A stretch of DNA of 64,000 nucleotides from Natrinema longum (GTDB lineage: Archaea > Halobacteriota > Halobacteria > Halobacteriales > Natrialbaceae), in assembly GCF_017352095.1 (NCBI RefSeq), contig NZ_CP071463.1:868001-932000 (forward strand), given 5' to 3'. Below are positions 1 through 64,000 of the stretch, one piece after another (positions within the stretch are counted from its first letter, which is position 1; each line of letters opens with the position of its first letter). Made by a program: the position numbers and the translations under genes. Below the pieces are notes generated by a model. It made no database searches, was not told the DNA's origin, and worked only from the letters and a program-made list of their open reading frames with translations.

Positions 1-1
1 C

Positions 2-190
2 GTGTTCAAGCAAGCATCGACGTTCGTCGGCGAGTTCGCGATCGTGTCCTACGTCGACGACGACTGGTGGGTGACGATTGCGACCGCCCATCCCATCCTC
101 GGAATCGATCGAACCCCACCGAAGCAGGTCAGTCGTGATACCATCCGGAGCTGGGGGATCGATCACGACGCCTATCTCTGCCAGCTGTAA
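2..190 (+). CDS. Hypothetical protein, 5' partial
   Basis: The reading frame is open from the left edge and ends with TAA at 188-190, one base before the ATG of the downstream ATPase, so the two are probably co-transcribed. The visible 62 residues are not recognised. They are rich in aromatic and acidic residues (VSYVDDDWW) and end in a Cys-Gln-Leu tail. A GTG lies at the very first in-frame position, but the gene more likely starts upstream of the window. Its position directly before a virus-type ATPase suggests a structural or assembly protein, by inference only. Confidence 0.5.
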   Translation: MFKQASTFVGEFAIVSYVDDDWWVTIATAHPILGIDRTPPKQVSRDTIRSWGIDHDAYLCQL

Positions 191-191
191 C

Positions 192-920
192 ATGGCTCGA
201 ATCACCGTGATCGGCGCGTCCGGCTCCGGCAAGAGCTACTACACCGGGGCGCTCCTCGAGGATCGCGTACCGAACTTCGACATCGCGGTTCACTTCGACC
301 TCGAGGACGAGGAGGGTGGACTGTCGGTCGAAGGCAACGCGCTCTACGGGACACTGGTCGTCGACAAGGACCGATTCGAGTCAATCGATTGGCCGAAATG
401 CCTCTTCAATCACCGGAAGCTCCGGGTCGTCCCCGACGCTCTGGACGACGAAGAGATCGAAGAACTCTACGGGCAGATCTGTGAGGCAGCGATGTCCCTG
501 TGCAAGGACCTGGAGATCGAGGCGGCCCCCGAGTCGGCGCTGGTCTCGTGCGACGAGGCCCATCAAGTCCTCAGTAAGCACAGCCTCGACAGCCGCGTCA
601 ACCGGATGCAGACCGGCGGACGGAAACACGGTGTCGAGACGATTCATCTCGCCCAGCGGCCGGCACTGATGCCGCTGACGATCCTCTCGCAGTCCGACCG
701 ACGGATCTACTTCCACGTCTCCGAGCAGCGCGACATCGACAAGATCAACAAGGCGAGCACGTTCGACGCTGACCGGCTGAAGAATCTGCAGGCTCGCGAG
801 GCAATCGTCGAGAACAAGCACTCGGGAGAGTTCGAAAAGATCGACACGGACAACTGCGACCGGGAGCGGCCACATTTCAGCGGCGACGACGGGATTCTGG
901 ACGACGCGCTGCCGGTCTAA
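192..920 (+). CDS. HerA/FtsK-type P-loop ATPase, virus-like
   Basis: This 242-residue ATPase has a Walker A motif GASGSGKS at residues 8-15 and a Walker B/Glu site LVSCDEAH at about 117-124. A conserved GGRKHG...LAQRP segment follows at about 141-156, as in FtsK/HerA-superfamily ATPases of haloarchaeal plasmids, pleolipoviruses and sphaerolipoviruses. Such proteins are thought to drive genome packaging or DNA translocation. I chose the ATG at 192 because it directly precedes MARITVIG, the P-loop beta strand; a frame extension to 78 would overlap the upstream gene and has no family-like sequence. It is convergent with the minus-strand gene ending at 917, with a 4-bp overlap at the 3' ends. The family call is firm; the packaging role is inferred. 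Confidence 0.8.
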   Translation: MARITVIGASGSGKSYYTGALLEDRVPNFDIAVHFDLEDEEGGLSVEGNALYGTLVVDKDRFESIDWPKCLFNHRKLRVVPDALDDEEIEELYGQICEAAMSLCKDLEIEAAPESALVSCDEAHQVLSKHSLDSRVNRMQTGGRKHGVETIHLAQRPALMPLTILSQSDRRIYFHVSEQRDIDKINKASTFDADRLKNLQAREAIVENKHSGEFEKIDTDNCDRERPHFSGDDGILDDALPV

Positions 921-2128
921 CCCTCGAATTCTTTCATCGGGTCGTAGCAGCTGCCGCCAGGACACTCGAATTTTCCAGTGGCCGGGTCAAAAGCCGATTG
1001 GAGACGTTCACTTAGGCGACCGAGTACGCCGGCTTGCTCGAGGGTTATCTCTCCCTCCTCTGTGGGGAACTCCTCGGTCGGATCATCAGGCATGACCCGT
1101 CCGCCCTCGAACCCGTCGAGATCGTCAAACTCGAGCGGATCCTGCCCGTGAACAGCCCGAATTCCGTTGATAACGCCGGCGTAGTGCTCGGCTTCGTCCT
1201 GTGCTTCTCGCGTCTCGGTTCGGGCGAGTTTGTACCCGGACCAGGCTTTCTTGAGTGCCGTCAGCGCTGGACCCGGAAGCCGGTCGCGACCGACATCGTC
1301 GGGTTCCGGTGTCGGTGCCAGTTGAGCGAGTTCCTCGTCGCTCGGTTCTTCCGGCGGGTCAGGCATCGAGCTTCGAGCCCAGGCTTCGAACGACTGTGAC
1401 TCGGTCTCGAGGTCGGGATCGTCGATGTCGTCCGGATCGGGGGCGGAAAAGACAGCTTCGGGATCCTCATCGAGATCGTCGACCGTCCCGATCAGGTCCT
1501 CGATATCGTCCCGATCGTAGCCACACTCTTCGAGCAGCGCCTCACAGGCGTCCTCTTTCCCGTCGGAACAGGCATCTTCGGCGCTGCTGCACATTTCTCC
1601 GTGGACCTTCTCGGCCTGCTTTGCGACCTGTGCCTGTCGCCGTTCTTCGTCTGCGTCGAGTCGATCCCCGACTTCTTGCTGTTTCCACTCGTCGGCGTGA
1701 CTCCGGTGCTCGTCGGTCGTGAGGTCTGGGTCGTAAAACGAGAGCCAATCGTCGATTCCGTGGCCCTGGAGGATCGCCTTCGCGGACTGCGCGTGGAAGA
1801 GGTGGCGGTGTGCCTCCCACGAGCCTCGATCCTCGAGTTGCTGTCGTTCGTTGGCAGTTAGCTCTTCTTGGCCAAACTGTTGGGCTTTTTCGGCCTTTCC
1901 GGATTCAGCGAGACGGACCGCTTCGTCGACGACGTAGTCGGGAGCCTCCGAGACGATCGTGACGGTCTTTGTCCGACGGTCATCGACTGGTGCAAGGTGG
2001 TCCGGGTGATCGTCACGAAACGAGTTCGCAACGTCGATCGTCCCGAACCGGATCTCTTCCGGATCGTCGATGTCGGGAGGACCCGGGTGAGAGGGCTGTG
2101 GCTCGTCAGTTCTACTGCGGGAACTCAT
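917..2128 (-). CDS. Large acidic hypothetical protein of the virus-like module
   Basis: The protein has 403 residues and is very acidic, with long Asp/Glu/Pro-rich linkers and charged helical stretches (about residues 130-170). A cluster of cysteines lies near the middle (CSSAEDAC...C...C), and a CPGGSC motif sits close to the C-terminus. I do not recognise a named family. The start at 2128 (MSSRSR) was chosen because the 39 residues upstream in frame are low in acidic residues and unlike haloarchaeal coding sequence. It converges on the ATPase gene and is separated by about 150 bp from the small-protein operon upstream on the same strand. It could be a virion or scaffolding component, but nothing in the sequence proves that. 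Confidence 0.6.
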   Translation of the reverse strand: MSSRSRTDEPQPSHPGPPDIDDPEEIRFGTIDVANSFRDDHPDHLAPVDDRRTKTVTIVSEAPDYVVDEAVRLAESGKAEKAQQFGQEELTANERQQLEDRGSWEAHRHLFHAQSAKAILQGHGIDDWLSFYDPDLTTDEHRSHADEWKQQEVGDRLDADEERRQAQVAKQAEKVHGEMCSSAEDACSDGKEDACEALLEECGYDRDDIEDLIGTVDDLDEDPEAVFSAPDPDDIDDPDLETESQSFEAWARSSMPDPPEEPSDEELAQLAPTPEPDDVGRDRLPGPALTALKKAWSGYKLARTETREAQDEAEHYAGVINGIRAVHGQDPLEFDDLDGFEGGRVMPDDPTEEFPTEEGEITLEQAGVLGRLSERLQSAFDPATGKFECPGGSCYDPMKEFEG

Positions 2129-2280
2129 GCGTATTCTACTAGCCGGGTTACGAGGAAATAGATTAGTGAAAACTGGAGAATCAGGGGACGTAATGGCGAA
2201 ATTGGGCCGATCTATTGGCCGGGCCGTGACGTTCGAACCCGGCACTCGAGAACCGCCTGTGGAGGGCCGAAGCGAAGATA

Positions 2281-2583
2281 TCAGCTGCCGGCTTCAGCGA
2301 ACGTTCGGAGTCGGGTGTTCTTTTCGTCGCGACCATGCCCGTCCCATACTCTCGAGGTCTGTGGCAGGGCCGACCGACGAGCGAGATCGCGAGGGACGTG
2401 CCAGCTGACCTGTCCGGTCGGGAGCCGGGCCCAGACGATCGCCCATTCGTCGGCGTCGGCATCGTCCGCGTCGGGTTCGTACCAACCACCGGCGTAATCC
2501 TCGAGAACGGCCATATGGACCATTGCGACAGCGAGCAGGTTTCGATCGGTGTAGACCTCATCAACCGTTTTCTCGACGGTCAT
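2281..2583 (-). CDS. Small haloviral/plasmid-type hypothetical protein
   Basis: This 100-residue protein has a conserved-looking C-terminal half ending in the motif VWDGHGRDEKN. I associate that motif with short hypothetical proteins in haloarchaeal proviruses and plasmids (recollection, not a search). There is no signal peptide or membrane segment. The start overlaps the stop of the upstream 63-residue gene by 4 bp (ATGA), so it is the last member of a translationally coupled minus-strand operon running from 3486 to 2281. Function is unknown. Confidence 0.6.
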   Translation of the reverse strand: MTVEKTVDEVYTDRNLLAVAMVHMAVLEDYAGGWYEPDADDADADEWAIVWARLPTGQVSWHVPRDLARRSALPQTSRVWDGHGRDEKNTRLRTFAEAGS

Positions 2584-2771
2584 GCTCGGTAGACCTCGTC
2601 GTCATCCTGCTCGAGGACGATCTCGTCGGTCGTGTCGCCCCGACCGTCGACGTTCTGGTCGGCCGGGAGTTCGCGACGATCAGTTGTCCGCTGGCCGATC
2701 GCGAACGCCGCGGCACTGGCAAGCGCGAGACCGCCAGCGACGACATCGGTCAGACTATCTCGATGGCTCAT
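2580..2771 (-). CDS. Small single-pass membrane protein
   Basis: The protein has 63 residues. After a short N-terminus (MSHRDSLTD) comes one hydrophobic segment rich in Ala/Gly/Val (about residues 9-27), then a charged acidic tail. Both ends use 4-bp ATGA overlaps with neighbours, which fixes the start at 2771 and shows translational coupling in the operon. The longer frame up to 3035 lies out of frame over the neighbouring gene and is a shadow. Small single-pass proteins of this kind occur in haloarchaeal lipid-containing viruses, but the role here is unknown. Confidence 0.55.
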   Translation of the reverse strand: MSHRDSLTDVVAGGLALASAAAFAIGQRTTDRRELPADQNVDGRGDTTDEIVLEQDDDEVYRA

Positions 2772-3163
2772 GCCGGTAGCACCCCGAAGACGTCGAGTAG
2801 TACCCCGGTGGGGACCGCTGCGAGGACCCCAAGTACCGAACCGCCGACGCAGTAGTGCGGTTCCCGCGGACAGTACCGGAGCCGCTTCCGGAGCAACCAG
2901 GGGAAGAACGCGCCGGCGACGACGAGCGTCGTCAGGAATAGGAACGTCGGCTCGCCCAATACGATCGCTAGAAACGCCGGTGCGAACCCAACCGTGAACG
3001 AATGGATCTCGTCGTATTCGAGGTGACGAGCCCATTTGATTGGGTTGACGTAGTCAGTTCCCTCGAGGCCGTCTCGATCGTCGCTCGAGCAGCTGCGCTC
3101 GGACTGATTGATATCGTCAACGCCGGCGAAGAGGGTATCGTCGGTCGGGTCGTCCCGACTCAC
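2768..3163 (-). CDS. Multi-pass membrane protein of the virus-like operon
   Basis: This 131-residue protein has a soluble acidic N-terminus (about 45 residues) followed by three hydrophobic segments: FTVGFAPAFLAIVLGEPTFL, a second ending before LLRKRLRYCPREPHY, and a glycine-rich C-terminal pair around VGGSVLGVLAAVPTGVLL. It overlaps both neighbours by 4 bp. Its place in a coupled operon of short membrane proteins near a virus-type ATPase suggests a virion membrane component, as in pleolipoviruses or sphaerolipoviruses. That is inference from context; no family was recognised. Confidence 0.6.
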   Translation of the reverse strand: MSRDDPTDDTLFAGVDDINQSERSCSSDDRDGLEGTDYVNPIKWARHLEYDEIHSFTVGFAPAFLAIVLGEPTFLFLTTLVVAGAFFPWLLRKRLRYCPREPHYCVGGSVLGVLAAVPTGVLLDVFGVLPA

Positions 3164-3486
3164 GCTTTCTCACCTGGGTAAGCGTCGGTGAGCGTTACCG
3201 AGGTTCCAATCGGTCCGACATCGACGCCGGCGATCGGGAGCGCGACCGGCTCTTGGAAAGCGACCGGACGGGGACCCGTACCGCCGAAATGGTTCGCGCA
3301 CGTCCCGCAGAGACGGACCGGACTATCTTCTTGGCCGAGTGGAGTCCAATCAGTGGACTCGAGACCGCAGGCACTCGCGACGATTCTGCCGTTGCCGATC
3401 GCGACGACGTGGGCGGCGAGTCCATCGGGTGTCCGGGCGAGTGCGTTCCACTCTGGGGTGCAATTCTTTGGGCTGAAGTCGCTCAT
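3160..3486 (-). CDS. Small Cys-containing hypothetical protein, operon leader gene
   Basis: The protein has 108 residues. An early segment (PEWNALARTPDGLAAHVVAIGNG) resembles a small beta-rich domain, and a CGTCANH motif at about residues 80-86, with other cysteines upstream, could bind a metal ion. It is the first gene of the minus-strand operon, and its stop overlaps the next start. It is divergent from the AbrB-like gene at 3610 across a 123-bp control region. Function is unknown. Confidence 0.55.
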   Translation of the reverse strand: MSDFSPKNCTPEWNALARTPDGLAAHVVAIGNGRIVASACGLESTDWTPLGQEDSPVRLCGTCANHFGGTGPRPVAFQEPVALPIAGVDVGPIGTSVTLTDAYPGEKA

Positions 3487-3609
3487 TTGCAGGTCACGAG
3501 CACCTCACCTCGAGGAGTATGTCTACAGTGATAGCACTCTGGAATATCGTAGTCTCGTACTGGTGAAACCAATGTTTAAACAGATTCAGGACCTGTTCAA
3601 AATGTAGCC
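3487..3609. promoter_or_regulatory. Divergent control region between small-protein operon and AbrB-like gene
   Basis: This 123-bp intergenic stretch between divergently transcribed genes is AT-richer than its flanks. It contains GTTTAAACAG followed by CTGTTCAAAATG close to the AbrB-like start, a loose inverted arrangement (AAACAG/CTGTT). By analogy with lysogeny switches, the AbrB-like product could bind here; this is inference. Confidence 0.35.
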
Positions 3610-3807
3610 ATGCCGATCCATCAGTTGGTACAAGTTGGTCGTACGTCGGGCGGTGTCGTGCTCCCGAAGAGCGAACTTCGGGCGCTTGGATTGGTCGACG
3701 ATGAGGGCAACGTGAAAGATCAACCAGTGCGGGTGACGCGAACCGATACAGGGACCTGGGAGGTTTCTGTTATTGATCCAGAAGATTATCCGGCTTCAAA
3801 TCGGTGA
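3610..3807 (+). CDS. AbrB/SpoVT-like DNA-binding protein
   Basis: This 65-residue protein has the swapped-hairpin AbrB signature: a first strand (HQLVQVGRTSGGVVLPKSEL), the LPK turn typical of AbrB-type antitoxins and regulators, then LRALGLVDDEGN and a terminal beta strand (WEVSVIDPE). Such proteins dimerise and bind operators near their own promoter. It sits alone at the divergent junction with the small-protein operon, as expected for a switch regulator or antitoxin. No toxin partner is encoded directly downstream. The family call is fairly good; the target is inferred. Confidence 0.65.
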   Translation: MPIHQLVQVGRTSGGVVLPKSELRALGLVDDEGNVKDQPVRVTRTDTGTWEVSVIDPEDYPASNR

Positions 3808-3916
3808 ATTACAGTCTGTCTTCTTTACCCTCGAAAATCAACGGTAACCCACAGAGAGTAGCTATTATAATTCGGCTGACTTTCCGGCGTATATCTCACT
3901 CACAGAAAGCAGGGTT

Positions 3917-3939
3917 CTGTTGAGAAGTTTTATCAACAG
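3917..3939. promoter_or_regulatory. Perfect 7-bp dyad upstream of short ORF
   Basis: CTGTTGA at 3917-3923 is repeated inverted as TCAACAG at 3933-3939, with a 9-nt T-rich spacer. It lies 26 bp before the ATG at 3966. The position fits an operator overlapping a promoter; a transcribed hairpin is the alternative. Confidence 0.4.
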
Positions 3940-3965
3940 CAATCTCATAGGCATTCACAGTAACC

Positions 3966-4070
3966 ATGACCCTACAAGAAGCTGTTCGCGATGTCAGTGA
4001 ACAGTACGATGTCCCGGACAACGAGCGTCTCCGGGAACTGGCGCGATCGAACGCGCACCTCCGCGACTAA
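3966..4070 (+). CDS. Short ORF, 34 residues
   Basis: The ATG at 3966 opens a 34-residue frame (MTLQEAVRDVSEQY...) ending in TAA at 4068-4070. It is predicted to be helical and highly charged with amphipathic repeats, like a small coiled-coil or DNA-binding protein. It is convergent with the Fic-like gene, with only 3 bp between stops. It could be a genuine small protein or a truncated gene; no family is recognised. Confidence 0.4.
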   Translation: MTLQEAVRDVSEQYDVPDNERLRELARSNAHLRD

Positions 4071-4073
4071 GTC

Positions 4074-4967
4074 TTATTCCGTTTCAGAGCTGCTGTTTTC
4101 GGTTCGCAGGAAGTCGATGAATCCCTCTTCGGATAGTGCTGGCTCTTGAACGAGGTTTCCTGCCCCACCCCGAGTGGCCAGTTCCTCCGCGAACTCGATG
4201 CAGTGTGTCTCGTGCAGCTCGGCGTATTCCTCCCACGCCTCGTAGTAGTGCATATCGAGGTCGTACTCGTCGAGCGGGATCTCGATATCATGCTTTCGGC
4301 GGACGATCTCGCACCCGTTCTGTTTCAGCGTGAGGAAGTACAGGTTGTGTCGTCGAACGGTTAGCAGCCGTTTTGATTCGACGATATAGGGATCGACCCA
4401 CTCACGCCATTCGTACTCTTCGGTATGCGTTTTTGGTGTTTCAAATTCGGCCCCTGCCGCCTCGAGATAGGTCTGTGCCATCGTAATCCCCGTCCGGTGA
4501 TTCGCGTTCGGAAGCGAGTGCCGCAGGATCAGGTTCGACATCAGGCTTCCGGCAACGTCCGTCGACGATCCGTCCCACGAAACGTGCTCGACCGCTTCGG
4601 GGACTCGCTCAATCTCGAGGTCCTTGTAGATCGCAAGTTCACTCCCGTTCTCCTGTTCTTCCTGTTGCATCTCGGCGAAGAACTGGAGTAACCAAATCGC
4701 GATGACCCGGCTCGTCGGATCCATCGGTTCTAAATCTTCCTCCAACTGAGCGGGGCTGATTTCTCGATCGAGATCGTCAGCCGTTCCCGATACACCCGGC
4801 GTATAGAGGACACGTACGTCTCCGTCCGGGAGCGAGTAATCCATCACCTTGATATCGGTTGTTGGGTCGTGGAGTTTGTCCTCGAACGCATCCGGATCCG
4901 TACTGACATCCTCGAGCGAATAGTTGATATCGTCCGGATGGTGCTGCTGGACAACTCGAGTCGGCAT
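4074..4967 (-). CDS. Fic/Doc-like protein
   Basis: This 297-residue protein has the segment HSLPNANHRTG at about residues 150-160. It matches the Fic/Doc active-site pattern (His, three residues later Asn, then Asn and Arg), preceded by hydrophobic helices as in Fic folds. Fic proteins transfer AMP, phosphate or other nucleotide parts to target proteins and often act as toxins. The usual Gly before the second Asn is Ala here, and the usual Phe after His-x is Leu, so activity is uncertain. There is an acidic N-terminal extension of about 80 residues. The start ATG at 4967 is preceded at 5028-5054 by one of the 27-bp dyad repeats. No inhibitory helix motif was recognised. Confidence 0.6.
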   Translation of the reverse strand: MPTRVVQQHHPDDINYSLEDVSTDPDAFEDKLHDPTTDIKVMDYSLPDGDVRVLYTPGVSGTADDLDREISPAQLEEDLEPMDPTSRVIAIWLLQFFAEMQQEEQENGSELAIYKDLEIERVPEAVEHVSWDGSSTDVAGSLMSNLILRHSLPNANHRTGITMAQTYLEAAGAEFETPKTHTEEYEWREWVDPYIVESKRLLTVRRHNLYFLTLKQNGCEIVRRKHDIEIPLDEYDLDMHYYEAWEEYAELHETHCIEFAEELATRGGAGNLVQEPALSEEGFIDFLRTENSSSETE

Positions 4968-5027
4968 CTGATTGACTAACTACTACGAGGAGAGACGGAT
5001 ATATCCGTTGTCCTTAGCGTTCCGTGG

Positions 5028-5054
5028 TGTCCGCAAAGTCGGTCCTCGAGGACA
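5028..5054 (+). repeat. 27-bp dyad repeat R1
   Basis: TGTCC at 5028-5032 and inverted GGACA at 5050-5054 flank a 17-bp centre. It is nearly identical to R4 at 6009-6035 (two differences by eye) and related to R2 and R3. It lies 61 bp upstream of the Fic-like start. Confidence 0.6.
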
Positions 5055-5128
5055 GCGGGAAGTACAGGGAAAAGCCACCTCAGTCAGTGTAGAACGAGAC
5101 CAGTCGCTCTAGAGAAGTGGTCCCAAAA

Positions 5129-5260
5129 TCAGAGTATGTTGAAATACTGCAACGATGCAATAACTGCAATCGCTAAAATCAGTATCAAAAGCTGTATCTT
5201 TGGATCGACGTCCTTGCGAATTCGAAAGCCCCAATCCATGTCTTCTAACAGTTGAATCAT
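5129..5260 (-). CDS. Small membrane protein, 43 residues
   Basis: The frame starts with ATG at 5260 (MIQLLEDMDWGF) and ends in one strong hydrophobic segment (QLLILILAIAVIASLQYF) at the C-terminus. Longer in-frame starts reach 5347 but would overlap repeat R2. It could be a real single-pass small protein, for example a toxin or membrane effector accessory. There is no homologue I can name, and the region is AT-rich, which raises the chance of spurious frames. Confidence 0.35.
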   Translation of the reverse strand: MIQLLEDMDWGFRIRKDVDPKIQLLILILAIAVIASLQYFNIL

Positions 5261-5332
5261 TATAATCCAACTATATGAAGCTTGGCCAGATATCATACCG
5301 CAAGGTAGGTACACGTACTTATCGGAGTACCG

Positions 5333-5359
5333 TGTCCGCGACCCCACTCTTCGTGGACA
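5333..5359 (+). repeat. 27-bp dyad repeat R2
   Basis: This has the same outer arms as R1 (TGTCC at 5333-5337, GGACA at 5355-5359) with the same 27-bp length and the same GCG start to the centre, but a different central sequence. It lies upstream of the small membrane ORF and in the same orientation as R1, R3 and R4. Confidence 0.55.
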
Positions 5360-5445
5360 GTAATAAGTACAGAGAATCCAAAACCCCAGAGATCCATCTT
5401 CGGTGGTTGGGAACCAAGGGCAGAATTGGGGGTGACTAGATTACC

Positions 5446-5787
5446 CTATTTGGGAAGGCTGACGAAGATTTGCCTCATATCCTTGTCCTGTGGATTGTAA
5501 TACTCAGGCGAATTCGAGCGGATGTCGTTGTCCGTGACTACGACGTTCCGCATCCGGTCCACTCTCGCCATTCGCCAGAAAGGCATTTCGTCGGGATATC
5601 CTGACTCGCTGTATCCCGCGACCTGGTATGCTCTGAGACACGGGTTCCCGGTGTCCGCGTGAATACCGTAGCACCAGGGTTCTAACTCACGTTCGTGGAA
5701 GCCGACCTCATCCTCACCGCTATAATCCAGTCTTAGCGTTTTACGCCGATCCATCGCATCCTGAATCTTCGAATCAATGCTGGACAT
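5446..5787 (-). CDS. Stand-alone WYL-like protein
   Basis: The protein has 113 residues. The pattern LRLDYSG...R.LEPWCYGIHADTGNPCLRAYQV...FWRMARVDRMRNV resembles the WYL-type beta-barrel found in ligand-sensing regulators, here without a DNA-binding domain. Single-domain versions are common in defence and mobile islands and are thought to bind nucleic acids or nucleotides. The start was set at 5787 (MSSIDSK), since the 30 in-frame residues upstream have poor coding character. Repeats R3 and R4 lie about 190-250 bp upstream. The WYL assignment rests on motif similarity by eye. Confidence 0.5.
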   Translation of the reverse strand: MSSIDSKIQDAMDRRKTLRLDYSGEDEVGFHERELEPWCYGIHADTGNPCLRAYQVAGYSESGYPDEMPFWRMARVDRMRNVVVTDNDIRSNSPEYYNPQDKDMRQIFVSLPK

Positions 5788-5976
5788 ACTGATTATAGTC
5801 ACCCTAGTTATAAAAATCATTGGAACAGTAGCGATGGATGACGAGTTGATGTCGTCATTTCGTGTCGAGATACTCACTCTCGTTTACCGCTGTTCTGAGA
5901 GGCTATTGCTACACTTGTTGGAGCAACATTCCAATCACAGTTGAGATGTACGCATCTCTATTTCCCACGAGTACTG

Positions 5977-6002
5977 TGTCCGCGAACCACTCTTTGAGGT
6001 CA
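5977..6002 (+). repeat. Dyad repeat R3, degenerate
   Basis: TGTCCGCGAA starts as in the other copies and the end is GGTCA rather than GGACA; it is 26 bp long. Its 5' flank (AGTAC before GTGTCC) is shared with R2. It ends 6 bp before R4, so these two copies are in tandem. Confidence 0.45.
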
Positions 6003-6008
6003 CAAAGG

Positions 6009-6035
6009 TGTCCGCGAAGCCGGTCCTCGAGGACA
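6009..6035 (+). repeat. 27-bp dyad repeat R4
   Basis: TGTCC at 6009-6013 and GGACA at 6031-6035 flank a centre nearly identical to R1. All four repeats point the same way and fall upstream of minus-strand genes, as operators or recombination sites of gene cassettes would. Confidence 0.6.
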
Positions 6036-6047
6036 TTTGAGTGAAAT

Positions 6048-6193
6048 TCAAGCTAATTTTCGTGCTGACAGCGTGATTCCCCACGTTCTGTAGGGATAAA
6101 TATCCAGATCAAGGACATCACGGAATTCTGTACCTAACGGTACAGTTCCCAACAGGACATCCTCTGATATACACTCACATGTATTGTGTATAG
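6048..6193 (-). pseudogene. C-terminal fragment of an IS-interrupted gene
   Basis: Reading leftward out of the IS end, the frame encodes about 48 residues (SPIHNTCECISEDV...LSARKLA) before its stop at 6048. It continues a plausible protein-like sequence and is on the same strand as the truncated membrane/coiled-coil gene on the other side of the IS (7133-7311). I infer that both are pieces of one gene split by the insertion. No clear target-site duplication was found, so a deletion may have accompanied insertion. Confidence 0.4.
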
Positions 6194-7132
6194 GGCTGCG
6201 TTGAATCACTAGACGGCGTCGGGGAAGGTCAGTAAATCGAAGGAGTTGAAGCGGGGAAATTTGGTTGTCCATGACACAAATCTCCCGCTTCACCGAGCGT
6301 TGCGTCTTGATTGCACAAAGAGTTACGGGTGAACGAGGCGAATCCGCCGCCCCGACTGGTGGCGGCGGATTCGCCGACTATGCCCTCATTTCGCTGCATT
6401 GCCTCCGGATTTACCTCGATACGTCCTACCGGATGACGATCGATCTGTTGAAGGAAATGCCGCAAATAACAGGGGAGATCGGCCTTGACGTGGCCGATCT
6501 CCCCGATCCATCTACGCTGTGTAAGTCGTTTGATCGGATCGAGATGAGTGTCTGTCGAGTGCTGCTGCGCCACTCGGCGCAGCTGCACAACCCCTCTGAA
6601 CACGCTGCTATCGACGCAACATTCTACGAACGTGATCGTGCGAGCCGCCACTACTGCCACCGAACGAATTACCGCGTTCAAACGCTCAAAGTCAAAAACT
6701 CGTCGATACAGCAACGCAAGCCGTTCTTGATCTCCACTGTTCAACAACGTTAGAAGGAAGCGACGCGGACCTCTGTGAGCAGATCGCCCGCCGGAATGCG
6801 GGCGATCTGCGGTCCCTTGCCGCTGACAAGGGCTACGATAAGCAAGCGCTCCGCGACCAGCTCCGTGAACTCGACATTCGCCCGCTGATCAAACATCGGA
6901 TCTTCGCCCCATACGATCACGCTCACAACGCTCGTATTGACGACAATCGGTACGCTCAGCGATCAATGACTGAAACCGTGAACTCCGCAATCAAGCGCTC
7001 GCTCGGCTACGCCGTGCGAGCGCGTACCTGGTATCGAGAGTTCCGTGAAATCACCCTGATGTGTGTCGTCTATAACATCAAGCGGGCCGTCAAACAGTGA
7101 AATCCACCGCCGTATGGCGATTCAACACAGCC
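6194..7132 (+). mobile_element. IS5-type insertion sequence
   Basis: The element is about 0.94 kb with terminal inverted repeats GGCTGCGTTGAATC (6194-6207) and GATTCAACACAGCC (7119-7132), matching at 13 of 14 positions. It carries one transposase frame broken once. The internal protein has the IS5-family DDE layout common in haloarchaeal ISH elements. No direct duplication is visible at the ends. Confidence 0.8.
6271..7100 (+). pseudogene. IS5-family transposase with a frameshift
   Basis: The first part (to about 6690) has the DDE domain start with the first Asp in AAIDATFYERD, then ...YCHRTNYRVQTLKVK. After GTC followed by five A residues near 6692, the frame must move by -1 to continue as LVDTATQAVLDLHCSTT...EGSDADLCEQIARRNAGD...ADKGYDKQALRD...AQRSMTETVNSAIKRSLG...VYNIKRAVKQ, ending at 7100. 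The second fragment holds the second Asp (DKGYD) and the C-terminal Glu region. A single-base deletion in the A tract is the simplest cause; programmed -1 slippage is possible but is not usual for single-ORF haloarchaeal IS5 elements. Start ATG at 6271. Confidence 0.75.
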
Positions 7133-7311
7133 ATCAACTCTGTTTGCTTCGCCATTAGCTCCTTTTGTTGGGCCTGTGTGTCGACTTGCCGCCGTAGCTC
7201 GGCATGCTGCTGATAATAGAGATACGCTAGAATCCCAGACAACAGAAGAGAGCCCAGTCCGCTTAGTACTCCAACCCAACTTTCGATATTATTGATCCAG
7301 AGAAGAACCAT
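7133..7311 (-). pseudogene. N-terminal fragment of membrane/coiled-coil protein, truncated by IS
   Basis: From ATG at 7311 the frame encodes a membrane segment (VGVLSGLGSLLLSGILAYLYY) followed by a charged coiled-coil (QQHAELRRQVDTQAQQKELM). At 7132 it runs into the IS right end and stops inside it, at 7090. About 59 native residues remain. The same architecture (one TM helix plus Gln/Glu coiled coil) is common in small haloarchaeal island proteins. Together with 6048-6193 it marks one disrupted gene. Confidence 0.5.
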
Positions 7312-7484
7312 TGGTGTGTTTCCAATCGATTCGGTTACACTATTATAATTTCTGTGGAGAGATGAGACAGATTCTCAGCTTGACTGTGTCGTTGGATACC
7401 TCCATCTGTGTCGTACTCTCCTGTCGTCTCCGATAGACTCAGTAGTCAATCCGATCACTTTGGCTATAATTCAGAAAACAATTA

Positions 7485-7498
7485 ATGTCTATAGACAT
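7485..7498. promoter_or_regulatory. 14-bp perfect palindrome upstream of helicase
   Basis: ATGTCTATAGACAT is a perfect palindrome, 36 bp before the helicase ATG. A second dyad, CTGCTC-GA-GAGCAG, at 7517-7530 abuts the start. Such sites fit repressor binding across a promoter and start region; the binding factor is unknown. The rest of 7312-7534 shows no gene. Confidence 0.45.
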
Positions 7499-7534
7499 AC
7501 TTTGATATGAGAATCTCTGCTCGAGAGCAGTCAA

Positions 7535-9505
7535 ATGACTAGAACACAACCACCCCTTCCGGATATTGACCGTGATTTAGATGCAAATTGGCCAGCTCCC
7601 GGTTATAGAAGTGGACAACAGAGGATCTACAAGGAGGCCGCTTCAGTTCTATTCGGTGATACTGACCACGACATAATCGTAATCGATGCTCCGACTGGAG
7701 TTGGAAAGTCAGTTATTAACACTGCTCTCTGCAATTTAGCGAACAGCTCTTTTTACACAACACCACAGAAATCACTTCGAGATCAACTTGTAAACGATTC
7801 TCTGCTGAATGGATACGTAAATACACTTCGTGCTCGCAAGGACTATATCTGTGACTATGCTTCGAGTCCTGGTGATCCGGTAAATTGTGCAGAGTGCCAC
7901 GTCAACAACACCGACATCGAGAAATGCAGCGACCATTCAGGCTGCCAGTATTGGAACGCAAAGGAGCGTGCTATAGAATCAAAGATAGCGGGATTGACGT
8001 TTGCATATCTTAGAATAGACGGTTTCATTCCGGTTGTTAACCCAAACTCAGATGATCAAGAGCAGATTTCATTTGGCGATCGCGAACTGCTTATTGTAGA
8101 TGAAGCACATTCAATTGAACAACAGTATTCGTCGATGTTTGCTGGGTTTAAACTCACGCCTGAACTCTCAACCAACCTTGAAGAATTAGGAATCGGTGAG
8201 TCACTTCGATCTGCAATCCCTGACTCCTTGTTCCATGCTGAGGATCCTAGTCACGATTTAGAACTGGCTCCGCTTGAGGATCACATTGTTAGCAACGATC
8301 TTATTGACGATTTATTTGGCGCAAAGGAGGATGCGATCGCCGAACTCCAAAATCACAGAAAAAGGTACGCACGATTAGTGAAAGGGGCTATCAGACGGAA
8401 GCAAAATTTGGAGACGGGACTCTCTGAAGCGGAGTTGCAGGCCCAGATTTCTGAGGGCATGGCCGATTTTATAGAGAATCTTAAGCTCCCTGAGTCAATC
8501 GATATGCGGATGGTTGATGCGAAGGACTATCCTTCTCAGCCACTGTCTGAGCTTCGCAATGAGATCGAGAAAGAGATTCAAATCATGGGAGAACTCCGCG
8601 ATTTTGTCAGTAATATTGAGGTAGGCTTCTCCGACGAGTATGATCCTGAAGAGAACCCTTGGTTTGTCGATGTTAATACCGGTCCACTCACGGCGACAGA
8701 ATACAAATTTAACCCTGCAAACGTTGGTGACCTGCTTAAGCAACAGATCTGGAATAGAGCCGATAAAGTAGTTCTCTCATCGGCTACTATTCCTTCTCAT
8801 GGGGCAACTGACCGCAAGGAAGGTATCTTAAAGTGGGTAGATCGGATCGGTTTGGATCCTGAATCAACACACGTTATCACTGAAGATTCACCCTTCCCGG
8901 TTGAGAATCGCAGGGTTAGGATTGACTACATCGGGAATATGTCAAGCGGAGGTTTTGATGCCAATATCGACGAAATCAGCCGTACCATCAACGAACTTTC
9001 CACTCTCCACCCTAGTGAGAAGGGTCTTGTCCACGTTTCAAGCTATAAGCAAGCTTCTCATCTTGGGGAGACAATTGACGATCTTAGCGATGTGGACGTA
9101 TCGGTTACTGTCCATAAGAAAGAACAAGATGCTGAATCAGCGCTTGCAACGTGGCAGGGCGGCCAATCTGACTCTGCTACCTACACTGGGACACAGATTT
9201 TAATCACACCATCTATGAAGGAAGGCGTAGATCTTGCGGGAGACAAGTGCCGCTGGCAGGTGGCCACAAAAGTACCATATCCGAATTTGGCAGATCCCAG
9301 AGTCCGCTATCTACAGGAAAATCGAGGTTGGTCTTGGTATCATTCTGAGGCAACGACTGAATTAGTCCAAGCTGCAGGCCGTGGCGTCCGTAGTGCTGAG
9401 GATAATTGCGAATTTTACGTACTTGATGAGGCGTTTAAGAACGTCTGGCATTTAGCTCCGTCTTGGTACTGTGATGCAGTTACATCAGAGTCTCGGCCTG
9501 ATTAG
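7535..9505 (+). CDS. DinG/XPD-type superfamily 2 helicase with Fe-S cysteines
   Basis: This 656-residue protein has helicase motif I DAPTGVGKS at about residues 50-58 and a cysteine cluster at about 108-140 (YIC...NCAECH...KC...GC) placed as in the 4Fe-4S domain of XPD/DinG enzymes. It also has motif II VDEAH at about 187-191, SSAT motif III (VLSSATIP) near 427, and motif VI QAAGRGVRS near 619. Family members unwind DNA 5'-to-3' using ATP. This copy lies on an AT-rich island next to a recombinase and Kiwa genes, not in a chromosomal repair setting, so a role in defence or element replication is plausible but inferred. A central acidic insertion (about 230-370) is unusually long. Two dyads precede the start. 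Confidence 0.85.
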   Translation: MTRTQPPLPDIDRDLDANWPAPGYRSGQQRIYKEAASVLFGDTDHDIIVIDAPTGVGKSVINTALCNLANSSFYTTPQKSLRDQLVNDSLLNGYVNTLRARKDYICDYASSPGDPVNCAECHVNNTDIEKCSDHSGCQYWNAKERAIESKIAGLTFAYLRIDGFIPVVNPNSDDQEQISFGDRELLIVDEAHSIEQQYSSMFAGFKLTPELSTNLEELGIGESLRSAIPDSLFHAEDPSHDLELAPLEDHIVSNDLIDDLFGAKEDAIAELQNHRKRYARLVKGAIRRKQNLETGLSEAELQAQISEGMADFIENLKLPESIDMRMVDAKDYPSQPLSELRNEIEKEIQIMGELRDFVSNIEVGFSDEYDPEENPWFVDVNTGPLTATEYKFNPANVGDLLKQQIWNRADKVVLSSATIPSHGATDRKEGILKWVDRIGLDPESTHVITEDSPFPVENRRVRIDYIGNMSSGGFDANIDEISRTINELSTLHPSEKGLVHVSSYKQASHLGETIDDLSDVDVSVTVHKKEQDAESALATWQGGQSDSATYTGTQILITPSMKEGVDLAGDKCRWQVATKVPYPNLADPRVRYLQENRGWSWYHSEATTELVQAAGRGVRSAEDNCEFYVLDEAFKNVWHLAPSWYCDAVTSESRPD

Positions 9506-9534
9506 TTTGAGGCATAAGGACATCATCGATACAG

Positions 9535-9562
9535 TGTCCGGGAATTGCGGTAGTCTCGGACA
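9535..9562. repeat. 28-bp dyad upstream of small recombinase
   Basis: TGTCCG (9535-9540) and inverted CGGACA (9557-9562) flank a 16-bp centre. Arm sequence and size resemble the 27-bp repeats R1-R4. It lies between the helicase stop and the recombinase start and could be a recombination half-site pair or an operator. Confidence 0.45.
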
Positions 9563-9621
9563 GATTCACCCCAATATCCCCTTCGAGCCCCACCGAAAGA
9601 ACTAGATTCCCGCCCGTTTTT

Positions 9622-9645
9622 GTCCGAGATGCAGGCAACTCGGAC
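9622..9645. repeat. 24-bp dyad abutting recombinase start
   Basis: GTCCGAG (9622-9628) and inverted CTCGGAC (9639-9645) have a 10-bp spacer and end 3 bp before the ATG at 9649. It shares the GTCCG/CGGAC arms with the dyad at 9535-9562. The position suggests autoregulation or a recombinase-binding site. Confidence 0.45.
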
Positions 9646-9648
9646 GCC

Positions 9649-10236
9649 ATGAATCTGAAACAGCACGAGAATCGCGACGATATGAAGGTCTGGCTCAGCC
9701 AGAACGAAGTAGAACAGTTGCTCGAGGCTGCCGATGGAACCCAGCAGCGGATCGCGTTCGCGCTCGGTGCCCGCTGCGGCCTCCGCTCACACGAAGTCCT
9801 CGACGTCGCTCCTGAGGATATCGTCGATACTGATGCCGGAACGATGCTCCGCGTCTGGCACGGGAAAGGGGACAAGTTCCGCGAGACGCCAGTCCCGCGA
9901 GATCTGGCGACGACCATCCGTACTGTCGACGACGTCCGCGACGCGCCGACCAGCTCGTCGCTCGTCGAGATCACGAGTACTCGATCGCTTCGCCGGTGGG
10001 TTCGATCGGCGGCTAACCAGCTGTATGACAAGACGGAAGACGCCGGATGGAATCATCTCGGCTTTCACGACCTCCGACGGACCTGGGCGACTGCACTTGC
10101 CTCCGCTGACGTCGATCCGCTCTTGGTGTGTGATTGGGGAGGATGGAATGATCTTGAGACCTTCCTTGAACACTACCGGGGAAGTTATAGCCCAGAGGCA
10201 CAACAACGAGAGAGAAATAAGGTTGATTGGCTTTAG
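9649..10236 (+). CDS. Small XerC/D-like tyrosine recombinase (catalytic domain only)
   Basis: The 195-residue protein has the catalytic domain alone, with no SAM-like core-binding domain. The first Arg is in the helix RCGLRSHEVLDV (about residues 44-55), followed by a Lys-bearing beta hairpin (WHGKGDKFRETPVP), HDLRRTWAT carrying His-x-x-Arg (about 141-149), and a final HYRG carrying the likely Tyr nucleophile (about 177). Catalytic-domain-only recombinases are frequent on haloarchaeal plasmids and proviruses. An internal ATG at 9679 is an alternative start. Two dyads with shared arms lie directly upstream. It is followed by the Kiwa genes, and a dyad at 10242-10266 follows its stop. Confidence 0.85.
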   Translation: MNLKQHENRDDMKVWLSQNEVEQLLEAADGTQQRIAFALGARCGLRSHEVLDVAPEDIVDTDAGTMLRVWHGKGDKFRETPVPRDLATTIRTVDDVRDAPTSSSLVEITSTRSLRRWVRSAANQLYDKTEDAGWNHLGFHDLRRTWATALASADVDPLLVCDWGGWNDLETFLEHYRGSYSPEAQQRERNKVDWL

Positions 10237-10241
10237 ATTCG

Positions 10242-10266
10242 GGAACTCCTCCAGTTGAGAAGTTCC
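10242..10266. terminator. Dyad downstream of recombinase
   Basis: GGAACT (10242-10247) and inverted AGTTCC (10261-10266) form a 6-bp stem just past the recombinase stop, followed by CTATAAAC. It may end the upstream transcript or belong to the Kiwa promoter region (10267-10422, which otherwise holds no gene). Confidence 0.3.
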
Positions 10267-10422
10267 TATAAACAAGCTCTTCAGGTGTTCCTATGGGGTT
10301 TAATCATAGAATCGTTTTAGTTCCACTTCGGGGCAGAAATGTATATGCATGCAACCCCTCAGATACAACCCAGCAAAGCAGCAACGCGCAAGAAACTCAT
10401 AACTAGAAATCAGGAGTCCACT

Positions 10423-10995
10423 ATGGCAGAGTACAGAGGATATTTAAAATGGCTTCTTTTCTTCAGTTCTTTCACACCTCTGTATGCAATATTAATGTTC
10501 AAACACTGGGGGTTCAAAGTAACAGTAGATCATAGATATTTGAGCGAATACACTGGTATTGAATCTATTGATGTTCCTATTCTTACTGTTCTCTGGATCA
10601 TCCTGACAATAGCTTCTCTATTCGGTCTCTGGCTTGCAATATCTGTTAGAAAGACTAAGGAGCCGAAGTGGACTGATGTTGAATCATATCGAAGCCGGAA
10701 TGATCTTATAACTAGTTATATCTTAGTCTATATTTTCCCATTTGTGGTTCTTGACTACACGGAAGTGGGTAACTGGTTAGCTTTCGGCGTATTCTTTATT
10801 GTGATTGGAATTGTTCAGGTGCGCTCTAACCAACTTCATGTAAATCCTGTCCTGGCCATATTTAATTACGATATATATGAAATTGATACAGGGCGGAAAC
10901 AGATTACGTTAATATCTCGCAAGAACCCTGACAAGTTCCCAGAATCTGTTCAAACAATAGAACTAAGTAATGACGTACATATCGCCGCTTACTAG
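10423..10995 (+). CDS. kwaA: KwaA-like four-TM membrane protein (Kiwa defence)
   Basis: This 190-residue protein has four membrane segments: about 10-30 (WLLFFSSFTPLYAILMF), 50-75 (ILTVLWIILTIASLFGLWLAI), 98-115 (YILVYIFPFVVLDY) and 120-140 (WLAFGVFFIVIGIVQV). A cytosolic tail follows with NPVLAIFNYDIYEIDTGRKQITLISRKN, the arrangement I know for KwaA. In bacteria KwaA is the membrane subunit of the Kiwa anti-phage complex, which senses infection at the membrane and works with KwaB. I chose ATG 10423 because GGAG lies 8 nt upstream; the frame is open back to 10339 without membrane-protein character. The KwaB gene starts 2 bp after the stop. Codon usage is strongly AT-rich compared with core genes. 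Confidence 0.75.
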   Translation: MAEYRGYLKWLLFFSSFTPLYAILMFKHWGFKVTVDHRYLSEYTGIESIDVPILTVLWIILTIASLFGLWLAISVRKTKEPKWTDVESYRSRNDLITSYILVYIFPFVVLDYTEVGNWLAFGVFFIVIGIVQVRSNQLHVNPVLAIFNYDIYEIDTGRKQITLISRKNPDKFPESVQTIELSNDVHIAAY

Positions 10996-10997
10996 CA

Positions 10998-11984
10998 ATG
11001 GATGTGGAGGATGCGCATGACCATTTGCGTAAAGCAAAGGATCTCGTTAACGAGGATCCCACAAATTATACTAGACAGTTTCTTTTAGTAGACAAATCTG
11101 ACAATATTGATGGAGAATATGAGGCTGGAGAGGTTCCTCTTCACAGAAATATTCAGATAAAAATTAGCAAGTGGGTTCTAGAGCAACTTCAGACTGAACT
11201 CAACAAACTAAAGAACGAGTCTAGAAGCCTAGCAAAATACGATATTGAAAATGCTAATAAAAAGAAGGTGCCTATTCAGTACATTGATACTGATGACGTA
11301 CCTTTGTTTGATCGTTTTCAGTCAATCGTAATGGGGAATTCTTTCTCTGAAACAACTTATGGAGAAGAAGATGACCCATCTTTTCAAGTATTCCGGGCGA
11401 TTAATCGGCTTCATCAGGATCGCTTTGCAGCATTTAGTGTATATACAAAAAGCCAAATAATTGGACATACATGGAAAATAAAAGCTGCCTTGAGAGGAAA
11501 CGAGTATAATACGTTTGAGGAGGACCTAGTTGCTCTACCAGACACATATGACGTTATATATTATAATGGTGTCCTTTTCATTTTCAACCCTGGAAGATTC
11601 GAGAAGATGTTTGATTATTTCGAGACATATGAAGAGAGTGCATCAAGCGTTTTCGACAGTTTAGAAGAGTCTGATCTCACAATACATAATCTAGACAAAG
11701 TAAAGACAACAGTGATGAACGACAATATCTCTCTGAGAAAAATGAGTGTTATTGAAAAAGTCGGTGTATATGATTCACTAACACTTGATAAAGCAGAAGA
11801 GATAATTAATGAATATAATCTGAATCTAAATATTGAGGAAGATCCTGAGGATGGCCGAGGAATTAGGGTCCCAGACTTGCGACACCGCCATGATCTTCTA
11901 CGGTTATTAAACGATGATCATCTAGCATCCGAATTAACAAATGAGCTCTACCAGGTATATGGGAAAGATCGCCGGTCTGATTGA
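10998..11984 (+). CDS. kwaB: KwaB-like protein, DUF4868 (Kiwa defence)
   Basis: This 328-residue soluble protein has a core (about 140-290) with the DUF4868 pattern: FAAFSVYTKSQII, the hydrophobic strand DVIYYNGVLFIFNPGRFEKMF, then a helical C-terminal part ending RVPDLRHRHDLLRLLNDDHL. KwaB in bacterial Kiwa binds DNA and, with membrane KwaA, blocks late phage transcription or replication. It starts 2 bp after kwaA, so the pair is one transcript with no other cargo. The ending NELYQVYG is like other family members from memory. AT-rich base composition supports transfer from a lower-GC source or long residence on mobile elements. I see no frameshift or truncation. Confidence 0.75.
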   Translation: MDVEDAHDHLRKAKDLVNEDPTNYTRQFLLVDKSDNIDGEYEAGEVPLHRNIQIKISKWVLEQLQTELNKLKNESRSLAKYDIENANKKKVPIQYIDTDDVPLFDRFQSIVMGNSFSETTYGEEDDPSFQVFRAINRLHQDRFAAFSVYTKSQIIGHTWKIKAALRGNEYNTFEEDLVALPDTYDVIYYNGVLFIFNPGRFEKMFDYFETYEESASSVFDSLEESDLTIHNLDKVKTTVMNDNISLRKMSVIEKVGVYDSLTLDKAEEIINEYNLNLNIEEDPEDGRGIRVPDLRHRHDLLRLLNDDHLASELTNELYQVYGKDRRSD

Positions 11985-12043
11985 TATTTATATCAAATGC
12001 TGTGCGGCATCTCCATTGTCAGCTACTCATTCAGAAGGAACGG

Positions 12044-12334
12044 TCAACCACGTAACGCTCGAGGAGACGGCGTCGGTCGGTTCCCAACATCGAGCTCGCC
12101 GTCGAGATACTCTGTCCCCTCGCAGGTGATCTCGTACATATTGCTGTCCTCGAAGATCGGGGCGACGAGCCCGACCTGAGAAAGGAGTTGACACCGTTCG
12201 TCAACCCGCCCACGCGATGCTATGAGTTTGATGACTTGAGACATATGCCGTGGTGTAGACCACGGATTATCTGAAAGGTGCTCAAGAATCCGTTCATCCA
12301 GTGTGCACATCCAGCGGGCGGGCTTCCGGCTCAT
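12044..12334 (-). CDS. PhiH1-repressor-like winged-helix protein (copy 1)
   Basis: This 96-residue winged helix starts MSRKPARWM with DERILEHLSDNPWSTPRHMS (helix 1), a recognition region RVDERCQLLSQVGLVAPI, and the wing MYEITCEGTEYLDGELD. This is the pattern of the haloarchaeal phage PhiH1 repressor family, which controls lysogeny. It is convergent with kwaB and is the first of three paralogues on this strand within 1.4 kb. Targets are unknown; it could regulate the island or be an anti-superinfection repressor. Confidence 0.75.
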   Translation of the reverse strand: MSRKPARWMCTLDERILEHLSDNPWSTPRHMSQVIKLIASRGRVDERCQLLSQVGLVAPIFEDSNMYEITCEGTEYLDGELDVGNRPTPSPRALRG

Positions 12335-12432
12335 TACGTTTCAGTGGTTTGGCTTGCAGTTGGACCGTCGTTCGAGCCGTTTCTGTTGAGATCTACCTCG
12401 TTTTCAGCACCATGCACCTTTTCAGAATATCG

Positions 12433-12774
12433 TCAAATCGAGAATGACACATAATCATTTCGTTTGTAAAGATAATATGGCGAGACAATAAACGATAAAG
12501 CACCCATCGTTATAAGAACGAGAAATACAAGAATCCAAGTCAACCATTTTCCGGGACTCCGTTGTGAGGTGGTCTCTCGAATGTACCGTGCATCATATAC
12601 AAGTGAAATTGAATATAAGAGTACCAACCCCAATTGGATGTAGCGAATGGTGATACTATCCTGTACAAAGAGAATGAAAAAGTACACTATTAGATAAAGA
12701 AAAGGCAGTACTGCGACAACTTGCCACCAGTCATCCCGGATGGAACTCATTGAATTGGATTTTGTATTAGCCAT
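12433..12774 (-). CDS. Multi-pass membrane protein
   Basis: This 113-residue protein has three to four hydrophobic segments: VVAVLPFLYLIVYFFILFV, YIQLGLVLLYSISLVYDARYI, WLTWILVFLVLITMGALSFIV and a short C-terminal part. It resembles haloarchaeal small membrane proteins often placed beside PhiH1-type regulators, but I cannot name a family. It is AT-rich and sits between two PhiH1-like genes on the same strand, so the three may form one regulatory unit. Confidence 0.6.
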   Translation of the reverse strand: MANTKSNSMSSIRDDWWQVVAVLPFLYLIVYFFILFVQDSITIRYIQLGLVLLYSISLVYDARYIRETTSQRSPGKWLTWILVFLVLITMGALSFIVSPYYLYKRNDYVSFSI

Positions 12775-12798
12775 AATTATATATTATATTAATTAGTC

Positions 12799-13101
12799 TT
12801 AAATTCTGGTGATTCGTTTTCTGATCAACTGTTGTGATGGCTTTGGCTGATGGTCCGCATCTATTTCACCCTCAAGATAACGTATCCCCCACGTCGTAAT
12901 CTCATACATATCATGATGGACTGGAGCAATTAAACCAGCACAGGCGAGCATCTGACATCGTTCTCTTATTCGACTCTTTGACGCTCGGAAGTACGATCTT
13001 GAATCCATCACTGACACTGACGACCATGGTTCTTCATCCAGATGCTCGAGTATACGGTCATCGAGTTGCACCATCCAAGACGCAGAGTGGCGCTGTTTCA
13101 T
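12799..13101 (-). CDS. PhiH1-repressor-like winged-helix protein (copy 2)
   Basis: The protein has 100 residues. It has the same layout as the first copy: SWMVQLDDRILEHLDEEPWS, then SKSRIRERCQMLACAGLIAPV and the wing MYEITTWGIRYLEGEID, with a basic C-terminal tail (QQLIRKRITRI). The Cys in ERCQML is shared with the other copies. It probably binds operators as a dimer. Its start is 10 bp from the stop of copy 3, so these two are likely co-transcribed. Confidence 0.75.
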   Translation of the reverse strand: MKQRHSASWMVQLDDRILEHLDEEPWSSVSVMDSRSYFRASKSRIRERCQMLACAGLIAPVHHDMYEITTWGIRYLEGEIDADHQPKPSQQLIRKRITRI

Positions 13102-13110
13102 ACGAATAGG

Positions 13111-13425
13111 TTAGGTTGAATTTTGGACGCTATTTGTAGAGGAATCGGCTTTATCTTCGTTCCTATTAACTCGAGTCCAAGTCTCTGTGTCAAGTTCACC
13201 TTTGAGATAGGCTTCACCCTCATCAGTGATGACGTAGACTCCGTTACCAAGATGGGTGAGAAGCCCTTTCTCGTTGAGTTTCCTGCACCTTCGGGCGATA
13301 TGCTGCCGAGAGTAGCGAATATGACCCTTATCTTTCATTTCTTTTGGAGAACCTGAATCGTTCTCGTAAATATATTCTAAAATACGATCATCGACGAGAG
13401 ACATCCAGTCTCCTGAGTAGCGCAT
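13111..13425 (-). CDS. PhiH1-repressor-like winged-helix protein (copy 3)
   Basis: This 104-residue winged helix (MRYSGDWMSLVDDRILEYI..., RYSRQHIARRCRKLNEKGLLTHLGNGVYVITDEGEAYLKGELD) has a polar C-terminal tail. The start at 13425 aligns with the other two copies; upstream in-frame codons to 13533 run into the hairpin-rich intergenic region. It is divergent from the zinc-ribbon gene series that leads to the integrase, which is the classical position of a lysogeny repressor. Confidence 0.7.
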   Translation of the reverse strand: MRYSGDWMSLVDDRILEYIYENDSGSPKEMKDKGHIRYSRQHIARRCRKLNEKGLLTHLGNGVYVITDEGEAYLKGELDTETWTRVNRNEDKADSSTNSVQNST

Positions 13426-13541
13426 ACTCTCATATACGCTTCGACGGTGTCTAAATATACTTAAAATAGCATTCGCACTCCCATGGTTCACAGATAAGTT
13501 CCCGTAACATTCATGTTCCGGGAGGCTACACATGTGGTTGA

Positions 13542-13668
13542 GGAGCTACCAACTCGGCTGAAGATGACTCTTGTTGGTATGTGGGATTGGGCGGCGTCCC
13601 AGCGCCGCCCAGAAGGTAGCTCCGTGATGATAATGAATCTCGGAACTTCCGTGGGGCATGTACCCCAC
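13542..13668. other. Nested hairpin region upstream of zinc-ribbon operon
   Basis: A perfect 9-bp outer stem (GGAGCTACC 13542-13550 with GGTAGCTCC 13615-13623) encloses a perfect 8-bp hairpin (GGGCGGCG 13589-13596, CGCCGCCC 13603-13610). A third hairpin GTGGGG-CATGTA-CCCCAC follows at 13651-13668. This could be a structured leader RNA, a replication or recombination site, or a terminator pair. Confidence 0.5.
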
Positions 13669-14004
13669 GCACGGCAAGAGACATCGCCAGCCAAAAGGTC
13701 TGACGCTCGGTGCGCCTGCGGCGCTCGAGCAGAAGGCTACGACGCCCGCAGCGACGAACCAATTTGTCACTCCTGCTCGCCTCTCCGCGCTGACGGTGAT
13801 CCAACGTCGGGCTCACCCGAAGCACGGCGGCAAGCGGACGCGCTCGAGACGATCGCCAGCGAACTGCGGTACCAGAACGCGGTTCTCTCCGAAGTCATCA
13901 ACACCCTCGACGCGATCCACGGCGAGGGGTTTCGGTCGCCGACGGCGATTCACACGGCGATCGAGGACCACGACGTGACTCGGCGCGAGCAGGAGGGGAT
14001 CTAA
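13627..14004 (+). CDS. Zinc-finger/coiled-coil hypothetical protein
   Basis: The frame gives 125 residues from ATG 13627; an ATG at 13633 or a GTG at 13651 are alternatives, and hairpins overlap this start zone. The core motif CACGARAEGYDARSDEPICHSC has two Cys pairs for one zinc ion. A helical region (ALETIASELRYQNAVLSEVINTLDAI) follows that could form a coiled coil. Similar small zinc proteins precede integrases in haloarchaeal proviruses. It begins a run of six closely spaced genes ending with the integrase. Confidence 0.55.
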   Translation: MIMNLGTSVGHVPHARQETSPAKRSDARCACGARAEGYDARSDEPICHSCSPLRADGDPTSGSPEARRQADALETIASELRYQNAVLSEVINTLDAIHGEGFRSPTAIHTAIEDHDVTRREQEGI

Positions 14005-14005
14005 G

Positions 14006-14251
14006 ATGGTCGACGACGCGCTCGTCGACGCGGTCGAATCGATCCCGGACGCTGATCCCGACAGCATCGCGCAGTACGACGACGATTATGGTCACTTCGT
14101 GATCCACAGCGATGCCGACGAGCAAGACGTCGCCGAGATCGACGCGGCCCTCGAGGACGCGGGCTACGAACGCGACGGCCACCTTCCCGTCCCCGACATG
14201 GTACAGCAGAACTTCCGTCCGCTCGAGGACGGGGAGGGGGATGACGAATGA
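14006..14251 (+). CDS. Small acidic hypothetical protein
   Basis: This 81-residue, strongly acidic protein has no cysteines. The sequence (VDAVESIPDADPDSIAQYDDDYGHFVIHSD...) alternates predicted strands and helices and looks like a small alpha/beta domain. It starts 1 bp after the previous stop and ends overlapping the next start by 4 bp. No family is recognised; co-expression with the zinc proteins and integrase is likely. Confidence 0.55.
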   Translation: MVDDALVDAVESIPDADPDSIAQYDDDYGHFVIHSDADEQDVAEIDAALEDAGYERDGHLPVPDMVQQNFRPLEDGEGDDE

Positions 14252-14736
14252 GCGGACACCCGCTCTACTCCTGCGACACGCCCGGCTGTGACGGCTGGAA
14301 AGAGGTAATCACGCCCGACGGCTACGTCTGCGAGGACTGCGCGGACGAACTCGCGACGGACTACGAAGCCGAGCCCGAGCTGGTGGCCGACGGCGGCATC
14401 GCCTGGGGCGACCTCACCGGATTCCAGCGGGACATTCTCGAGGCGATCGCCGCCATTGGCTCCACTGGCGAGGATTCCTACGGCCTCGCGATCAAGGAGC
14501 AACTCGAGCAGCACCACGACGAAGTTCTCCACGGACGGCTGTACCAGAACCTCGACAGCCTCATCGACGACGATCTCCTCGAGCGCGGGGAACTCGACGG
14601 GCGGACGAACAGCTACACGCTGCTGCCCGAAGCCAAGGCGCTGCTTGAGGAGAGCGTTCACCGACGCGCGGACGCCTGCGGGCTCCAAGTCACCGAAGCC
14701 GACGACAGCGACGAGAGCGGTGATCAGGATGAGTAA
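14248..14736 (+). CDS. Zinc-ribbon plus winged-helix (PadR-like) protein
   Basis: The 162-residue protein has an N-terminal zinc ribbon (CDTPGCDGW...CEDC, about residues 9-34). It joins a winged-helix domain (LTGFQRDILEAIAAIGSTGEDSYGLAIKEQLEQ, then LYQNLDSLIDDDLLERGELDGRTNSYTLLPEAKALLEE) like PadR-type regulators. It probably binds DNA and could control excision or replication of the element. The ATGA overlap with the upstream gene and the 8-bp overlap with the next start show translational coupling. Confidence 0.7.
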   Translation: MSGHPLYSCDTPGCDGWKEVITPDGYVCEDCADELATDYEAEPELVADGGIAWGDLTGFQRDILEAIAAIGSTGEDSYGLAIKEQLEQHHDEVLHGRLYQNLDSLIDDDLLERGELDGRTNSYTLLPEAKALLEESVHRRADACGLQVTEADDSDESGDQDE

Positions 14737-14872
14737 CGAAGCGCACACAACGGGCTTCTGTACGAATGGCGGTGCGTACGTCCTCGCTGTCAAGGACGAG
14801 AACGGTGCGACCTGTCCCGTCTGTGGTGCAGAGGTCGAAACTGCGACTCGAAAAATCGAAGGAAGACTATGA
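14729..14872 (+). CDS. Zinc-ribbon mini-protein, 47 residues
   Basis: MSNEAHTTGFCTNGGAYVL begins a short protein with one upstream Cys (FC) and a CPVCGAE knuckle near the end. It overlaps the previous gene by 8 bp and the next by 4 bp. Zinc ribbons this small are common in haloarchaeal islands and usually bind nucleic acid or protein. No specific function is known. Confidence 0.5.
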   Translation: MSNEAHTTGFCTNGGAYVLAVKDENGATCPVCGAEVETATRKIEGRL

Positions 14873-15078
14873 GTGGTGATCCCGAGACGGTCAGCTGCAC
14901 GACCTGCGGGGCGACCGCGCGGCGTATCACCTGGGGCTCGACGGATACGACCTGCTTCCGTTGTAGCGAGTGCCACGCCGGCGGTCACATCGTCTACACC
15001 GACGGTGGCAGGGGACTCCGGCGCGGCGGTGTCTTCCGCCGGCTCAGTAACTACGCGACACGGAGGGTCAGCGCATGA
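14869..15078 (+). CDS. Zinc-ribbon mini-protein, 69 residues
   Basis: Two Cys pairs, CTTCGA near residue 10 and CFRCSECH near residue 29, form a zinc ribbon. A basic Arg/Gly tail (GGRGLRRGGVFRRLS) could contact nucleic acid. It overlaps the neighbours by 4 bp on both sides. The other frame at 14873 is a shadow because it lacks the knuckles. Confidence 0.5.
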   Translation: MSGDPETVSCTTCGATARRITWGSTDTTCFRCSECHAGGHIVYTDGGRGLRRGGVFRRLSNYATRRVSA

Positions 15079-15281
15079 GTGACCGGTCTATAGAAGGTAC
15101 TGAACCCAGCGCGACGACGCACAACAAGTGGGTCTGTGAGGAGTGTGGAAATGTCGTCTGGCTACCTGATGATTCTCTCGGCCTCCAAGTAGATCACTCC
15201 AAACGACCGTTTTGCGGGTGTTCAGAACAAGGAATCCGAATGACACAGATCTATGGTAAAGAGGGGGAGGTGTCGATATGA
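15075..15281 (+). CDS. Zinc-ribbon mini-protein, 68 residues
   Basis: The pattern WVCEECGNVVWL...PFCGCSEQ gives two Cys knuckles for a rubredoxin- or TFIIS-like zinc ribbon. It overlaps the integrase start by 4 bp (ATGA), so integrase translation is coupled to it. It may be an excisionase-like helper, but that is inference from position only. Confidence 0.5.
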   Translation: MSDRSIEGTEPSATTHNKWVCEECGNVVWLPDDSLGLQVDHSKRPFCGCSEQGIRMTQIYGKEGEVSI

Positions 15282-16285
15282 CCGATGACCTCGAGCCGAT
15301 CTCACCACGCGAAGCGGTCGACCTCTACGTCTCACACCGCGAACTCGAGGTGAGCGAGAAGACGCTCCAGAATCACAAGTACCGGCTCGACGCCTTCGTC
15401 GAGTGGTGCAACGAGGTCGGGATCGACAACCTCAACGATCTCACCGGCCGGCATCTCCACCAATACCGAGTGTGGCGACAGCAGGACGTGAACATCGTGA
15501 CGCTCCGCGGGCAGCTCGCGACGCTCCGCGTCTTCCTCGAGTTCTGTGCGTCGATCGACGCCGTCGAACCGGGGATGCGCGAGCGGGTGAAACTGCCGGA
15601 CGTCGACCGCGGTGACGAAGCGCGCGACGAGATGCTCGACGCCGATCGTGGTCACAAGATCATCGGCTACCTCGAGCGGTACAAGCGCGCGAGCCGTGAC
15701 CACGTCATCATGGCGATCCTCTGGCACACGGGGATCCGCCTCGGGAGTCTTCGCGCGGTCGACCTCGAGGACTACGAGCCCGACGAGCAGTGCTTCTGGT
15801 TACGACACCGGCCCGATACGGGCACGCCGCTCAAGAACCAGGGGCCAGCCGAGCGGGCGATGGCACTCGACGACTACTACTGCGATGTCCTTGACGAGTA
15901 CATCCGTTTTCACCGTCACGATGTCGTGGACGAACACGGCCGCGAGCCGCTCGTCACGAGCGACCAGGGGCGGCTGAGTTCCGGACAGATTCGTTCGGAG
16001 GTGTACCGGCTTACCCAGCCCTGCCTGATCGGGGAGTGCCCGCACGACCGCGATCCGAACGACTGCGAAGCCACGGAGTACGGGCACTACTACGACTGCC
16101 CGAGCAGTCTCTCGCCGCACACTATTCGGCGCGGGGCGATCACCTACCAGCTCCGCGAGGACATTCCCGAGAAGATCGTCAGCGACCGCTGTGACGTTTC
16201 CTCTGAAGTCCTCGATCGCCACTATGACCGCCGTACAGACCGTGAGAAGATGGAACAGCGACGCGACTTCATCGAAGACCTATAA
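15278..16285 (+). CDS. Tyrosine integrase of the tRNA-Ala island
   Basis: The protein has 335 residues. The N-terminal SAM-like core-binding domain (about 10-105) is followed by the catalytic domain with Arg in HTGIRLGSLRAVDL (about 155), SPHTIRRGAI carrying His-x-x-Arg (about 287) and the likely nucleophile in DRHYDRRTDREKM (about 319). A Cys/His insertion (CLIGECPHDRDPNDC...YYDC) between them suggests a zinc-stabilised loop typical of haloarchaeal integrases. It points toward the 3' end of tRNA-Ala, 114 bp away, so it most likely inserted the island there. The left att copy is outside the window. Confidence 0.9.
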   Translation: MTDDLEPISPREAVDLYVSHRELEVSEKTLQNHKYRLDAFVEWCNEVGIDNLNDLTGRHLHQYRVWRQQDVNIVTLRGQLATLRVFLEFCASIDAVEPGMRERVKLPDVDRGDEARDEMLDADRGHKIIGYLERYKRASRDHVIMAILWHTGIRLGSLRAVDLEDYEPDEQCFWLRHRPDTGTPLKNQGPAERAMALDDYYCDVLDEYIRFHRHDVVDEHGREPLVTSDQGRLSSGQIRSEVYRLTQPCLIGECPHDRDPNDCEATEYGHYYDCPSSLSPHTIRRGAITYQLREDIPEKIVSDRCDVSSEVLDRHYDRRTDREKMEQRRDFIEDL

Positions 16286-16399
16286 CAGGAACATGACTCT
16301 CACACAAGCCGCTGTCAGCACTGTCGTATCGATAGCCGCCAGAATACCCACAGGGAACGGAATTCGGCAATTAGAAGGCCTGAAACGCCAAATTTCGAG

Positions 16400-16471
16400 T
16401 GGACTCGCCGGGATTTGAACCCGGGGCCTCTCCCATGCCAAGGGAGTGATCTACCCCTGATCTACGAGCCC
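16400..16471 (-). tRNA. tRNA-Ala (anticodon GGC), island attachment site
   Basis: The cloverleaf has a GGGCTCG/CGAGTCC acceptor stem, a T arm with GGTTCAAATC, an anticodon stem CTCCC/GGGAG with loop TTGGCAT (anticodon GGC), and discriminator A. CCA is not encoded. The 3' half faces the integrase, so the 3' end is the likely attB of the island. Confidence 0.93.
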
Positions 16472-16639
16472 TCGTACGCATCCCACAGTTCCCGTCGGGA
16501 ATAGATAAACCCCTCGAATTCCTCGAGTCCCCGTCACGGTCCCACATTCTCCCCGTCGATACGCGACCGTGACCGATCGACGCGGGTCCCTCGAGCGGGT
16601 TGCGAACGCTTTTTGCGCGTTCCCCGACGACACCCGACG

Positions 16640-17344
16640 ATGGCCGAGGACCGGAATCGGGCTCGAGACCGAACGGAGAGCCGAGACGAGGACGCCCGTC
16701 GCGCCGACGTACGCGACACCTACGATCGGATCGCGACCCACTTCGCGTCCACGCGAGAGTACGCCTGGCCCGAAGTCGAGACGTTCGTCGAGGCTCACGC
16801 GAGCGACGTCGCAGGCGTCGGGCTCGACCTCGGCTGTGGCAACTGCCGTCACGCTGAACTCCTCGCTGCCCACCTCGAGTCCGTCGTCGGCCTCGACGTC
16901 AGCCGCGGCCTGCTCGAGACGGGGCAAACACGGGCGCTCAAGCGTGGCTTCGCCGTCGACCTGATTCAGGGGGACGCCGCGGCGCTTCCGTTGGCGACAG
17001 ACAGTATCGACGTGGCGGTCTACGTCGCGACGCTGCACCATCTGCCGACGCGGGCCGCCCGCACGGCTAGCTTGGACGAGCTCGCGCGCGTGCTCAGACC
17101 GGGCGGCCATGCACTCGTCAGCGCGTGGTCGACTGCCCACGACAAGTTCGAGGAGACCGAGGGGTTCGACACGACGATCGAGTGGACCCTCCCCGGCGGC
17201 GAGACGGTCGACCGGTTCTACCACATCTATGCCCCCGACGAGTTCGAGGCCGAACTCGCCGACAGCGCCCTCGAGTGTCGCGAGGTAGAACTCTCGAGTG
17301 GGAACTGTTACGCGACAGTGACCGGCACCGGGTCGAACGCGTAG
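16640..17344 (+). CDS. Class I SAM-dependent methyltransferase
   Basis: This 234-residue enzyme has the SAM-binding motif I LDLGCGNCRHAELLA (about 55-69), the acidic residue after strand 2 (VVGLDVSRGLL), motif GDAAALPLATDSIDVAVYVATLHHLP and LRPGGHALVSAW. The sequence resembles the Trm9/ABH8-type tRNA wobble-uridine methyltransferase group (VRDTYDRIATHFASTREYAWPEVETFV at the start). An archaeal Trm9-like role in mcm5U formation would pair with Elp3 elsewhere in this window, but that is inference. Start ATG 16640 was preferred over 16613 because the family motif begins shortly after it. It is flanked by tRNA-Ala and tRNA-Gly and belongs to the chromosome, not to either island. Confidence 0.8.
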   Translation: MAEDRNRARDRTESRDEDARRADVRDTYDRIATHFASTREYAWPEVETFVEAHASDVAGVGLDLGCGNCRHAELLAAHLESVVGLDVSRGLLETGQTRALKRGFAVDLIQGDAAALPLATDSIDVAVYVATLHHLPTRAARTASLDELARVLRPGGHALVSAWSTAHDKFEETEGFDTTIEWTLPGGETVDRFYHIYAPDEFEAELADSALECREVELSSGNCYATVTGTGSNA

Positions 17345-17582
17345 CCGTCGCCTCGCCACGGAGGCCGGATTGCTGTTGGACATTCGATCCTGGCTCGAGC
17401 GGTGAGCACCGTCGACTGATCGACATCGTCGGGGTATTCGTGTCCGCCCGATCCGAGTCGGCTGTCGAATACCGTGACTCGTTTTTTCGCGCGTCGTTCG
17501 GGCCGGCGGTGGCGCTGATCGCTAGCGGGGGATCGAACCGAAAAGGAAGAGCCTTAAACGTGGAACGAAAACCCGAAACTGC

Positions 17583-17653
17583 GCGCGGATGGTCTAGTGG
17601 TAGGACCTGAGCCTTCCAAGCTCATGGCCCGGGTTCAAATCCCGGTCCGCGCA
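17583..17653 (+). tRNA. tRNA-Gly (anticodon TCC), attachment site of second island
   Basis: Acceptor GCGCGGA/TCCGCGC, anticodon stem TGAGC/GCTCA with loop CTTCCAA (TCC) and T arm GGGTTCAAATCCC give a full cloverleaf; discriminator A at 17653. The 3' 43 bp recur at 23634-23676. Confidence 0.93.
17611..17653 (+). repeat. attL: 43-bp 3' end of tRNA-Gly
   Basis: The segment from GCCTTCCAAG to the tRNA end is repeated directly at 23634-23676 with one mismatch (TCCGCGC versus TCTGCGC). The frameshifted integrase at 17875 lies just inside, so this is the left junction of an integrated element. Confidence 0.8.
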
Positions 17654-17874
17654 CTCCATAGCCCTTCTCCCGTTGGTTTTCCGGGTTTCCAGCAATGACC
17701 CGACCATGCCATTCGAAGCTTACAACGTGGGTTGGCGTATCGCACCCCGGAGCCGCCCCCGGATTATAAAAAGTTTCAGGCTTACTAGGGGTATAGTCAG
17801 CGGTTCCCCTGTTTTCGCGGAATCGGAGGTGAGGGCTTATGTAGGATGAACGTAACGAGGTCGATGGAATCGTT

Positions 17875-19040
17875 GTGGTTCCGGAACAGTCGGAGAAATA
17901 CTTGAACCAGCGGCAGCTCGAGGACTACCACAGCTTCCGGACACAGTTGATCAAGTGGCTTCTCAACCTGGGAAAGGATCCGGAGATGGCTGAGGGTTAC
18001 GCGTTCGACACTACGCAGCAGAGAGGGCATAAACTGGATCAGTTCTACCGGTGGATCTGGAGGCAGGAAGAGGGTTATACGCTCCGCGTCACGACAGATC
18101 ACGCGGACGAGTACTGTAAGGAGTTGGTGTACGAGGAGCTGTCGAAGACTCACAAGGCTGCTGTCCAGAAAGCGATCAAATCACTGTTCAAGTATTTGAA
18201 CCATGAGAGAGGACGGAGTATCGACTGGGAGCCGGAGATCAAGTTCTCCAGTGGAGGAGCTACACACCAGATACGGGACTTCCTGACAGGAGACGAACGA
18301 CGGAAGATCAAACAGAGTGGTCTCGAGTACGGATCCATACCCCACTACAACTCCCTCGATCCCCGAGAACGAGAGAAGTGGAAGACTCATCTGGCGCAGC
18401 GGTTCGAGAAACCGAAGAACGAGGTAACCAGGAGTGACTGGGAGAAAGCGAACGGCTGGAAGTATCCCTCTATCGTCTACACATCGATGGACGCAGGACT
18501 AAGACCCAAGGAGGTTGGACGCGCCAAGACAAGCCGGTTGGATCTCGAGAACGGGATGCTTCGAATCCCCAAGGATGAGTCCACGAAGAATACGGATGAC
18601 TGGCACGTCGCTCTCAGCGAACGCACATCGAATATTCTCCGGAAATGGGTGAGTGAACGAGAGATTACGAAAAGTACCGGGGGACGGAAGCACTGTGGCT
18701 TACCAAGTACGGAAATCCGTACGGTAGCTCGTCGCTCAACCGGTTGCTGGACAAACTCTGCGAGGAAGCCGGTATTCCGGTGGAGCACAGGGATATGTCC
18801 TGGTACTCAATTAGACACAGTGTAGGTCCGCAGATGAGCCGTGACCAGGGACCCGCCGCCGTCCAACAACAGCTTCGACAGAAAAGCTATGAGATGGCTG
18901 TCCGGTACGACCAGGCACCTGTAGGCGATCGACAGGAAACGGTCAACAACTGGGACTCAATACTTCTTGATCCGGTTCCTCTGGCTCTGTTGAAATCCCA
19001 TTCTTCAGATAAATTATCGCCTGAAACAGCCGGTCGATGA
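17875..19040 (+). pseudogene. Frameshifted tyrosine integrase of the tRNA-Gly island
   Basis: The first frame (17875 to about 18663, GTG start) has the core-binding region and the first catalytic Arg in YTSMDAGLRPKEVGRAK. Near 18663 a -1 shift is needed to read on as DYEKYRGTEALWLTKYGNPYGSSSLNRLLDKL...SWYSIRHSVGPQMSRD...LRQKSYEMAVRYDQAP. This holds the second Arg (SIRH) and the Tyr (RYDQ). One missing base is the simplest cause, so the element has probably lost mobility unless the base is a sequencing error. The last 20 residues diverge from integrases and coincide with a GGCTCTGTTGAAATCC motif at 18983, matching the MITE-like ends at 22270 and 22631. Confidence 0.8.
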
Positions 19041-19145
19041 GAGCTGCGTATCGATCGCTGAGGGTTCTGCCAGTTCTGATAGTTGTTCAAGTAGTCGTGC
19101 AAGCCCAAAGCGCGCATTCAGTAGCAAATCGATTACAGGACCAGG

Positions 19146-19451
19146 TTACTCGTCATGATCGTCATCGATCTGTTCAAGAAACCGACGTACCTCGTTGAAT
19201 TTCATTCCTCGCCGTACCTTGTCTTCGAACCTGTCGAACTCGACGAACCCCTCATCCGATAATTCGGGAAGTAGGACGTGATGGAGTTCGTAACAAATCG
19301 TGAGGTACTCCCCGGAGTTGAGAGTCTCTCCCTTACGAAGAATCGGGTCAGCAGACATCGAACTCTCGTCGAGGAGCGCACGTAATACTCGCCGCTGTTG
19401 CGCTGAGAGTACCCGTTTGATGCGATCTTGGTTACAGCGTTCGTCACTCAC
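19146..19451 (-). CDS. DUF7344-like haloarchaeal protein
   Basis: The protein has 101 residues. VLSAQQRRVLRALLDESSM is a winged-helix-like start, followed by LTICYELHHVLLPELSDEGFVEFDRFEDKVRRG, where 'LHHVLLPELSDEGFVEFD' matches the haloarchaeal DUF7344/ArsR-like pattern 'LHHVHLPKLEEAG...D'. These are numerous in haloarchaea and are probably DNA-binding regulators. It stands alone on the minus strand, upstream of two further minus-strand genes. Confidence 0.65.
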   Translation of the reverse strand: MSDERCNQDRIKRVLSAQQRRVLRALLDESSMSADPILRKGETLNSGEYLTICYELHHVLLPELSDEGFVEFDRFEDKVRRGMKFNEVRRFLEQIDDDHDE

Positions 19452-19493
19452 AGGTCAAGTAGTTGCTACCGATCCGGCCACGCTCGAAGTCGT

Positions 19494-19679
19494 TCACTCC
19501 GAATGCTCGTTCTTTTCGACTTCGGTGACGATCACGTCCCAGTCAGGATGTTCGACCCCATTCCGACATTCGAATCCGCCTTCCACATCGATTCCACTCT
19601 CGTAGGCCCTGCGAAGGAGGTCTTTCAGCTCCGCGTTTAATTCTTCCTTCGACGCAAGCGAGGTCTCCTCAGACGTCAT
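19494..19679 (-). CDS. Small haloarchaeal hypothetical protein (HEWD-like)
   Basis: This 61-residue protein has a helical N-terminus (KEELNAELKDLLRRAYESGIDVEGGFECRNG) and ends VEHPDWDVIVTEVEKNE; the H-P-D-W-D motif is typical of short haloarchaeal proteins that accompany HalOD1 genes. It overlaps the upstream HalOD1 gene by 4 bp, so the two are coupled. Function is unknown. Confidence 0.6.
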   Translation of the reverse strand: MTSEETSLASKEELNAELKDLLRRAYESGIDVEGGFECRNGVEHPDWDVIVTEVEKNEHSE

Positions 19680-20026
19680 CTTCCCGCCCCCCTTTCGTGT
19701 TTCTCCACTGCGAGTTCGTTTTCTGGTGTGATAGTGATCACACCGTAGCTGTGTACGGTTATTGCGTGCCCCTCGTACGTGAATGCAGCGTGGGTATCCC
19801 CGTTTGTCCCGTTGCGAACGCGGACGAGCGCATCTAATTCGTCGGCGTCAACAGTGGAATGGAGCGGGTCGAGTTCGACAGGGTCAGTATCCATTACGTC
19901 CGCCAGCGTTGCGACAACAGCCATGCTCGCTGGTGTCTTCTCCTGATCGAACTGGGTGCGAACAGTCCCAGATTCCTGAGCGTACTCAACCGCTTCTACT
20001 CCAACCCCAGATATCGTTGTACCCAT
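19676..20026 (-). CDS. HalOD1 output-domain protein
   Basis: The protein has 116 residues. The core (SMAVVATLADVMDTDPVELDPLHSTVDADELDALV) is the hallmark of the haloarchaeal HalOD1 output domain. A beta-rich end (AAFTYEGHAITVHSYGVITITPE) follows. HalOD1 domains are found alone or fused to response-regulator receivers and are presumed signalling outputs. This one is stand-alone and leads a two-gene unit with the HEWD-like protein. Confidence 0.8.
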   Translation of the reverse strand: MGTTISGVGVEAVEYAQESGTVRTQFDQEKTPASMAVVATLADVMDTDPVELDPLHSTVDADELDALVRVRNGTNGDTHAAFTYEGHAITVHSYGVITITPENELAVEKHERGAGR

Positions 20027-20108
20027 CTAGACTGATTCTAGCCGTCTGAGTCGGTTCAACAGGGATACTGATAGTACAGTAGGTTTAAAACGCAGACTAT
20101 CCGAACGA

Positions 20109-20753
20109 TCACGACGAACTGCTGAGTGTCGCTCCAATAAGGCGTCGATGTCCCCGACGGAGTCGTGACGATAGTGACTGCTGGGTGATACCGAGTTCGT
20201 CGGCAATCTCTTCGAGCGACGCCTCGCGTGGGGAGTCGAAGTAGCCCCGTTCGTAGGCTAGTACCAGCGCCTCGCGTTGGGTCTCGGTCAACTCGTAGCC
20301 CTCTCCCTGGATCGGAAGCATGGCGTGGACGGCGGTGATCGCTATCGGAATATCGTTTTCCTGGCAGTATTCTCGAAACTCAGCGAGCGTCTCCTGACTC
20401 TCACCGCGTACCTCGAACCGCCATTCCTCTTTCGTTCCAATCCCGGAAAGCACGACGACGTTGGCCTTGGCAAGCGCACTCAGGATGCCGAAGTACTCTG
20501 ACTCCCACTCGGCCCGCATGAGATACTCGTCTTCGACGCTATCGACCACTCGAATGTTGCTCACGCCGGAATGTGACTCGAACGCAGCTTCGATATCCTT
20601 CGTTTCTACATCGCGCACCCAGAAGTACGGGATAATCAGCGTCTCGTGTGGAATCAATCGCTCCAGTTCAACGGTCACACCCGGCAGGTTCTCGAACACA
20701 CTTCCCAGCGGAAACTCCGCTACCGGACTCGTAAACTCCATCACAGTCGCCAT
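20109..20753 (-). CDS. HTH-10 (bacterio-opsin activator-like) regulator A
   Basis: This 214-residue protein has a ligand-type N-terminal domain (about 1-150, starting MATVMEFTSPVAEFPLGSVF) and the HTH-10 region LTETQREALVLAYERGYFDSPR...LEEIADELGITQQSLSSRLRRGHRRLI at the C-terminus. This family (Bat-like) activates haloarchaeal genes. The start at 20753 was chosen because its N-terminus aligns with the paralogue at 20945 (MSVITEVRIPSDDFELGQIL). The two are divergent with 191 bp between, centred near a perfect palindrome. Confidence 0.85.
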   Translation of the reverse strand: MATVMEFTSPVAEFPLGSVFENLPGVTVELERLIPHETLIIPYFWVRDVETKDIEAAFESHSGVSNIRVVDSVEDEYLMRAEWESEYFGILSALAKANVVVLSGIGTKEEWRFEVRGESQETLAEFREYCQENDIPIAITAVHAMLPIQGEGYELTETQREALVLAYERGYFDSPREASLEEIADELGITQQSLSSRLRRGHRRLIGATLSSSS

Positions 20754-20885
20754 GCGGAAGCCTTCGTCTGGCAGACGAATAACCGGCATGGGTGGTGTAT
20801 CATGGCTTCGAGACGAGTCAACGCACTGTTGCTGGCCGAGATGGTGTGCGCTGCGAGCGGGGTGTACCTCTGGCACCCGGATGGC

Positions 20886-20899
20886 CATGGTGCACCATG
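20886..20899. promoter_or_regulatory. 14-bp palindrome between divergent HTH-10 genes
   Basis: CATGGTGCACCATG is a perfect palindrome 45 bp upstream of the ATG of regulator B. A related TATGCACCATGG recurs at 21625-21636, downstream of regulator B and upstream of the DUF7344-like gene. This suggests one factor, perhaps one of the HTH-10 proteins, binding at both. Confidence 0.5.
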
Positions 20900-20944
20900 T
20901 CACCTCCTTTTGTGCAACCGGACAATCTAGTCTTACAAGCGAGT

Positions 20945-21610
20945 ATGAGTGTGATAACGGAGGTTCGCATCCCATCCGATGATTTTGAACTCGGGCAAAT
21001 CCTCAGTCTAGAGAAAGCCTCGGCTATCGAACTGGAAACGCTCGTCCCGAGTGGGGACGTGACCGTGCCGCTCTTCTGGGTCTACGAACCGGTCGAAAAC
21101 GGCATTCTCGAGGCCGTCGAACGCTATCCAACGGTTAATAGCGTCACGGAGGTTGACGTGTTCGACGACCGGACGCTCATCAGGCTCGACTGGGATGCGA
21201 GCCAGGACCACCTTTTTCAGTGCATTTTGGAACACGACGGGCAAATACTAGGTGCTACTGGATCACCGGAAGGGTGGAATTTCGAAATCCGATTCTCAGA
21301 CCGCGAAGCAATGAGTCAGTGCCAGACCTGTTGTGAGGACGCGCACATCTCTTTGGATTTAATCCGCATATATAATCCGACGGACCCTGAGGCCGGTCCG
21401 TGGTACGGCCTGAGTGAGCACCAACGAGAAGCGTTGACGCTTGCCATTCGAAGGGGATACTACGACATTCCACGAGGGTGTACGACCGCAGAGTTAGCTG
21501 ACGAACTCGGAATTTCCGATCAGGCAGTGACGGAGCGACTGCGTCGTGCCATTGGGACGTTCGGGAGGTACACACTTCTCACGCCCGAGTCAGCAGCGGA
21601 AATGGACTGA
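20945..21610 (+). CDS. HTH-10 (bacterio-opsin activator-like) regulator B
   Basis: This 221-residue paralogue of the divergent gene has a sensor-like N-terminus and HTH-10 (LSEHQREALTLAIRRGYYDIPRGCTTAELADELGISDQAVTERLRRAIGTF). It has three cysteines close together (CQTCCEDAH) that the other copy lacks, so it might sense redox or metal; this is inference. A GTG-like longer frame from 20792 overlaps the palindrome and is not preferred. A DUF7344-like gene follows 58 bp downstream on the same strand. Confidence 0.85.
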   Translation: MSVITEVRIPSDDFELGQILSLEKASAIELETLVPSGDVTVPLFWVYEPVENGILEAVERYPTVNSVTEVDVFDDRTLIRLDWDASQDHLFQCILEHDGQILGATGSPEGWNFEIRFSDREAMSQCQTCCEDAHISLDLIRIYNPTDPEAGPWYGLSEHQREALTLAIRRGYYDIPRGCTTAELADELGISDQAVTERLRRAIGTFGRYTLLTPESAAEMD

Positions 21611-21668
21611 CTGTTTCCATTATGCACCATGGGACAGAGCCAGGCAGATGGGACTACGCTATGTGAGT

Positions 21669-22076
21669 ATGGATGAGAGTCGAGAGATGGGGACACGTGA
21701 GATACAGTCAATTGATGAGGGTACCGGTTCTTCGGGGCGTGAGAGATCGATCTCCCCCGATACGATTCTGTCGGCAGTAGCGAACGAACACCGACGCGCC
21801 ACCCTCAACGCGTTGGACAACGCTTCTGAGAAGACACTGGAATACGATGCGCTCGTAGATCGCGTTGCAGACCGGGTTCGGAACGAAGACCCGAGACGGG
21901 AGTCAGACGAACACCAACAACGCATCCGAATTGTACTTCACCATACTCATCTTCCAAAACTGGAGGAGGCTCGGATAATCGACTACGAGGCTGAAACGGG
22001 GCACGTCCGGTTTGTTGGCGGTGAACTGGAACAAGATCTCCTGACGTTGGTCGAGCCGTACGAGGCCTACGAGTGA
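21669..22076 (+). CDS. DUF7344-like regulator
   Basis: This 135-residue protein matches DUF7344: SISPDTILSAVANEHRRATLNALDNA, TLEYDALVDRVADRV, then QQRIRIVLHHTHLPKLEEARIIDYEAETGHVRFVG. The HHTHLPKLEEA motif is characteristic. It is probably an ArsR-like winged-helix regulator. Start ATG 21669 follows a 58-bp gap containing the partial palindrome at 21625. A start at 21648 is possible. Confidence 0.75.
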   Translation: MDESREMGTREIQSIDEGTGSSGRERSISPDTILSAVANEHRRATLNALDNASEKTLEYDALVDRVADRVRNEDPRRESDEHQQRIRIVLHHTHLPKLEEARIIDYEAETGHVRFVGGELEQDLLTLVEPYEAYE

Positions 22077-22269
22077 CAGAATATCGGATCGACTTCCCCT
22101 TCGTTCGACCTAAATCAGCCGTATTGTACGAATATGTATTGTTCGTCGTCTTCAGTCTCTCATTGAAACGCTCTGGGTGAACGAGGATGGGGAACGGTTG
22201 ATTGATACTACAGTTCAATCGGTGCGTCGAGGGTAGGATCGGCATCAAGGATCGTAGATAGGGTCGGCT

Positions 22270-22631
22270 GGCCCTGTTGAAGTCCTCAGTAGATAACACA
22301 TTCTGAGCTGTTTGCAGTCAGTATAGGACGTACAAATGGTAGGATGCAAGTAGGAAATTACTGACGAACTAGGATTCATTCTGTGGCGACTCTTCTTGAC
22401 TCCCAAGGAGCCAGTAAAGCGCCAACCCCAATACAGCTTCAAGTGGACCAATGAAGACTGCGCCAAGAAGAAACAGAAAATACGCCAAGAGACCATGGTT
22501 GGAACGGCTGGTATCCATCTTGTTCTCGTATTCCGTTGATTCCACAAAAAGTTCTTCGCTCAATTCGCACTCTTCAGTGACTAACTGCTTCGAACTGTGC
22601 TATGTCTGAAGAAGAGGATTTCAACAGAACC
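22270..22631. mobile_element. IR-bounded MITE-like segment
   Basis: The left end GGCCCTGTTGAAGTCCTC (22270-22287) and right end GAGGATTTCAACAGAACC (22614-22631) are inverted repeats matching at 15 of 18 positions. A further copy of the end motif (GGCTCTGTTGAAATCC) lies at 18983 at the integrase 3' end. The 362-bp body has no transposase, only a small membrane ORF. No target duplication is obvious, so this may be a degraded non-autonomous element. Confidence 0.45.
22369..22563 (-). CDS. Small membrane protein inside IR-bounded segment
   Basis: This 64-residue protein has an acidic N-terminus (MSEELFVESTEYENKMDTS) then two hydrophobic stretches (GLLAYFLFLLGAVFIGPLEAV and LGLALYWLLG), probably a helical hairpin. 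The fully in-frame start and plausible topology argue that it is a gene. It is carried within the 362-bp inverted-repeat segment. Function is unknown. Confidence 0.45.
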   Translation of the reverse strand: MSEELFVESTEYENKMDTSRSNHGLLAYFLFLLGAVFIGPLEAVLGLALYWLLGSQEESPQNES

Positions 22632-22689
22632 GCATTAGATGAACTGGACGGTTTCAAACAGTCAGACACGGAGAAAGTATAGAATAAGG

Positions 22690-23431
22690 GCACTGTCTAG
22701 TTGAGCCAGTTTGAGAAGTGAGCAGGTCGTACTGTTGAGTTGGTTGATGCTCGCAGACCTGCTCAGCGAGAGTTATGAGACGGATTTAGAAGAATCTTGG
22801 GAGAACGAGCGGACGGCGACGCCCGTCAGGGCGTTCGCCGCCCGCCTCCATCAGACCGGTTGTTCGCTTCGGGAGACAACAACGATCCTCGCTGAATGAG
22901 GCGTTGAACGCTCTCACGGAGCAGTCTGGAACTGGGTCCATCGGCTGGCTGACAGCGGACGCGACCCACCGACGGCATCGCCGTCGCGGGTCGCTGTTGA
23001 CGAGACCGCTGTCAAGATTAACCGGGAGTGGTCTTGGTTGTATGCTGCAATAGACATCGAGACGAAGTTACTCCTTGATGTCGCGTTATTTGGGCGACAT
23101 GGCACCGATCCGGCGGCTGCGTTCCTGGCTGGCCTCCGTGAGAAACACGATCTCTCAGAGGCTGAGTTTCTCGTCGATCAATTCGGCTATCGGACTGCTC
23201 TTGCTCGATTAGGATTGAGCGGTCAGGTCAACTATATCGACCGAAACCTCATCGAAAAGTAGTTTCATACCCTCAAAATGCGGATCGACCGCTTCCATAA
23301 TTCGTGGGTGGGTAGTCGGGCGAGCGCCCGTCAGTGGCTTGAACAGTTCGTGCATTACTACAACCACCTGAGGCCGCATCAGGCTCTCGATGGAAAAAAG
23401 CCGGTCGAGGAGGTGCAGAACTAGACAGTGC
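22690..23431 (+). mobile_element. IS6-family element, inactive
   Basis: Inverted ends GCACTGTCTAGTT (22690-22702) and AACTAGACAGTGC (23419-23431) match perfectly over 13 bp. It holds one transposase frame with two in-frame stops. A related, more decayed copy is at 43944-44788. No target duplication is visible. Confidence 0.8.
22711..23424 (+). pseudogene. IS6-family transposase with two nonsense codons
   Basis: One continuous frame encodes the IS6 domains: zinc-like N-terminal part with FAARLHQTGCSLRETTTILAE, the first Asp in VAVDETAVKINREWSWLYAAID, the second in EFLVDQFGYRTALARLGLSG, and the Glu/His end DRFHNSW...LEQFVHYYNHLRPHQAL. It is stopped by TGA at 22897 and TAG at 23260 (Trp to stop in EKWF) but is otherwise uninterrupted, so inactivation looks recent. 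No frameshift was seen. Confidence 0.8.
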
Positions 23432-23633
23432 GTATAGATGTAAGCCCTAAAGCTCACGACACCGGCCTTTATAATATCCTAAATAGTATTACGAGCCGAG
23501 GAAACCGGGAACGCTAACGAGGGAAAATGCAAGACTGAGACGGGGTGACTGTCGAAGTTGGTGTTGAATCTGTGTCGTTCTGCGTCGAATTGAACCCTGT
23601 TTGATGGGTGAAATCACACGGATTGTGATAGAA

Positions 23634-23676
23634 GCCTTCCAAGCTCATGGCCCGGGTTCAAATCCCGGTCTGCGCA
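23634..23676 (+). repeat. attR: copy of tRNA-Gly 3' end
   Basis: This 43-bp direct repeat of 17611-17653 (one mismatch) marks the right junction of the about 6-kb island. A dyad CTGCTG...CAGCAG (23680-23707) follows directly. Confidence 0.8.
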
Positions 23677-23710
23677 TTTCTGCTGCGAGCAATACCGCGA
23701 GCAGCAGCGA

Positions 23711-23790
23711 TCCCGGTCCGTGCACTCCTCACGCCTGCTCTCCGTTGTTTCCTGGTTTCCACCAACGGCCCGTCTATGCCGTTCGAAACT
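23711..23790 (+). repeat. Second right-hand copy of tRNA-Gly tail plus downstream flank
   Basis: TCCCGGTCCGTGCACTCC and the following about 65 bp align with 17642-17725, that is the tRNA-Gly end plus its downstream flank (shared words GTTTCC, CATGCC/TATGCC, ATTCGAA/GTTCGAA). It suggests that an older junction or attB flank survives 34 bp beyond attR, as tandem or repeated integration would leave. The rest of 23432-23864 shows no gene. Confidence 0.5.
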
Positions 23791-23864
23791 TCCACGGACA
23801 GTGAATATCCCGTTCGAATTGTTTCCTAGACAGTTTTATGTCGTAGTTTAGTGTACTAACACGT

Positions 23865-24185
23865 ATGATCGAGTCACTGGCCGAATCGCCGGAAACAGTG
23901 CTCGTCGGACTCGGGACCGTGCTCCTCGGGTATCTGATCAAGTACCGCGAATGGACGTTCCTCATCGCTGGCTACGATACATCGACGGACGTCCCGAAAG
24001 GAGTCGCAGCGAATATCGTCGGCAATCTCGCGATTCGAGTGGGCGTTGCGACGATCGCGTTCGGGCTGGTCGCTGCCGGGAGATCGGTGCCCGAGGCAGT
24101 CGCGCTCGCGTTCGCCGCCATCGTCCTCCTCGGAGCAGGCCGCACTATCTACCGACTCCAAACGTATCAGAAAACGCCGACATGA
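23865..24185 (+). CDS. Three-TM membrane protein (DUF3784-like)
   Basis: This 106-residue protein has hydrophobic segments at about 10-28 (TVLVGLGTVLLGYLIKY), 50-72 and 80-100. Between the first two is FLIAGYDTSTDVPKGVAANIVGN, resembling the 'AGYN/D' loop of DUF3784 proteins. It lies just outside the tRNA-Gly island and is probably the first native gene to its right. It is monocistronic. Function is unknown. Confidence 0.65.
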   Translation: MIESLAESPETVLVGLGTVLLGYLIKYREWTFLIAGYDTSTDVPKGVAANIVGNLAIRVGVATIAFGLVAAGRSVPEAVALAFAAIVLLGAGRTIYRLQTYQKTPT

Positions 24186-24499
24186 GGTCTGACGTGGGTT
24201 CCGGGCGACGACCGCTCTCGAGTTGCCGCTCGACTCTGTGAACCAGTCGCCGAATAGTGGGTCGCATCGACAGTCGCAGTGGTGCTTCCCGCTTCACAAA
24301 ACTGCAGTACCTGTAAAGGCAACTGCTAATTGCTATACCGTGCGTTCGCGTCGGGTTCGTGGGCTCCAGGCCTCGAGCGCGACCCCCAACATTTCAAAAA
24401 GCCATCCATTCCGAACACGTAAATGCGCGCCTGTTTGTAAGAACATAACAACAGAATGGGCCCACACGACTGCTCCGATACGAACCTGGAGGTGAACGG
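24186..24499. other. Intergenic region before RND exporter
   Basis: These 314 bp have no convincing gene. An AT-richer stretch near 24390-24450 (CATTTCAAAAAGCC, then GTTTGTAAGAACATAAC) is the likely promoter and leader region of the RND gene. Confidence 0.4.
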
Positions 24500-27496
24500 A
24501 TGAGCGGCCCCGAACGGATCGCACGCGCCATTACCGCCCACTCACGGATCGTCCTCGTGATCCTTCTCGTCTCGACGGCGCTCGTCGGGGCTGGCGCACC
24601 GATGGTCGACGACGATTCCTCCCTCTCCCAGTTCGAGACCGAATCCGAGGAAGCGAAGGCCCTCGAGCGGATCGACGGGAACTTCACGAGCGATCAACAG
24701 GAGAACACGACCCGCGTTCAGGTAATCGCACGCGGTGACGACGTGCTCACGAGAGAGTCGCTGCTCGCGTCCCTCGAGTTCCAGCAGGAACTGCGAGCCG
24801 ACGAGTCGATCAACGCGACGCTCGCCGGGGAGCAGCCGATCACTGGCATCGAGAACCTGGTCGCCATCACGGCGATCAGAACGGAGGACGCCCAACGGGT
24901 GAACGAAACCAGCGCACGACTTGAGGACGGGCTCAACGAGACGGCCGGACTCCAACGCCAGTACGAGGAGCTCAACGCGTCCCTCGAGAGCGGCTCGATC
25001 AACCAGTCGGAGTACCGGCCACGGGCGGCCGAACTCGAGGGGCAGTTCGACGTCGTCGTCGAGCGCTCGACGAGGGGACTCAACGAGACCCAGACGGCCC
25101 GCTACGAGTCGGCACTACAGCAGGTCAGGGAGATCGAATCTCAGCGCTACGAGATCGAATCCCTGTCGGCGAACCCACGCGAGAACCCCGACTACCAGCA
25201 ACTCACCGCCGACCTCGAGGAGGCGTATCGGTCGGGAACGGCCGGCGTCCTCCAGGCGGAGTACGCAGCCCTAGAGAGCGACGATCGACCGCCACTCGAC
25301 GAACAGATCGCGGCTATCGAGGAGCTCGACGACGCGGCGTTCGAGCGGACGCTCGAGCGGACGCTGTCGACGAACGACTCCGAGGACAACGCCGCGCTCG
25401 CACTCCTGTCGGCGTCCTACGAACAGGGCAGTACCGACGCCGAGGCACGGGTCACCTCGGTCGTCCAGTCGACTCCCGACGACGGGACGGGTGGGGTCGG
25501 CGGCGGGGTCAGCGATCGGGTCGTCGACAGCCAACTCGAGATCCGTGAGCTGGCAACCGACTACGACGACTCGTATCTCGTCTTCGGGAGCGGGATCATC
25601 ACCGACGAGATCGACCGGTCGATGGCCGACAGCCTCGCCATCGTCGGCCCGCTGGCGTTGCTGTTCGTCGTGATCGCGCTGTTGATCGCCTACCGCGATC
25701 CGCTGGATATCGTCCTCGGCGTCGCCGGTATCGTCGCCGTCCTCGTCTGGACGTTCGGCTTCATGGGCTGGACCGGGATCGCGTTCAACCAGCTGTTCGT
25801 CGCAGTGCCGGTCCTCCTGATCGGCCTGTCGATCGACTACGCGATTCACGTCTTCATGCGCCACCGCGAGCAACGCGAGGCGGACGGCGCGAGCGGGACC
25901 GTCCGCGGCTCGATGGGGGTCGCACTGGCCGGCGTGGGTGCCGCCCTCGTCTGGGTGACGGCCACGACCGTGATCGGCTTCCTCTCGAACCTCGTTAGTC
26001 CCATCGCCCCCATCAGGGAGTTCGGCATCGTCAGTTCGGTCGGGATCGTCACCGCACTGATCGTCTTCGGTGCGCTGATCCCGGCCGCAAAGGTCGAGAT
26101 CGACGAGTTCCTCGAGTCCCGCGGCATCGATCGGCGGAAACGTGCGTTCGGGACCGGCGGTGGGCGCTTCAGCGACCTTCTGACGGTGGGTTCGACCGCC
26201 GCCAGACGGATCCCCCTGGTCGTCTTCCTCGTCGTCGCGTTGCTCACTGCAGGCGGGGTATACGGTGCAACCCAGGTCGACACCAGCTTCCAGGAGGAGG
26301 ACTTCCTCGCGGACAGTCCCCCATCGTGGACCGAAACCCTCCCGGGCGGGATGAGTCCCGGCGAGTACCACGCCAAGGACGACCTCGAGTACGTCAATCA
26401 GAACTTCCAGCGAGAGGACCAGCAGGCACAGATCCTCGTCGAGGGCACCGTCACCGATCCCGCCGTACTCGAGGAAATCGACGACGCCCGGAACGACGTC
26501 GCCGACAGCGAGATCGCGTACACGCTCGCGACGAACGAGACCGACGTACGGGATCCGCTGACGACGATGGAAGGGATCGCCGCGCAAAACGAGTCGTTCA
26601 ACGAGTCGTTCACTGCGGCCGATACCGACGACGACGACGTTCCCGACGAGAACGTCTCGGCGCTGTACGATCAACTCTACGAGATCGACGAGGACGCCGC
26701 GAACCAGGTCCTCCACCGGACCGACGGCGGAACGTACGAGTCCGCCCGGTTGGTCATCGCCCTGGACGGCGATGCCACGACGAGCGAAACGACCAGCGAG
26801 ATTCGGACCATCGCCGGCGACATCGAAGACGGCAGCGACGGCCGCTGGAGCGCGATCGCTACCGGCGATCCGATCGTCAATCACATCGTCGAACAGGACC
26901 TGCTCGATACCGTCCTCGAGAGCTTGCTGATTACGCTCGTGGCGGTGTTCCTGTTCCTCACCGGTGCGTACTGGGTGACCGGCAACAGTGCCTCGCTGGG
27001 TGCCGTGACCCTGTTACCGGTCGCGTTCTCCGTCAGCTGGATTCTGGGGACGATGTACCTCATCGGCATGCCCTTCAACGTGCTCACGGGGATGATCACG
27101 AGTCTCACCGTCGGACTCGGCGTCGCCTACAGCATTCACGTCAGCGCCCGCTACACGCTCGAACTCGAGCGCCAGGGGAACGTCTGGTCGGCGCTGCGAA
27201 CGACCGTCACCGGCACCGGTGGCGCACTACTCGGCAGCGCGGCGACCACCGTCGGCGGGTTCGGAACGCTCGCCTTCGCCATCCTCCCCGCACTCCGCCA
27301 GTTCGGGATCATTACCGCGCTGACGATCACGTATGCCTTCCTGGCCAGCGTCGTCGTCCTGCCGACGCTGCTGGTCACGTGGACGCGGTACTTCGGGCCG
27401 GACGTCTCGTTCGACACCCCCGGGAGACGGGCGGGGACCTCCACTGCGAGCGATGGCGGGACCGACGCCGACTACCAGGGAGGTGACGAGGAGTGA
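24500..27496 (+). CDS. RND/MMPL-superfamily exporter
   Basis: This 998-residue transporter has two repeats, each with one TM helix, a large outside domain and five further TM helices. TM1 is at about 14-33; the first outside domain (to about 370) is rich in helices and NxS/T sites. TM2-6 at about 375-530 include GLSIDYAIHVFMRHREQ, the conserved Asp-bearing segment. The second half starts at about 575 and ends with GLGVAYSIHVSARYTLE. The gene pair with a TrmB-type regulator (stop and GTG start overlap in GTGA) suggests that the regulator controls the pump. Haloarchaeal MMPL-like exporters are thought to move lipids or hydrophobic compounds; the substrate is unknown. Confidence 0.88.
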   Translation: MSGPERIARAITAHSRIVLVILLVSTALVGAGAPMVDDDSSLSQFETESEEAKALERIDGNFTSDQQENTTRVQVIARGDDVLTRESLLASLEFQQELRADESINATLAGEQPITGIENLVAITAIRTEDAQRVNETSARLEDGLNETAGLQRQYEELNASLESGSINQSEYRPRAAELEGQFDVVVERSTRGLNETQTARYESALQQVREIESQRYEIESLSANPRENPDYQQLTADLEEAYRSGTAGVLQAEYAALESDDRPPLDEQIAAIEELDDAAFERTLERTLSTNDSEDNAALALLSASYEQGSTDAEARVTSVVQSTPDDGTGGVGGGVSDRVVDSQLEIRELATDYDDSYLVFGSGIITDEIDRSMADSLAIVGPLALLFVVIALLIAYRDPLDIVLGVAGIVAVLVWTFGFMGWTGIAFNQLFVAVPVLLIGLSIDYAIHVFMRHREQREADGASGTVRGSMGVALAGVGAALVWVTATTVIGFLSNLVSPIAPIREFGIVSSVGIVTALIVFGALIPAAKVEIDEFLESRGIDRRKRAFGTGGGRFSDLLTVGSTAARRIPLVVFLVVALLTAGGVYGATQVDTSFQEEDFLADSPPSWTETLPGGMSPGEYHAKDDLEYVNQNFQREDQQAQILVEGTVTDPAVLEEIDDARNDVADSEIAYTLATNETDVRDPLTTMEGIAAQNESFNESFTAADTDDDDVPDENVSALYDQLYEIDEDAANQVLHRTDGGTYESARLVIALDGDATTSETTSEIRTIAGDIEDGSDGRWSAIATGDPIVNHIVEQDLLDTVLESLLITLVAVFLFLTGAYWVTGNSASLGAVTLLPVAFSVSWILGTMYLIGMPFNVLTGMITSLTVGLGVAYSIHVSARYTLELERQGNVWSALRTTVTGTGGALLGSAATTVGGFGTLAFAILPALRQFGIITALTITYAFLASVVVLPTLLVTWTRYFGPDVSFDTPGRRAGTSTASDGGTDADYQGGDEE

Positions 27497-28248
27497 ATAG
27501 CGACGAAGCCAAGGCCGTCGACGCCTTCGAGCAGCTCGGGCTTACCAGCTACGAGGCCAAGGTATTCATCGCGCTGCATCGGCTGAGCGCAGGAACGGCA
27601 CGAGACGTCGCGGACGCCACCGACGTCCCCCGATCGCAGGTCTACAGCGTCGCCGACAGCCTGGAGGACCGGGGACTCCTCGAGGTTCAACAGTCGAAGC
27701 CGATCCGGTACCGACCGGTCAGCGTCGAGGAGGCACGAGAGATCCTCCGGGAGGAATTCGAGCGCGAACAGGATCGAGCGTTCGACTACGTCGAAACCGT
27801 CAAGAGCGAACCGGCCGGGGAAGAGACCCAGGAAGACATCTGGACGGTTCGCGGCCGCGACCGCGTCGACGACCGGACCGTCGATATCCTCTCGCAGGCG
27901 GAGGAACGGATCGTCTTCGGGACCCGCCGCACCGATCTCCTCACCGACGCGATCGAACGGACCCTCGCCGAGCGGGCACGAAACGGCGTCGCGGTGATCG
28001 TCGTCAGCAGGGCCCCGGGCGTTCGAGAGCGGTTTGCCGACGTCGAGGGCGTCATCGTCGAACGCCCGCCCGGCCATCGGGCGGACGAGCAACAGTCGGG
28101 ACGGATCGTCATCGGCGACGACGATAGTATCCTCGTGAGCGTTCTCGGCGGCGAGGACGGCGAGACGGCGATCTGGAGTGCCGGCTCGCTGTTTGCCGCC
28201 GTCCTGATCCAGTTGATCGAAGCCAGTGAGGAACTGCGCGTCGAGTGA
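27493..28248 (+). CDS. TrmB-family transcriptional regulator
   Basis: This 251-residue protein has an N-terminal winged helix typical of TrmB (AFEQLGLTSYEAKVFIALHRLSAGTARDVADATDVPRSQVYSVADSLEDRGLLEVQ), a helical linker, and a C-terminal sensor domain (about 115-250). The GTG start overlaps the exporter stop by 4 bp, so the two are co-translated. TrmB proteins respond to sugars or other small molecules in archaea; here control of the linked exporter is the simplest inference. Confidence 0.85.
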   Translation: MNSDEAKAVDAFEQLGLTSYEAKVFIALHRLSAGTARDVADATDVPRSQVYSVADSLEDRGLLEVQQSKPIRYRPVSVEEAREILREEFEREQDRAFDYVETVKSEPAGEETQEDIWTVRGRDRVDDRTVDILSQAEERIVFGTRRTDLLTDAIERTLAERARNGVAVIVVSRAPGVRERFADVEGVIVERPPGHRADEQQSGRIVIGDDDSILVSVLGGEDGETAIWSAGSLFAAVLIQLIEASEELRVE

Positions 28249-28267
28249 CCGGGACGGCCCCCTCGAC

Positions 28268-29335
28268 TCACTCGAGTCGATACCGCAACAGCGCCGCGAT
28301 CCCGCCGAGATTCGAGAGCTGCTGTCCGGGCGGGAACTCGCTCGAGAAGACCGTCACGTCGCCACCTTTCTGCTCGGTCGTACGGACGATCTCGTCGACG
28401 CTGATCGCCCACTCGCCGTCCGGGCCGCGTTCACGCTGTAATCGATCGTCGAGCACGAGCAGGCGCTCGATCGCACCGAACTCCGCGGCCTTTTTCACCT
28501 GTTCGGGGCCGTACGCCGCCTTGGCACCGTCCGCGATGCGCCGCGTGAGTTCGTCGATGTACTCGGCCTCGCTTTCGATCCGGGTCTCCTCCTGGACGTC
28601 CGCGACTGCGCCGCGTTTGAGCACCTCGTGGACGCCCCGGTCACCGACGGCCGCCGTGTCGACCATCGTGATCAGGTCGGCCACCTCGGGCTCGTTGTCT
28701 TCGAGGTACTTGTAGGCGTCTTGCTTCGTAAAGCCGGGCCCGGCGAGGATGATCGCGTCGACCTCGAGGCGCGTGAGGACCGTCGCGAGCTCTTCGAACA
28801 GCTCCGAGCGCCCGCGGGCGTACTCGCCCTTGCCGGTCGTGCCGGTGATCGTCGCTCGTTCTTCGGTGCCGTACTGGGCGACGGTATGGACGTGAGCCTG
28901 TCCTTCTTCGACCGTAGCGATCGCGACGTCGGGGTTCTCGGTCGCCTCCTCGGCCTCCTCGAGGCGGGCCACCTGATCGGGCTTGAATCGCTTTTCGATC
29001 GAAATCTCGTCGCGCGCTTCGACGTTGAGCGTGTGGTGAAAGTCGAGTTGATCCTCGCGCGAGCAGGCGACGATCTCGCCGCCGACCCGCAGCCGGTTGG
29101 CGAACTTGTGGAACTCGATCGTCTCGACGGCGATGGCGACCCACATGTGTTCGCGTTCCCCGCCCGTGTCCCGCATCTGGTCGTCGTTGCGCTGGATCCG
29201 TCGAGTCGTATCGCCCGCGACGCGATCGCCGGGCTCGAGGACGTACTGCAGGTGCCAGAGGTCGTCGACGCTCTCGGGGACGACGGTGACCCGCTCGCGG
29301 CCGCCCTCGACCTGCTCCCGGTCTTTGATCTGCAT
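28268..29335 (-). CDS. pelA: Pelota (Dom34) mRNA surveillance/ribosome rescue factor
   Basis: At 355 residues this is a full-length archaeal pelota. Three eRF1-like domains are visible: the Sm-like N-domain ([25 protein letters not shown]), a central domain (about 130-260, ending near [20 protein letters not shown]) and the C-domain ([20 protein letters not shown]...[19 protein letters not shown]). With aEF1A, aPelota enters stalled ribosomes and promotes subunit splitting by ABCE1. It is monocistronic on the minus strand. The RqcH/NEMF homologue lies about 2.5 kb away. Confidence 0.93.
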
Positions 29336-29546
29336 GGACGTTCGTTTGCAGGGTGGCGGTAAGTGGACTGCGATCCGAGCGACGGTCGCTCGTGCTCGGG
29401 GTCGCGGTCAACCGATTGGTTACCCCCTCACGAATAGTGATCCGAGATCCGCCCGAATTTGATTTTACGACAGTAAACGGTATTTTTATATGAGACCTAT
29501 CCAATACAGCGAAGTACCTCATCCCGGTCTATGGGGTCGATCACCG

Positions 29547-29966
29547 ATGTCAACGAGAAACGAACCAGCAACCGGAACGACAACAGCAGCATCGTCAGCA
29601 ACCAGCCTCGGTCCCGACGGGAACGTACTGGGTGCGATCGCGTACCTGTTCTCGCCTCTGACGGGGATTCTCATCTATCTCCTCGAGGACGAAAACGAGT
29701 TCGCCCGCTTCCACGCCGCCCAGAGCATCGTCTTCGGGGTCGCCTCGACGGCGATATACATCGCGCTCAACGTCTTCACGACGGTCGTGGCGATGCTCGT
29801 CGGCGACGTTCTGGGGTTCCTGATCGGGATCCTATCGTTCCTCTCGCAGATGGGGATCGGGTTCGCCCTCTTGCTCGTCTGGCTCTACCTCCTGGTCATG
29901 GCGTTCCAGGGCAACCGGACGAGTTTCCCCGTCATCGGCCCGATCGCTGAAAACAACTTGCTCTAA
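29547..29966 (+). CDS. DUF4870-like membrane protein
   Basis: This 139-residue protein has a disordered Thr/Ala N-terminus, then GAIAYLFSPLTGILIYLLEDENEFARFHAAQSIVFG, the DUF4870 signature, and three more hydrophobic segments. ATG 29547 was chosen over 29490 because the latter overlaps the TATA-like TTTTTATATGAG at 29483-29494, which is probably the promoter. Function of the family is unknown; members are small polytopic proteins. Confidence 0.8.
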   Translation: MSTRNEPATGTTTAASSATSLGPDGNVLGAIAYLFSPLTGILIYLLEDENEFARFHAAQSIVFGVASTAIYIALNVFTTVVAMLVGDVLGFLIGILSFLSQMGIGFALLLVWLYLLVMAFQGNRTSFPVIGPIAENNLL

Positions 29967-30207
29967 CCCGAACGGATCCGATAGCCGGCGGGAACCGATC
30001 GAAATCGTCGGTTCTGCGTGGTTCCGACGACAGCACGGCGTGTGTACCCCGCCGAAGTCGCGATTCGTGGCCGAACTGAGCGATGCTTCGCGCTCGAGCA
30101 TCGGCTATCCGATCGAATCCGTCCGTCGAAGCCGACAGTCGTGATGCTTGTAGACAATTGACATAGGTAGGGACCAACGCTATTCTCGTCGTCCCCCTTT
30201 GCTAGGT

Positions 30208-30825
30208 ATGAACATGGGATACCTCGCACAACTCGAAGACTTCGGCACTCGGTCGCTCGTGACCCACGCGATCATGGCGGTGACGTTTACCGGCGCGATC
30301 GTGTCGGGACTGTTCGTCGACGGCCAGATCGGACTCGTCTCGTTCGTCGCCTTCCTCAACTTCACCGCAGGCGTCTGGGTCGCGCAATCGACGCACTCGC
30401 TTGGGAACGCCCGGACCGACGATTCCTACAACGGGATCCTGGACGTGTTGTTCGATACGACTGGCGAGAAATCATACCGCGGGCTCGATACCAGCCGACT
30501 CGCCCGCCTGCTCACGTTGATCGCAGCCGTCACGGCGGTCTCGCTGCTGGTCTCCGGTCAGGTCCTCTCCGGTGCGGTAGTCGCGATCGGAGCCGTCGCG
30601 ATCGGTGCCGTCGCGCTCGTGACGGCGATGGTTGGCTTCCTGATCGCCATGGGATCGGCGTACGACGAAGCCGAGCGACGGACGATCCGCCGAGCCGAAG
30701 GCGGCGACGACCGTCTCGAACGAGACCAGGCCGACCAGCCGACGACCGAGTTCGACGATGCCTCCGACATTCGCATCTCGATTCACGAGATGCACATGGA
30801 CGAGTCACCCGTCGAACGGCGGTAG
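30208..30825 (+). CDS. Haloarchaeal four-TM membrane protein
   Basis: This 205-residue protein has four hydrophobic helices (about 15-35, 38-60, 108-125, 130-155) and an acidic, charged C-terminal tail ending in repeated D/E/H residues (EMHMDESPVERR). I do not recognise a family. The ATG at 30208 is preceded by GGGGACGAC-like sequence on the other strand only, so the start is chosen by position. It is followed on the opposite strand by a CBS protein. Confidence 0.65.
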   Translation: MNMGYLAQLEDFGTRSLVTHAIMAVTFTGAIVSGLFVDGQIGLVSFVAFLNFTAGVWVAQSTHSLGNARTDDSYNGILDVLFDTTGEKSYRGLDTSRLARLLTLIAAVTAVSLLVSGQVLSGAVVAIGAVAIGAVALVTAMVGFLIAMGSAYDEAERRTIRRAEGGDDRLERDQADQPTTEFDDASDIRISIHEMHMDESPVERR

Positions 30826-30891
30826 CGACGCCAACCGGAGGTGAGTCCGCTCGATCGCCGAATCGACCGCGGTCGGCTTCGTCGCCCGTCG

Positions 30892-31269
30892 TCAGGAAAG
30901 TTCCGCAGTGACGTCGGTCGAGGAAATCATCCCGACGTAGTCGTCCTTCTCGACCACTGGCAGGTGACCGATACTGAGGCCGGTCATCATCGCAGCCACT
31001 TCCTCGAGATAGAGGGTCGGTGGCACGGTCTCGACGGACTTCGTCATCACGTCCTCGACCTGCACGTCGGTCGGATCGCGGCCCTCGGCGGCGACGTTCA
31101 CGAGATCGGTGCTGGTGATGATCGACGGGGGATCCGTCGTCACCACGAGCGCAGTGATCTCCTCGTCGCGCATCACCGTCGCAGCCTCCCGAATCGTCGC
31201 GCTCCTCGAGACGGTTTCGAGCGGCGTCGACATCACTTCGTCGACGCGCGTACTGTCGTCTGCTGACAT
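30892..31269 (-). CDS. CBS-domain-pair protein
   Basis: This 125-residue protein consists of two CBS motifs: DEVMSTPLETVSRSATIREAATVMRDEEITALVV and VQVEDVMTKSVETVPPTLYLEEVAAMMTGLSIGHLPVV, each ending in a Thr-Asp at the nucleotide site (SSTDV, TSTDL). Stand-alone CBS pairs sense adenine nucleotides or SAM. It starts at ATG 31269; a GTG at 31275 gives two further residues. It is monocistronic or co-transcribed with the 97-residue gene upstream on the same strand. Confidence 0.88.
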   Translation of the reverse strand: MSADDSTRVDEVMSTPLETVSRSATIREAATVMRDEEITALVVTTDPPSIITSTDLVNVAAEGRDPTDVQVEDVMTKSVETVPPTLYLEEVAAMMTGLSIGHLPVVEKDDYVGMISSTDVTAELS

Positions 31270-31354
31270 ACGCACGGATACGGCAACGACTTACATGGAT
31301 CTTGCCCACGTCCCCGCCGTCCGGGACGGCGAGTCTCACGTCGGCGACCTGCCG

Positions 31355-31648
31355 TCAGTCACGGAGCTCCTCGAGTTTCGCCTTCGCCTTCTCGAGGCCG
31401 GATTCGAACGTTTCGGTGACCTCCTCGACGGACCGTTCGACGAAGTGGACGCGTGCTTTGGGAACGCGGCGAACGACGTCGTTGCCGTCCTCGTCGGTCC
31501 CGTACGCGAACAGCCAGTGGTCCTGGAAGTAGGCGATCCGGTCGTTGTCGACGGTGACGCGTTCGACGTCTTCTCCCGGCAGTTCGTACACGATCGTGGC
31601 GGTGCCCAGCTCCGGCTCCGTCTCGGTATCGGTATCGATCTCGACCAT
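31355..31648 (-). CDS. Conserved haloarchaeal hypothetical protein
   Basis: This 97-residue acidic protein has a beta-rich N-terminus (LGTATIVYELPGEDVERVTVDNDRIAYFQDHWLFAYG) and a C-terminal amphipathic helix (EEVTETFESGLEKAKAKLEEL). It resembles a small barrel plus helix. The start at 31648 was chosen because codons upstream to 31825 lose the acidic bias. It is on the same strand as, and upstream of, the CBS gene, and downstream of the RqcH homologue. Confidence 0.6.
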   Translation of the reverse strand: MVEIDTDTETEPELGTATIVYELPGEDVERVTVDNDRIAYFQDHWLFAYGTDEDGNDVVRRVPKARVHFVERSVEEVTETFESGLEKAKAKLEELRD

Positions 31649-31799
31649 ACGAGCACGACCACGAGCCGGCGTGTAATCGCGGTCCCGGCAGGTGCAGCCG
31701 TTTCTCGAACAGCGAACCGACGCCTCCGCCGATGGTGGCCAGCGGATCGTGCCGCGGCCGTCAGCCAGAGCGACGACCGTCACTCCGGACGGGGCCGTC

Positions 31800-33956
31800 T
31801 CAGTCGTCCGCGATCCGACTGCCACCCGGTGGCATGAAGTGCTGGATCCGGTCGGGGCTCGCGATCTTTCGGACGAACGACTCGTCGGCGAACCGCTCGC
31901 GGAAGCGCCGATAGAGACGCTTCGCCGCGTCGGCCTGGGCGTATCGGCCGGGCTCGAGTTCGATCGTCGTCTCCGCCTGCGTTTCGATCGCCGACGGCGG
32001 ACCGCCGATCACCCGCGTGTAGGGCTCACACTGGATGCCGACCGCGACGCCGACCGGTGTATCGCGGTAGTACGTCCGGTCGCCCCGGATCGCGAACCCG
32101 CCTTTCTCGAGGTACTCGCCGCTCTCGGGAGTCTTCGAGACCTGATCGGAGTCGACGGCGTAGACGTCGCCCGCGTAGCGACCGTCCTTCCAGACCGACG
32201 AGTAGGAGACGGCGAACTGGGCAGCCTCCTCGATGCTCGATTCGGGGAGTTCGATGTCGCTCGAGGAGGCCTCGCTCGGGTCCGTCGCCTTCAACACGGT
32301 GACGGGGCCACCGTGGGCCTGCGTGTGGAGCACCACGTCGCCCGGCTCGAGGTACTTCTTGACGAGTTCCTCGTTCTGGTCGGCGTTGCGGCCGCCGATC
32401 ACGAGGAAGCCGTCGCTGGTGTGGAACCAGCGGAACCGATCGAACCAGGGCTCGTTTTCGCGGATCGGGATGGACGGCGCTGCGAGCCAGTCGCGGTCGT
32501 CGCCGTCCTCCTCGTCGGACTCGTCCTCGTCCGCACCGTCGCTCTCGTCAGCCTCCCACTCCTCGCGGCGGCGCTTGGCGTCCTCGAGGTCCTCGCGAGT
32601 GTTTTCGATGGCCGCCAGCGCACCCTCTTTTTTCTCCTCGACGCGTTTTGCCTCGGTGTAGAGTCGATCCGCGTTCTGTTCGACGCCCTGCTGGGCGTCG
32701 AGGTCGATCCGTTCGCCGTCGATCCCGACGACGACGGTGCCGTCGCTGCCGTCGACGTCGATGACCGCCTCCGCCGCGTCGATACCCTGCTCGGCACCCT
32801 CCTCGAACCGGTCCCTGATCTCGTCCCAGGAGCGGTCCTGTTCGCGGGCCCCCTGAATCGTCGAGAGGATGTCGTCGACCAGCCCGTACTCGGCGTAGAG
32901 CAGTTCGGCCTGCTCGCGCAACGAGTCGGCCTCCTGCTCGAACCCCTCGATCGCACCCTGCTGTTGCTCGATGATCCGCTCGTGTTTGGCGATCTCCGAC
33001 TCGAAGTCCGGACGCTGGTCGGTCGGATCCGGCTCCTCCTCCTCGGCGAGTTCGAGCCTGAAGAAGTAGTCGTCCAGCGCGGAGAGAAACGAGTCGTAGG
33101 CCTCGCCGTCGAGATCGTCGTGTTCCTCGAGCGGGAACGGCGTCACGTCGACGACCTGCCCATCGTTCCCGCCGTCGTCGCCTTCCTCGGAATCGCCCTC
33201 GTCGTCGCGCTCGACGTAGAGTCGCGGGTCGAAGTTCCCGTTTCGGATGTCGAGTGCCAGTCGCTCGATGGTCTCGTAGAGTCGATCGTAGACGTCCTCG
33301 TCGGCGTCGTCGATGTCCAGCCCCTTCTCGACGCCGGCGCGGGTACAGACCTCCTCGGCGTAGAGCCCGCCGAAGTTCAGCTGGGTCGCGAGCGTTCTGA
33401 CCACGTCCGTATCGGAGTCGTCCATTTCGTGGTCGAAGGCCTCCCGGGAGACCGTCAGCGGGTTCGTCCGGGTGTCGGGGAACTCGTAGCGCGAGCCCGG
33501 AACGACGGTCCGAGATTTTAGGCGCACGGTCTCGAGACAGTCGATCACCTCGTACTCGCCGTCGGTGACCGCGACGTTGCCCTGGCCGAACAGTTCGACG
33601 ATGATCCGGGTCGTGCCGTCGTCGCGCTCGAAGACGAACTCGAGGATGCGGTCGAACTCGTATTGCTCGACGCCGGCGAAGTCCGCGCCCGACAGTCGGT
33701 TGCGCAGCATCATCGCGAACTGCGGCGGCCGCCCGGGAGCGTCGGGGACGCGCTCGGGGGCGACCGTGTGGGCCCGCTTGACCTCGCCGACCTCGAGGAT
33801 CAGCTCCATGCGGCCCCGATCGAAGTCCCGCATCTTGAGCCGGACGAGGTCGTCGCCGTAAAGGTACGCTTTGTCGACCTTCGCACCCTCGTAGGCACCG
33901 AATTCCCCGACGAGGGCGGCGAGGTCGACGCTGGTGAGCTCCCGCTTTGGATCCAT
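31800..33956 (-). CDS. rqcH: Archaeal RqcH/NEMF (FbpA-like) ribosome quality-control protein
   Basis: The protein has 718 residues. The N-terminal NFACT-N domain (ELTSVDLAALVGEFGAYEGAKVDKAYL... with FDRILEFVFERDD, holding the conserved Asp-Arg) is followed by a long coiled coil (about 300-460) and the NFACT-R domain (WFHTSDGFLVIGGRNADQNEELVKKYLEPGDVVLHTQAHGGP). RqcH and NEMF bind the 50S subunit carrying a stalled peptidyl-tRNA and add C-terminal tails. Length and domain order are complete. Its closeness to pelota makes this a translation-rescue neighbourhood. Confidence 0.92.
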   Translation of the reverse strand: MDPKRELTSVDLAALVGEFGAYEGAKVDKAYLYGDDLVRLKMRDFDRGRMELILEVGEVKRAHTVAPERVPDAPGRPPQFAMMLRNRLSGADFAGVEQYEFDRILEFVFERDDGTTRIIVELFGQGNVAVTDGEYEVIDCLETVRLKSRTVVPGSRYEFPDTRTNPLTVSREAFDHEMDDSDTDVVRTLATQLNFGGLYAEEVCTRAGVEKGLDIDDADEDVYDRLYETIERLALDIRNGNFDPRLYVERDDEGDSEEGDDGGNDGQVVDVTPFPLEEHDDLDGEAYDSFLSALDDYFFRLELAEEEEPDPTDQRPDFESEIAKHERIIEQQQGAIEGFEQEADSLREQAELLYAEYGLVDDILSTIQGAREQDRSWDEIRDRFEEGAEQGIDAAEAVIDVDGSDGTVVVGIDGERIDLDAQQGVEQNADRLYTEAKRVEEKKEGALAAIENTREDLEDAKRRREEWEADESDGADEDESDEEDGDDRDWLAAPSIPIRENEPWFDRFRWFHTSDGFLVIGGRNADQNEELVKKYLEPGDVVLHTQAHGGPVTVLKATDPSEASSSDIELPESSIEEAAQFAVSYSSVWKDGRYAGDVYAVDSDQVSKTPESGEYLEKGGFAIRGDRTYYRDTPVGVAVGIQCEPYTRVIGGPPSAIETQAETTIELEPGRYAQADAAKRLYRRFRERFADESFVRKIASPDRIQHFMPPGGSRIADD

Positions 33957-34209
33957 ACCTCACACTGCCCGTCCCGGTCAAAAAGACGTGTCGCTCCGAC
34001 GCCAGCGCCCGAACCGACCGGATCCCCCGCCTGGACGACGACGCCCGACTCGCTGGACACCGCCTCGAGGTCGGAAAGCCTAATCCGCGCCACCACCCAG
34101 TAAGACCCATGGACGAGGCTACCGGGAACCCCACGGCCGATGTGGGCAGGCCGCTGTCGTGTGTCGGGGACCAGTGTCGATCACGCACCGCCCGCGGGGG
34201 GGAAGCAGT

Positions 34210-34854
34210 ATGAGCGCGGACGACGAGCGACCCTGGACGGACGTCTCTCGATTTCCCGACTTCCTCGAGCACCTCGAGGGGCAGGGCGGGGCCACCGTCC
34301 GCGGAATCGTCGACCGGATCGACGCGGGGATCGATATGGACGGCGTCGTCTACCACGATCGGGGCATCCGATCGCCGGGCTACGACGCCACCTTCGTCCC
34401 CGAACCGGAGGGTGATCGACTGCGGCCCGCGTTCAGCGTCGAACTCCACACCGTCGGCCCGCGCAGCGTCTGGGCGGTGTTCGACGCGACGCTCTCCTGG
34501 GACTTCTACCTCCTCCAAGCCGAGGGCATCGCCGCGATCGCCTGGGTGAGCGACGAGGAGTACAACGCCGAGGAAGCCGGACTGTTCCTGTCGAAACACG
34601 ACGCGCTCGCCGCAGGCCGGTTCTCGTTTGGCACCTTCATCTACGCCGACGAGGACTGGCAGGAACAACTCGAACTCATCGAGGGCACTGACACCCCGGC
34701 GTTCCTCCAGCGCGACGACGGCAGTACGCTCGTCCCGACCAGCCAGTCGGACTTCTACAACGTCGTCAACTCGACGCCCGAGGAGTTCCGCACGAACGGC
34801 GGCGGTGCACCGCCCCACCTCGGCCTGCTCGAACTCGAGGTCACGATCGACTGA
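34210..34854 (+). CDS. Conserved haloarchaeal hypothetical protein
   Basis: This 214-residue soluble protein starts MSADDERPWTDVSRFPDFL and has several beta strands with aromatic residues (SVWAVFDATLSWDFYLLQAEGIAAIAWVSDEEY). It reads as a well-conserved domain but I cannot name it. ATG at 34210 was preferred to 34159, whose leading residues are basic. It is divergent from the RqcH homologue. Confidence 0.65.
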   Translation: MSADDERPWTDVSRFPDFLEHLEGQGGATVRGIVDRIDAGIDMDGVVYHDRGIRSPGYDATFVPEPEGDRLRPAFSVELHTVGPRSVWAVFDATLSWDFYLLQAEGIAAIAWVSDEEYNAEEAGLFLSKHDALAAGRFSFGTFIYADEDWQEQLELIEGTDTPAFLQRDDGSTLVPTSQSDFYNVVNSTPEEFRTNGGGAPPHLGLLELEVTID

Positions 34855-34940
34855 CGATCTCGCCGGTCGTGGCCCGAGCGCCGACGACTCCGTTGCACGT
34901 TCATCCGAACGAATATACTATCAGCGTCCGAACGTGTCCT

Positions 34941-35000
34941 ATGCTCTCACGAGAGAACCGCGTTCTCGCTGTCGCGGCCGTTCTCTTCGCTGCGGGATGA
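34941..35000 (+). CDS. 19-codon leader peptide or frameshifted N-terminus
   Basis: ATG at 34941 opens MLSRENRVLAVAAVLFAAG and stops with TGA at 34998-35000, overlapping the ATG of the next ORF (34997) by ATGA. The segment is hydrophobic and reads on naturally into the next gene's first TM segment if one base is added or removed, so either a coupled leader or a single frameshift explains it. Confidence 0.3.
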   Translation: MLSRENRVLAVAAVLFAAG

Positions 35001-35293
35001 GCATCGGACTGGTCCTCGAGATCGATCACGTCCTCTTTGGCGTCTTCGTTATGATCGTGCTCCCGATTCTCGGACCACAGCTGTACCTCGCGGTGACCGA
35101 CCGCGATGGCGAGCACGCGCCGCGAACTCGCATTCGGACCCCAGCGCTGGTCAGTTTGTCCTTGCTCCCGTCGTTTCTCGCTGTCGCCGACGGCACCGAC
35201 CGAACGATCCTCGGCCTCCTCGCCGGCGGAGTGGCGCTTGGCTACCTCTGTTACGAGGGCGGTCTCGGCTATCGGAGGGCGCGCGAGGCGTGA
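34997..35293 (+). CDS. Small membrane protein
   Basis: This 98-residue protein has three hydrophobic helices (about 1-30 including LGPQLYL, 52-68, and 70-90). It may lack its N-terminal TM segment if the 34941 leader belongs to it. It is polytopic and unrecognised. The following 570 bp (35294-35866) hold no convincing gene; they include a poly-G run near 35659 and an AT-rich stretch near 35724-35766. Confidence 0.55.
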   Translation: MSIGLVLEIDHVLFGVFVMIVLPILGPQLYLAVTDRDGEHAPRTRIRTPALVSLSLLPSFLAVADGTDRTILGLLAGGVALGYLCYEGGLGYRRAREA

Positions 35294-35866
35294 CCGCTTC
35301 GCCGAGGACGGCGAGGCGTCCCGTCCCGCAGTTGGGCTGTGTACTGGTTTGTACCCCGGTCGGCACGACAGGACGACCGGCGTTCACGAGCGCACCGCCC
35401 TCGGACGGCCCACACCTTCCGGCTTCCGAGGACGGAGTGACCGACTGGCTTCTCTCGCAGACGGTCGTCGACGGCGGCCGCCACACCGTGGACGCACCGC
35501 TCTGGCTACCCGAGAGCGCATGAGAGAACGAAACTGACGGGATGGTGACAGCACAGAAAGGTCCGGGGACGAGCGCGCCGAGATGGCCGCACCAGGAATC
35601 GAACGATGAGTGGCGTTCGACGCACTCGATCGGACGGTGATGTGGCGTTGTCGGAGTGGGGGGGGGGTTGACAACGGTGCCGACCACTGTCGGCAGCGGA
35701 TAATTGTGGGAATACCCGAATAAATTTTTCGATTTTAATTCGAATCTACACCATCGACAATAAATTCGGCGTCGGGGTCAGACACCACCTAAGCGGGCGC
35801 TGCGATCCGGACGACACGATCCACGAGCGCGACTTACAGGCGGTGGCTGACGTACGGACCGTCCAC
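35294..35866. other. Intergenic region, no gene seen
   Basis: Several open frames are present, but none has the acidic composition or recognisable domain of a haloarchaeal protein. A nine-to-ten-G run lies near 35659. An AT-rich patch at about 35724-35766 contains the dyad-like TCGATTTTAATTCGA and could be a terminator for elp3 (minus strand) or a promoter. Confidence 0.4.
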
Positions 35867-37528
35867 TCACAATCGTTTGCTGACGTACGGGCCGTCCTGA
35901 TGGTAGCCGAGCTTGTTCCGGTAGTACTCTCGAGCACCGATGCCGGAGATGACGCTTACCTTGTCGTAGCCGGCGTCGGCGGCCAGTGTCTCGGCGTGGT
36001 CCATCAGCCGACGGCCGTAGCCCTGGTGTTGGTGCTGGTCGGTCGCGCCGTCGTCACCCATCGCGACTTCCGAGCCGTAGACGTGGAGTTCCCGGACCAG
36101 CGCCGCGTTCTCGAGTTCCGGGCGGACGGGATCGTTCGGGAACCGGAGTCGGCAAAAGCCCACGAGGAGGTCCTTCTCGAAGTCCTCGACGGAAATGAAG
36201 TGCTCGGTGCCGCCACAGGCCTCGTAGCTCATCACGTCTAATTCGACGGTTTCCGGTTCGTCGTCGTGCATTCCGGCCTCGCGACAGCGGATGCACTCAC
36301 ACGTCCAGCCGTGTTCGTCCATGCGCTTGCGCGCGAGCTGGCGGAGGTTCGACTTCCAGACGCCCGCGTCGATGAAGTCCGCCGGGATGTCCCGCTGGAC
36401 GCGCTGGAGTCGGGTGTACCGGGGGATCATGTCCTTGATCTCCGCGATCAGGTCGGCGGCCTCGTCGTTCGAGAGGGGGTCGTACTCGTCTCTGTGCCAC
36501 CAGTCGTAGGTCGCAGTGCCCCGCACCACGAGCGTCGGGTAGATCTTCAGGTAGTCGGGCTTCCACTGTTCTTCCTCGAAGAGTCGCCGGAAGTCCTCGA
36601 GACACATCTCCTTGCTCATTCCGGGCTGGCCGGGCATCATGTGGAACCCGACCTTGAACGCCGAGTCGCGCAGCCGCCGATTGGCGTCGATCGACGCCTG
36701 CGCGCCGTGGCCCCGGTGCATCTCCCTGTTGATCCGCTCGAAGGTCGTCTGGACGCCGACCTCGACTTTCGTCCCGCCAAGCTCGAGCATCCGATCGATC
36801 TGTTCGGGGTCACACCAGTCGGGCTTCGTCTCGAAGGTCGTCCCGATGTTGCGGATGTCAGCCGTCTCGTTTTCGGCGATGACGTCCTCGAGGTACTGCC
36901 ACTCGTACTCCTCGGGGTCCTCGGCGAAACTGACTCCCTGGGCCGGCTCGGGCTCCTTGTCGACGTCGTAGTCGTTCATCGCCTCGAGGGCCCGCTTGAC
37001 GAACCACTCCTGGTAGTCGTGGCTCCGGGCGGTCATCGTCCCGCCCATCAGGATGAGTTCGACCTTGTCGACGGGGTGGCCGATCTGGCGCAACTGCTCG
37101 AGTCGGAGCGTGACCTGGCCGTACGGGTCGTAGTCGTTCTGGACGCCGCGGGCGGCGGCCGGCTCCTCGCCCGTGTAGCTCTGCGAGGAGGAAAACTCCG
37201 AATCGGGACCGCCCGGACAGTAGAGACACTTGCCGTGTGGACAGCGCTCGGGCGAGGTCATGATCGCGACCGGCGAGACGCCCGACGCCGTCCGCACCGG
37301 TTTCCGCTGGAGCACGGTCTCGAGGTCCTCGCGGTGCTCCTCGGGCGCGTAATCCAGCAGTTCGGAGTTTTTCGGCACCTTCGGTGCCGAGTGTTCCGAA
37401 CAGGCCTCGAGTTTGGCTTTCTCGACCTCGTCGCGTTCGACCTCGCCGGCGAGGATCCGCTCGACGAGCGTCTCACAGACCCGTTCGAACGCTTCGGTTT
37501 CGGTCGGTTCTGGCGTCTCAGTACTCAC
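35867..37528 (-). CDS. elp3: Elp3 tRNA wobble-uridine modification enzyme
   Basis: This 553-residue enzyme has the radical SAM cluster motif CPHGKCLYC at about 96-104, a TIM-barrel core (GGTKVEVGVQTTFERINREMHRGH, then GFHMMPGQPG) and a C-terminal GNAT domain (GYGRRLMDHAETLAADAGYDKVSVISG, about 500-525). Elp3 forms the cm5U side chain at U34 using acetyl-CoA and SAM radical chemistry; archaeal Elp3 acts alone. The GTG start at 37528 (VSTETPEP) is preferred over an upstream in-frame ATG because the preceding sequence is basic. It is divergent from the mnh operon. Confidence 0.93.
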   Translation of the reverse strand: MSTETPEPTETEAFERVCETLVERILAGEVERDEVEKAKLEACSEHSAPKVPKNSELLDYAPEEHREDLETVLQRKPVRTASGVSPVAIMTSPERCPHGKCLYCPGGPDSEFSSSQSYTGEEPAAARGVQNDYDPYGQVTLRLEQLRQIGHPVDKVELILMGGTMTARSHDYQEWFVKRALEAMNDYDVDKEPEPAQGVSFAEDPEEYEWQYLEDVIAENETADIRNIGTTFETKPDWCDPEQIDRMLELGGTKVEVGVQTTFERINREMHRGHGAQASIDANRRLRDSAFKVGFHMMPGQPGMSKEMCLEDFRRLFEEEQWKPDYLKIYPTLVVRGTATYDWWHRDEYDPLSNDEAADLIAEIKDMIPRYTRLQRVQRDIPADFIDAGVWKSNLRQLARKRMDEHGWTCECIRCREAGMHDDEPETVELDVMSYEACGGTEHFISVEDFEKDLLVGFCRLRFPNDPVRPELENAALVRELHVYGSEVAMGDDGATDQHQHQGYGRRLMDHAETLAADAGYDKVSVISGIGAREYYRNKLGYHQDGPYVSKRL

Positions 37529-37701
37529 TATACGTGAATGGTCCCCGTTCGCGAATAAGCGTGTCGGAGTCGTCAGTCGGGAATCGGCCCCACCGATTCG
37601 ACCCCGATCGCCCCCCACTCGTGTCGATCGATTCCGATCACCGTTCGGCTATCCGAAAGGTAACCGTTTAAGGCCGGTCTTCCCCTACCCCGGCGTATCG
37701 A

Positions 37702-40149
37702 ATGTCTCCCGACCTGGCGATCGTCATCGCCGCGGTCGCGCTGCCGTTCGTCGCGACAGCGCTCACGCCGCTTTTCGTTCGCGTTCTCGGGGAGCGAACC
37801 GGATACGCGGGCACCGTCGTCGCACTGGCATCGTTCGGACTCCTCGGAACCCAGTACGGCCAGGAGGGAACCGTCGCCCTCGAGTGGATCCCCGCGTTGA
37901 ACATCGCGCTTCGGTTCTCCGTGGACGGCTGGGCGCTGTTGTTCGCGTTGCTCGCCTGCGGTATCGGAGCGCTCATCTTCACGTACTCGCCCGCCTATAT
38001 GCACGGGCAGTCGGGGCTCACCAGATACTACGCCGCGTTGCTCGCATTCATGGGATCGATCGTCGGCGTCGCGCTCGCCGCCGATCTGATCGCGATCTTT
38101 CTGTTCTGGGAACTCACGAGCCTCTGTTCGTTCGTCCTGATCGGCTACTACACCGCCGACGACTCCTCGCAGTACGCCGCCCGGATGGCGATGTTCATCA
38201 CCGTCGGCGGCGGCCTCTTCCTGCTGGTCGGCTTCCTCCTGCTGTCGCTCGTCGCCGTCGACGTCGTCGATTCCGGCTCGGCGGTCGCAGTATTCGACCT
38301 CGCGGCGATGCTCGAGAACCCCGACGCGATGCAGGAGGCCCTTCGCGAGCGGGGGCTGTTCCTTCCGGTACTCGGATTGCTCGCCATCGGTGCGGGGACC
38401 AAGTCCGCACAGGTCCCGCTGCACTTCTGGCTCCCCAACGCGATGGCAGCCCCGACGCCCGTGTCGGCGTTTCTCCACTCCGCGACGATGGTCAAAGTCG
38501 GCGTCTACTTCATCGGCCGGGTTCGGCCGATGCTCGTCGGGCCCGAGTGGCTCGTCCTCTTTGCGACGCTCGGCCTGACGACGATGACCGTCTGTGCGAT
38601 CATGGCCGTCGCGTCGACGGACATCAAGGAACTGCTGGCCTACTCGACGGCGAGCCATCTCGGCCTGATGGTCGCCGGCTTCGGATTTACGTCCGTGTAC
38701 GGTGCTGAAACCGGCGTCTTCCACCTGCTCAACCACGCCCTGTTCAAGGCCGCACTGTTCCTCGTCGCCGGCATCGTCGCCCACGAGGCGGGCACGCGAG
38801 AGATCGCGAAACTCGGCGGCCTCCGACACGATCTCCCGGTCACGGCGGCGATCACGACGGTCGTCGCACTCAGCATGGCGGGTATTCCGCCGTTTAACGG
38901 CTTTTACTCGAAGGAACTGCTCTTCGAGGCCGCCGTCGAGGCGAGTCACTACCACGATATCGGGGTGCTGGGCTGGCTCTATCCCGCCGTCGCCGTCTTC
39001 GGGAGCATCTTCACCGTCCTCTACTCGCTGCGATTCCTCTCGCTGTTCTTCGGCGACCGGCCCGAGGGGCTCGGGCACGTCCATCGCCCACCCGTGACCC
39101 TGCTCGTCCCGCCGGCCGTGTTGGCGCTGCTGGCCGCACTCGTCAGCGTCGACCCCGACATCGCCGTCGACGTCATCGTCCAGTCCGGCCTCGAGGCGAC
39201 GGCCGTCGACCCCCACGAGATGCACGTCGGGCTCCCGACATCGTATTCGACGCCGGTCGGGATGAGCGCGGTGACCATCGGCGTCGGATTCCTCGCGTAT
39301 CCGGCCTACGGCCGCATCCACGACGGCGTCCGAACGCTCGTCGGAGGGATACCACCGATCCGGTCGAACTGGTGGTACGATACTATCGTCGAGGGACTCA
39401 CCGACGAGGGACGGGCGTTCGCCGAAACGGTCCACAACGGACACCTGCGGACGTACGCGACGTGGACGTTGGCGGCGACCTGTACGCTCGCACTCGCCGG
39501 CTTCGTCGCGGCGGGTGCCATCTCGCCCGTCGCGTTCGGACTCGAGGTGACGCTGCCGATCGCGCTCGTGTTGCTCGTCGCGGTGATCGGCGGCGTCGCC
39601 GTCGCCCTCTCGGACTCACACATCGCGGGCGTGCTTACGCTCTCGATCCTCGGCTTTATGATCGCCATCTTCTACATCCTCGCGAGCGCGCCCGATCTGG
39701 CCTTGACCCAGCTCGTCGTCGAGACGCTCGTACTCGTGCTCTTCCTGCTCGTCATCGAGGAGATCCCCGAATCCGAAGAGATCGGACTGGGGGCGGTCGG
39801 CCGTGACGCCGTCCTCGCGGTTGCAGTCGGCGTGACCGCCTTCGTCACGGTGTTGGTCACGACCGCGACCCGCCCCACCGGCCCGACCGACATCGCCCGG
39901 GCCTACGCCGAACAGGCGGTTCCCCAGGGCGGCGGTACCAACATCGTCAACGTGACCCTCGTCGACTTCCGTGGCTTCGATACCCTCGGCGAACTCGCGG
40001 TCGTCGCCCTCGCCGCGATTTCGATCCTCACGCTGGTCGTCATGCGTGGTCGCAACGACGACCGACCGACCGAATCGAGCGACGAGGAACCGATCGACGC
40101 CGCTGGGAGTCACGGCACCGACGACACCGCCGGAGGTGGCGACGAATGA
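37702..40149 (+). CDS. mnhA: Mnh/Mrp antiporter subunit A
   Basis: This 815-residue multi-pass protein has an NADH-dehydrogenase-type N-terminal part and the Proton_antipo_M core (LLACGIGALIFTYSPAYMHG, ADLIAIFLFWELTSLCSFVLIGYY, GAGTKSAQVPLHFWLPNAMAAPTPVSAFLHSATMVK). It then has the C-terminal DUF4040/MbhE part near 700-815. It is the first gene of the mnhABCDEFG operon, which expels Na+ in exchange for H+ and is vital for salt and pH homeostasis. Its stop overlaps the mnhB ATG by 4 bp. Confidence 0.93.
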   Translation: MSPDLAIVIAAVALPFVATALTPLFVRVLGERTGYAGTVVALASFGLLGTQYGQEGTVALEWIPALNIALRFSVDGWALLFALLACGIGALIFTYSPAYMHGQSGLTRYYAALLAFMGSIVGVALAADLIAIFLFWELTSLCSFVLIGYYTADDSSQYAARMAMFITVGGGLFLLVGFLLLSLVAVDVVDSGSAVAVFDLAAMLENPDAMQEALRERGLFLPVLGLLAIGAGTKSAQVPLHFWLPNAMAAPTPVSAFLHSATMVKVGVYFIGRVRPMLVGPEWLVLFATLGLTTMTVCAIMAVASTDIKELLAYSTASHLGLMVAGFGFTSVYGAETGVFHLLNHALFKAALFLVAGIVAHEAGTREIAKLGGLRHDLPVTAAITTVVALSMAGIPPFNGFYSKELLFEAAVEASHYHDIGVLGWLYPAVAVFGSIFTVLYSLRFLSLFFGDRPEGLGHVHRPPVTLLVPPAVLALLAALVSVDPDIAVDVIVQSGLEATAVDPHEMHVGLPTSYSTPVGMSAVTIGVGFLAYPAYGRIHDGVRTLVGGIPPIRSNWWYDTIVEGLTDEGRAFAETVHNGHLRTYATWTLAATCTLALAGFVAAGAISPVAFGLEVTLPIALVLLVAVIGGVAVALSDSHIAGVLTLSILGFMIAIFYILASAPDLALTQLVVETLVLVLFLLVIEEIPESEEIGLGAVGRDAVLAVAVGVTAFVTVLVTTATRPTGPTDIARAYAEQAVPQGGGTNIVNVTLVDFRGFDTLGELAVVALAAISILTLVVMRGRNDDRPTESSDEEPIDAAGSHGTDDTAGGGDE

Positions 40150-40610
40150 CGACGGTCATCATGCGAACGACCGCTCGAGCGATCGTCCCGATCATCCTGG
40201 TCGTCGCGATTTCGCTGTTCTTCGAGGGCCACAACCTGCCCGGCGGCGGCTTCATCGGCGGCGTGCTCACGACGACGGCCTTCGCGATCGTGTACATGGC
40301 GTTCGGGCTGGACTTCCTCGAGCGGGGCGTCCTCGGCCGGGACGTCGATCCCGGCAAGGGGCCCTCGCGGGACCGCGTCGTCGTGGCCTACCGTCGGCTC
40401 TTCGCCTACGGGTTCGCGATCGCGGTCGCCAGCGGCCTCGCGCCGCTGCTGTTCGGCCGGCCGTTCCTCACGCAGACGTTCCGCAGGCTCGAGGGGATCC
40501 CGATCTACGACCACCTCGAGGTCGCGAGCGCGCTCGCGTTCGACTTCGGGGTCTACTGCGTGGTCGTCGGTGGCCTCCTCACGATCCTCTCGGTGGTGGG
40601 AGCCGAATGA
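40146..40610 (+). CDS. mnhB: Mnh/Mrp antiporter subunit B
   Basis: This 154-residue MnhB-domain protein has four TM helices. The loop FFEGHNLPGGGFIGGVLTTTAFAIVYMAFG is the family signature, and the C-terminal helix includes LAFDFGVYCVVVGGLLTILS. It overlaps mnhA and mnhC by 4 bp each, so translation is coupled. Confidence 0.9.
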   Translation: MTTVIMRTTARAIVPIILVVAISLFFEGHNLPGGGFIGGVLTTTAFAIVYMAFGLDFLERGVLGRDVDPGKGPSRDRVVVAYRRLFAYGFAIAVASGLAPLLFGRPFLTQTFRRLEGIPIYDHLEVASALAFDFGVYCVVVGGLLTILSVVGAE

Positions 40611-40960
40611 CCGGCGTCGTGCTCGCGGCGACGGTCGGCGCACTGTTCGCCCTCGGAACCTTCCTGCTCCTGCGGCGGGATCTGATCCGGGTCGTCTGGG
40701 GGCTTGCGATCATCAGCCAGGCCGCGAACGTCTACCTGCTTGCGATGGCCGGGATCGCACCGGCGACCGCCGACTCGGTGCCGATCCTCGCCGGTCACGG
40801 CGAAAACGTTCCGGTGACCGCCGACCCGCTGGTCCAGGCACTGGTGTTGACCGCGATCGTCATCGGCTTCGGCATGACCGCGTTCGCGCTCGTGCTGTCG
40901 TATCGGGTCTACGAGGAACACGACACGTTAGACGTCACGGAACTCGGTGATCGTGAATGA
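40607..40960 (+). CDS. mnhC: Mnh/Mrp antiporter subunit C
   Basis: This 117-residue NuoK-like protein has three TM helices (VVLAATVGALFALGTFLLLRR, VWGLAIISQAANVYLLAMAG, QALVLTAIVIGFGMTAFALVLSYR). The acidic C-terminus is typical of haloarchaea. It overlaps both neighbours (ATGA), placing it firmly in the operon. Confidence 0.9.
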   Translation: MTGVVLAATVGALFALGTFLLLRRDLIRVVWGLAIISQAANVYLLAMAGIAPATADSVPILAGHGENVPVTADPLVQALVLTAIVIGFGMTAFALVLSYRVYEEHDTLDVTELGDRE

Positions 40961-42621
40961 CGATGACGACGACGACGGCGATGCCAGTCGGGACCGAATC
41001 GCAACTCGTGATCGCGCCGATGCTGATCGTCCTGGCCGCGGCCGTCGGCTCGCTGCTGCTTGGCCGACATCCACGGACTCGAGCGGCCGTGAGTCTCGCC
41101 GCTGGCGCTGCCTACGCGGTCGCGGTGGCGGCTATCGACTGGTATATCGTCCTCGCGCCGGACGCGCCGGGAATCGCGACCTACCAGGTCGGCGACTGGC
41201 CGGCCCCCTTCGGCATCACGCTGGTCGCCGACGGCCTCTCGGCGTTCATGCTCACCATGGTGGCCGTGCTGGGAGTCGCGTCGCTGGTCTTTTCGACCAG
41301 ACATCTCCCCGGCGGGGAGGGGCGCAGTTACTACTTCCCGCTCTTTCACTTCCTCGCGCTGGGCGTGACCGGGGCCTTCCTCACCGGCGACCTGTTCAAC
41401 CTCTTCGTCTGGTTCGAGGTCATGCTGATGGCCAGTTACGTCTTCGTCGCCTACAGCGGCGGCCCCCAGCACACCAGGGCCGCGTTCTGGTACGTCACGC
41501 TCAACCTGCTCGCCAGCGCCGTCTTCCTGCTCGGCGTCGGCGGGATCTACGCGACGACGGGAACGCTCAACATGGCCGATCTCGCCCAACGCCTCGCCGA
41601 TCCGGCGGCCTACGGCCTCGAGCCCGTGCCCGTCGTCGGCCTCCTCGGACTGCTCCTCTCGGTGTTCGCGATCAAGGCCGGCCTCGTCCCATTCCAGTTC
41701 TGGATCCCGACCGCCTACCGGGCCGCGCCGCCACAGATAACGGCGCTGCTGGCCGGCGCGACGAAGAAAGTCGGCATCTACGCCATTATCCGGCTCTCCT
41801 TTACGGTCTTCGCCGGCGCGGAGGTCGCCGTCGACCTACAGCTGCCGGTCCTGGACGCGGCGATCGCGGGAGAGTCCCCGCTCCCGTTCGTCGGCACGGC
41901 GCTGTTCCTCATGGCCGCCGCCAGCATCCTCGTGGGCGGGATCGGAGCCGTCGGCCGCGACTCCATGGAAGGCGTCTTCGCGTACTCGAGCATCGGGCAG
42001 GTCGGGTTCATCGCGATCCCGGTCGCGATCGCGGCGACGACGATCGATCCGACGCTGCGCCAGTTCGCCATCGTCGCGGCGCTGGTCTACGCGCTCAACC
42101 ACACGCTGGCGAAGGGACTGCTCTTCCTCGCAGTCGGGACGGTCAGAGCCGCCACGGGGACGAGTCGCTTTGCCGACCTCGGCGGGATGGCAAAGCGGTC
42201 GCCCCCGCTGGCGATCGCCGTGTTCGTCGGCTCGCTCGCTCTCGTCGGGATCCCGCCGCTGTCGGGCTTTTTCGGCAAGTTCCTCGTCTTCGACGCCGCG
42301 GCTCGAGCGAGGGCCGGTCCCGTGATCGTCCTCTTGCTCGTGGGCTCCCTGCTGACGATCGCCTACGCGACCCGACTCTGGAATCAGAGCTTCTGGGGGG
42401 CCGAGACCGACGCCGTCGAGACGGCAACCGTCGATTCCGTACAGGTGATCGTCCTCGTGGTCCTCGCGGCAGCCATCGTCACGGTCGGCGTCGGCTTCGA
42501 TCCCGTTTACGAGTTCGCCGAAACTGCCGCCGAGGCCGCGCTCGATACCGAGGGATACGTCGACGCCGTCGATCCCACCGAGCCGAGCGAACTGGCACCC
42601 TCGAGTGGAGGTGACCACTGA
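40957..42621 (+). CDS. mnhD: Mnh/Mrp antiporter subunit D
   Basis: This 554-residue subunit has the Proton_antipo_M core (FLTGDLFNLFVWFEVMLMASYVFVAYSGG, FAIKAGLVPFQFWIPTAYRAAPPQITALLAGATKKVG, NHTLAKGLLFLAVGTVRAATG) with conserved Lys and Glu residues of the proton path. It is about 14 TM helices long, as expected. The stop overlaps the mnhE start by one base. Confidence 0.92.
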   Translation: MTMTTTTAMPVGTESQLVIAPMLIVLAAAVGSLLLGRHPRTRAAVSLAAGAAYAVAVAAIDWYIVLAPDAPGIATYQVGDWPAPFGITLVADGLSAFMLTMVAVLGVASLVFSTRHLPGGEGRSYYFPLFHFLALGVTGAFLTGDLFNLFVWFEVMLMASYVFVAYSGGPQHTRAAFWYVTLNLLASAVFLLGVGGIYATTGTLNMADLAQRLADPAAYGLEPVPVVGLLGLLLSVFAIKAGLVPFQFWIPTAYRAAPPQITALLAGATKKVGIYAIIRLSFTVFAGAEVAVDLQLPVLDAAIAGESPLPFVGTALFLMAAASILVGGIGAVGRDSMEGVFAYSSIGQVGFIAIPVAIAATTIDPTLRQFAIVAALVYALNHTLAKGLLFLAVGTVRAATGTSRFADLGGMAKRSPPLAIAVFVGSLALVGIPPLSGFFGKFLVFDAAARARAGPVIVLLLVGSLLTIAYATRLWNQSFWGAETDAVETATVDSVQVIVLVVLAAAIVTVGVGFDPVYEFAETAAEAALDTEGYVDAVDPTEPSELAPSSGGDH

Positions 42622-43226
42622 TGCGAGTTCGAACCTGGCCGGTCATTGGCATCGTCTTCGCCGTCCTGTGGGTGTTCGTCCGCGGGTTCCCCCTCACACC
42701 CATCTCGCTCGTCCGGGGACTCCTGGCGGGACTGGTCGTCGGGCTGCCGGTCGCCTTCGTTTTCCGGCGGCTGTACGGCAAACACGTCGATCTCGGGCGG
42801 GGCGTTCGCGTACTCCCCTACGCCGGACGCTACCTCGGCGCGTTTACCTGGGAACTGCTGCGGGCGAACCTCGACGTCGCCTACCGCGTCCTCTCGCCGG
42901 GCATGCCAATCGAGCCCGAAGTGATCCTGGTGCCACTCCGGGTCGAGTCCGACATCGCGATCACCGTCATCGCGAACAGCATCACGATCACGCCCGGCAC
43001 GGTGACGCTGGACTACGACGACGAGACCAACGCCCTGTACGTCCACGGCGTCAACGGCCGCGATCCCGAGGCCATCGCCGAACCGATCCGGACCTGGGAG
43101 GACTACGCCCTCGAACTCTTCGACGAAGACGCCTCTCCATCGGATCCGGCACCCGAAATCGTCGTCTCAGGTGGCGAAAGAGACAGGCGACGGGATCGCC
43201 AAGGGGGAGGTGTCGACGATGACTGA
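42621..43226 (+). CDS. mnhE: Mnh/Mrp antiporter subunit E
   Basis: This 201-residue MnhE-family protein has two N-terminal TM helices (WPVIGIVFAVLWVFVRGFP, ... LLAGLVVGLPVAFVFRRLYG) and a soluble part with MPIEPEVILVPLRVESDIAITVIANSITITPGTVTLDYDDE. It overlaps mnhF by 8 bp. Confidence 0.9.
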   Translation: MRVRTWPVIGIVFAVLWVFVRGFPLTPISLVRGLLAGLVVGLPVAFVFRRLYGKHVDLGRGVRVLPYAGRYLGAFTWELLRANLDVAYRVLSPGMPIEPEVILVPLRVESDIAITVIANSITITPGTVTLDYDDETNALYVHGVNGRDPEAIAEPIRTWEDYALELFDEDASPSDPAPEIVVSGGERDRRRDRQGGGVDDD

Positions 43227-43509
43227 CGCCGATCCCGCCGTCCTCGAGACAGCGATCCGGGCCGCGTTGGTCCTCGTCAGCGGGCTCTGTGTCCTGTGTG
43301 GCTATCGCGTGATTCGCGGGCCGACGAACCCGGACCGCGTGGTCGCACTGGACACCATCTCGACGAACGTCGTCGCGATCGCGGTCCTGTTCGCGCTGCT
43401 GACCGATCGCGGCCTCTTTATCACCGTGAGCCTCGTGCTCGCGATTATCGGGTTTATAGCGACGGTCGCCGTCGCCAAGTTCGTCACCGACGGCGAGGTG
43501 ATCGAATGA
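43219..43509 (+). CDS. mnhF: Mnh/Mrp antiporter subunit F
   Basis: This 96-residue protein has three TM helices and the MnhF/MrpF loop YRVIRGPTNPDRVVALDTISTNVVAIAVLFALLTDRG. The start at 43219 overlaps mnhE by 8 bp and the stop overlaps mnhG by 4 bp. Longer starts (43171) lie in the mnhE frame's 3' end and are not preferred. Confidence 0.9.
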   Translation: MTDADPAVLETAIRAALVLVSGLCVLCGYRVIRGPTNPDRVVALDTISTNVVAIAVLFALLTDRGLFITVSLVLAIIGFIATVAVAKFVTDGEVIE

Positions 43510-43865
43510 TCCACGCGATCGTCGTTATCGCGTTGCTCGTCGTCGGCACGTTCTTCCTGACCGTCGGGACGATCGGCCTGCTTCGTCTGCCCAACGTCTA
43601 CAACCGGATGCACGCCACGAGCAAGCCCACGACGCTCGGGACTGCCGCGATCTTCCTGGCCGGGTTCGCCCACTTCGGCCCCGGCGAGGAAGGGCTGACC
43701 GCGCTCATCGGGATCGCCTTCCTCTTCCTGACCGTTCCGACCGGCTCGCACATGATCGCCCGTGCAGCCGAACGGATCGGGATCCCCTTCCTCGGAAGCG
43801 TCACCTGGCCCGATCCCGACGCAGTCGAGCGCCCCGAGCGATCGAACGACGCGAACGACGACTGA
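43506..43865 (+). CDS. mnhG: Mnh/Mrp antiporter subunit G
   Basis: This 119-residue protein has three TM helices and the MnhG loop GLLRLPNVYNRMHATSKPTTLGTAAIFLAGFAHFG. It is the last gene of the seven-gene operon (A-G in canonical order). The stop at 43865 is directly followed by the 78-bp direct repeat at 43866. Confidence 0.9.
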   Translation: MIHAIVVIALLVVGTFFLTVGTIGLLRLPNVYNRMHATSKPTTLGTAAIFLAGFAHFGPGEEGLTALIGIAFLFLTVPTGSHMIARAAERIGIPFLGSVTWPDPDAVERPERSNDANDD

Positions 43866-43943
43866 GACCGACGGCTGCGGTTCGACCGTCACGCCGACTA
43901 CCGCCGCGCAGTCTGTCGACTACGTGGTAATACATTGAAACCG
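43866..43943 (+). repeat. 78-bp direct repeat, left copy
   Basis: It aligns without gaps to 47091-47168, about 63 of 78 bases identical by hand, including 22 identical bases (GTCTGTCGACTACGTGGTAATA). Together they bracket the IS6 remnant and pilin genes. Confidence 0.6.
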
Positions 43944-44788
43944 GCACTGTCTAGTTCTGTACCACCTCGACTAGCACGTTTCCACCGAGAGCATGATGCG
44001 ACCTTTGGTGGTTATCTAGTGTACGAACTGTTCGGTCCACTCTCGGACGCTCGTCCGACTGCCCTACCCATGAATTATGAAAGCGGTCAATCCGCATTTG
44101 GGGGCGAAACAACTTTTCGATGAGGTTTCGGTCGGTATAGTTGACCCGACCGCTCAGCCCGACTCGGGAGAAGGCAGTTCGATAGCCGAATTGATCGACG
44201 AGAAACTCAGTCAGAGAGACCGTGTTTCTCACGGAGTTTCTGCAGAAACGCAACCGCCAGATCAGTGCCATGTCGACGAAATAATGCAACATCAAGGATT
44301 AGCTTTGACTCAAGCTCTATTGCAGCATACAACCAAGACCCACTCTCTGTTGATCCTGACAGCGGTTTCGTCGACGGCGACCCATGACAGCAACGCCGTC
44401 CTCAGAACGCTTTGCGTTCTGCTGTCGAGGCGAATCGAAGATCCGCCGACCAGTGGAGAGCAAAGCGATCCAAGAGGTCGCACGAGAGCAGCGTTCTCGT
44501 GGACATCGGCGGGTCGCATCTGATGTCAGCTATCCAACACACCCAGTTCCAGACCTCTCCGTGAGAGCGCTCAATACCTAATTTCGAAAGAATCGTTGTC
44601 GTCTCCCGAAGCGAACAGCCGGTCTGGTGGAGGGAACGGCGAACGCTCTGACGGGCGTCGCCGTCCGCCCGTTCTCCCAGGATTCTCCTAAATCCGCGTC
44701 ATAGCTCTCGCTGAACAGGTCTACGAGCACCAACCCAACGCAATTTCACGACCTGCTCACTTCTAAAACTGGCTCAACTAGGCAGTGC
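43944..44788 (-). mobile_element. Degenerate IS6-family element
   Basis: Ends GCACTGTCTAGTT (43944-43956) and AACTAGGCAGTGC (44776-44788) match the 22690-23431 element with one mismatch. Translated pieces on the minus strand (EFLVDQFGYRTAFSRVGLSG, VNYTDRNLIEKLF, DRFHNSWVG) show a related transposase broken by several frameshifts and an inserted segment. It is inactive. Confidence 0.75.
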
Positions 44789-44843
44789 CCTCTATTTGAT
44801 GTCTAAGTACATACCGAAAAATGTGAGAACAGTGGCGAAAGTG

Positions 44844-45353
44844 TTACCAGTCGAGGTCGTAGTCTTTGCTCGCGACCTGTGTTACGGTTTCGTCTGATTC
44901 AATAACCGCAACGACAGTTGCAGTGCCAGGGTTGGCACTCGACCCCATCTGGACATCTGCACTCGAGGTTGGGCCGAAGGTGACTGTATCCCCAACCTCA
45001 AGTTCAGACATGGAATCTTTGACGCCATTAGTGCCATCCCAGGTTTCCGCATACGTCCCTGATCCGGCGGAGCTGTCACTCGTATCTCGCAGGTCACCAG
45101 TGACATTCACGTGATCAGAGTTTCCGAGTGACGTTACCTCTACGGTGATTCTATCGGTCTCTTCGTTCACATCTATCGACACACCTGCCTGCGCTTCCTG
45201 TCCGACACTTCCGCCGAGGTCGAGTACGAACGCTGCGATCACAGCCGCGAGAATGACCGTGATTGCAACCATCAGTATCACACCGATGACGGGAGACACT
45301 GCCCGCTGTTCGTCATTGCCGATGAGCTTAGCTCTGTATTGTATTAAATCCAT
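44844..45353 (-). CDS. Type IV pilin (PilA-like), copy 1
   Basis: This 169-residue haloarchaeal pilin has a cytoplasmic N-terminus ([17 protein letters not shown]), the prepilin peptidase site before AVSPVIG, and the conserved hydrophobic helix ([18 protein letters not shown]). A beta-rich Ser/Thr/Asp-rich head follows (about 50-169). PilB/PibD cleavage and surface assembly are expected. The first about 65 residues are almost identical to copies 2 and 3, while the heads differ, so the three pilins may give different adhesive surfaces. Confidence 0.9.
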
Positions 45354-45377
45354 AGTGGAAATAAGGGATTAGCTCAA

Positions 45378-45827
45378 TCAGCTAAAGTCCCATTCTTCAC
45401 TGCCAACCTGCGTTTGCGTCTCACTCTCGTTGATCACGGCAACAGCAGACATTTGACCACTTGCCGTAATGTCTCCGCTGGTAGTACTACTGTCGTAATT
45501 ATATGTGACAGCATCACCAACTTTCAGATAGTCTTTATCACTCGAGCTAGGCGTTGAATCCCAGTCGCTTGACGTGATATTCACGTGATCTGCATTTCCA
45601 AGGGACGTGATTTCAACTTGGACCTGAGTGTTAGTATTGTCAACTTCCATTGACACACCAGCCTGTGCTTCTTGGCCAACACTTCCGCCAAGGTCAAGCA
45701 CGAACGCGGCGATCACGGCTGCGAGAATGACAGTGATCGCCACCATCAGGATAACTCCGATGACGGGTGAGACTGCTCGCTGTTCGTCATTGCCGACAAG
45801 ACGGTTTCTATAGTTTTTGAAATCCAT
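45378..45827 (-). CDS. Type IV pilin (PilA-like), copy 2
   Basis: This 149-residue paralogue has the same signal and hydrophobic N-domain ([16 protein letters not shown]...) and a shorter head (about 50-149) with repeated Ser/Thr. Copies 2 and 3 share much of the head too ([17 protein letters not shown]..., [17 protein letters not shown] end), so they arose by recent duplication. Confidence 0.9.
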
Positions 45828-45844
45828 GTGTGTTATGAGATAGA

Positions 45845-46291
45845 TCAGCTAAAGTCCCATTCTTCACTGCCAACCTGCGTTTTCGTCTCACTCTCATTGA
45901 TGACAGCAACAGCAGACATTTGACCGCTTTCTGTAAGGTCATCACTGCTACTACTATCGTAATTATACGTGACCGCATCACCAACTTTCAGGTAATCTGT
46001 TTCACTCGAGCTAGGCGTGTTATCCCAGTCACTTGACGTGATATTCACGTGATCTGCATTTCCAAGTGACGTGACTTCAACTTGCACTTCAGTGGCGGAG
46101 TTGTCAACTTCCATCGAGACACCAGCCTGCGCTTCCTGACCCACACTTCCGCCAAGGTCAAGCACGAACGCGGCGATCACGGCTGCGAGAATGACAGTAA
46201 TTGCAACCATCAGGATGACCCCAATGACGGGTGAGACTGCACGTTCGTCGTCCGATCCTATCAGTTTCGATTTGAGTCCTTTCAGATCCAT
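45845..46291 (-). CDS. Type IV pilin (PilA-like), copy 3
   Basis: This 148-residue pilin starts at 46291 ([24 protein letters not shown]). The in-frame extension to 46411 is basic and runs over the promoter side, so it was not used. The head is close to copy 2 with scattered changes. The order on the minus strand is copy 3, 2, 1, with 17- and 24-bp gaps, so they may be one transcript. Confidence 0.88.
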
Positions 46292-46411
46292 GTTTGTTAT
46301 CCATCGGTTGTGAACGGTGAGAAAGCTTATCAGCACCCTTCCCAAACGGCGGGGTGCGGACAGGGGATTTCGGAACCAACCTTGCGTCCCCACTTTCTCG
46401 AACGTCGTCAC

Positions 46412-47090
46412 CGATGCTAATCGTGAGAGGATACCCAGTACATATATATTTACCTGATAGTCAAGATCGTTCTAGGACCAAAGGCTTTCAGAACTGAGAA
46501 TCAGCACCAACTGGAAGGGGCACAGCATGGCCTTGAAGGCACTCCATCTGGTGATTTTCTATTGACTCGCTAAACAGGCATGGAATTACCGGGCTGTTTA
46601 TGTAAAAGACGTATATCCGATTCGAGTACTTTCGTTAACTAAGCGTGTCCTCGCGCGCACCTACGATGTGCGGCCGTATACCAATCCGTGGGACGTGGTC
46701 GAAGATTACCGACGAGCCATGACCTACACAAGCTTCCATCCCTCGAAGGGTTCGAGTACAATCCTCTCAGCACTTGATCTTCCACGGGATCGCATCCATA
46801 ACTCGATGGCAATGTTCCCAGCGCGGTCAAAGCGATCGATAAGTCACACAAGTACGGATAGCTCCAGTCCAATTACGACAATGCCGAATTTTGGGCGCGG
46901 AACATACTCGTTACGAACATCCGTTCTACGCATCGATAGCTGAACAACACTACCAACCGTTGTCTGTGCTAACTCATTGCGCGAAGTCACACATAGCGAC
47001 ACAGCAACAAGTGAGATCGTCGGCGTCACCGAAAATACGACGGCACCAGTCCGTCACGTGATCCCCACAGTGTTCGCACCTCGAGTTGTC
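46412..47090. other. Intergenic region with possible gene remnant
   Basis: No intact gene is seen. A plus-strand frame around 46610-46815 reads as a decayed helix-turn-helix-like sequence (RTYDVRPYTNPWDVVEDYRRAM...STILSALDLPRDRI), a pattern I recall from haloarchaeal DNA-binding proteins, without an intact start or end. The rest is AT-rich (TATA-like TATATATTTACC near 46442) and probably holds the pilin promoter. Confidence 0.35.
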
Positions 47091-47168
47091 GACCGACGGC
47101 CAGGGGGCGACCGTCACACAGACCACCTCTGAGCGGTCTGTCGACTACGTGGTAATATACCGAAACCG
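47091..47168 (+). repeat. 78-bp direct repeat, right copy
   Basis: This is the partner of 43866-43943 (see there). It ends 67 bp before tRNA-Pro. The 3.1 kb between the copies carries only mobile and pilin sequences. Confidence 0.6.
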
Positions 47169-47235
47169 AGAATTGGATTTTCGGCCGTCTCGAGGGTACA
47201 AGACGCTAAGAGTTGAACACTTAGATAATTTCGAG

Positions 47236-47306
47236 TGGGACCGCCGAGAATTGAACTCGGGTCCTACGGACCCCATCCGCAGAGGATACCACTACCCCAC
47301 GGTCCC
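47236..47306 (-). tRNA. tRNA-Pro (anticodon GGG)
   Basis: The acceptor GGGACCG/CGGTCCC, anticodon stem TGCGG/CCGTA with loop ATGGGGT (GGG), T arm CGAGTTCAATTCTCG and discriminator A form a full cloverleaf. CCA is not encoded. Confidence 0.92.
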
Positions 47307-47486
47307 ACACGTGGACCGATGGGCGTCCACCGTTTAAGGATGTCGTTTTCGACCCGCCGGATGGCGATCCGACCGGCGAGGGAGTCAGTGACACTGGTTT
47401 GTGATCACGAGGCACTGCCCGTACGAGTGACGCCGGTCGAGGTCGAATCGGCGGGCGGTCCACCCGACGGTGATCGATATCGACCC

Positions 47487-48395
47487 CTAGACCAGCACGC
47501 GCTCGAGGTCGACGACGACACCGCTGTCGGCGTCGCCGTCGCCGACGAGTTCGCCGAGACAGACCGCCGCGTCGTCGGGCGTGTAACAGGCCACCAGCGC
47601 CCCCCGATCGGTTCCGTCGTCGACCTCGAGGACCCCCGGTGCGTAGACGGGCGCACCCTCGGCGACCTCGCGGGCCGCGCTTTCCGCGATTACGACGCTC
47701 GGAATCCCCTCGAGAATCCGTTCGGCGGGGTCGACGACGTCGTACAGGGGCTCGGGATCGTCGTCCTCGAGCCAGAACCCGAGCGCATCCAGGACGTCGT
47801 GGGCGCTGTGGAGGGTCCGGTCGTCGAACGGATCGGTCGCGCTGCGACGCAGGTGGCCCATGTGGCCGCCGGTGCCCAGCGCCAACCCCAGATCGTGGCA
47901 GAGCTTCCGGACGTAGGTTCCACTCTCACAGCGAATCCGCAAGAGGAGTCGCCGCTCCTCGGTCTCGAGTACCTCGAGGTCGTAGAGGTTCCGCACGCGG
48001 AGTCGACGCGAGACCGCGCTCTTGCGCGGGGGTTTCTGATAGATCGGCCCCTCGAACTCCGCGACGACGGATTCGGCGTCGGCGGGAACCGGTGCGTGAC
48101 ACTCGAGGACGGCGACGTACTCCTTGCCGCCTTCGAGGAAGACCTGTGCGAGTCGCGTCGCATCGCCGAGCATGATCGGGAGACAGCCGGTCACTTTCGG
48201 ATCGAGCGTCCCGGCGTGGGCCGCGCGATCGATGGTCGATTCGACGCCGCGCTCGGCCATCGTCTCGGCGACGGCGTCCCGCAGCCAGCCGCTGACCTGA
48301 TGGGAGGACGGACCGGGCGGCTTGTCGAGGTTGATGACGCCGAAGGTGAGCAACTCGGCGGGCGAGCGCTCCCCTGGTGGGCCACGCAGAGTCAT
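47487..48395 (-). CDS. cbf5: Cbf5 (TruB-like) H/ACA pseudouridine synthase
   Basis: This 302-residue protein has the TruB-family active site HAGTLDPKVTGCLPIMLG (catalytic Asp, about 57-75), the motif GTYVRKLCHDLGLALGTGGHMGHLRR and a C-terminal PUA domain (about 225-300, SVVIAESAAREVAEGAPVYAPGV). With Nop10, Gar1 and L7Ae it makes pseudouridines guided by H/ACA RNAs. It lies in a block with cmk and DUF106 conserved in archaea; its stop is near tRNA-Pro. The cmk stop lies at its start. Confidence 0.92.
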   Translation of the reverse strand: MTLRGPPGERSPAELLTFGVINLDKPPGPSSHQVSGWLRDAVAETMAERGVESTIDRAAHAGTLDPKVTGCLPIMLGDATRLAQVFLEGGKEYVAVLECHAPVPADAESVVAEFEGPIYQKPPRKSAVSRRLRVRNLYDLEVLETEERRLLLRIRCESGTYVRKLCHDLGLALGTGGHMGHLRRSATDPFDDRTLHSAHDVLDALGFWLEDDDPEPLYDVVDPAERILEGIPSVVIAESAAREVAEGAPVYAPGVLEVDDGTDRGALVACYTPDDAAVCLGELVGDGDADSGVVVDLERVLV

Positions 48396-48970
48396 TAGAA
48401 CTCGGTCTCGAGGTCGACGAGTGCCTTCCCTTCGTCGCCGTCGGCGTCGTAGCGCTCGACGGCAGTGACGAGCATATCGAGGACCGCGTCGGGTTCCCAG
48501 CGAGCCGTATTCACGGAGAGATCGTAGATCGTGAGGTCCCGAATGTCGATCCCGTAGTACTCCGCGTATCGCTGGGCCTCGCTGGCCTCGCGGGCTTTCG
48601 TCTCCTCGGTCGCACGCGCGGGATCCTTCTCCTCGCGCTCGGCGATGCGCTCGCCGCGAACCCGTGCCGGTGCGTCCAGCCAGAAGCGGAAATCGGCCTG
48701 TTCGCCGGCCAGCCAGCCCGCGAGCCTGGACTCGAGGACCAGATCGTCCTCCTCGAGGGCGATCTCACGCAGCCGTCGATCGAGGTCCCGATCGATCTCG
48801 TCGTTTTCCTCGGCCAGTTTGTTGAACTCGAGTGGGGTATAGCCGCGTTCGTCGGCCAGTTCCCGAAAGATGTCACCGCCGCTGACGTGGTCGAGATCGA
48901 AGGCTTCAGCGAGTAACTCCGCGGTCGTACTCTTCCCGCTTCCCGGCGGGCCGGAGACGGTAACTAACAT
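48395..48970 (-). CDS. cmk: Cytidylate kinase (archaeal type)
   Basis: This 191-residue kinase starts [25 protein letters not shown] with the P-loop at about 8-15, then [11 protein letters not shown] (nucleotide-binding) and [41 protein letters not shown] at the C-terminal half. It phosphorylates CMP to CDP. The start at 48970 was chosen to fit the P-loop; it touches cbf5 end to end. Confidence 0.9.
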
Positions 48971-49067
48971 ACTCGCTTTGCGAGGGGGCAGGTAAAATGG
49001 GTTTTGAATCCGCAAGCGAGCGGACCGGACACCGAAACGACCGTCGGCGACGAGTAGCCGAGTCGAG

Positions 49068-50021
49068 TCAGGCGCTCGACGGCGACATATCGATGTTCAG
49101 CGACTTCCGGATCAACTGGGAGAACCCCATCGAACACAGGAAGTACCAGACGATCCAGGCCTGCATCGGACCGACAACCCCGTCCTGCCATTCGATCTCG
49201 CCGACGAGGGGCATCACGACGGTCTCTTCTGCACCGCCGATGCCGCCCGTTCGGATCTTCCAGTACATCCAGAGGAACAGCGGGATCGTCAACAGCATGA
49301 TCCAGACCATCGGGCGGAACTGCTCTTTGAACATCCCCAGGTTGTCCGCCATGGCTTCCATCTGCTCTTCGCGGGCGCGTTCGATCTCGTTCTCGAGGCG
49401 CTCGATCTCGGCGTCGCTTGCGCCACGTTCCTCGGCGTCTTTCTTCTCCTGACGGAGTTCCTTTTGCTCCTCTTGGACTGCTTTCATCCGCTCTTGGTAC
49501 TTGCCCATGACCTCCGTGTTCATCAGGTTCGCCTGCAACAGTGACGAGTAGAGGCCCGTGATCAGTGCGACCGAGAGGATCACGGCGTAAAACGGTAATG
49601 CCGCATCGAGCGGGCCGAGGACGGCGTTGACCGTACTGCCGACGACGTTCTGAATCGAGTCGAACCAGTAGCCGGGCATCAACAGGAGCGCACCAACGGC
49701 GGCGATTTTGTCCCATTGCGACCAGCTCGATTCCTCCTCGTCGATGTCGACATCGGCGGCAGCACTGCCGCCATCGCCGTCACCGTCGAGGGCCCGGTCG
49801 TAGGCCTCGCGATCGGCGATCTCGAACCCCTGGTCGCCGTCGACTAACACACCTTTCTCGATCAACCGCCCCCACTGGCCGCTCGTCAACTCGTCGCTGA
49901 CGTCGGCCCACTGGACCTCGCCGCCGTTCCTGTCGGCTTCCTCTCGGATGGCCTCGAGGGCAGCCGCCATCGAGGAATCCTCGCTGACGAGGGCGTCGAT
50001 CTTCTCGGCTGTACGCGTCAT
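49068..50021 (-). CDS. DUF106/EMC3-Get1-like membrane insertase homologue
   Basis: This 317-residue protein has a soluble N-terminal region (to about 100) and three TM helices (about 105-125, 142-165, 230-250, possibly a fourth near 290) with a coiled-coil loop ([29 protein letters not shown]...). The archaeal DUF106 family is a distant YidC/Oxa1 relative proposed to insert membrane proteins. It sits upstream of cmk and cbf5 on the same strand, as in many archaea. The usual neighbour adk is separated here by one plus-strand gene. Confidence 0.85.
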
Positions 50022-50302
50022 CTGCTCGAAGCTAGGGTCCGTCCGGTATACAAGTGTTTTTCTTCGGTAGCCACACGTCCCTCGAGTCAGACGGGGGTAA
50101 GAGAGCCCACACGCTGTTGGTGGGACGGTGGGCGGAGCCCATACTGCGCGGAACTAATCAGTCAACGAGAGACTCAGCTCGATTGTAGTGTTCTCGATTC
50201 GATCGACGATATAAACTGTTTGATCGGTCGGGGCTTTTATCATGGAGATTCACCAATGAACCGTCGATAGAGATGGGTTCACGACGCGATGACGGAGGTG
50301 CG

Positions 50303-51862
50303 ATGCTGTCGAAAAGAGGGGTATCCACGGTGCTCGGTCTCGTGCTGTTGATCGGGATGGTTGCAACCATCAGCGTCGGTATCCTCCTCGTCGCCGGGGA
50401 CGTAATGACCAGCGTGGAACAGCAATCCGAGAACGAGCGAGTCGAGCAATCGTTCGTCGAGATGAGCCAGCAGATGGTGATAGCCTCGTCGAACAACGAT
50501 ACCACACGGTCGATGGAGTTCGACGCTGGTGAACGCGGCGCGGTCGTCATGACGGATACCGGAACGATCAATATTTCCAGTGAGGGACTCGAAGACCCGA
50601 TCGAGATTCCGATCGGGGCCGTCGAATACGTGGGAGACGACGGCACCCGAATCGCCTATCAGGCGGGCGGTGTCTTCCGCGAAACGGGCAACGAAACCCG
50701 GGTCGTCTCCGCACCACCCGTCTCCTACGACAGCGACGATAACACGTTCTCGTTCCCGATTACCGAGGTCAACGACGACTCGCAGCTCAATTCGGGCGAC
50801 ATCCGGATGTCCCACGCGAACACGGAAGCGTACAGGAACGCAACGTACGTCGAACAGAGCACCGTAACGATCGAAATCACGAGCGAGTACTGCGTTGGCT
50901 GGGAGACGTACTTCGACGGCCAGACCCAGAACGCCGAGGGCCAGGCGATCAGAGAGCGATGTGGATCCGACGACACGCTGGTCGTAGAACTCGGACGAAC
51001 AGAGGTCGAAGGCGACTTCAGTCAAGCAGTGTACGCCGGTGGCGGCGGAATCGAGTTAGGGCATAAAAACGCCGAGATCGACGGGAACGTGACCACGGAC
51101 GGCGAGATACACGGTAAGGGAACTGTTACCGGCGAAAGCACGACGAACGCCGATACGTCCATCCCGTCGTTCGATAGCGTAATCGAGTCCAAAGTCGAGG
51201 ACGCCGAGCGAGGAGAGGGCGAACGGATCGCGCTGGGCGACAACAAGACGACCCTCGAGGGCGGGAACACCTACTACGATCCCCATGGGTTCGACCTGCA
51301 AAACGACGTCACCGTCGATCTGGAGGACGGAAACGTGACGCTCGTCGTCGACGGCGATATGGACTTCACCAACAACGACCTCACTGTGGATGCCGCCGCC
51401 GCCGACGAAAACGCCTCGTTCCAGGTGTTCACGACCGGAAACATGTCCATGGACAACCAGGAAGTGTGTGTCAACGCGTGTGATTACGCCGCCGGAGACG
51501 CCAAAGACCTGCAGATATACGGTACGTCGTCGATGCTCGTCCACGTCGGGACTGGGAACTCGAAATTCGAGGGGATCCTGTACGCTCCCAGAGACGAGGG
51601 GTACGCGGAGGCGGAAGGGATCGACCACTGCTCACACGAAGTGAACGGAACGGAACCGGACGTCTGTATCGAGGGTGGCGGTGGGGCAGCACAAATGTAT
51701 GGCACTATCATGTCTGGGCCGATGTACGTCGACAATAACTTCGACGTCAAACACGACACGGAGCTCACCGGCTTCGACCCGGACGTTCGACACGGCGTAC
51801 TCCCGCCACGGCTGACCTACCTCTCGATCGGCGTTCACGAACTCGACATCGAAAACGAGTGA
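50303..51862 (+). CDS. Pilin-like surface protein (DUF7289-type)
   Basis: This 519-residue protein starts MLSKRGVSTVLGLVLLIGMVATISVGILL, a type IV pilin-like signal/helix, followed by a long acidic, Asn/Thr-rich, beta-rich extracellular part. GGAGGTG lies directly before the ATG at 50303, which decides the start over 50273. The C-terminal half (about 250-400) has many Gly/Asp/Asn turns like a beta-helix or bactofilin-like cargo (FEGILYAPRDEG..., QMYGTIMSGPMY), as in haloarchaeal DUF7289 proteins. Cys pairs (CVNACDYA) may form a disulfide. It lies between DUF106 and adk, interrupting the usual order. Confidence 0.75.
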   Translation: MLSKRGVSTVLGLVLLIGMVATISVGILLVAGDVMTSVEQQSENERVEQSFVEMSQQMVIASSNNDTTRSMEFDAGERGAVVMTDTGTINISSEGLEDPIEIPIGAVEYVGDDGTRIAYQAGGVFRETGNETRVVSAPPVSYDSDDNTFSFPITEVNDDSQLNSGDIRMSHANTEAYRNATYVEQSTVTIEITSEYCVGWETYFDGQTQNAEGQAIRERCGSDDTLVVELGRTEVEGDFSQAVYAGGGGIELGHKNAEIDGNVTTDGEIHGKGTVTGESTTNADTSIPSFDSVIESKVEDAERGEGERIALGDNKTTLEGGNTYYDPHGFDLQNDVTVDLEDGNVTLVVDGDMDFTNNDLTVDAAAADENASFQVFTTGNMSMDNQEVCVNACDYAAGDAKDLQIYGTSSMLVHVGTGNSKFEGILYAPRDEGYAEAEGIDHCSHEVNGTEPDVCIEGGGGAAQMYGTIMSGPMYVDNNFDVKHDTELTGFDPDVRHGVLPPRLTYLSIGVHELDIENE

Positions 51863-51868
51863 ACCGAT

Positions 51869-52504
51869 TTACGCCGCGTCTTCGATCGTCGCCCGCACGT
51901 CCTCCCAGACCTCGTCGGGTGCCTGCTCACCGTTGACTCGCTCGAGATCGCCCTGTTCCTCGTAGTACTCGATAACCGGTTCGGTGTTCTCGTGGAAGAC
52001 CGACAGCCGTTCTTTGACCGTCTCTTCGGTGTCGTCGTCCCGCTGGACGAGTCGCTCCTCGACCTCGGAGTCTTCGGGGGGATTGTATTCGACGTGGTAG
52101 ATGTCGCCGGTTTCCGGATCCATCCGCCGCCCAGTCAGCCGGTGGACGAGTTCCTCCTCGCCGACCTCGAGGTAGAGTACGACGTCGAGATCGGTCATGT
52201 CCTCGAGCTCTTCGGCCTGTTCTAAGTTCCGCGGGTAGCCGTCGAGGACGAAGCCATCGGCCTGCGAGAGCGCCTCGTCGACGATCGCGTTGACGACCGC
52301 GTCCGGGACGAGTTCGCCCCGATCCATGTACTCGACCGGCGTGTCGTACTCGGTGTCCATATCCGAGATGTCCATCTCCTTGTTCGCTCGGAGTGCGTCC
52401 CCCGTCGTGATGTGATCGACATCGAATTCCTCGATGATCTTTGCGCTCTGGGTCCCCTTGCCTGCCCCAGGCGCACCCAGGATCAGGATTCGTGGCTGAG
52501 CCAT
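51869..52504 (-). CDS. adk: Adenylate kinase
   Basis: This 211-residue kinase has the P-loop [13 protein letters not shown] at about 9-21, the NMP domain ([13 protein letters not shown]), [14 protein letters not shown], and the LID ([19 protein letters not shown]). It converts ATP plus AMP to two ADP. It belongs to the ribosomal-secY-adk block of archaea. It is convergent with the surface-protein gene, with 6 bp between stops. Confidence 0.95.
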
Positions 52505-52563
52505 ACGCCACCGTTCAGGGGCGGCACGTAAAGGCTTAAAGAATTGGTCCCGTCGATGTCACC

Positions 52564-53040
52564 ATGACTCGATTCGACGCAGCCGAGCCCGCCGACCGTC
52601 GGAAACTGTACGTCGACGCCATTACCGCCCACCGCGAGCGTGGAAGCGGATTTCTCACGCTCGAGGCTGACAACAGCGTCATCGAGGCCGACGACGAGTC
52701 CCTCGAGCAGACCCACGACGAGACGGCCGTCGGCCGTGACTCCGAGAGCGAATCGGCCAACGAATCGGCTGCCGAACTGGGGATCCCGTGGGTCCAGTTC
52801 AGTGACGGCACGATCAATCTCGACTGTACTGATGCTGAGTTGGACGTACTGAAAGGCGTTCTCGACGAGTTCCCCGCGTTCAAGATCGACGACCTAAATC
52901 GACCCGAGGAAGCCGAGGGCGTCAACGTCCGGATCAGTGCGAAAGCGGATCCAAACCGGATCGCCCAGTTCGTCGACGACGTCTTCCTCGAGGTGTACGA
53001 TCTGCCGCCGTCGATCCGCGTCTGGGCCGTTGGGATATAA
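52564..53040 (+). CDS. Conserved haloarchaeal hypothetical protein
   Basis: This 158-residue, highly acidic protein has a helical N-terminus (DRRKLYVDAITAHRERGSGFLTLEADNSV), a disordered Glu/Ser stretch (about 45-75) and a compact C-terminal domain (IDDLNRPEEAEGVNVRISAKADPNRIAQFVDDVFLEVYDLPPSIRVWAVGI). The C-terminus resembles a ferredoxin-like fold by pattern only. It is divergent from adk with a 59-bp gap. Confidence 0.65.
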   Translation: MTRFDAAEPADRRKLYVDAITAHRERGSGFLTLEADNSVIEADDESLEQTHDETAVGRDSESESANESAAELGIPWVQFSDGTINLDCTDAELDVLKGVLDEFPAFKIDDLNRPEEAEGVNVRISAKADPNRIAQFVDDVFLEVYDLPPSIRVWAVGI

Positions 53041-53424
53041 TACGCCCCAGCTGTGGGAGCGGCTCGTCGGCTGTCGGCGCAGTCACTCCCCCACCGCTGC
53101 TCGGCAGGTGACCGGTTCCGGCTACATCCACCTGCCAAGCAGAGCGCGCGTTCGTGTCGGGGTCAGCCCGAGGCGAACCAGTTCGGCACACTATATATAA
53201 CGCGTTCAGGGGCGGACGCGACCGGGGTCCAAACAGCGACAGAAAAAAGGGTATCGGGCCCAACGCAACAGTGATGCACCGGACCGATACACCCCGTTCG
53301 GTATGGGACGCGAGACGATACCTGCCATACCAGTCACCCGACAGACAGCATCAGTCGGGCGGTTTCCAAATAGATAAGTGCACCCAGCAAGCATCATCCG
53401 ACATATAACCGGAGTTCAAAAGAG
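53041..53424. promoter_or_regulatory. Leader/promoter region of the cox operon
   Basis: These 384 bp carry no gene. CTATATATAA at 53191-53200 is a strong TATA-like box, which would give a leader of about 200 nt before the GTG of coxB. A weaker ACATATAACC lies at 53401-53410. A long leader would leave room for regulation. Confidence 0.5.
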
Positions 53425-54417
53425 GTGAACACAATCAGCAACCTACTGACGACCCCGATGCAGGGGACACGTGTCGACGTGTTCGAGCAGATCTTCCTGG
53501 TCTTCTTAGGACTTGGTGCGCTCGTCGGCGTCATCGTGATCGCGTACACCTTGTACAACGCGTACAAGTACCGTGATACCGGTGAGGCCGACGGCGACGA
53601 GGATCTGCCCTCCGTCGGGGAGTTACCGACAGGTGGAAAGGGCGGCAAGAAACTGTTTCTCTCGTTCGGCATCAGCGCCGTAATCGTCATCTCGCTGGTG
53701 ATCTGGACGTACGCGATGCTCCTGTACGTCGAGGATCCAGCCGACGGCACGGACGAGCAAGCAGAAGCACTCAACGTCGATGTCACCGGCGAGAGCTTCG
53801 CCTGGTTCTTCGAGTACGATAACGGGATCGAATCGACGGGAACCCTTCGGGTCCCCGCCGACGAACGAGTCTGGGTGCGGGTGACGTCTGGCGACGTCTG
53901 GCACGCGTTCGGCATATCCGAACAACGGGTGAAAGCCGACGCGATTCCGGGCGAGTACGACGAAACGTGGTTCGAGGCCGAGGAACCCGGCCAGTACGAG
54001 ATCGAGTGCTTCGAGCTCTGTGGCGAGTATCATACCTCGATGGTCGGCACGCTCCAGGTCATGGAGCCCGAAGAGTACGACCAGTGGATGGACGATCAAC
54101 TGACGATGTCGTTCACGATGGAGGACCAAAACGAGTCCCCCGTTGCGGACGGCTACGTACTGACCCTCGAGCACCAGGAGAGTGACTTCGAGGAGAGCTA
54201 CACGGCAGACCAGTTCGATAACGGATCGATCGAGATCACGGATATCGAGCAAGGTGGCCAGTACAACGTGTCGATCGAGCCGACGGACGGACAGTTCGAA
54301 CCGATCGAAGAGCAGATCGACATGACCGGTCCGGTCAGCGAAACCTACACGCTCGAGTTAGACGCAACGGAATCCGAGACCAATGCAAACGAAACGAACG
54401 GCGGAGGTGAGAACTGA
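53425..54417 (+). CDS. coxB: Cytochrome c oxidase subunit II
   Basis: This 330-residue protein has two N-terminal TM helices (about 22-45 and 73-95) and the cupredoxin domain with the Cu-A site: DVWHAFGI (His), then CFELCGEYHTSM carrying C-x3-C-x3-H-x2-M. An extra C-terminal beta domain (about 230-310, YVLTLEHQESDFEESY...GQYNVSIEP) is like haloarchaeal carboxypeptidase-regulatory domains. The start is GTG at 53425 (MNTISN). The stop overlaps the fused subunit I+III start by one base. Confidence 0.92.
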   Translation: MNTISNLLTTPMQGTRVDVFEQIFLVFLGLGALVGVIVIAYTLYNAYKYRDTGEADGDEDLPSVGELPTGGKGGKKLFLSFGISAVIVISLVIWTYAMLLYVEDPADGTDEQAEALNVDVTGESFAWFFEYDNGIESTGTLRVPADERVWVRVTSGDVWHAFGISEQRVKADAIPGEYDETWFEAEEPGQYEIECFELCGEYHTSMVGTLQVMEPEEYDQWMDDQLTMSFTMEDQNESPVADGYVLTLEHQESDFEESYTADQFDNGSIEITDIEQGGQYNVSIEPTDGQFEPIEEQIDMTGPVSETYTLELDATESETNANETNGGGEN

Positions 54418-56900
54418 TGAGTGATCTTCCACCGATGCGGTCGATTAAGCGGTGGCTGGTCACGACCAACCACAAGGACGTCGGCATCCTCTATATGGCG
54501 ACGTCGCTGTTCTTCCTGCTTTTCGGAGGGACTCTCGCATTGCTGTTCCGCGCTCACCTGTGGGAAGCCGGCGGGACGGGGCTGCTCACCAACGACCAGT
54601 TCTACCAGTCCGTTTCCGGCCACGGGCTCATCATGGTCTTCTGGTTCCTGTCACCGATCGCCAGCGGGTTCGCGAACTACTTCGTCCCGCTCCAGATCGG
54701 CGCAAAGGACCTCGCGTTCCCCCGTCTGAACGCACTGAGTTACTGGTTCTACCTGTTCTCGGGAATCCTGATGGGAATCTCGTTCTTCCAGGGTGGCTCG
54801 TTCTCCGGCGGCTGGACGATGTATGCCCCGCTGAACGTGCCGACGTATACGCCGGCGATGCAGGCGATGACCGGCGGGAACTCGATGGTTCTCGCCTTAG
54901 TTCTGTTCTGTATCTCCATCACGATGGGGACGGTCAACTTCCTGACCACGATGCACCGATCCCGTGCTGAGGGGCTCGGTCTGTGGAACATGCCGATGTT
55001 CTCCTGGTCGTGGCTGCTGACCGCCTGGATGATGCTGTTCGCGTTCGCGGCGCTGCTGGCAGCCGTGCTGTTACTCTCGGTCGATCGGCTGTTCCTCACG
55101 CAGTACTTCGCGACCGATCAGGGATCGAGTCTACTGTGGGCACATATCTTCTGGTTCTTCGGCCATCCGGAGGTGTACATCGTCTTCTTCCCTGCCTTGG
55201 GAATCATGTTCGAGACGTTCCAGACGTTCACCGGCCGACGGCTCGTCGGCCGCAAGTGGGTCATCATCGCGATGGTCCTCGTTGCGGTCCAGTCGTTCCT
55301 CGTCTGGATGCACCACATGTTCCTGTCGACGATCAACCTCCCGATCAAGACGCTGTTCATGGCGACGACGATCGGTATCTCGCTGCCCTTCGACCTGATG
55401 GTCTTCGCGCTGATCTATACGATGGTCAAAGGGCGCGTCCGCTTTACCACGCCGTTCCTGTTCTCGCTTGGGGCGCTCGTATTGTTCATTCTTGGAGGTA
55501 TCACCGGTGTCTTCCTCGGGGCCGTCGTCCTCGACTACGAGTTCCGCGGAACGTACTGGGTCGTCGCTCACTTCCACTACGTGATGGTCTCGGGGGTCAC
55601 CGCACTGGTCGGTGGCATCTACTACTGGTGGCCGAAACTCACCGGCAAGATGTACTCCGAGCGACTCGGGAAGCTCAACTTCGCGGTCTACTTCGTCGGC
55701 TTCAACCTGCTGTACTTCCCGATGTTCATGGCCTGGGAGACGCCACGGCGCGTCTTCCACTACGCTGAGGGTGCCCAGATCTATCACCAGCTGGCAACCG
55801 TGGGCGCGTTCGTCTTCGGCGCTTCCTTCCTGATCATGTTCTTCACGCTCGGGAAGAGTCTGGTCTCGGGTCCCGACGCCCCCGACAACCCGTGGACGTA
55901 CTCGCGGACCGCCGAGTGGGCGATCCCCTCGCCGCCGCCCCTCGAGAACTGGCCCGACCGGCCCAGCTACGCCAGCGGCCGCCTCGAGTTCGTCGACGAC
56001 GCCGCGACCGCGACCGACGGCGGCGTCGCACAGGAAGCGACCGCCACGGCGTCCGCGAGTCACGACGAAGAACACGCCGACCACGCCAGCATCTGGCCGG
56101 TTGGCATCGGCGTCGCGACGTTTACGTTCTTCCTCGGACTCAGCGGCATCACGCCGTACGTCTTCTCGTTCGTCGAGTCAAACATTCACAGCGGCGTCGG
56201 TAACTTCGTCACGCTCGATTCGGCACCCGCACAGAACATCATCTACCCGATCCTCATTGCACTCGGATTGGGGATGCTTGCGGTCACGCTGTTCCAGTTC
56301 GGTCGCGAGCAGTTCACCGCACCCGAGATGGCCGTCGCCGAACGCTGGCCGTTCGGCGGCATCAGCAACGAGAAGCTGGGCGTCTGGATCTTCCTGGCCT
56401 CGGACGTCGTCGTCTTCGGTGCCGCGATCGGTGCGTACGTGTTCATGCGTATCCACATGGGCTGGGGGAGCTGGCATCTCGATACGATCACCAATGCCGG
56501 ACTGTTCAACACGTACGTGTTGCTGACCTCGAGTTTCACGGTCATCCTCGCACACGTGATGGCCGAACGCGGAAACAAGAAGGGGCTACTCGGCATGTTG
56601 AGCGCGACGGTACTGCTCGGACTCGTGTTCATGGGCGTCAAGGGCTTCGAGTACAGCAGCAAGTTCTCGGACGGTCACTACTGGTTCAGCGGCATCGAGT
56701 ACTCGCTGTACTTCGTGACGACCGGCCTGCACGCGCTGCACGTCATCCTCGGCCTCCTGGTCGCGCTGTTCATGATCTACCGGGTCGTCTCGATCGACGC
56801 CTATCTCGAGGATCACATGCCGGTGGAGTACTTCGGTCTCTACTGGCACTTCGTCGACATCGTGTGGGTCTTCCTGTTCCCACTGTTCTACCTGATGTAG
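54417..56900 (+). CDS. coxA: Cytochrome c oxidase fused subunits I and III
   Basis: The protein has 827 residues. The subunit I part (about 1-545) has the haem-copper ligands: HGLIMVFWFL (haem a His), WFFGHPEVYIVFFPALG (Cu-B His and Tyr), WMHHMF (two Cu-B His) and HFHYVMVSG. After a linker (about 545-580, acidic and His-rich) a subunit III-like part follows (about 585-827, WPFGGISNEKLGVWIFLASDVVVFGAAIG, GLHALHVILGL, YWHFVDIVWVFLFPLFYLM). Such fusions occur in haloarchaea and some bacteria. Together with CoxB it pumps protons while reducing O2. Confidence 0.93.
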   Translation: MSDLPPMRSIKRWLVTTNHKDVGILYMATSLFFLLFGGTLALLFRAHLWEAGGTGLLTNDQFYQSVSGHGLIMVFWFLSPIASGFANYFVPLQIGAKDLAFPRLNALSYWFYLFSGILMGISFFQGGSFSGGWTMYAPLNVPTYTPAMQAMTGGNSMVLALVLFCISITMGTVNFLTTMHRSRAEGLGLWNMPMFSWSWLLTAWMMLFAFAALLAAVLLLSVDRLFLTQYFATDQGSSLLWAHIFWFFGHPEVYIVFFPALGIMFETFQTFTGRRLVGRKWVIIAMVLVAVQSFLVWMHHMFLSTINLPIKTLFMATTIGISLPFDLMVFALIYTMVKGRVRFTTPFLFSLGALVLFILGGITGVFLGAVVLDYEFRGTYWVVAHFHYVMVSGVTALVGGIYYWWPKLTGKMYSERLGKLNFAVYFVGFNLLYFPMFMAWETPRRVFHYAEGAQIYHQLATVGAFVFGASFLIMFFTLGKSLVSGPDAPDNPWTYSRTAEWAIPSPPPLENWPDRPSYASGRLEFVDDAATATDGGVAQEATATASASHDEEHADHASIWPVGIGVATFTFFLGLSGITPYVFSFVESNIHSGVGNFVTLDSAPAQNIIYPILIALGLGMLAVTLFQFGREQFTAPEMAVAERWPFGGISNEKLGVWIFLASDVVVFGAAIGAYVFMRIHMGWGSWHLDTITNAGLFNTYVLLTSSFTVILAHVMAERGNKKGLLGMLSATVLLGLVFMGVKGFEYSSKFSDGHYWFSGIEYSLYFVTTGLHALHVILGLLVALFMIYRVVSIDAYLEDHMPVEYFGLYWHFVDIVWVFLFPLFYLM

Positions 56901-57296
56901 CGGCTCGCCGCTACACGGGTTTCGGTCCGCTGTTTTCCGGTTCATCTCTCGACTCGAGTGCGTGGTTCGACGGGAAAACCACGTGAGACGGCACGTCCTG
57001 TCCGCTACGAGCGACAGGATTTCAGTGCCACTTCTCGTCGATGGGGACGAATCGACGCTCGAGATCGAACGCGGCAGAACCGTCGAGATGCGCTGCTCGA
57101 TCGGGATGACGCAGCCCACGGCCCAGCTCGCAGTCTGCCAACTGCGGTACGGGGGTGTGAAAGCCGTCCCGTCTACGTCCGCTCCAGCGGCGGGGTCGAC
57201 CCACTGCCACGACCGATAGCAGTGTGGCTCTCCCCGACTCGCGTGGGGCACGGTCGTTCCGCGCCCGAGGTGACGGCTCGAATCGGATCGAACGAG
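56901..57296. other. Intergenic region, no gene seen
   Basis: These 396 bp between coxA and the subtilase (convergent) have open frames on both strands, but none with haloarchaeal coding character or a recognised domain. Probably the termination region of both genes. Confidence 0.4.
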
Positions 57297-58952
57297 TCAC
57301 CGCTCGCCGAATCGATACCGGGCCAGTAGGGCGAGCGTCAAAGTGACTCCGACAAGGACGATACCCGCGGCAAAAACGGGGGGGCTCGTCGAGCTGGGAT
57401 CGTCGGTCGTGTCGACATCACTCGATCTCACCGTGTTCGGATCGGTCGAGCCCCGCACAGCAACGAGCGCGTCCGCGGCGGCGCTGGCGTCGACGATACC
57501 GTGTCCATACCGGGTGTCTAGCCGCCCATCACCGTCGGCAGTCGTGACACCGCGCTCCGTGTGGCGGTTCTCGGGAACTCGAGCCGTCTCAGTGAGCGCC
57601 GTTTCGATTTCGTCGGGCGTGGCATCGGATTCGGCCGACAGCAGGAGGGCAGCCGTCCCCGAGACGTGTGGCGCCGCCATCGACGTCCCTGGGATAGTCG
57701 CATAGCCGCCGTCGGGACCGGCGCTCGTGACCGCCACGCCGGGTGCGACGACGTCGGGGACGACGTACGACGGTGGAGCGTCCCAGTCGGACGGCGATCC
57801 GTTCCAGTCGGTCCGGGTGAGCCGTTGGCCGCCGGAGAACGGCGGAACGGCCCCCTCCCCGTCGACTGCACCGACGCTGATCGTCTCGTAGACGTTACCG
57901 GGGGAGCCGGAGGTTCCCGCTCCTTCGTTACCGACCGCCCCGACGACGACCGCTCCGCTGTGGCGTGCGTTTCGCACTGGATCGATCAGTGCCGGGTACG
58001 CCCCGGTCGCCCCGAGGCTGAGATTGATTACGTCGGCGTCCGACCGAAGGGCCCATTCCATCCCCGCAACGACCTGCGCGAACGAGCCGCTGGTCTCGCT
58101 CATGACGAGTCCGTGGAGCAACTCGGCCTCGGGGGCGACGCCGATCGCGGTGCCGCTCGTCGCCCCGCCGGCGACCGTTCCGCTGACGTGTGTCCCGTGT
58201 GTTCCCGTATCGTGTGGCGTCGACCCGGAGATCCGCTGGCCGCTCGCATCGAACTCCGCCCACCCACCGGGATAGGTCGGATCCGACGGATCGTCGGTCG
58301 CGAGGTCGATGTCGGGGTGGGAGATGTCGACCCCGGTATCGAGAACTGCAACGCGAACGCCCTCGCCACGCGTGTCGTACTCTTCCCAGACAGTCGGTGC
58401 GTTTACCTGTGCGACGCCGGCCGTCGTGTTCAGTTCGCCCACTGTCGACCCTGACGATCCGACCGAGGCCGTCGTGTTCACTCGCCGCGGGGAGTCGGGG
58501 ATCGACACCTCGAAGTTCTCGTGGACAGCTTCGACCGCGCCGAACTGCTCGAACGTCTCGTAGTCGACGGTCCCGGTATCGACCTCGACGAGAACGGCGT
58601 TCGTCAGCCAGAACGTCTCCTCGACGGACAGCCCATCGGTCTCCCGGACGTGCTCGAGAAGCGATTCCTGCGTCGACGCGGCGTGGGTCTCGAGCCGGCG
58701 TTCCGCCGCGACCTCGCCGACGCCCTCGGGAACCGACGCCTCCTCGAGTCGAACGACGGCCTCGACGGTCGTTCCGTTCGTGGGGAGACCATCGTCGATG
58801 ACGATGTCGTCGTCCGTGGATTCGGTCTCTGTAGCGGAAGCGTCATTGAGACCGAACCCGAGCACGACCGGCGCGAACACGGACGCGAGTAGCAGACAGG
58901 TGACGACTGCGAAAACGGGGAGAGATACCGGATTGGGACGGCGAGGTACCAT
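57297..58952 (-). CDS. Membrane-anchored subtilisin-like serine protease
   Basis: This 551-residue protein has a signal/TM at about 8-32 (SLPVFAVVTCLLLASVFAPVVLG), a pro-region with EAVVRLEEASVPEGV...AVEAVHENFEV, then the S8 catalytic core with Asp in RVAVLDTGVD, His in HGTHVSGTVAGG and Ser in IPGTSMAAPHVSG. A C-terminal TM (PPVFAAGIVLVGVTLTLALLARY) would anchor it facing out. The protease probably processes surface or secreted proteins; its placement inside the cox cluster may be chance. ATG at 58952 was preferred over 59024. Confidence 0.88.
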   Translation of the reverse strand: MVPRRPNPVSLPVFAVVTCLLLASVFAPVVLGFGLNDASATETESTDDDIVIDDGLPTNGTTVEAVVRLEEASVPEGVGEVAAERRLETHAASTQESLLEHVRETDGLSVEETFWLTNAVLVEVDTGTVDYETFEQFGAVEAVHENFEVSIPDSPRRVNTTASVGSSGSTVGELNTTAGVAQVNAPTVWEEYDTRGEGVRVAVLDTGVDISHPDIDLATDDPSDPTYPGGWAEFDASGQRISGSTPHDTGTHGTHVSGTVAGGATSGTAIGVAPEAELLHGLVMSETSGSFAQVVAGMEWALRSDADVINLSLGATGAYPALIDPVRNARHSGAVVVGAVGNEGAGTSGSPGNVYETISVGAVDGEGAVPPFSGGQRLTRTDWNGSPSDWDAPPSYVVPDVVAPGVAVTSAGPDGGYATIPGTSMAAPHVSGTAALLLSAESDATPDEIETALTETARVPENRHTERGVTTADGDGRLDTRYGHGIVDASAAADALVAVRGSTDPNTVRSSDVDTTDDPSSTSPPVFAAGIVLVGVTLTLALLARYRFGER

Positions 58953-59087
58953 GATGCTGTCACTGAGACGGCACGGAATAAAGACATTCTGGCTCGAGAG
59001 ATCGTCGACGAAGACGGCGGTCACACCGGGACGACGGGACCGAGTTCGATCGACGCGGGACGCGATCAGTGCACGCGGACCGCGTAC

Positions 59088-59375
59088 TCAGCCCGCCCAG
59101 ACAAGCGCGTAAATGAACGTAAACAGGAAGTACACCAGAAAGACGGAGATGGCCGCCTTGAAGTGGAAGGTGAACAGTTCGTACTCCTCGTCGTCGCGTT
59201 CGTCGTCGAAGGCCTCGCGTTCGTCGTCGGTACACTCCTCGGCGTGGTCGACGCCGACGTGAAACGTTGCGTACCGCTCGGAACGGAACGGCCGGCCACA
59301 GTACGGGCAGGCCGCACCTGGGGATTCGTCCGTGGGCACCTCGTACTCTCGCTCGAGCGCGCGATCGGTCGCCAT
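59088..59375 (-). CDS. Zinc-finger plus TM protein (DUF7410-like)
   Basis: This 95-residue protein has a C2H2-like finger (CPYCGRPFRSERYATFHVGVDH) followed by an acidic region and a C-terminal TM helix (AAISVFLVYFLFTFIYALVW). The gene is in the same direction as the large membrane protein downstream of the same cluster. It resembles small zinc-finger proteins next to haloarchaeal cytochrome oxidase genes and may help assembly; that is inference. Confidence 0.65.
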   Translation of the reverse strand: MATDRALEREYEVPTDESPGAACPYCGRPFRSERYATFHVGVDHAEECTDDEREAFDDERDDEEYELFTFHFKAAISVFLVYFLFTFIYALVWAG

Positions 59376-59422
59376 TCGATCGATCGTTGTGGCGGCGCGA
59401 GCAAGTGGTTGGCGGTTCGTCG

Positions 59423-60853
59423 TTAACTCGGAACGTAGGGCGGACTCATCGTCCCCTGTGAGACGAGATACAGACTCGCCATGGTAAAGAAGACCATCAC
59501 GACGATCAACGGGTACTGACTCCTGATCGCCTGGAGTTTGCCGGGAAACAGTTCGAAGGAGACGGTGTGTGCGACCCAGACTGCCAGGACGTGGCCCAAC
59601 AGGATACCGGCGATCTCGACGTAGCCGAACCAGCCCGGCAGCGCATACCGGGTCGGGTTCGGCGGCGGATTCAGCGGCATCGCGATGGCATCGAGCAGCG
59701 ACGGCCACAGCGAGAGCCCGAACCCGACGTAGTGTGCGAAGTGATAGCCGGCCGCGATCGCCAGCAGCGGTGCGGCGAGTCTGAGTCCGAGGTACTCTCG
59801 AGAGAGGTACGTCTCGGCTCGCTCGCGGGTGCGATCGATGGCGAGCCAGTAGATCTTCCAGAACAGGGCGAACCCGACGACGAGCAGTCCCAGGTAGACG
59901 AGCGCCGGCGGGAGGCCGATCCCGACGAGCGTCTCGATCGTCCCGACGCCGACCGGCGTAACGATGAACCCGCTGAAGGTCAGTTCCCAGACTAACGCGA
60001 GTACGAAGGCCACGAGCGAGCCGTCGACGACGAGGTCGGCCTCGCTCAACCGGGAACCCGGATAGCGGAGTTCGAAGCCGTCGTCGGTCCGCTGGATCGG
60101 CGCGACGGCCCCGTAGAGCCGAAACCACAGCGCCAGTGGGTCACCGCGCCGGAACCACGTCGCCGGCGAAAACACGACCGCACTCGAGATCGTCCCCATC
60201 GAATACATGAGTAAGACGAGCAGCAACGCCCGTGGCGACGACGTCAGGGGCGCGACGATCTCGAGCCAGACGAAAACCAACAGTGCCACGACGGCCGGCC
60301 AGGAGCGGTACGCATCCGGATAGGGTTCGTCGATGGTGGGCAGCGCCTCGGCGATCCGTCGCCAGGGGTTGAGCGCCGGCCACGGGTTCCCGACCGTGTA
60401 GGTGACGATCGTCAACAGCGCGCGCCCGCCGACGAACGTCACCAGGACGGTCGCACTGACCAGCCCGATGTTCGGTCCGGCGATACCTGCCACGACGATC
60501 AATCCGAGCCCGAGGACGCCGACCACGCCCAGCAATAACGAGCCCGCAGACAGGAGTCGGTCGACGGACGCCTCGAGGCCGCGGTCGTGGTAGCTGCCGA
60601 TCACGTCGCGGTCGGTAACGAGCATCGTCAACAGCGCGGACGCCCCGACGGTACCGCCACCCGTCGCGAGATAGAGCCAGGTCGGGACGCTGACGTCGGA
60701 CCCACCTCCGGAGAGGCCAGCTGCGACGTTGCTTGCGGCGACGACACCGCTGCCGGCCGCGAGGACCACCAGCGAGACGGCGAGACCGATACCGGCTCGG
60801 CGACCGAGAGCCGACCGTACACTCATTGCTGGCGATTCGTCCTCGCGGCCCAT
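59423..60853 (-). CDS. Polytopic membrane protein of the cox cluster
   Basis: This 476-residue protein has about eleven hydrophobic helices, with His residues in one of them (AIAAGYHFAHYVGFGLSLW) and in FGYVEIAGILLGHVLAVWVAHTVSF that could hold haem or a metal. Start candidates are ATG 60853 and ATG 60826 (MSVRSALG). It is divergent from the subunit IV gene; the 83-bp gap holds TATA-like GGTATAAGTAT near 60904. Function is unknown; a haem- or copper-related role in oxidase biogenesis is possible. Confidence 0.7.
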   Translation of the reverse strand: MGREDESPAMSVRSALGRRAGIGLAVSLVVLAAGSGVVAASNVAAGLSGGGSDVSVPTWLYLATGGGTVGASALLTMLVTDRDVIGSYHDRGLEASVDRLLSAGSLLLGVVGVLGLGLIVVAGIAGPNIGLVSATVLVTFVGGRALLTIVTYTVGNPWPALNPWRRIAEALPTIDEPYPDAYRSWPAVVALLVFVWLEIVAPLTSSPRALLLVLLMYSMGTISSAVVFSPATWFRRGDPLALWFRLYGAVAPIQRTDDGFELRYPGSRLSEADLVVDGSLVAFVLALVWELTFSGFIVTPVGVGTIETLVGIGLPPALVYLGLLVVGFALFWKIYWLAIDRTRERAETYLSREYLGLRLAAPLLAIAAGYHFAHYVGFGLSLWPSLLDAIAMPLNPPPNPTRYALPGWFGYVEIAGILLGHVLAVWVAHTVSFELFPGKLQAIRSQYPLIVVMVFFTMASLYLVSQGTMSPPYVPS

Positions 60854-60936
60854 CTACGTGTCGCTTCCGTGCGAATCGACCGCCGGAACGATCGTATGAG
60901 GAAGGTATAAGTATCCGTCACCCACATTCAAAATCA

Positions 60937-61203
60937 ATGGCGAGCATCCGGACGTACAGCCTGATCTACGTAGCACTGATACTGTTAGCGACGGGGAAGT
61001 TCGTTTTCTTCCACTTCCCGGAGATTTTCAACTATCAGGTAGCAGTCGGCGGCACGATGGTCCTGGCAGTCATCAAAGTGGGACTGATCGCCGGCTACTT
61101 CCAGCACCTGAGAGACGAACCGCGGTCGGTTACCTACCTGATGCTCACCGCGGCGTTCATGGTGTTCCTGCTGACCCTCGCCGCAGGGTACTCGATCCAG
61201 TAG
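60937..61203 (+). CDS. coxD: Cytochrome c oxidase subunit IV-like protein
   Basis: This 88-residue protein has three TM helices: SLIYVALILLATGKFVFFHF, VAVGGTMVLAVIKVGLIAGYFQHLRDEP and LMLTAAFMVFLLTLAAGYS. The second helix carries the KVGLIAGYFQHLRDEP motif typical of prokaryotic COX4. It completes the oxidase with coxB and fused coxA. A TATA-like AGGTATAAGTAT (60903-60914) lies about 25 bp upstream of the ATG, so the transcript may have a very short leader, as is common in haloarchaea. Confidence 0.88.
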   Translation: MASIRTYSLIYVALILLATGKFVFFHFPEIFNYQVAVGGTMVLAVIKVGLIAGYFQHLRDEPRSVTYLMLTAAFMVFLLTLAAGYSIQ

Positions 61204-61758
61204 GGCACGGCGACGGTTTCGCCCGTCCGATGGCACCATCGAATCGATTTCTCGCCGTTTCGGTTTCACAGTCAACTTCTCTCTCGTCACTCGAGCGATC
61301 ACGAGCCTCGCACTCGGTGATCCAGTAACAACCCACAAGGCCCATCACGGGCACCGACTCGATGACGGCGGCTGTGCCGTACTCGGGCACAGTCGGTACG
61401 GCGAACTCCCTCGAGACGCCGATACCGTCTCGAACGACGGTGCGCCCGCGAGGTTGCTGGATAATCGTCCCGTTGAGCACCGCGGTAGCCGCCTCCGATC
61501 GCCGTCGGACTCCGAGACGGCACTGTTCCATCGCTCGCGAGTTCGTGTGCGGAACGCGATGGGGAACCGCGTAGGTCGATGAGATCGAGCGTTCGAACTG
61601 TTTGTGCCCGCATCGATGGACGCTGGCTCGAATCGGCCACGACAGCCCCCTCGAGTCCGTCGCTCACGACGCGAACGCGTCTCGTACCGCTGTTCGTGAC
61701 GTCTCTCTCGGAAACACGGCCACGTTACGGCTCGAAAGAAGAACGGACGAGAGAGGTG
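61204..61758. other. Intergenic region, uncertain frames
   Basis: These 555 bp between coxD and secY contain a minus-strand frame around 61157-61531 with reasonable third-position GC (GTIIQQPRGRTVVRDGIG...VMGLVGCYWITECEARDRS) but no domain and no good start. It might be a decayed or frameshifted gene. No promoter or repeat stands out. Confidence 0.35.
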
Positions 61759-63222
61759 TTAGTCGCCGCCGAACATCTCGCGCATCATCGGATGCATCTC
61801 CATCATCTGCTCCTCGGCGATCTCCTCGTACAGTTTGTACGTGATGGAGACGGCCAGCAGCAGTCCGGTTCCGCTGATGCCACCGATGGTACCGAGCATG
61901 TTCGCCCAGACGGCCAGCAGACCGACCAGCGCGCCGCCGATGATGGTCACCTGCGGAATGTATCGCTCCATGACCTTCTCGATGACGCCGACGTTCTGTC
62001 GGAAGCCAGGGATCTGCATCCCGGAGTTCTGGATCTGTTTCGCCGTGGATTCGGGACCCATGTCAGTGGTCTCGACCCAGAAGATGGCGAAGATCGCACC
62101 GCCGACGACCATGAAGGTAACGTCGATACTGATGCGAATCAGCACTTGCCACCACTCCTGGGCGACGTTCGCCGAGAACCACATCCAGTCGTTGGGTGAG
62201 TAGATCGGCGCGACGTAGTAGAAGAACCCGCCGGTGGGTTGGCCCTGCGCCGAGTAGGTGCCGAGCCAGCTGGGCATATTCCCTAACTGACGGTTGAGGA
62301 TCTGGCCGAGGAACTGAACGTTCGCCTGCACTGCACGAACGAGGATCATCGGCAGGACGCTCGCGTAGATGAGCTTCACGGGGAAGCGACCGCGCGCACC
62401 CTTGACCCGGGCGTGGCTCAACGGGATCTCGATCCGGACGGATTCGGCGTAGACGACGATCCCGAAGATCAGGAGCGTCGTCAGGAGGGCGATGATGTGC
62501 CCGTCGCCGATCAATATCGTCTGCAGACCGCCAGTCGAGAGCAGCGACCCGACGTCGACCTGTCCCGTCAGGATGCGATACCAGTCGAAGAAGAACCCAC
62601 CCTGAGCGGGCTGGATGAACCCGGTCACCAGTCGCTGGCTCACGCCGGCGATGATGAACAGACCGATCCCGCTGCCGACGCCCCACTTGCTGACGACCTC
62701 GTCCATGTAGAGGATGAGGACCCCGCCAACGAAGATCTGGGCGAACATCAGGATCTGGACCTGTGTCTGACCGAAGGATAGTCCTCCGAGCTGTAGCGAC
62801 TGTTGGGCTGGCAGGAAGCCGCCGGCGAACACCATCGGGAGCCCGGTCAGAATCACCATCAGGACGACCAGCAGCTTCTGGAGGCCCTGATAGAGGACCT
62901 GGTCCCGCGGGTCATCCGTATCCAGTCCGAGCAGGTTCGCACCGCCGAGCAGCTGCAAGACGATGCTCGCGGTGACGATCGGGCCGATACCGACCTGCAA
63001 CACTGACCCCTGAGAGCCGGCGAGGATCGCACGGAACTCCCCGAAGAGGTCGTTTGCCTGTCCGGCCTGCAGGCCAAACAGGGTGACGTTCGTCAGGAAA
63101 AAGTACAACATGAGGATGCCGACCGTCCACATCAGCTTCCGCTTGAAGGGAACGTGCCCCTCCGGACGGCGCACTGCTGGCATCCGCGTCAAGACCGGTT
63201 CAGCGGCTTCCTTCCATCCCAT
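61759..63222 (-). CDS. secY: Preprotein translocase subunit SecY
   Basis: This 487-residue archaeal SecY has ten TM helices. It starts MGWKEAAEPVLTRMPAVRRPEGHVPFKRKLMWT, has the plug region (AGSQGSVLQVGIGPIVTASIVLQLLGG), the cytosolic loops SHARVKGARGRFPVKLIYASVLPMILVRA and ends in LYEEIAEEQMMEMHPMM. It is the protein-conducting channel with SecE and Sec61beta. The gene follows rpl15 by 3 bp on the same strand, as is standard. Confidence 0.96.
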   Translation of the reverse strand: MGWKEAAEPVLTRMPAVRRPEGHVPFKRKLMWTVGILMLYFFLTNVTLFGLQAGQANDLFGEFRAILAGSQGSVLQVGIGPIVTASIVLQLLGGANLLGLDTDDPRDQVLYQGLQKLLVVLMVILTGLPMVFAGGFLPAQQSLQLGGLSFGQTQVQILMFAQIFVGGVLILYMDEVVSKWGVGSGIGLFIIAGVSQRLVTGFIQPAQGGFFFDWYRILTGQVDVGSLLSTGGLQTILIGDGHIIALLTTLLIFGIVVYAESVRIEIPLSHARVKGARGRFPVKLIYASVLPMILVRAVQANVQFLGQILNRQLGNMPSWLGTYSAQGQPTGGFFYYVAPIYSPNDWMWFSANVAQEWWQVLIRISIDVTFMVVGGAIFAIFWVETTDMGPESTAKQIQNSGMQIPGFRQNVGVIEKVMERYIPQVTIIGGALVGLLAVWANMLGTIGGISGTGLLLAVSITYKLYEEIAEEQMMEMHPMMREMFGGD

Positions 63223-63225
63223 ATG

Positions 63226-63714
63226 TTAGTCCTCGTTCTGTTCGGATTCGGCTTCGTCGTCGTCCTCCGCCTGCGCACGCTCCGAGATGACCACCTCACC
63301 GCCGGCAGCCTCGAGTTTCTCCTGGGCTGCATCGGAGAAGGCGTCCGCCGTTACCTCGAGCGTGTTTCGGACCTGACCGGACCCGAGGACCTTCACTTTG
63401 TCGACCTCGTGGCCGTCCTCGACGATATCGCGTGCGTCGAGTCGATAGCCGTCGTCGGTTTCCTCGGCGAGGTCCTCGGCGACGTAGAGGATCGCGTCCT
63501 CGTCTAGCTTCTGGACGTCGATCTCCGCGACCGTCTCGCGGATATCGTGGGGTCGCTTGAAGCCGTGTTTGCCCTTCGGTTCGTAGTTGTGGAACTCGTG
63601 TTTGCTGCGCCCGGCACGGCCGCGGCCACCACGGTGGCCCGCACCGCGTCGGTTCTTGTGGGAACCGCCGCTGTGGGTTCGCGATCCGCGCTGGCGTCGT
63701 TTTTTGCTCGTCAT
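63226..63714 (-). CDS. rpl15: 50S ribosomal protein L15 (uL15)
   Basis: At 162 residues, it has the basic N-terminal RNA-binding stretch (KKRRQRGSRTHSGGSHKNRRGAGHRGGRGRAG) and the L15 core (VKVLGSGQVRNTLEVTADAFSDAAQEKLEAAGGEVV). It has an acidic C-terminal tail as in haloarchaea. Spacing to rpl30 is 2 bp upstream and to secY 3 bp downstream, so this is one operon. Confidence 0.96.
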   Translation of the reverse strand: MTSKKRRQRGSRTHSGGSHKNRRGAGHRGGRGRAGRSKHEFHNYEPKGKHGFKRPHDIRETVAEIDVQKLDEDAILYVAEDLAEETDDGYRLDARDIVEDGHEVDKVKVLGSGQVRNTLEVTADAFSDAAQEKLEAAGGEVVISERAQAEDDDEAESEQNED

Positions 63715-63716
63715 GG

Positions 63717-64000
63717 TTATCGCATCGATTCTAGGAGGTCGTTAATCTCCCCGGTTGTATGCTTTCCGAGTTGGCCGCCCTCGACGGTCGGCTTTTTGAT
63801 ACCATCGTGACCGCCCCGCGGTGGGTGAAGTCGAAGCGTCGGTGACAGGCCCTCGTCACGAAGCGTCGTCTCCTCTGCCAGGAGCGCCTCGGCGAGTGCA
63901 CCGAAGTCGTCGTAGTCGGTGTTGTCGGCCAGCCACTCCTCGTCGACGTCCGCCTGCTTGCCTTCGAGGGGTTCGGCTCGCTTCGCGAGTAGGGTCTCGA
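63717..64000 (-). CDS. rpl30: 50S ribosomal protein L30 (uL30), 5' partial
   Basis: The frame runs off the right edge of the window; the C-terminal 93 residues are visible. They include TLRLHPPRGGHDGIKKPTVEGGQLG, the conserved archaeal L30/L7 C-terminal motif, and end in EINDLLESMR. The stop is 2 bp from the L15 start. It is the first visible gene of the spc-type operon end. Confidence 0.93.
   Translation of the reverse strand, partial: ETLLAKRAEPLEGKQADVDEEWLADNTDYDDFGALAEALLAEETTLRDEGLSPTLRLHPPRGGHDGIKKPTVEGGQLGKHTTGEINDLLESMR

Follow-up and report, generated by a model that had tools for sequence, protein, structure and literature searches.

A divergent Kiwa operon in a predicted SH1-like provirus of Natrinema longum

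The gene pair at bp 10423-11984 of a 64,000-bp stretch of Natrinema longum DNA (positions 868,001 to 932,000 of contig NZ_CP071463.1, hereafter the window) is a genuine Kiwa operon, kwaAB, of a divergent haloarchaeal clade, as supported by profiles, homology and AlphaFold superposition. The operon lies in a cargo slot of variable content that adjoins a conserved small recombinase, within an element that is, judged by its gene content, an SH1-like (alphasphaerolipovirus) provirus integrated in a tRNA-Ala gene. The relevant features are given in Table 1.

Table 1. Features of the kwaAB operon and of the part of the provirus that lies in the window
Feature	Position	Strand	Description
Packaging ATPase	78..920	+	58.6% identical to SH1 ORF17; phrog_2666 E 7.4e-66
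p442	917..2245	-	Backbone protein adjoining ATPase; phrog_22825 E 1.2e-80; conserved in sister proviruses
DinG-family helicase	7535..9505	+	Cargo; PF13307 E 8.9e-22; PADLOC typeIV_DinG 1.1e-56
Xer195	9649..10236	+	195-aa stand-alone tyrosine-recombinase catalytic domain; PF00589 E 5.7e-18; provirus backbone flanking cargo slot
kwaA	10423..10995	+	190 aa; Kiwa membrane sensor subunit; four predicted membrane helices and C-terminal beta domain
kwaB	10998..11984	+	328 aa; DUF4868/KwaB effector subunit; acidic, pI 4.7
wHTH1	12044..12334	-	Winged-helix regulator, backbone; 68% in Kiwa-less L128, 62% in L096
Small membrane protein	12433..12774	-	ORF between wHTH1 and wHTH2
wHTH2	12799..13101	-	Winged-helix regulator, backbone; 69% in Kiwa-less provirus L132
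wHTH3	13111..13533	-	Winged-helix regulator, backbone; 75% over 80 aa in proviruses L137, L139
PadR-like regulator	14248..14736	+	Backbone; PF03551 32 bits; 75% in L096
Integrase	15278..16285	+	PF02899 above cutoff; 94% identical in Natrialba aegyptia element at tRNA-Ala
Right attachment repeat	16392..16412	.	ATTTCGAGTGGACTCGCCGGG; overlaps tRNA-Ala 3' end; left copy outside window
tRNA-Ala (ggc)	16399..16471	-	Integration site; ARAGORN

Gene structure and identity of the operon

Both open reading frames are intact and lie where the initial annotation had placed them, as an operon in which 2 bp separate the kwaA stop codon (10993-10995) from the kwaB start (10998). The kwaA start is the same in most aligned homologues and is preceded by GGAG; a start at the in-frame ATG at 10339 is less likely. 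The AT-rich composition that had been remarked on is evident from the G + C content of kwaAB (0.379, and 0.342 at third positions, versus 0.655 in chromosomal DNA located further to the right), and the recombinase that had been proposed next door is the catalytic domain of Xer195, just upstream of kwaA. Scans for sigma-70 promoters and terminators, models that are unsuited to archaea, gave no excess over shuffled sequences.

The core of the initial annotation, which had read the pair, with no more than the sequence to go on, as the Kiwa operon (KwaA-KwaB) of a mobile island in a haloarchaeon, was supported by profiles as well as folds. By sequence comparison the profile matches far exceed chance. 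KwaA matched the PADLOC KwaA models (best E 1.5e-29 for PDLC00208, covering 94% of the profile), and KwaB matched both PADLOC KwaB (E 2.1e-17) and, in line with the DUF4868 assignment, Pfam PF16162 (73.8 bits; curated cutoff 26.3). Homology to solved E. coli proteins was found for KwaA (9mrg in the PDB; phmmer 2.9e-6, profile 3.6e-18) and for KwaB (profile 3.3e-11 to a solved Kiwa protein). The NCBIfam equivalog cutoffs were missed by KwaA (NF041622, 76.4 of 100 bits) and by KwaB (NF041623, 47.3 of 200 bits), and the operon is therefore termed a divergent Kiwa clade, not an equivalog.

Structure prediction, which had been suggested as a check, gave two models that are folded like solved Kiwa proteins. 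The AF2 model of KwaA (pLDDT 83.5) superposed on 9mrx_A with Z 19.9 (rmsd 3.2, 177 aligned), and that of KwaB (pLDDT 87.6) on 9mtn_B with Z 19.5 (rmsd 4.2, 286 aligned) and on 9mrx_D with Z 19.2 (297 residues). Strong structural matches of both models were limited to the cryo-EM KwaA-KwaB complex and to solved KwaA and KwaB, and the superposition on the complex spans nearly the full length of both. The four transmembrane segments claimed for the first protein were recovered as predicted helices at residues 3-27 (kinked), 53-77, 93-108 and 115-134 of the model, the last three also being strong by hydropathy. The motif NPVLAIFNYDIYEID, which had been described as a tail, is present but is not terminal: it covers residues 141-155, at the junction of the membrane helices and the C-terminal beta domain. 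In an alignment of haloarchaeal and viral-contig sequences, KwaA residues F13, S15, S16, P19, Y99, Y103 and N141 are invariant. In KwaB, R247 and F201 are among the conserved positions.

The window operon has in common with solved Kiwa (9mrx, 9mrg, 9mrr, 9mtn, 9nyu) the same two genes, the folds (Z 19-20), the membrane helices of KwaA and the NP motif. It differs in sequence (E. coli Kiwa is 15-19% identical to the window proteins), in an acidic KwaB (39 K+R versus 64 D+E), in scores below the NCBIfam equivalogs, in its archaeal membrane and in carriage by an archaeal provirus.

The provirus and its cargo slot

An exact repeat of 21 bp occurs at 16392-16412 of the window and at 855491-855511 of the genome, 28.9 kb apart. 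In the conspecific genome G202, which has no Kiwa, the flanks of the element are contiguous, with an overlap of approximately the 21-bp repeat and an intact tRNA-Ala gene; the 28.9 kb between the repeats is therefore an inserted element, of which the window covers the right 16.4 kb. The element encodes a VP4 that is 53% identical to that of SH1, a VP7 (phrog_12422, E 3.2e-72) and further SH1-like head proteins. With two major capsid proteins, a packaging ATPase, attachment repeats and an empty site, the mobile island appears to be, specifically, an SH1-like provirus; a generic island was rejected because of the SH1-like capsid genes and the empty site.

Alphasphaerolipovirus-like proviruses beside tRNA genes were already known (PMC5332951), and tRNA-Ala is an attachment site of related elements (PMC3622292), tRNA-associated integration being a shared trait. 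VP4, VP7, the ATPase and the head proteins are likewise shared with SH1, PH1, HHIV-2, HCIV-1, HalaCibP1 and HaloLacP1 (PMC5332951); unlike these viruses and proviruses, the window element is integrated together with a defence cargo region that includes Kiwa. VP4 was present in 7 of the 391 Halobacteria-class genomes sampled, representing eight proviruses, only one of which carries Kiwa. A search of IMG/VR for SH1-like VP4 was unproductive.

Elsewhere in the window, a second integrative element (17583-23676) lies in a tRNA-Gly gene, the 3' end of which (17610-17653) is repeated at 23633-23676 (98%); it contains an integrase-like frame (17875-18825). The region 44001-47000, beside tRNA-Pro (47235-47306), has a low G + C content (0.49-0.54) and may be another integrated element.

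Several of the VP4 proviruses share a backbone consisting of wHTH regulators, Xer195, p108, p131, p442, the ATPase, capsid genes, RHH and SWIM. A variable region, often with defence genes, adjoins Xer195, or the wHTH genes where Xer195 is missing. In this region G028 carries a type IIG restriction-modification enzyme plus an HNH type IV endonuclease, G246 an HNH endonuclease, G084 an Mrr-like endonuclease plus an Aga-like restriction enzyme, and G122 PDC-S31. Xer195 is 88-92% identical in the sister elements L096, L128 and L134, and perhaps has a role in cargo exchange. Its conservation (about 87-92% in most) beside variable cargo was observed in the haloarchaeal proviruses L096, L111, L128, L132 and L134.

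The initial annotation had credited Kiwa with its own regulators. The wHTH genes (12044-13533) and Xer195 recur in SH1-like proviruses that lack Kiwa; they are therefore provirus backbone and not components of Kiwa. On these grounds the wHTH genes were rejected as Kiwa-specific regulators and Xer195 as a Kiwa-mobilising gene, although the latter flanks the cargo. The DinG-like helicase was rejected as a third Kiwa gene because none of the other Kiwa loci examined has it nearby; no CRISPR genes were noted near it. The small membrane protein between wHTH1 and wHTH2 had no significant family match and was not found near other Kiwa operons. The cargo region also holds an IS-like element (6192-7137) with a transposase-like frame (6265-6753); five copies of approximately 96% identity are present in G202, none of them at this site.

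Distribution of haloarchaeal Kiwa and its genomic settings

An archaeal Kiwa had been put forward as an extension of the known host range. However, KwaB was detected in 26 of the 391 Halobacteria-class genomes and, in a sample of the phylum, in 6 more Halobacteriota genomes outside the order (with kwaA beside it in 5 of these), and the idea that Kiwa is new to archaea was rejected. Named carriers include Natrinema salsiterrestre, Natronosalvus, Halobellus, Natrialba aegyptia, Haloferax larsenii, Halorientalis and Halopenitus. Three haloarchaeal plasmid proteins bear the NCBI label 'Kiwa anti-phage protein KwaB-like', among them that of Halobacterium sp. BOL4-2 (L071); in both loci that have a neighbouring KwaA it is annotated as hypothetical. 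Haloarchaeal Kiwa is not novel as a database fact, yet it is little discussed in the literature surveyed, in which Kiwa was studied in bacteria only and no paper was found that names Kiwa together with Haloferax.

In 23 of the 26 haloarchaeal loci kwaA is adjacent to kwaB, with nearly all gaps or overlaps below 45 bp. The three loci without an adjacent full KwaA are L100, where KwaB is full and intact and KwaA is reduced to its last ~36 residues, L081, in which KwaA was not found, and L104, a plasmid of Natrinema salinisoli with a KwaB remnant of 155 aa and no KwaA near it. Decay of haloarchaeal Kiwa thus occurs, as seen in L104 and L100, and an IS is present in the same cargo region as kwaAB, as would be expected if the operon were passively carried, inactive or decaying cargo left after transfer. 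Against this, both frames in the window are open and of full length, the invariant KwaA residues are kept and the spacing of the two genes is conserved; we regard this reading of the operon as quite unlikely.

The haloarchaeal sequences cluster together (100/99) in a phylogeny built from concatenated KwaA and KwaB, and within this cluster the window Kiwa groups with L080 and N. salsiterrestre (100/99). A Kiwa operon from a bacterial (Nitriliruptoria) MAG, L031, is nested inside the haloarchaeal clade, for which inter-domain transfer or a misbinned haloarchaeal contig are possible explanations. The haloarchaeal KwaB proteins that were checked have a pI of 4.35-4.73, and those checked from other archaea and from viral contigs are mostly neutral to basic. 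Most Kiwa loci found on viral contigs (L037-L050) have the order kwaB-kwaA, opposite to the archaeal loci, including that of the window. No match to KwaA or to KwaB was found in annotated phage records; the KwaB alignment was unproductive as a scan query, having too little conservation.

Two relatives of the window operon are also carried by tailless elements. The Kiwa of Natrialba aegyptia is divergent (30-35% identity) and flanks Xer195 on the opposite side, in an element at the same tRNA that has a 94% identical integrase and an HJIV1/HCIV-1-like virion module including VP3. L080, the nearest Kiwa relative (KwaA 52%), is part of an element that encodes an SNJ1-like protein and a related integrase and also has similar wHTH genes. 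Three haloarchaeal Kiwa operons, that of the window included, are therefore carried by tailless icosahedral proviruses or provirus-like elements of three different kinds.

A different setting is BREX-5. Nine of the 26 haloarchaeal Kiwa operons are embedded in, or lie directly beside, BREX-5 genes; their positions there differ, and they fall on two distinct branches of the tree, which points to at least two separate events of entry. Kiwa is situated either between the brxC/NucS-domain genes and pglX or after brxHII. The BREX-5-embedded Kiwa loci listed are L071, L072, L082, L084-L086, L091, L095, L097, L101 and L102. The Kiwa operons of this setting, such as that on the Halobacterium sp. BOL4-2 plasmid, belong to the same haloarchaeal clade as the window Kiwa; they differ in their position between the brxC/NucS-domain genes and pglX and are about 30-35% identical to the window proteins. 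The PglZ of BREX-5 was present in 62 of the 391 genomes and in 11 of the 26 genomes with Kiwa (Fisher one-sided p 7.6e-4, with related genomes counted as independent), an excess that mostly reflects physical linkage. The genome of the window itself had no match to BREX-5 PglZ, and the literature search yielded no paper that treats Kiwa with BREX type 5.

Carriage by a provirus, between provirus regulators, could also mean that kwaAB mainly serves the provirus, for example by stabilising lysogeny or tuning virus release, and does not exclude other viruses. This is very unlikely in our view, as the family is also found outside proviruses, including the BREX-5 loci above, and as unrelated restriction enzymes fill the slot in sister proviruses.

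Proposed function

The most likely function of kwaAB, by analogy with bacterial Kiwa, would be superinfection exclusion, by which the provirus probably protects its host from competing viruses. The combined reading, a bona fide divergent haloarchaeal Kiwa that is cargo of an SH1-like provirus in tRNA-Ala and would act in superinfection exclusion, is one in which we have considerable confidence. In bacteria, as summarised in PMC12904381 citing Zhang et al. 2025, a KwaA tetramer in the membrane, with KwaB dimers, senses the entry of a virus; according to the same review, KwaB binds DNA and does not cut it, and replication and late transcription are blocked at the injection site. By extension, a KwaA tetramer in the ether-lipid cell membrane would sense the perturbation produced when a virus attaches or its DNA enters, KwaB dimers would be held by KwaA at the inner face of the membrane, and KwaB would bind the incoming viral DNA uncut, so that its replication and late transcription would be blocked. 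Provirus and host would both benefit from the exclusion of competing viruses. KwaB is strongly acidic, and DNA binding therefore need not work as it does in bacteria.

That acidity would also suit a KwaB that is toxic, is restrained by KwaA and kills or arrests the infected cell instead of holding viral DNA. PMC11514479, citing a 2023 preprint, describes an effect of KwaB on its own and a need for KwaA in its controlled expression; the account in PMC12904381, of DNA binding without cutting and of a block at the injection site, argues the other way, and we consider cell killing unlikely. Within the preferred reading of superinfection exclusion, a broader version is tentative and in our estimation well short of even odds: Kiwa would be an immune cargo that recurs in haloarchaeal proviruses of the tailless, internal-membrane type (SH1-, HJIV1- and SNJ1-like); it would act in molar salt at an archaeal ether-lipid membrane, through a KwaB that is acidic and holds DNA, and the repeated insertion of Kiwa into BREX-5 loci would reflect functional cooperation with BREX.

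Proviral carriage itself has a parallel in bacteria, where 220 of 1019 Kiwa systems are in prophages (PMC9090908); the window differs from these in host domain and in virus type, its provirus being of a tailless kind with an internal membrane. The additions made here are the carriage of Kiwa by an SH1-like provirus for which an empty site exists, the slot for defence cargo, the recurrence in three kinds of tailless provirus and the repeated embedding in BREX-5. The last of these hints at a partnership, which is open to test. The slot beside the conserved small recombinase is a place to seek further archaeal defence genes, and the provirus setting leads to the concrete hypothesis that a provirus of an archaeon equips its host to resist rivals. 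Haloarchaeal Kiwa would, finally, offer a test of whether sensing at the membrane requires lipids and a cell envelope of the bacterial kind, which haloarchaea do not share.
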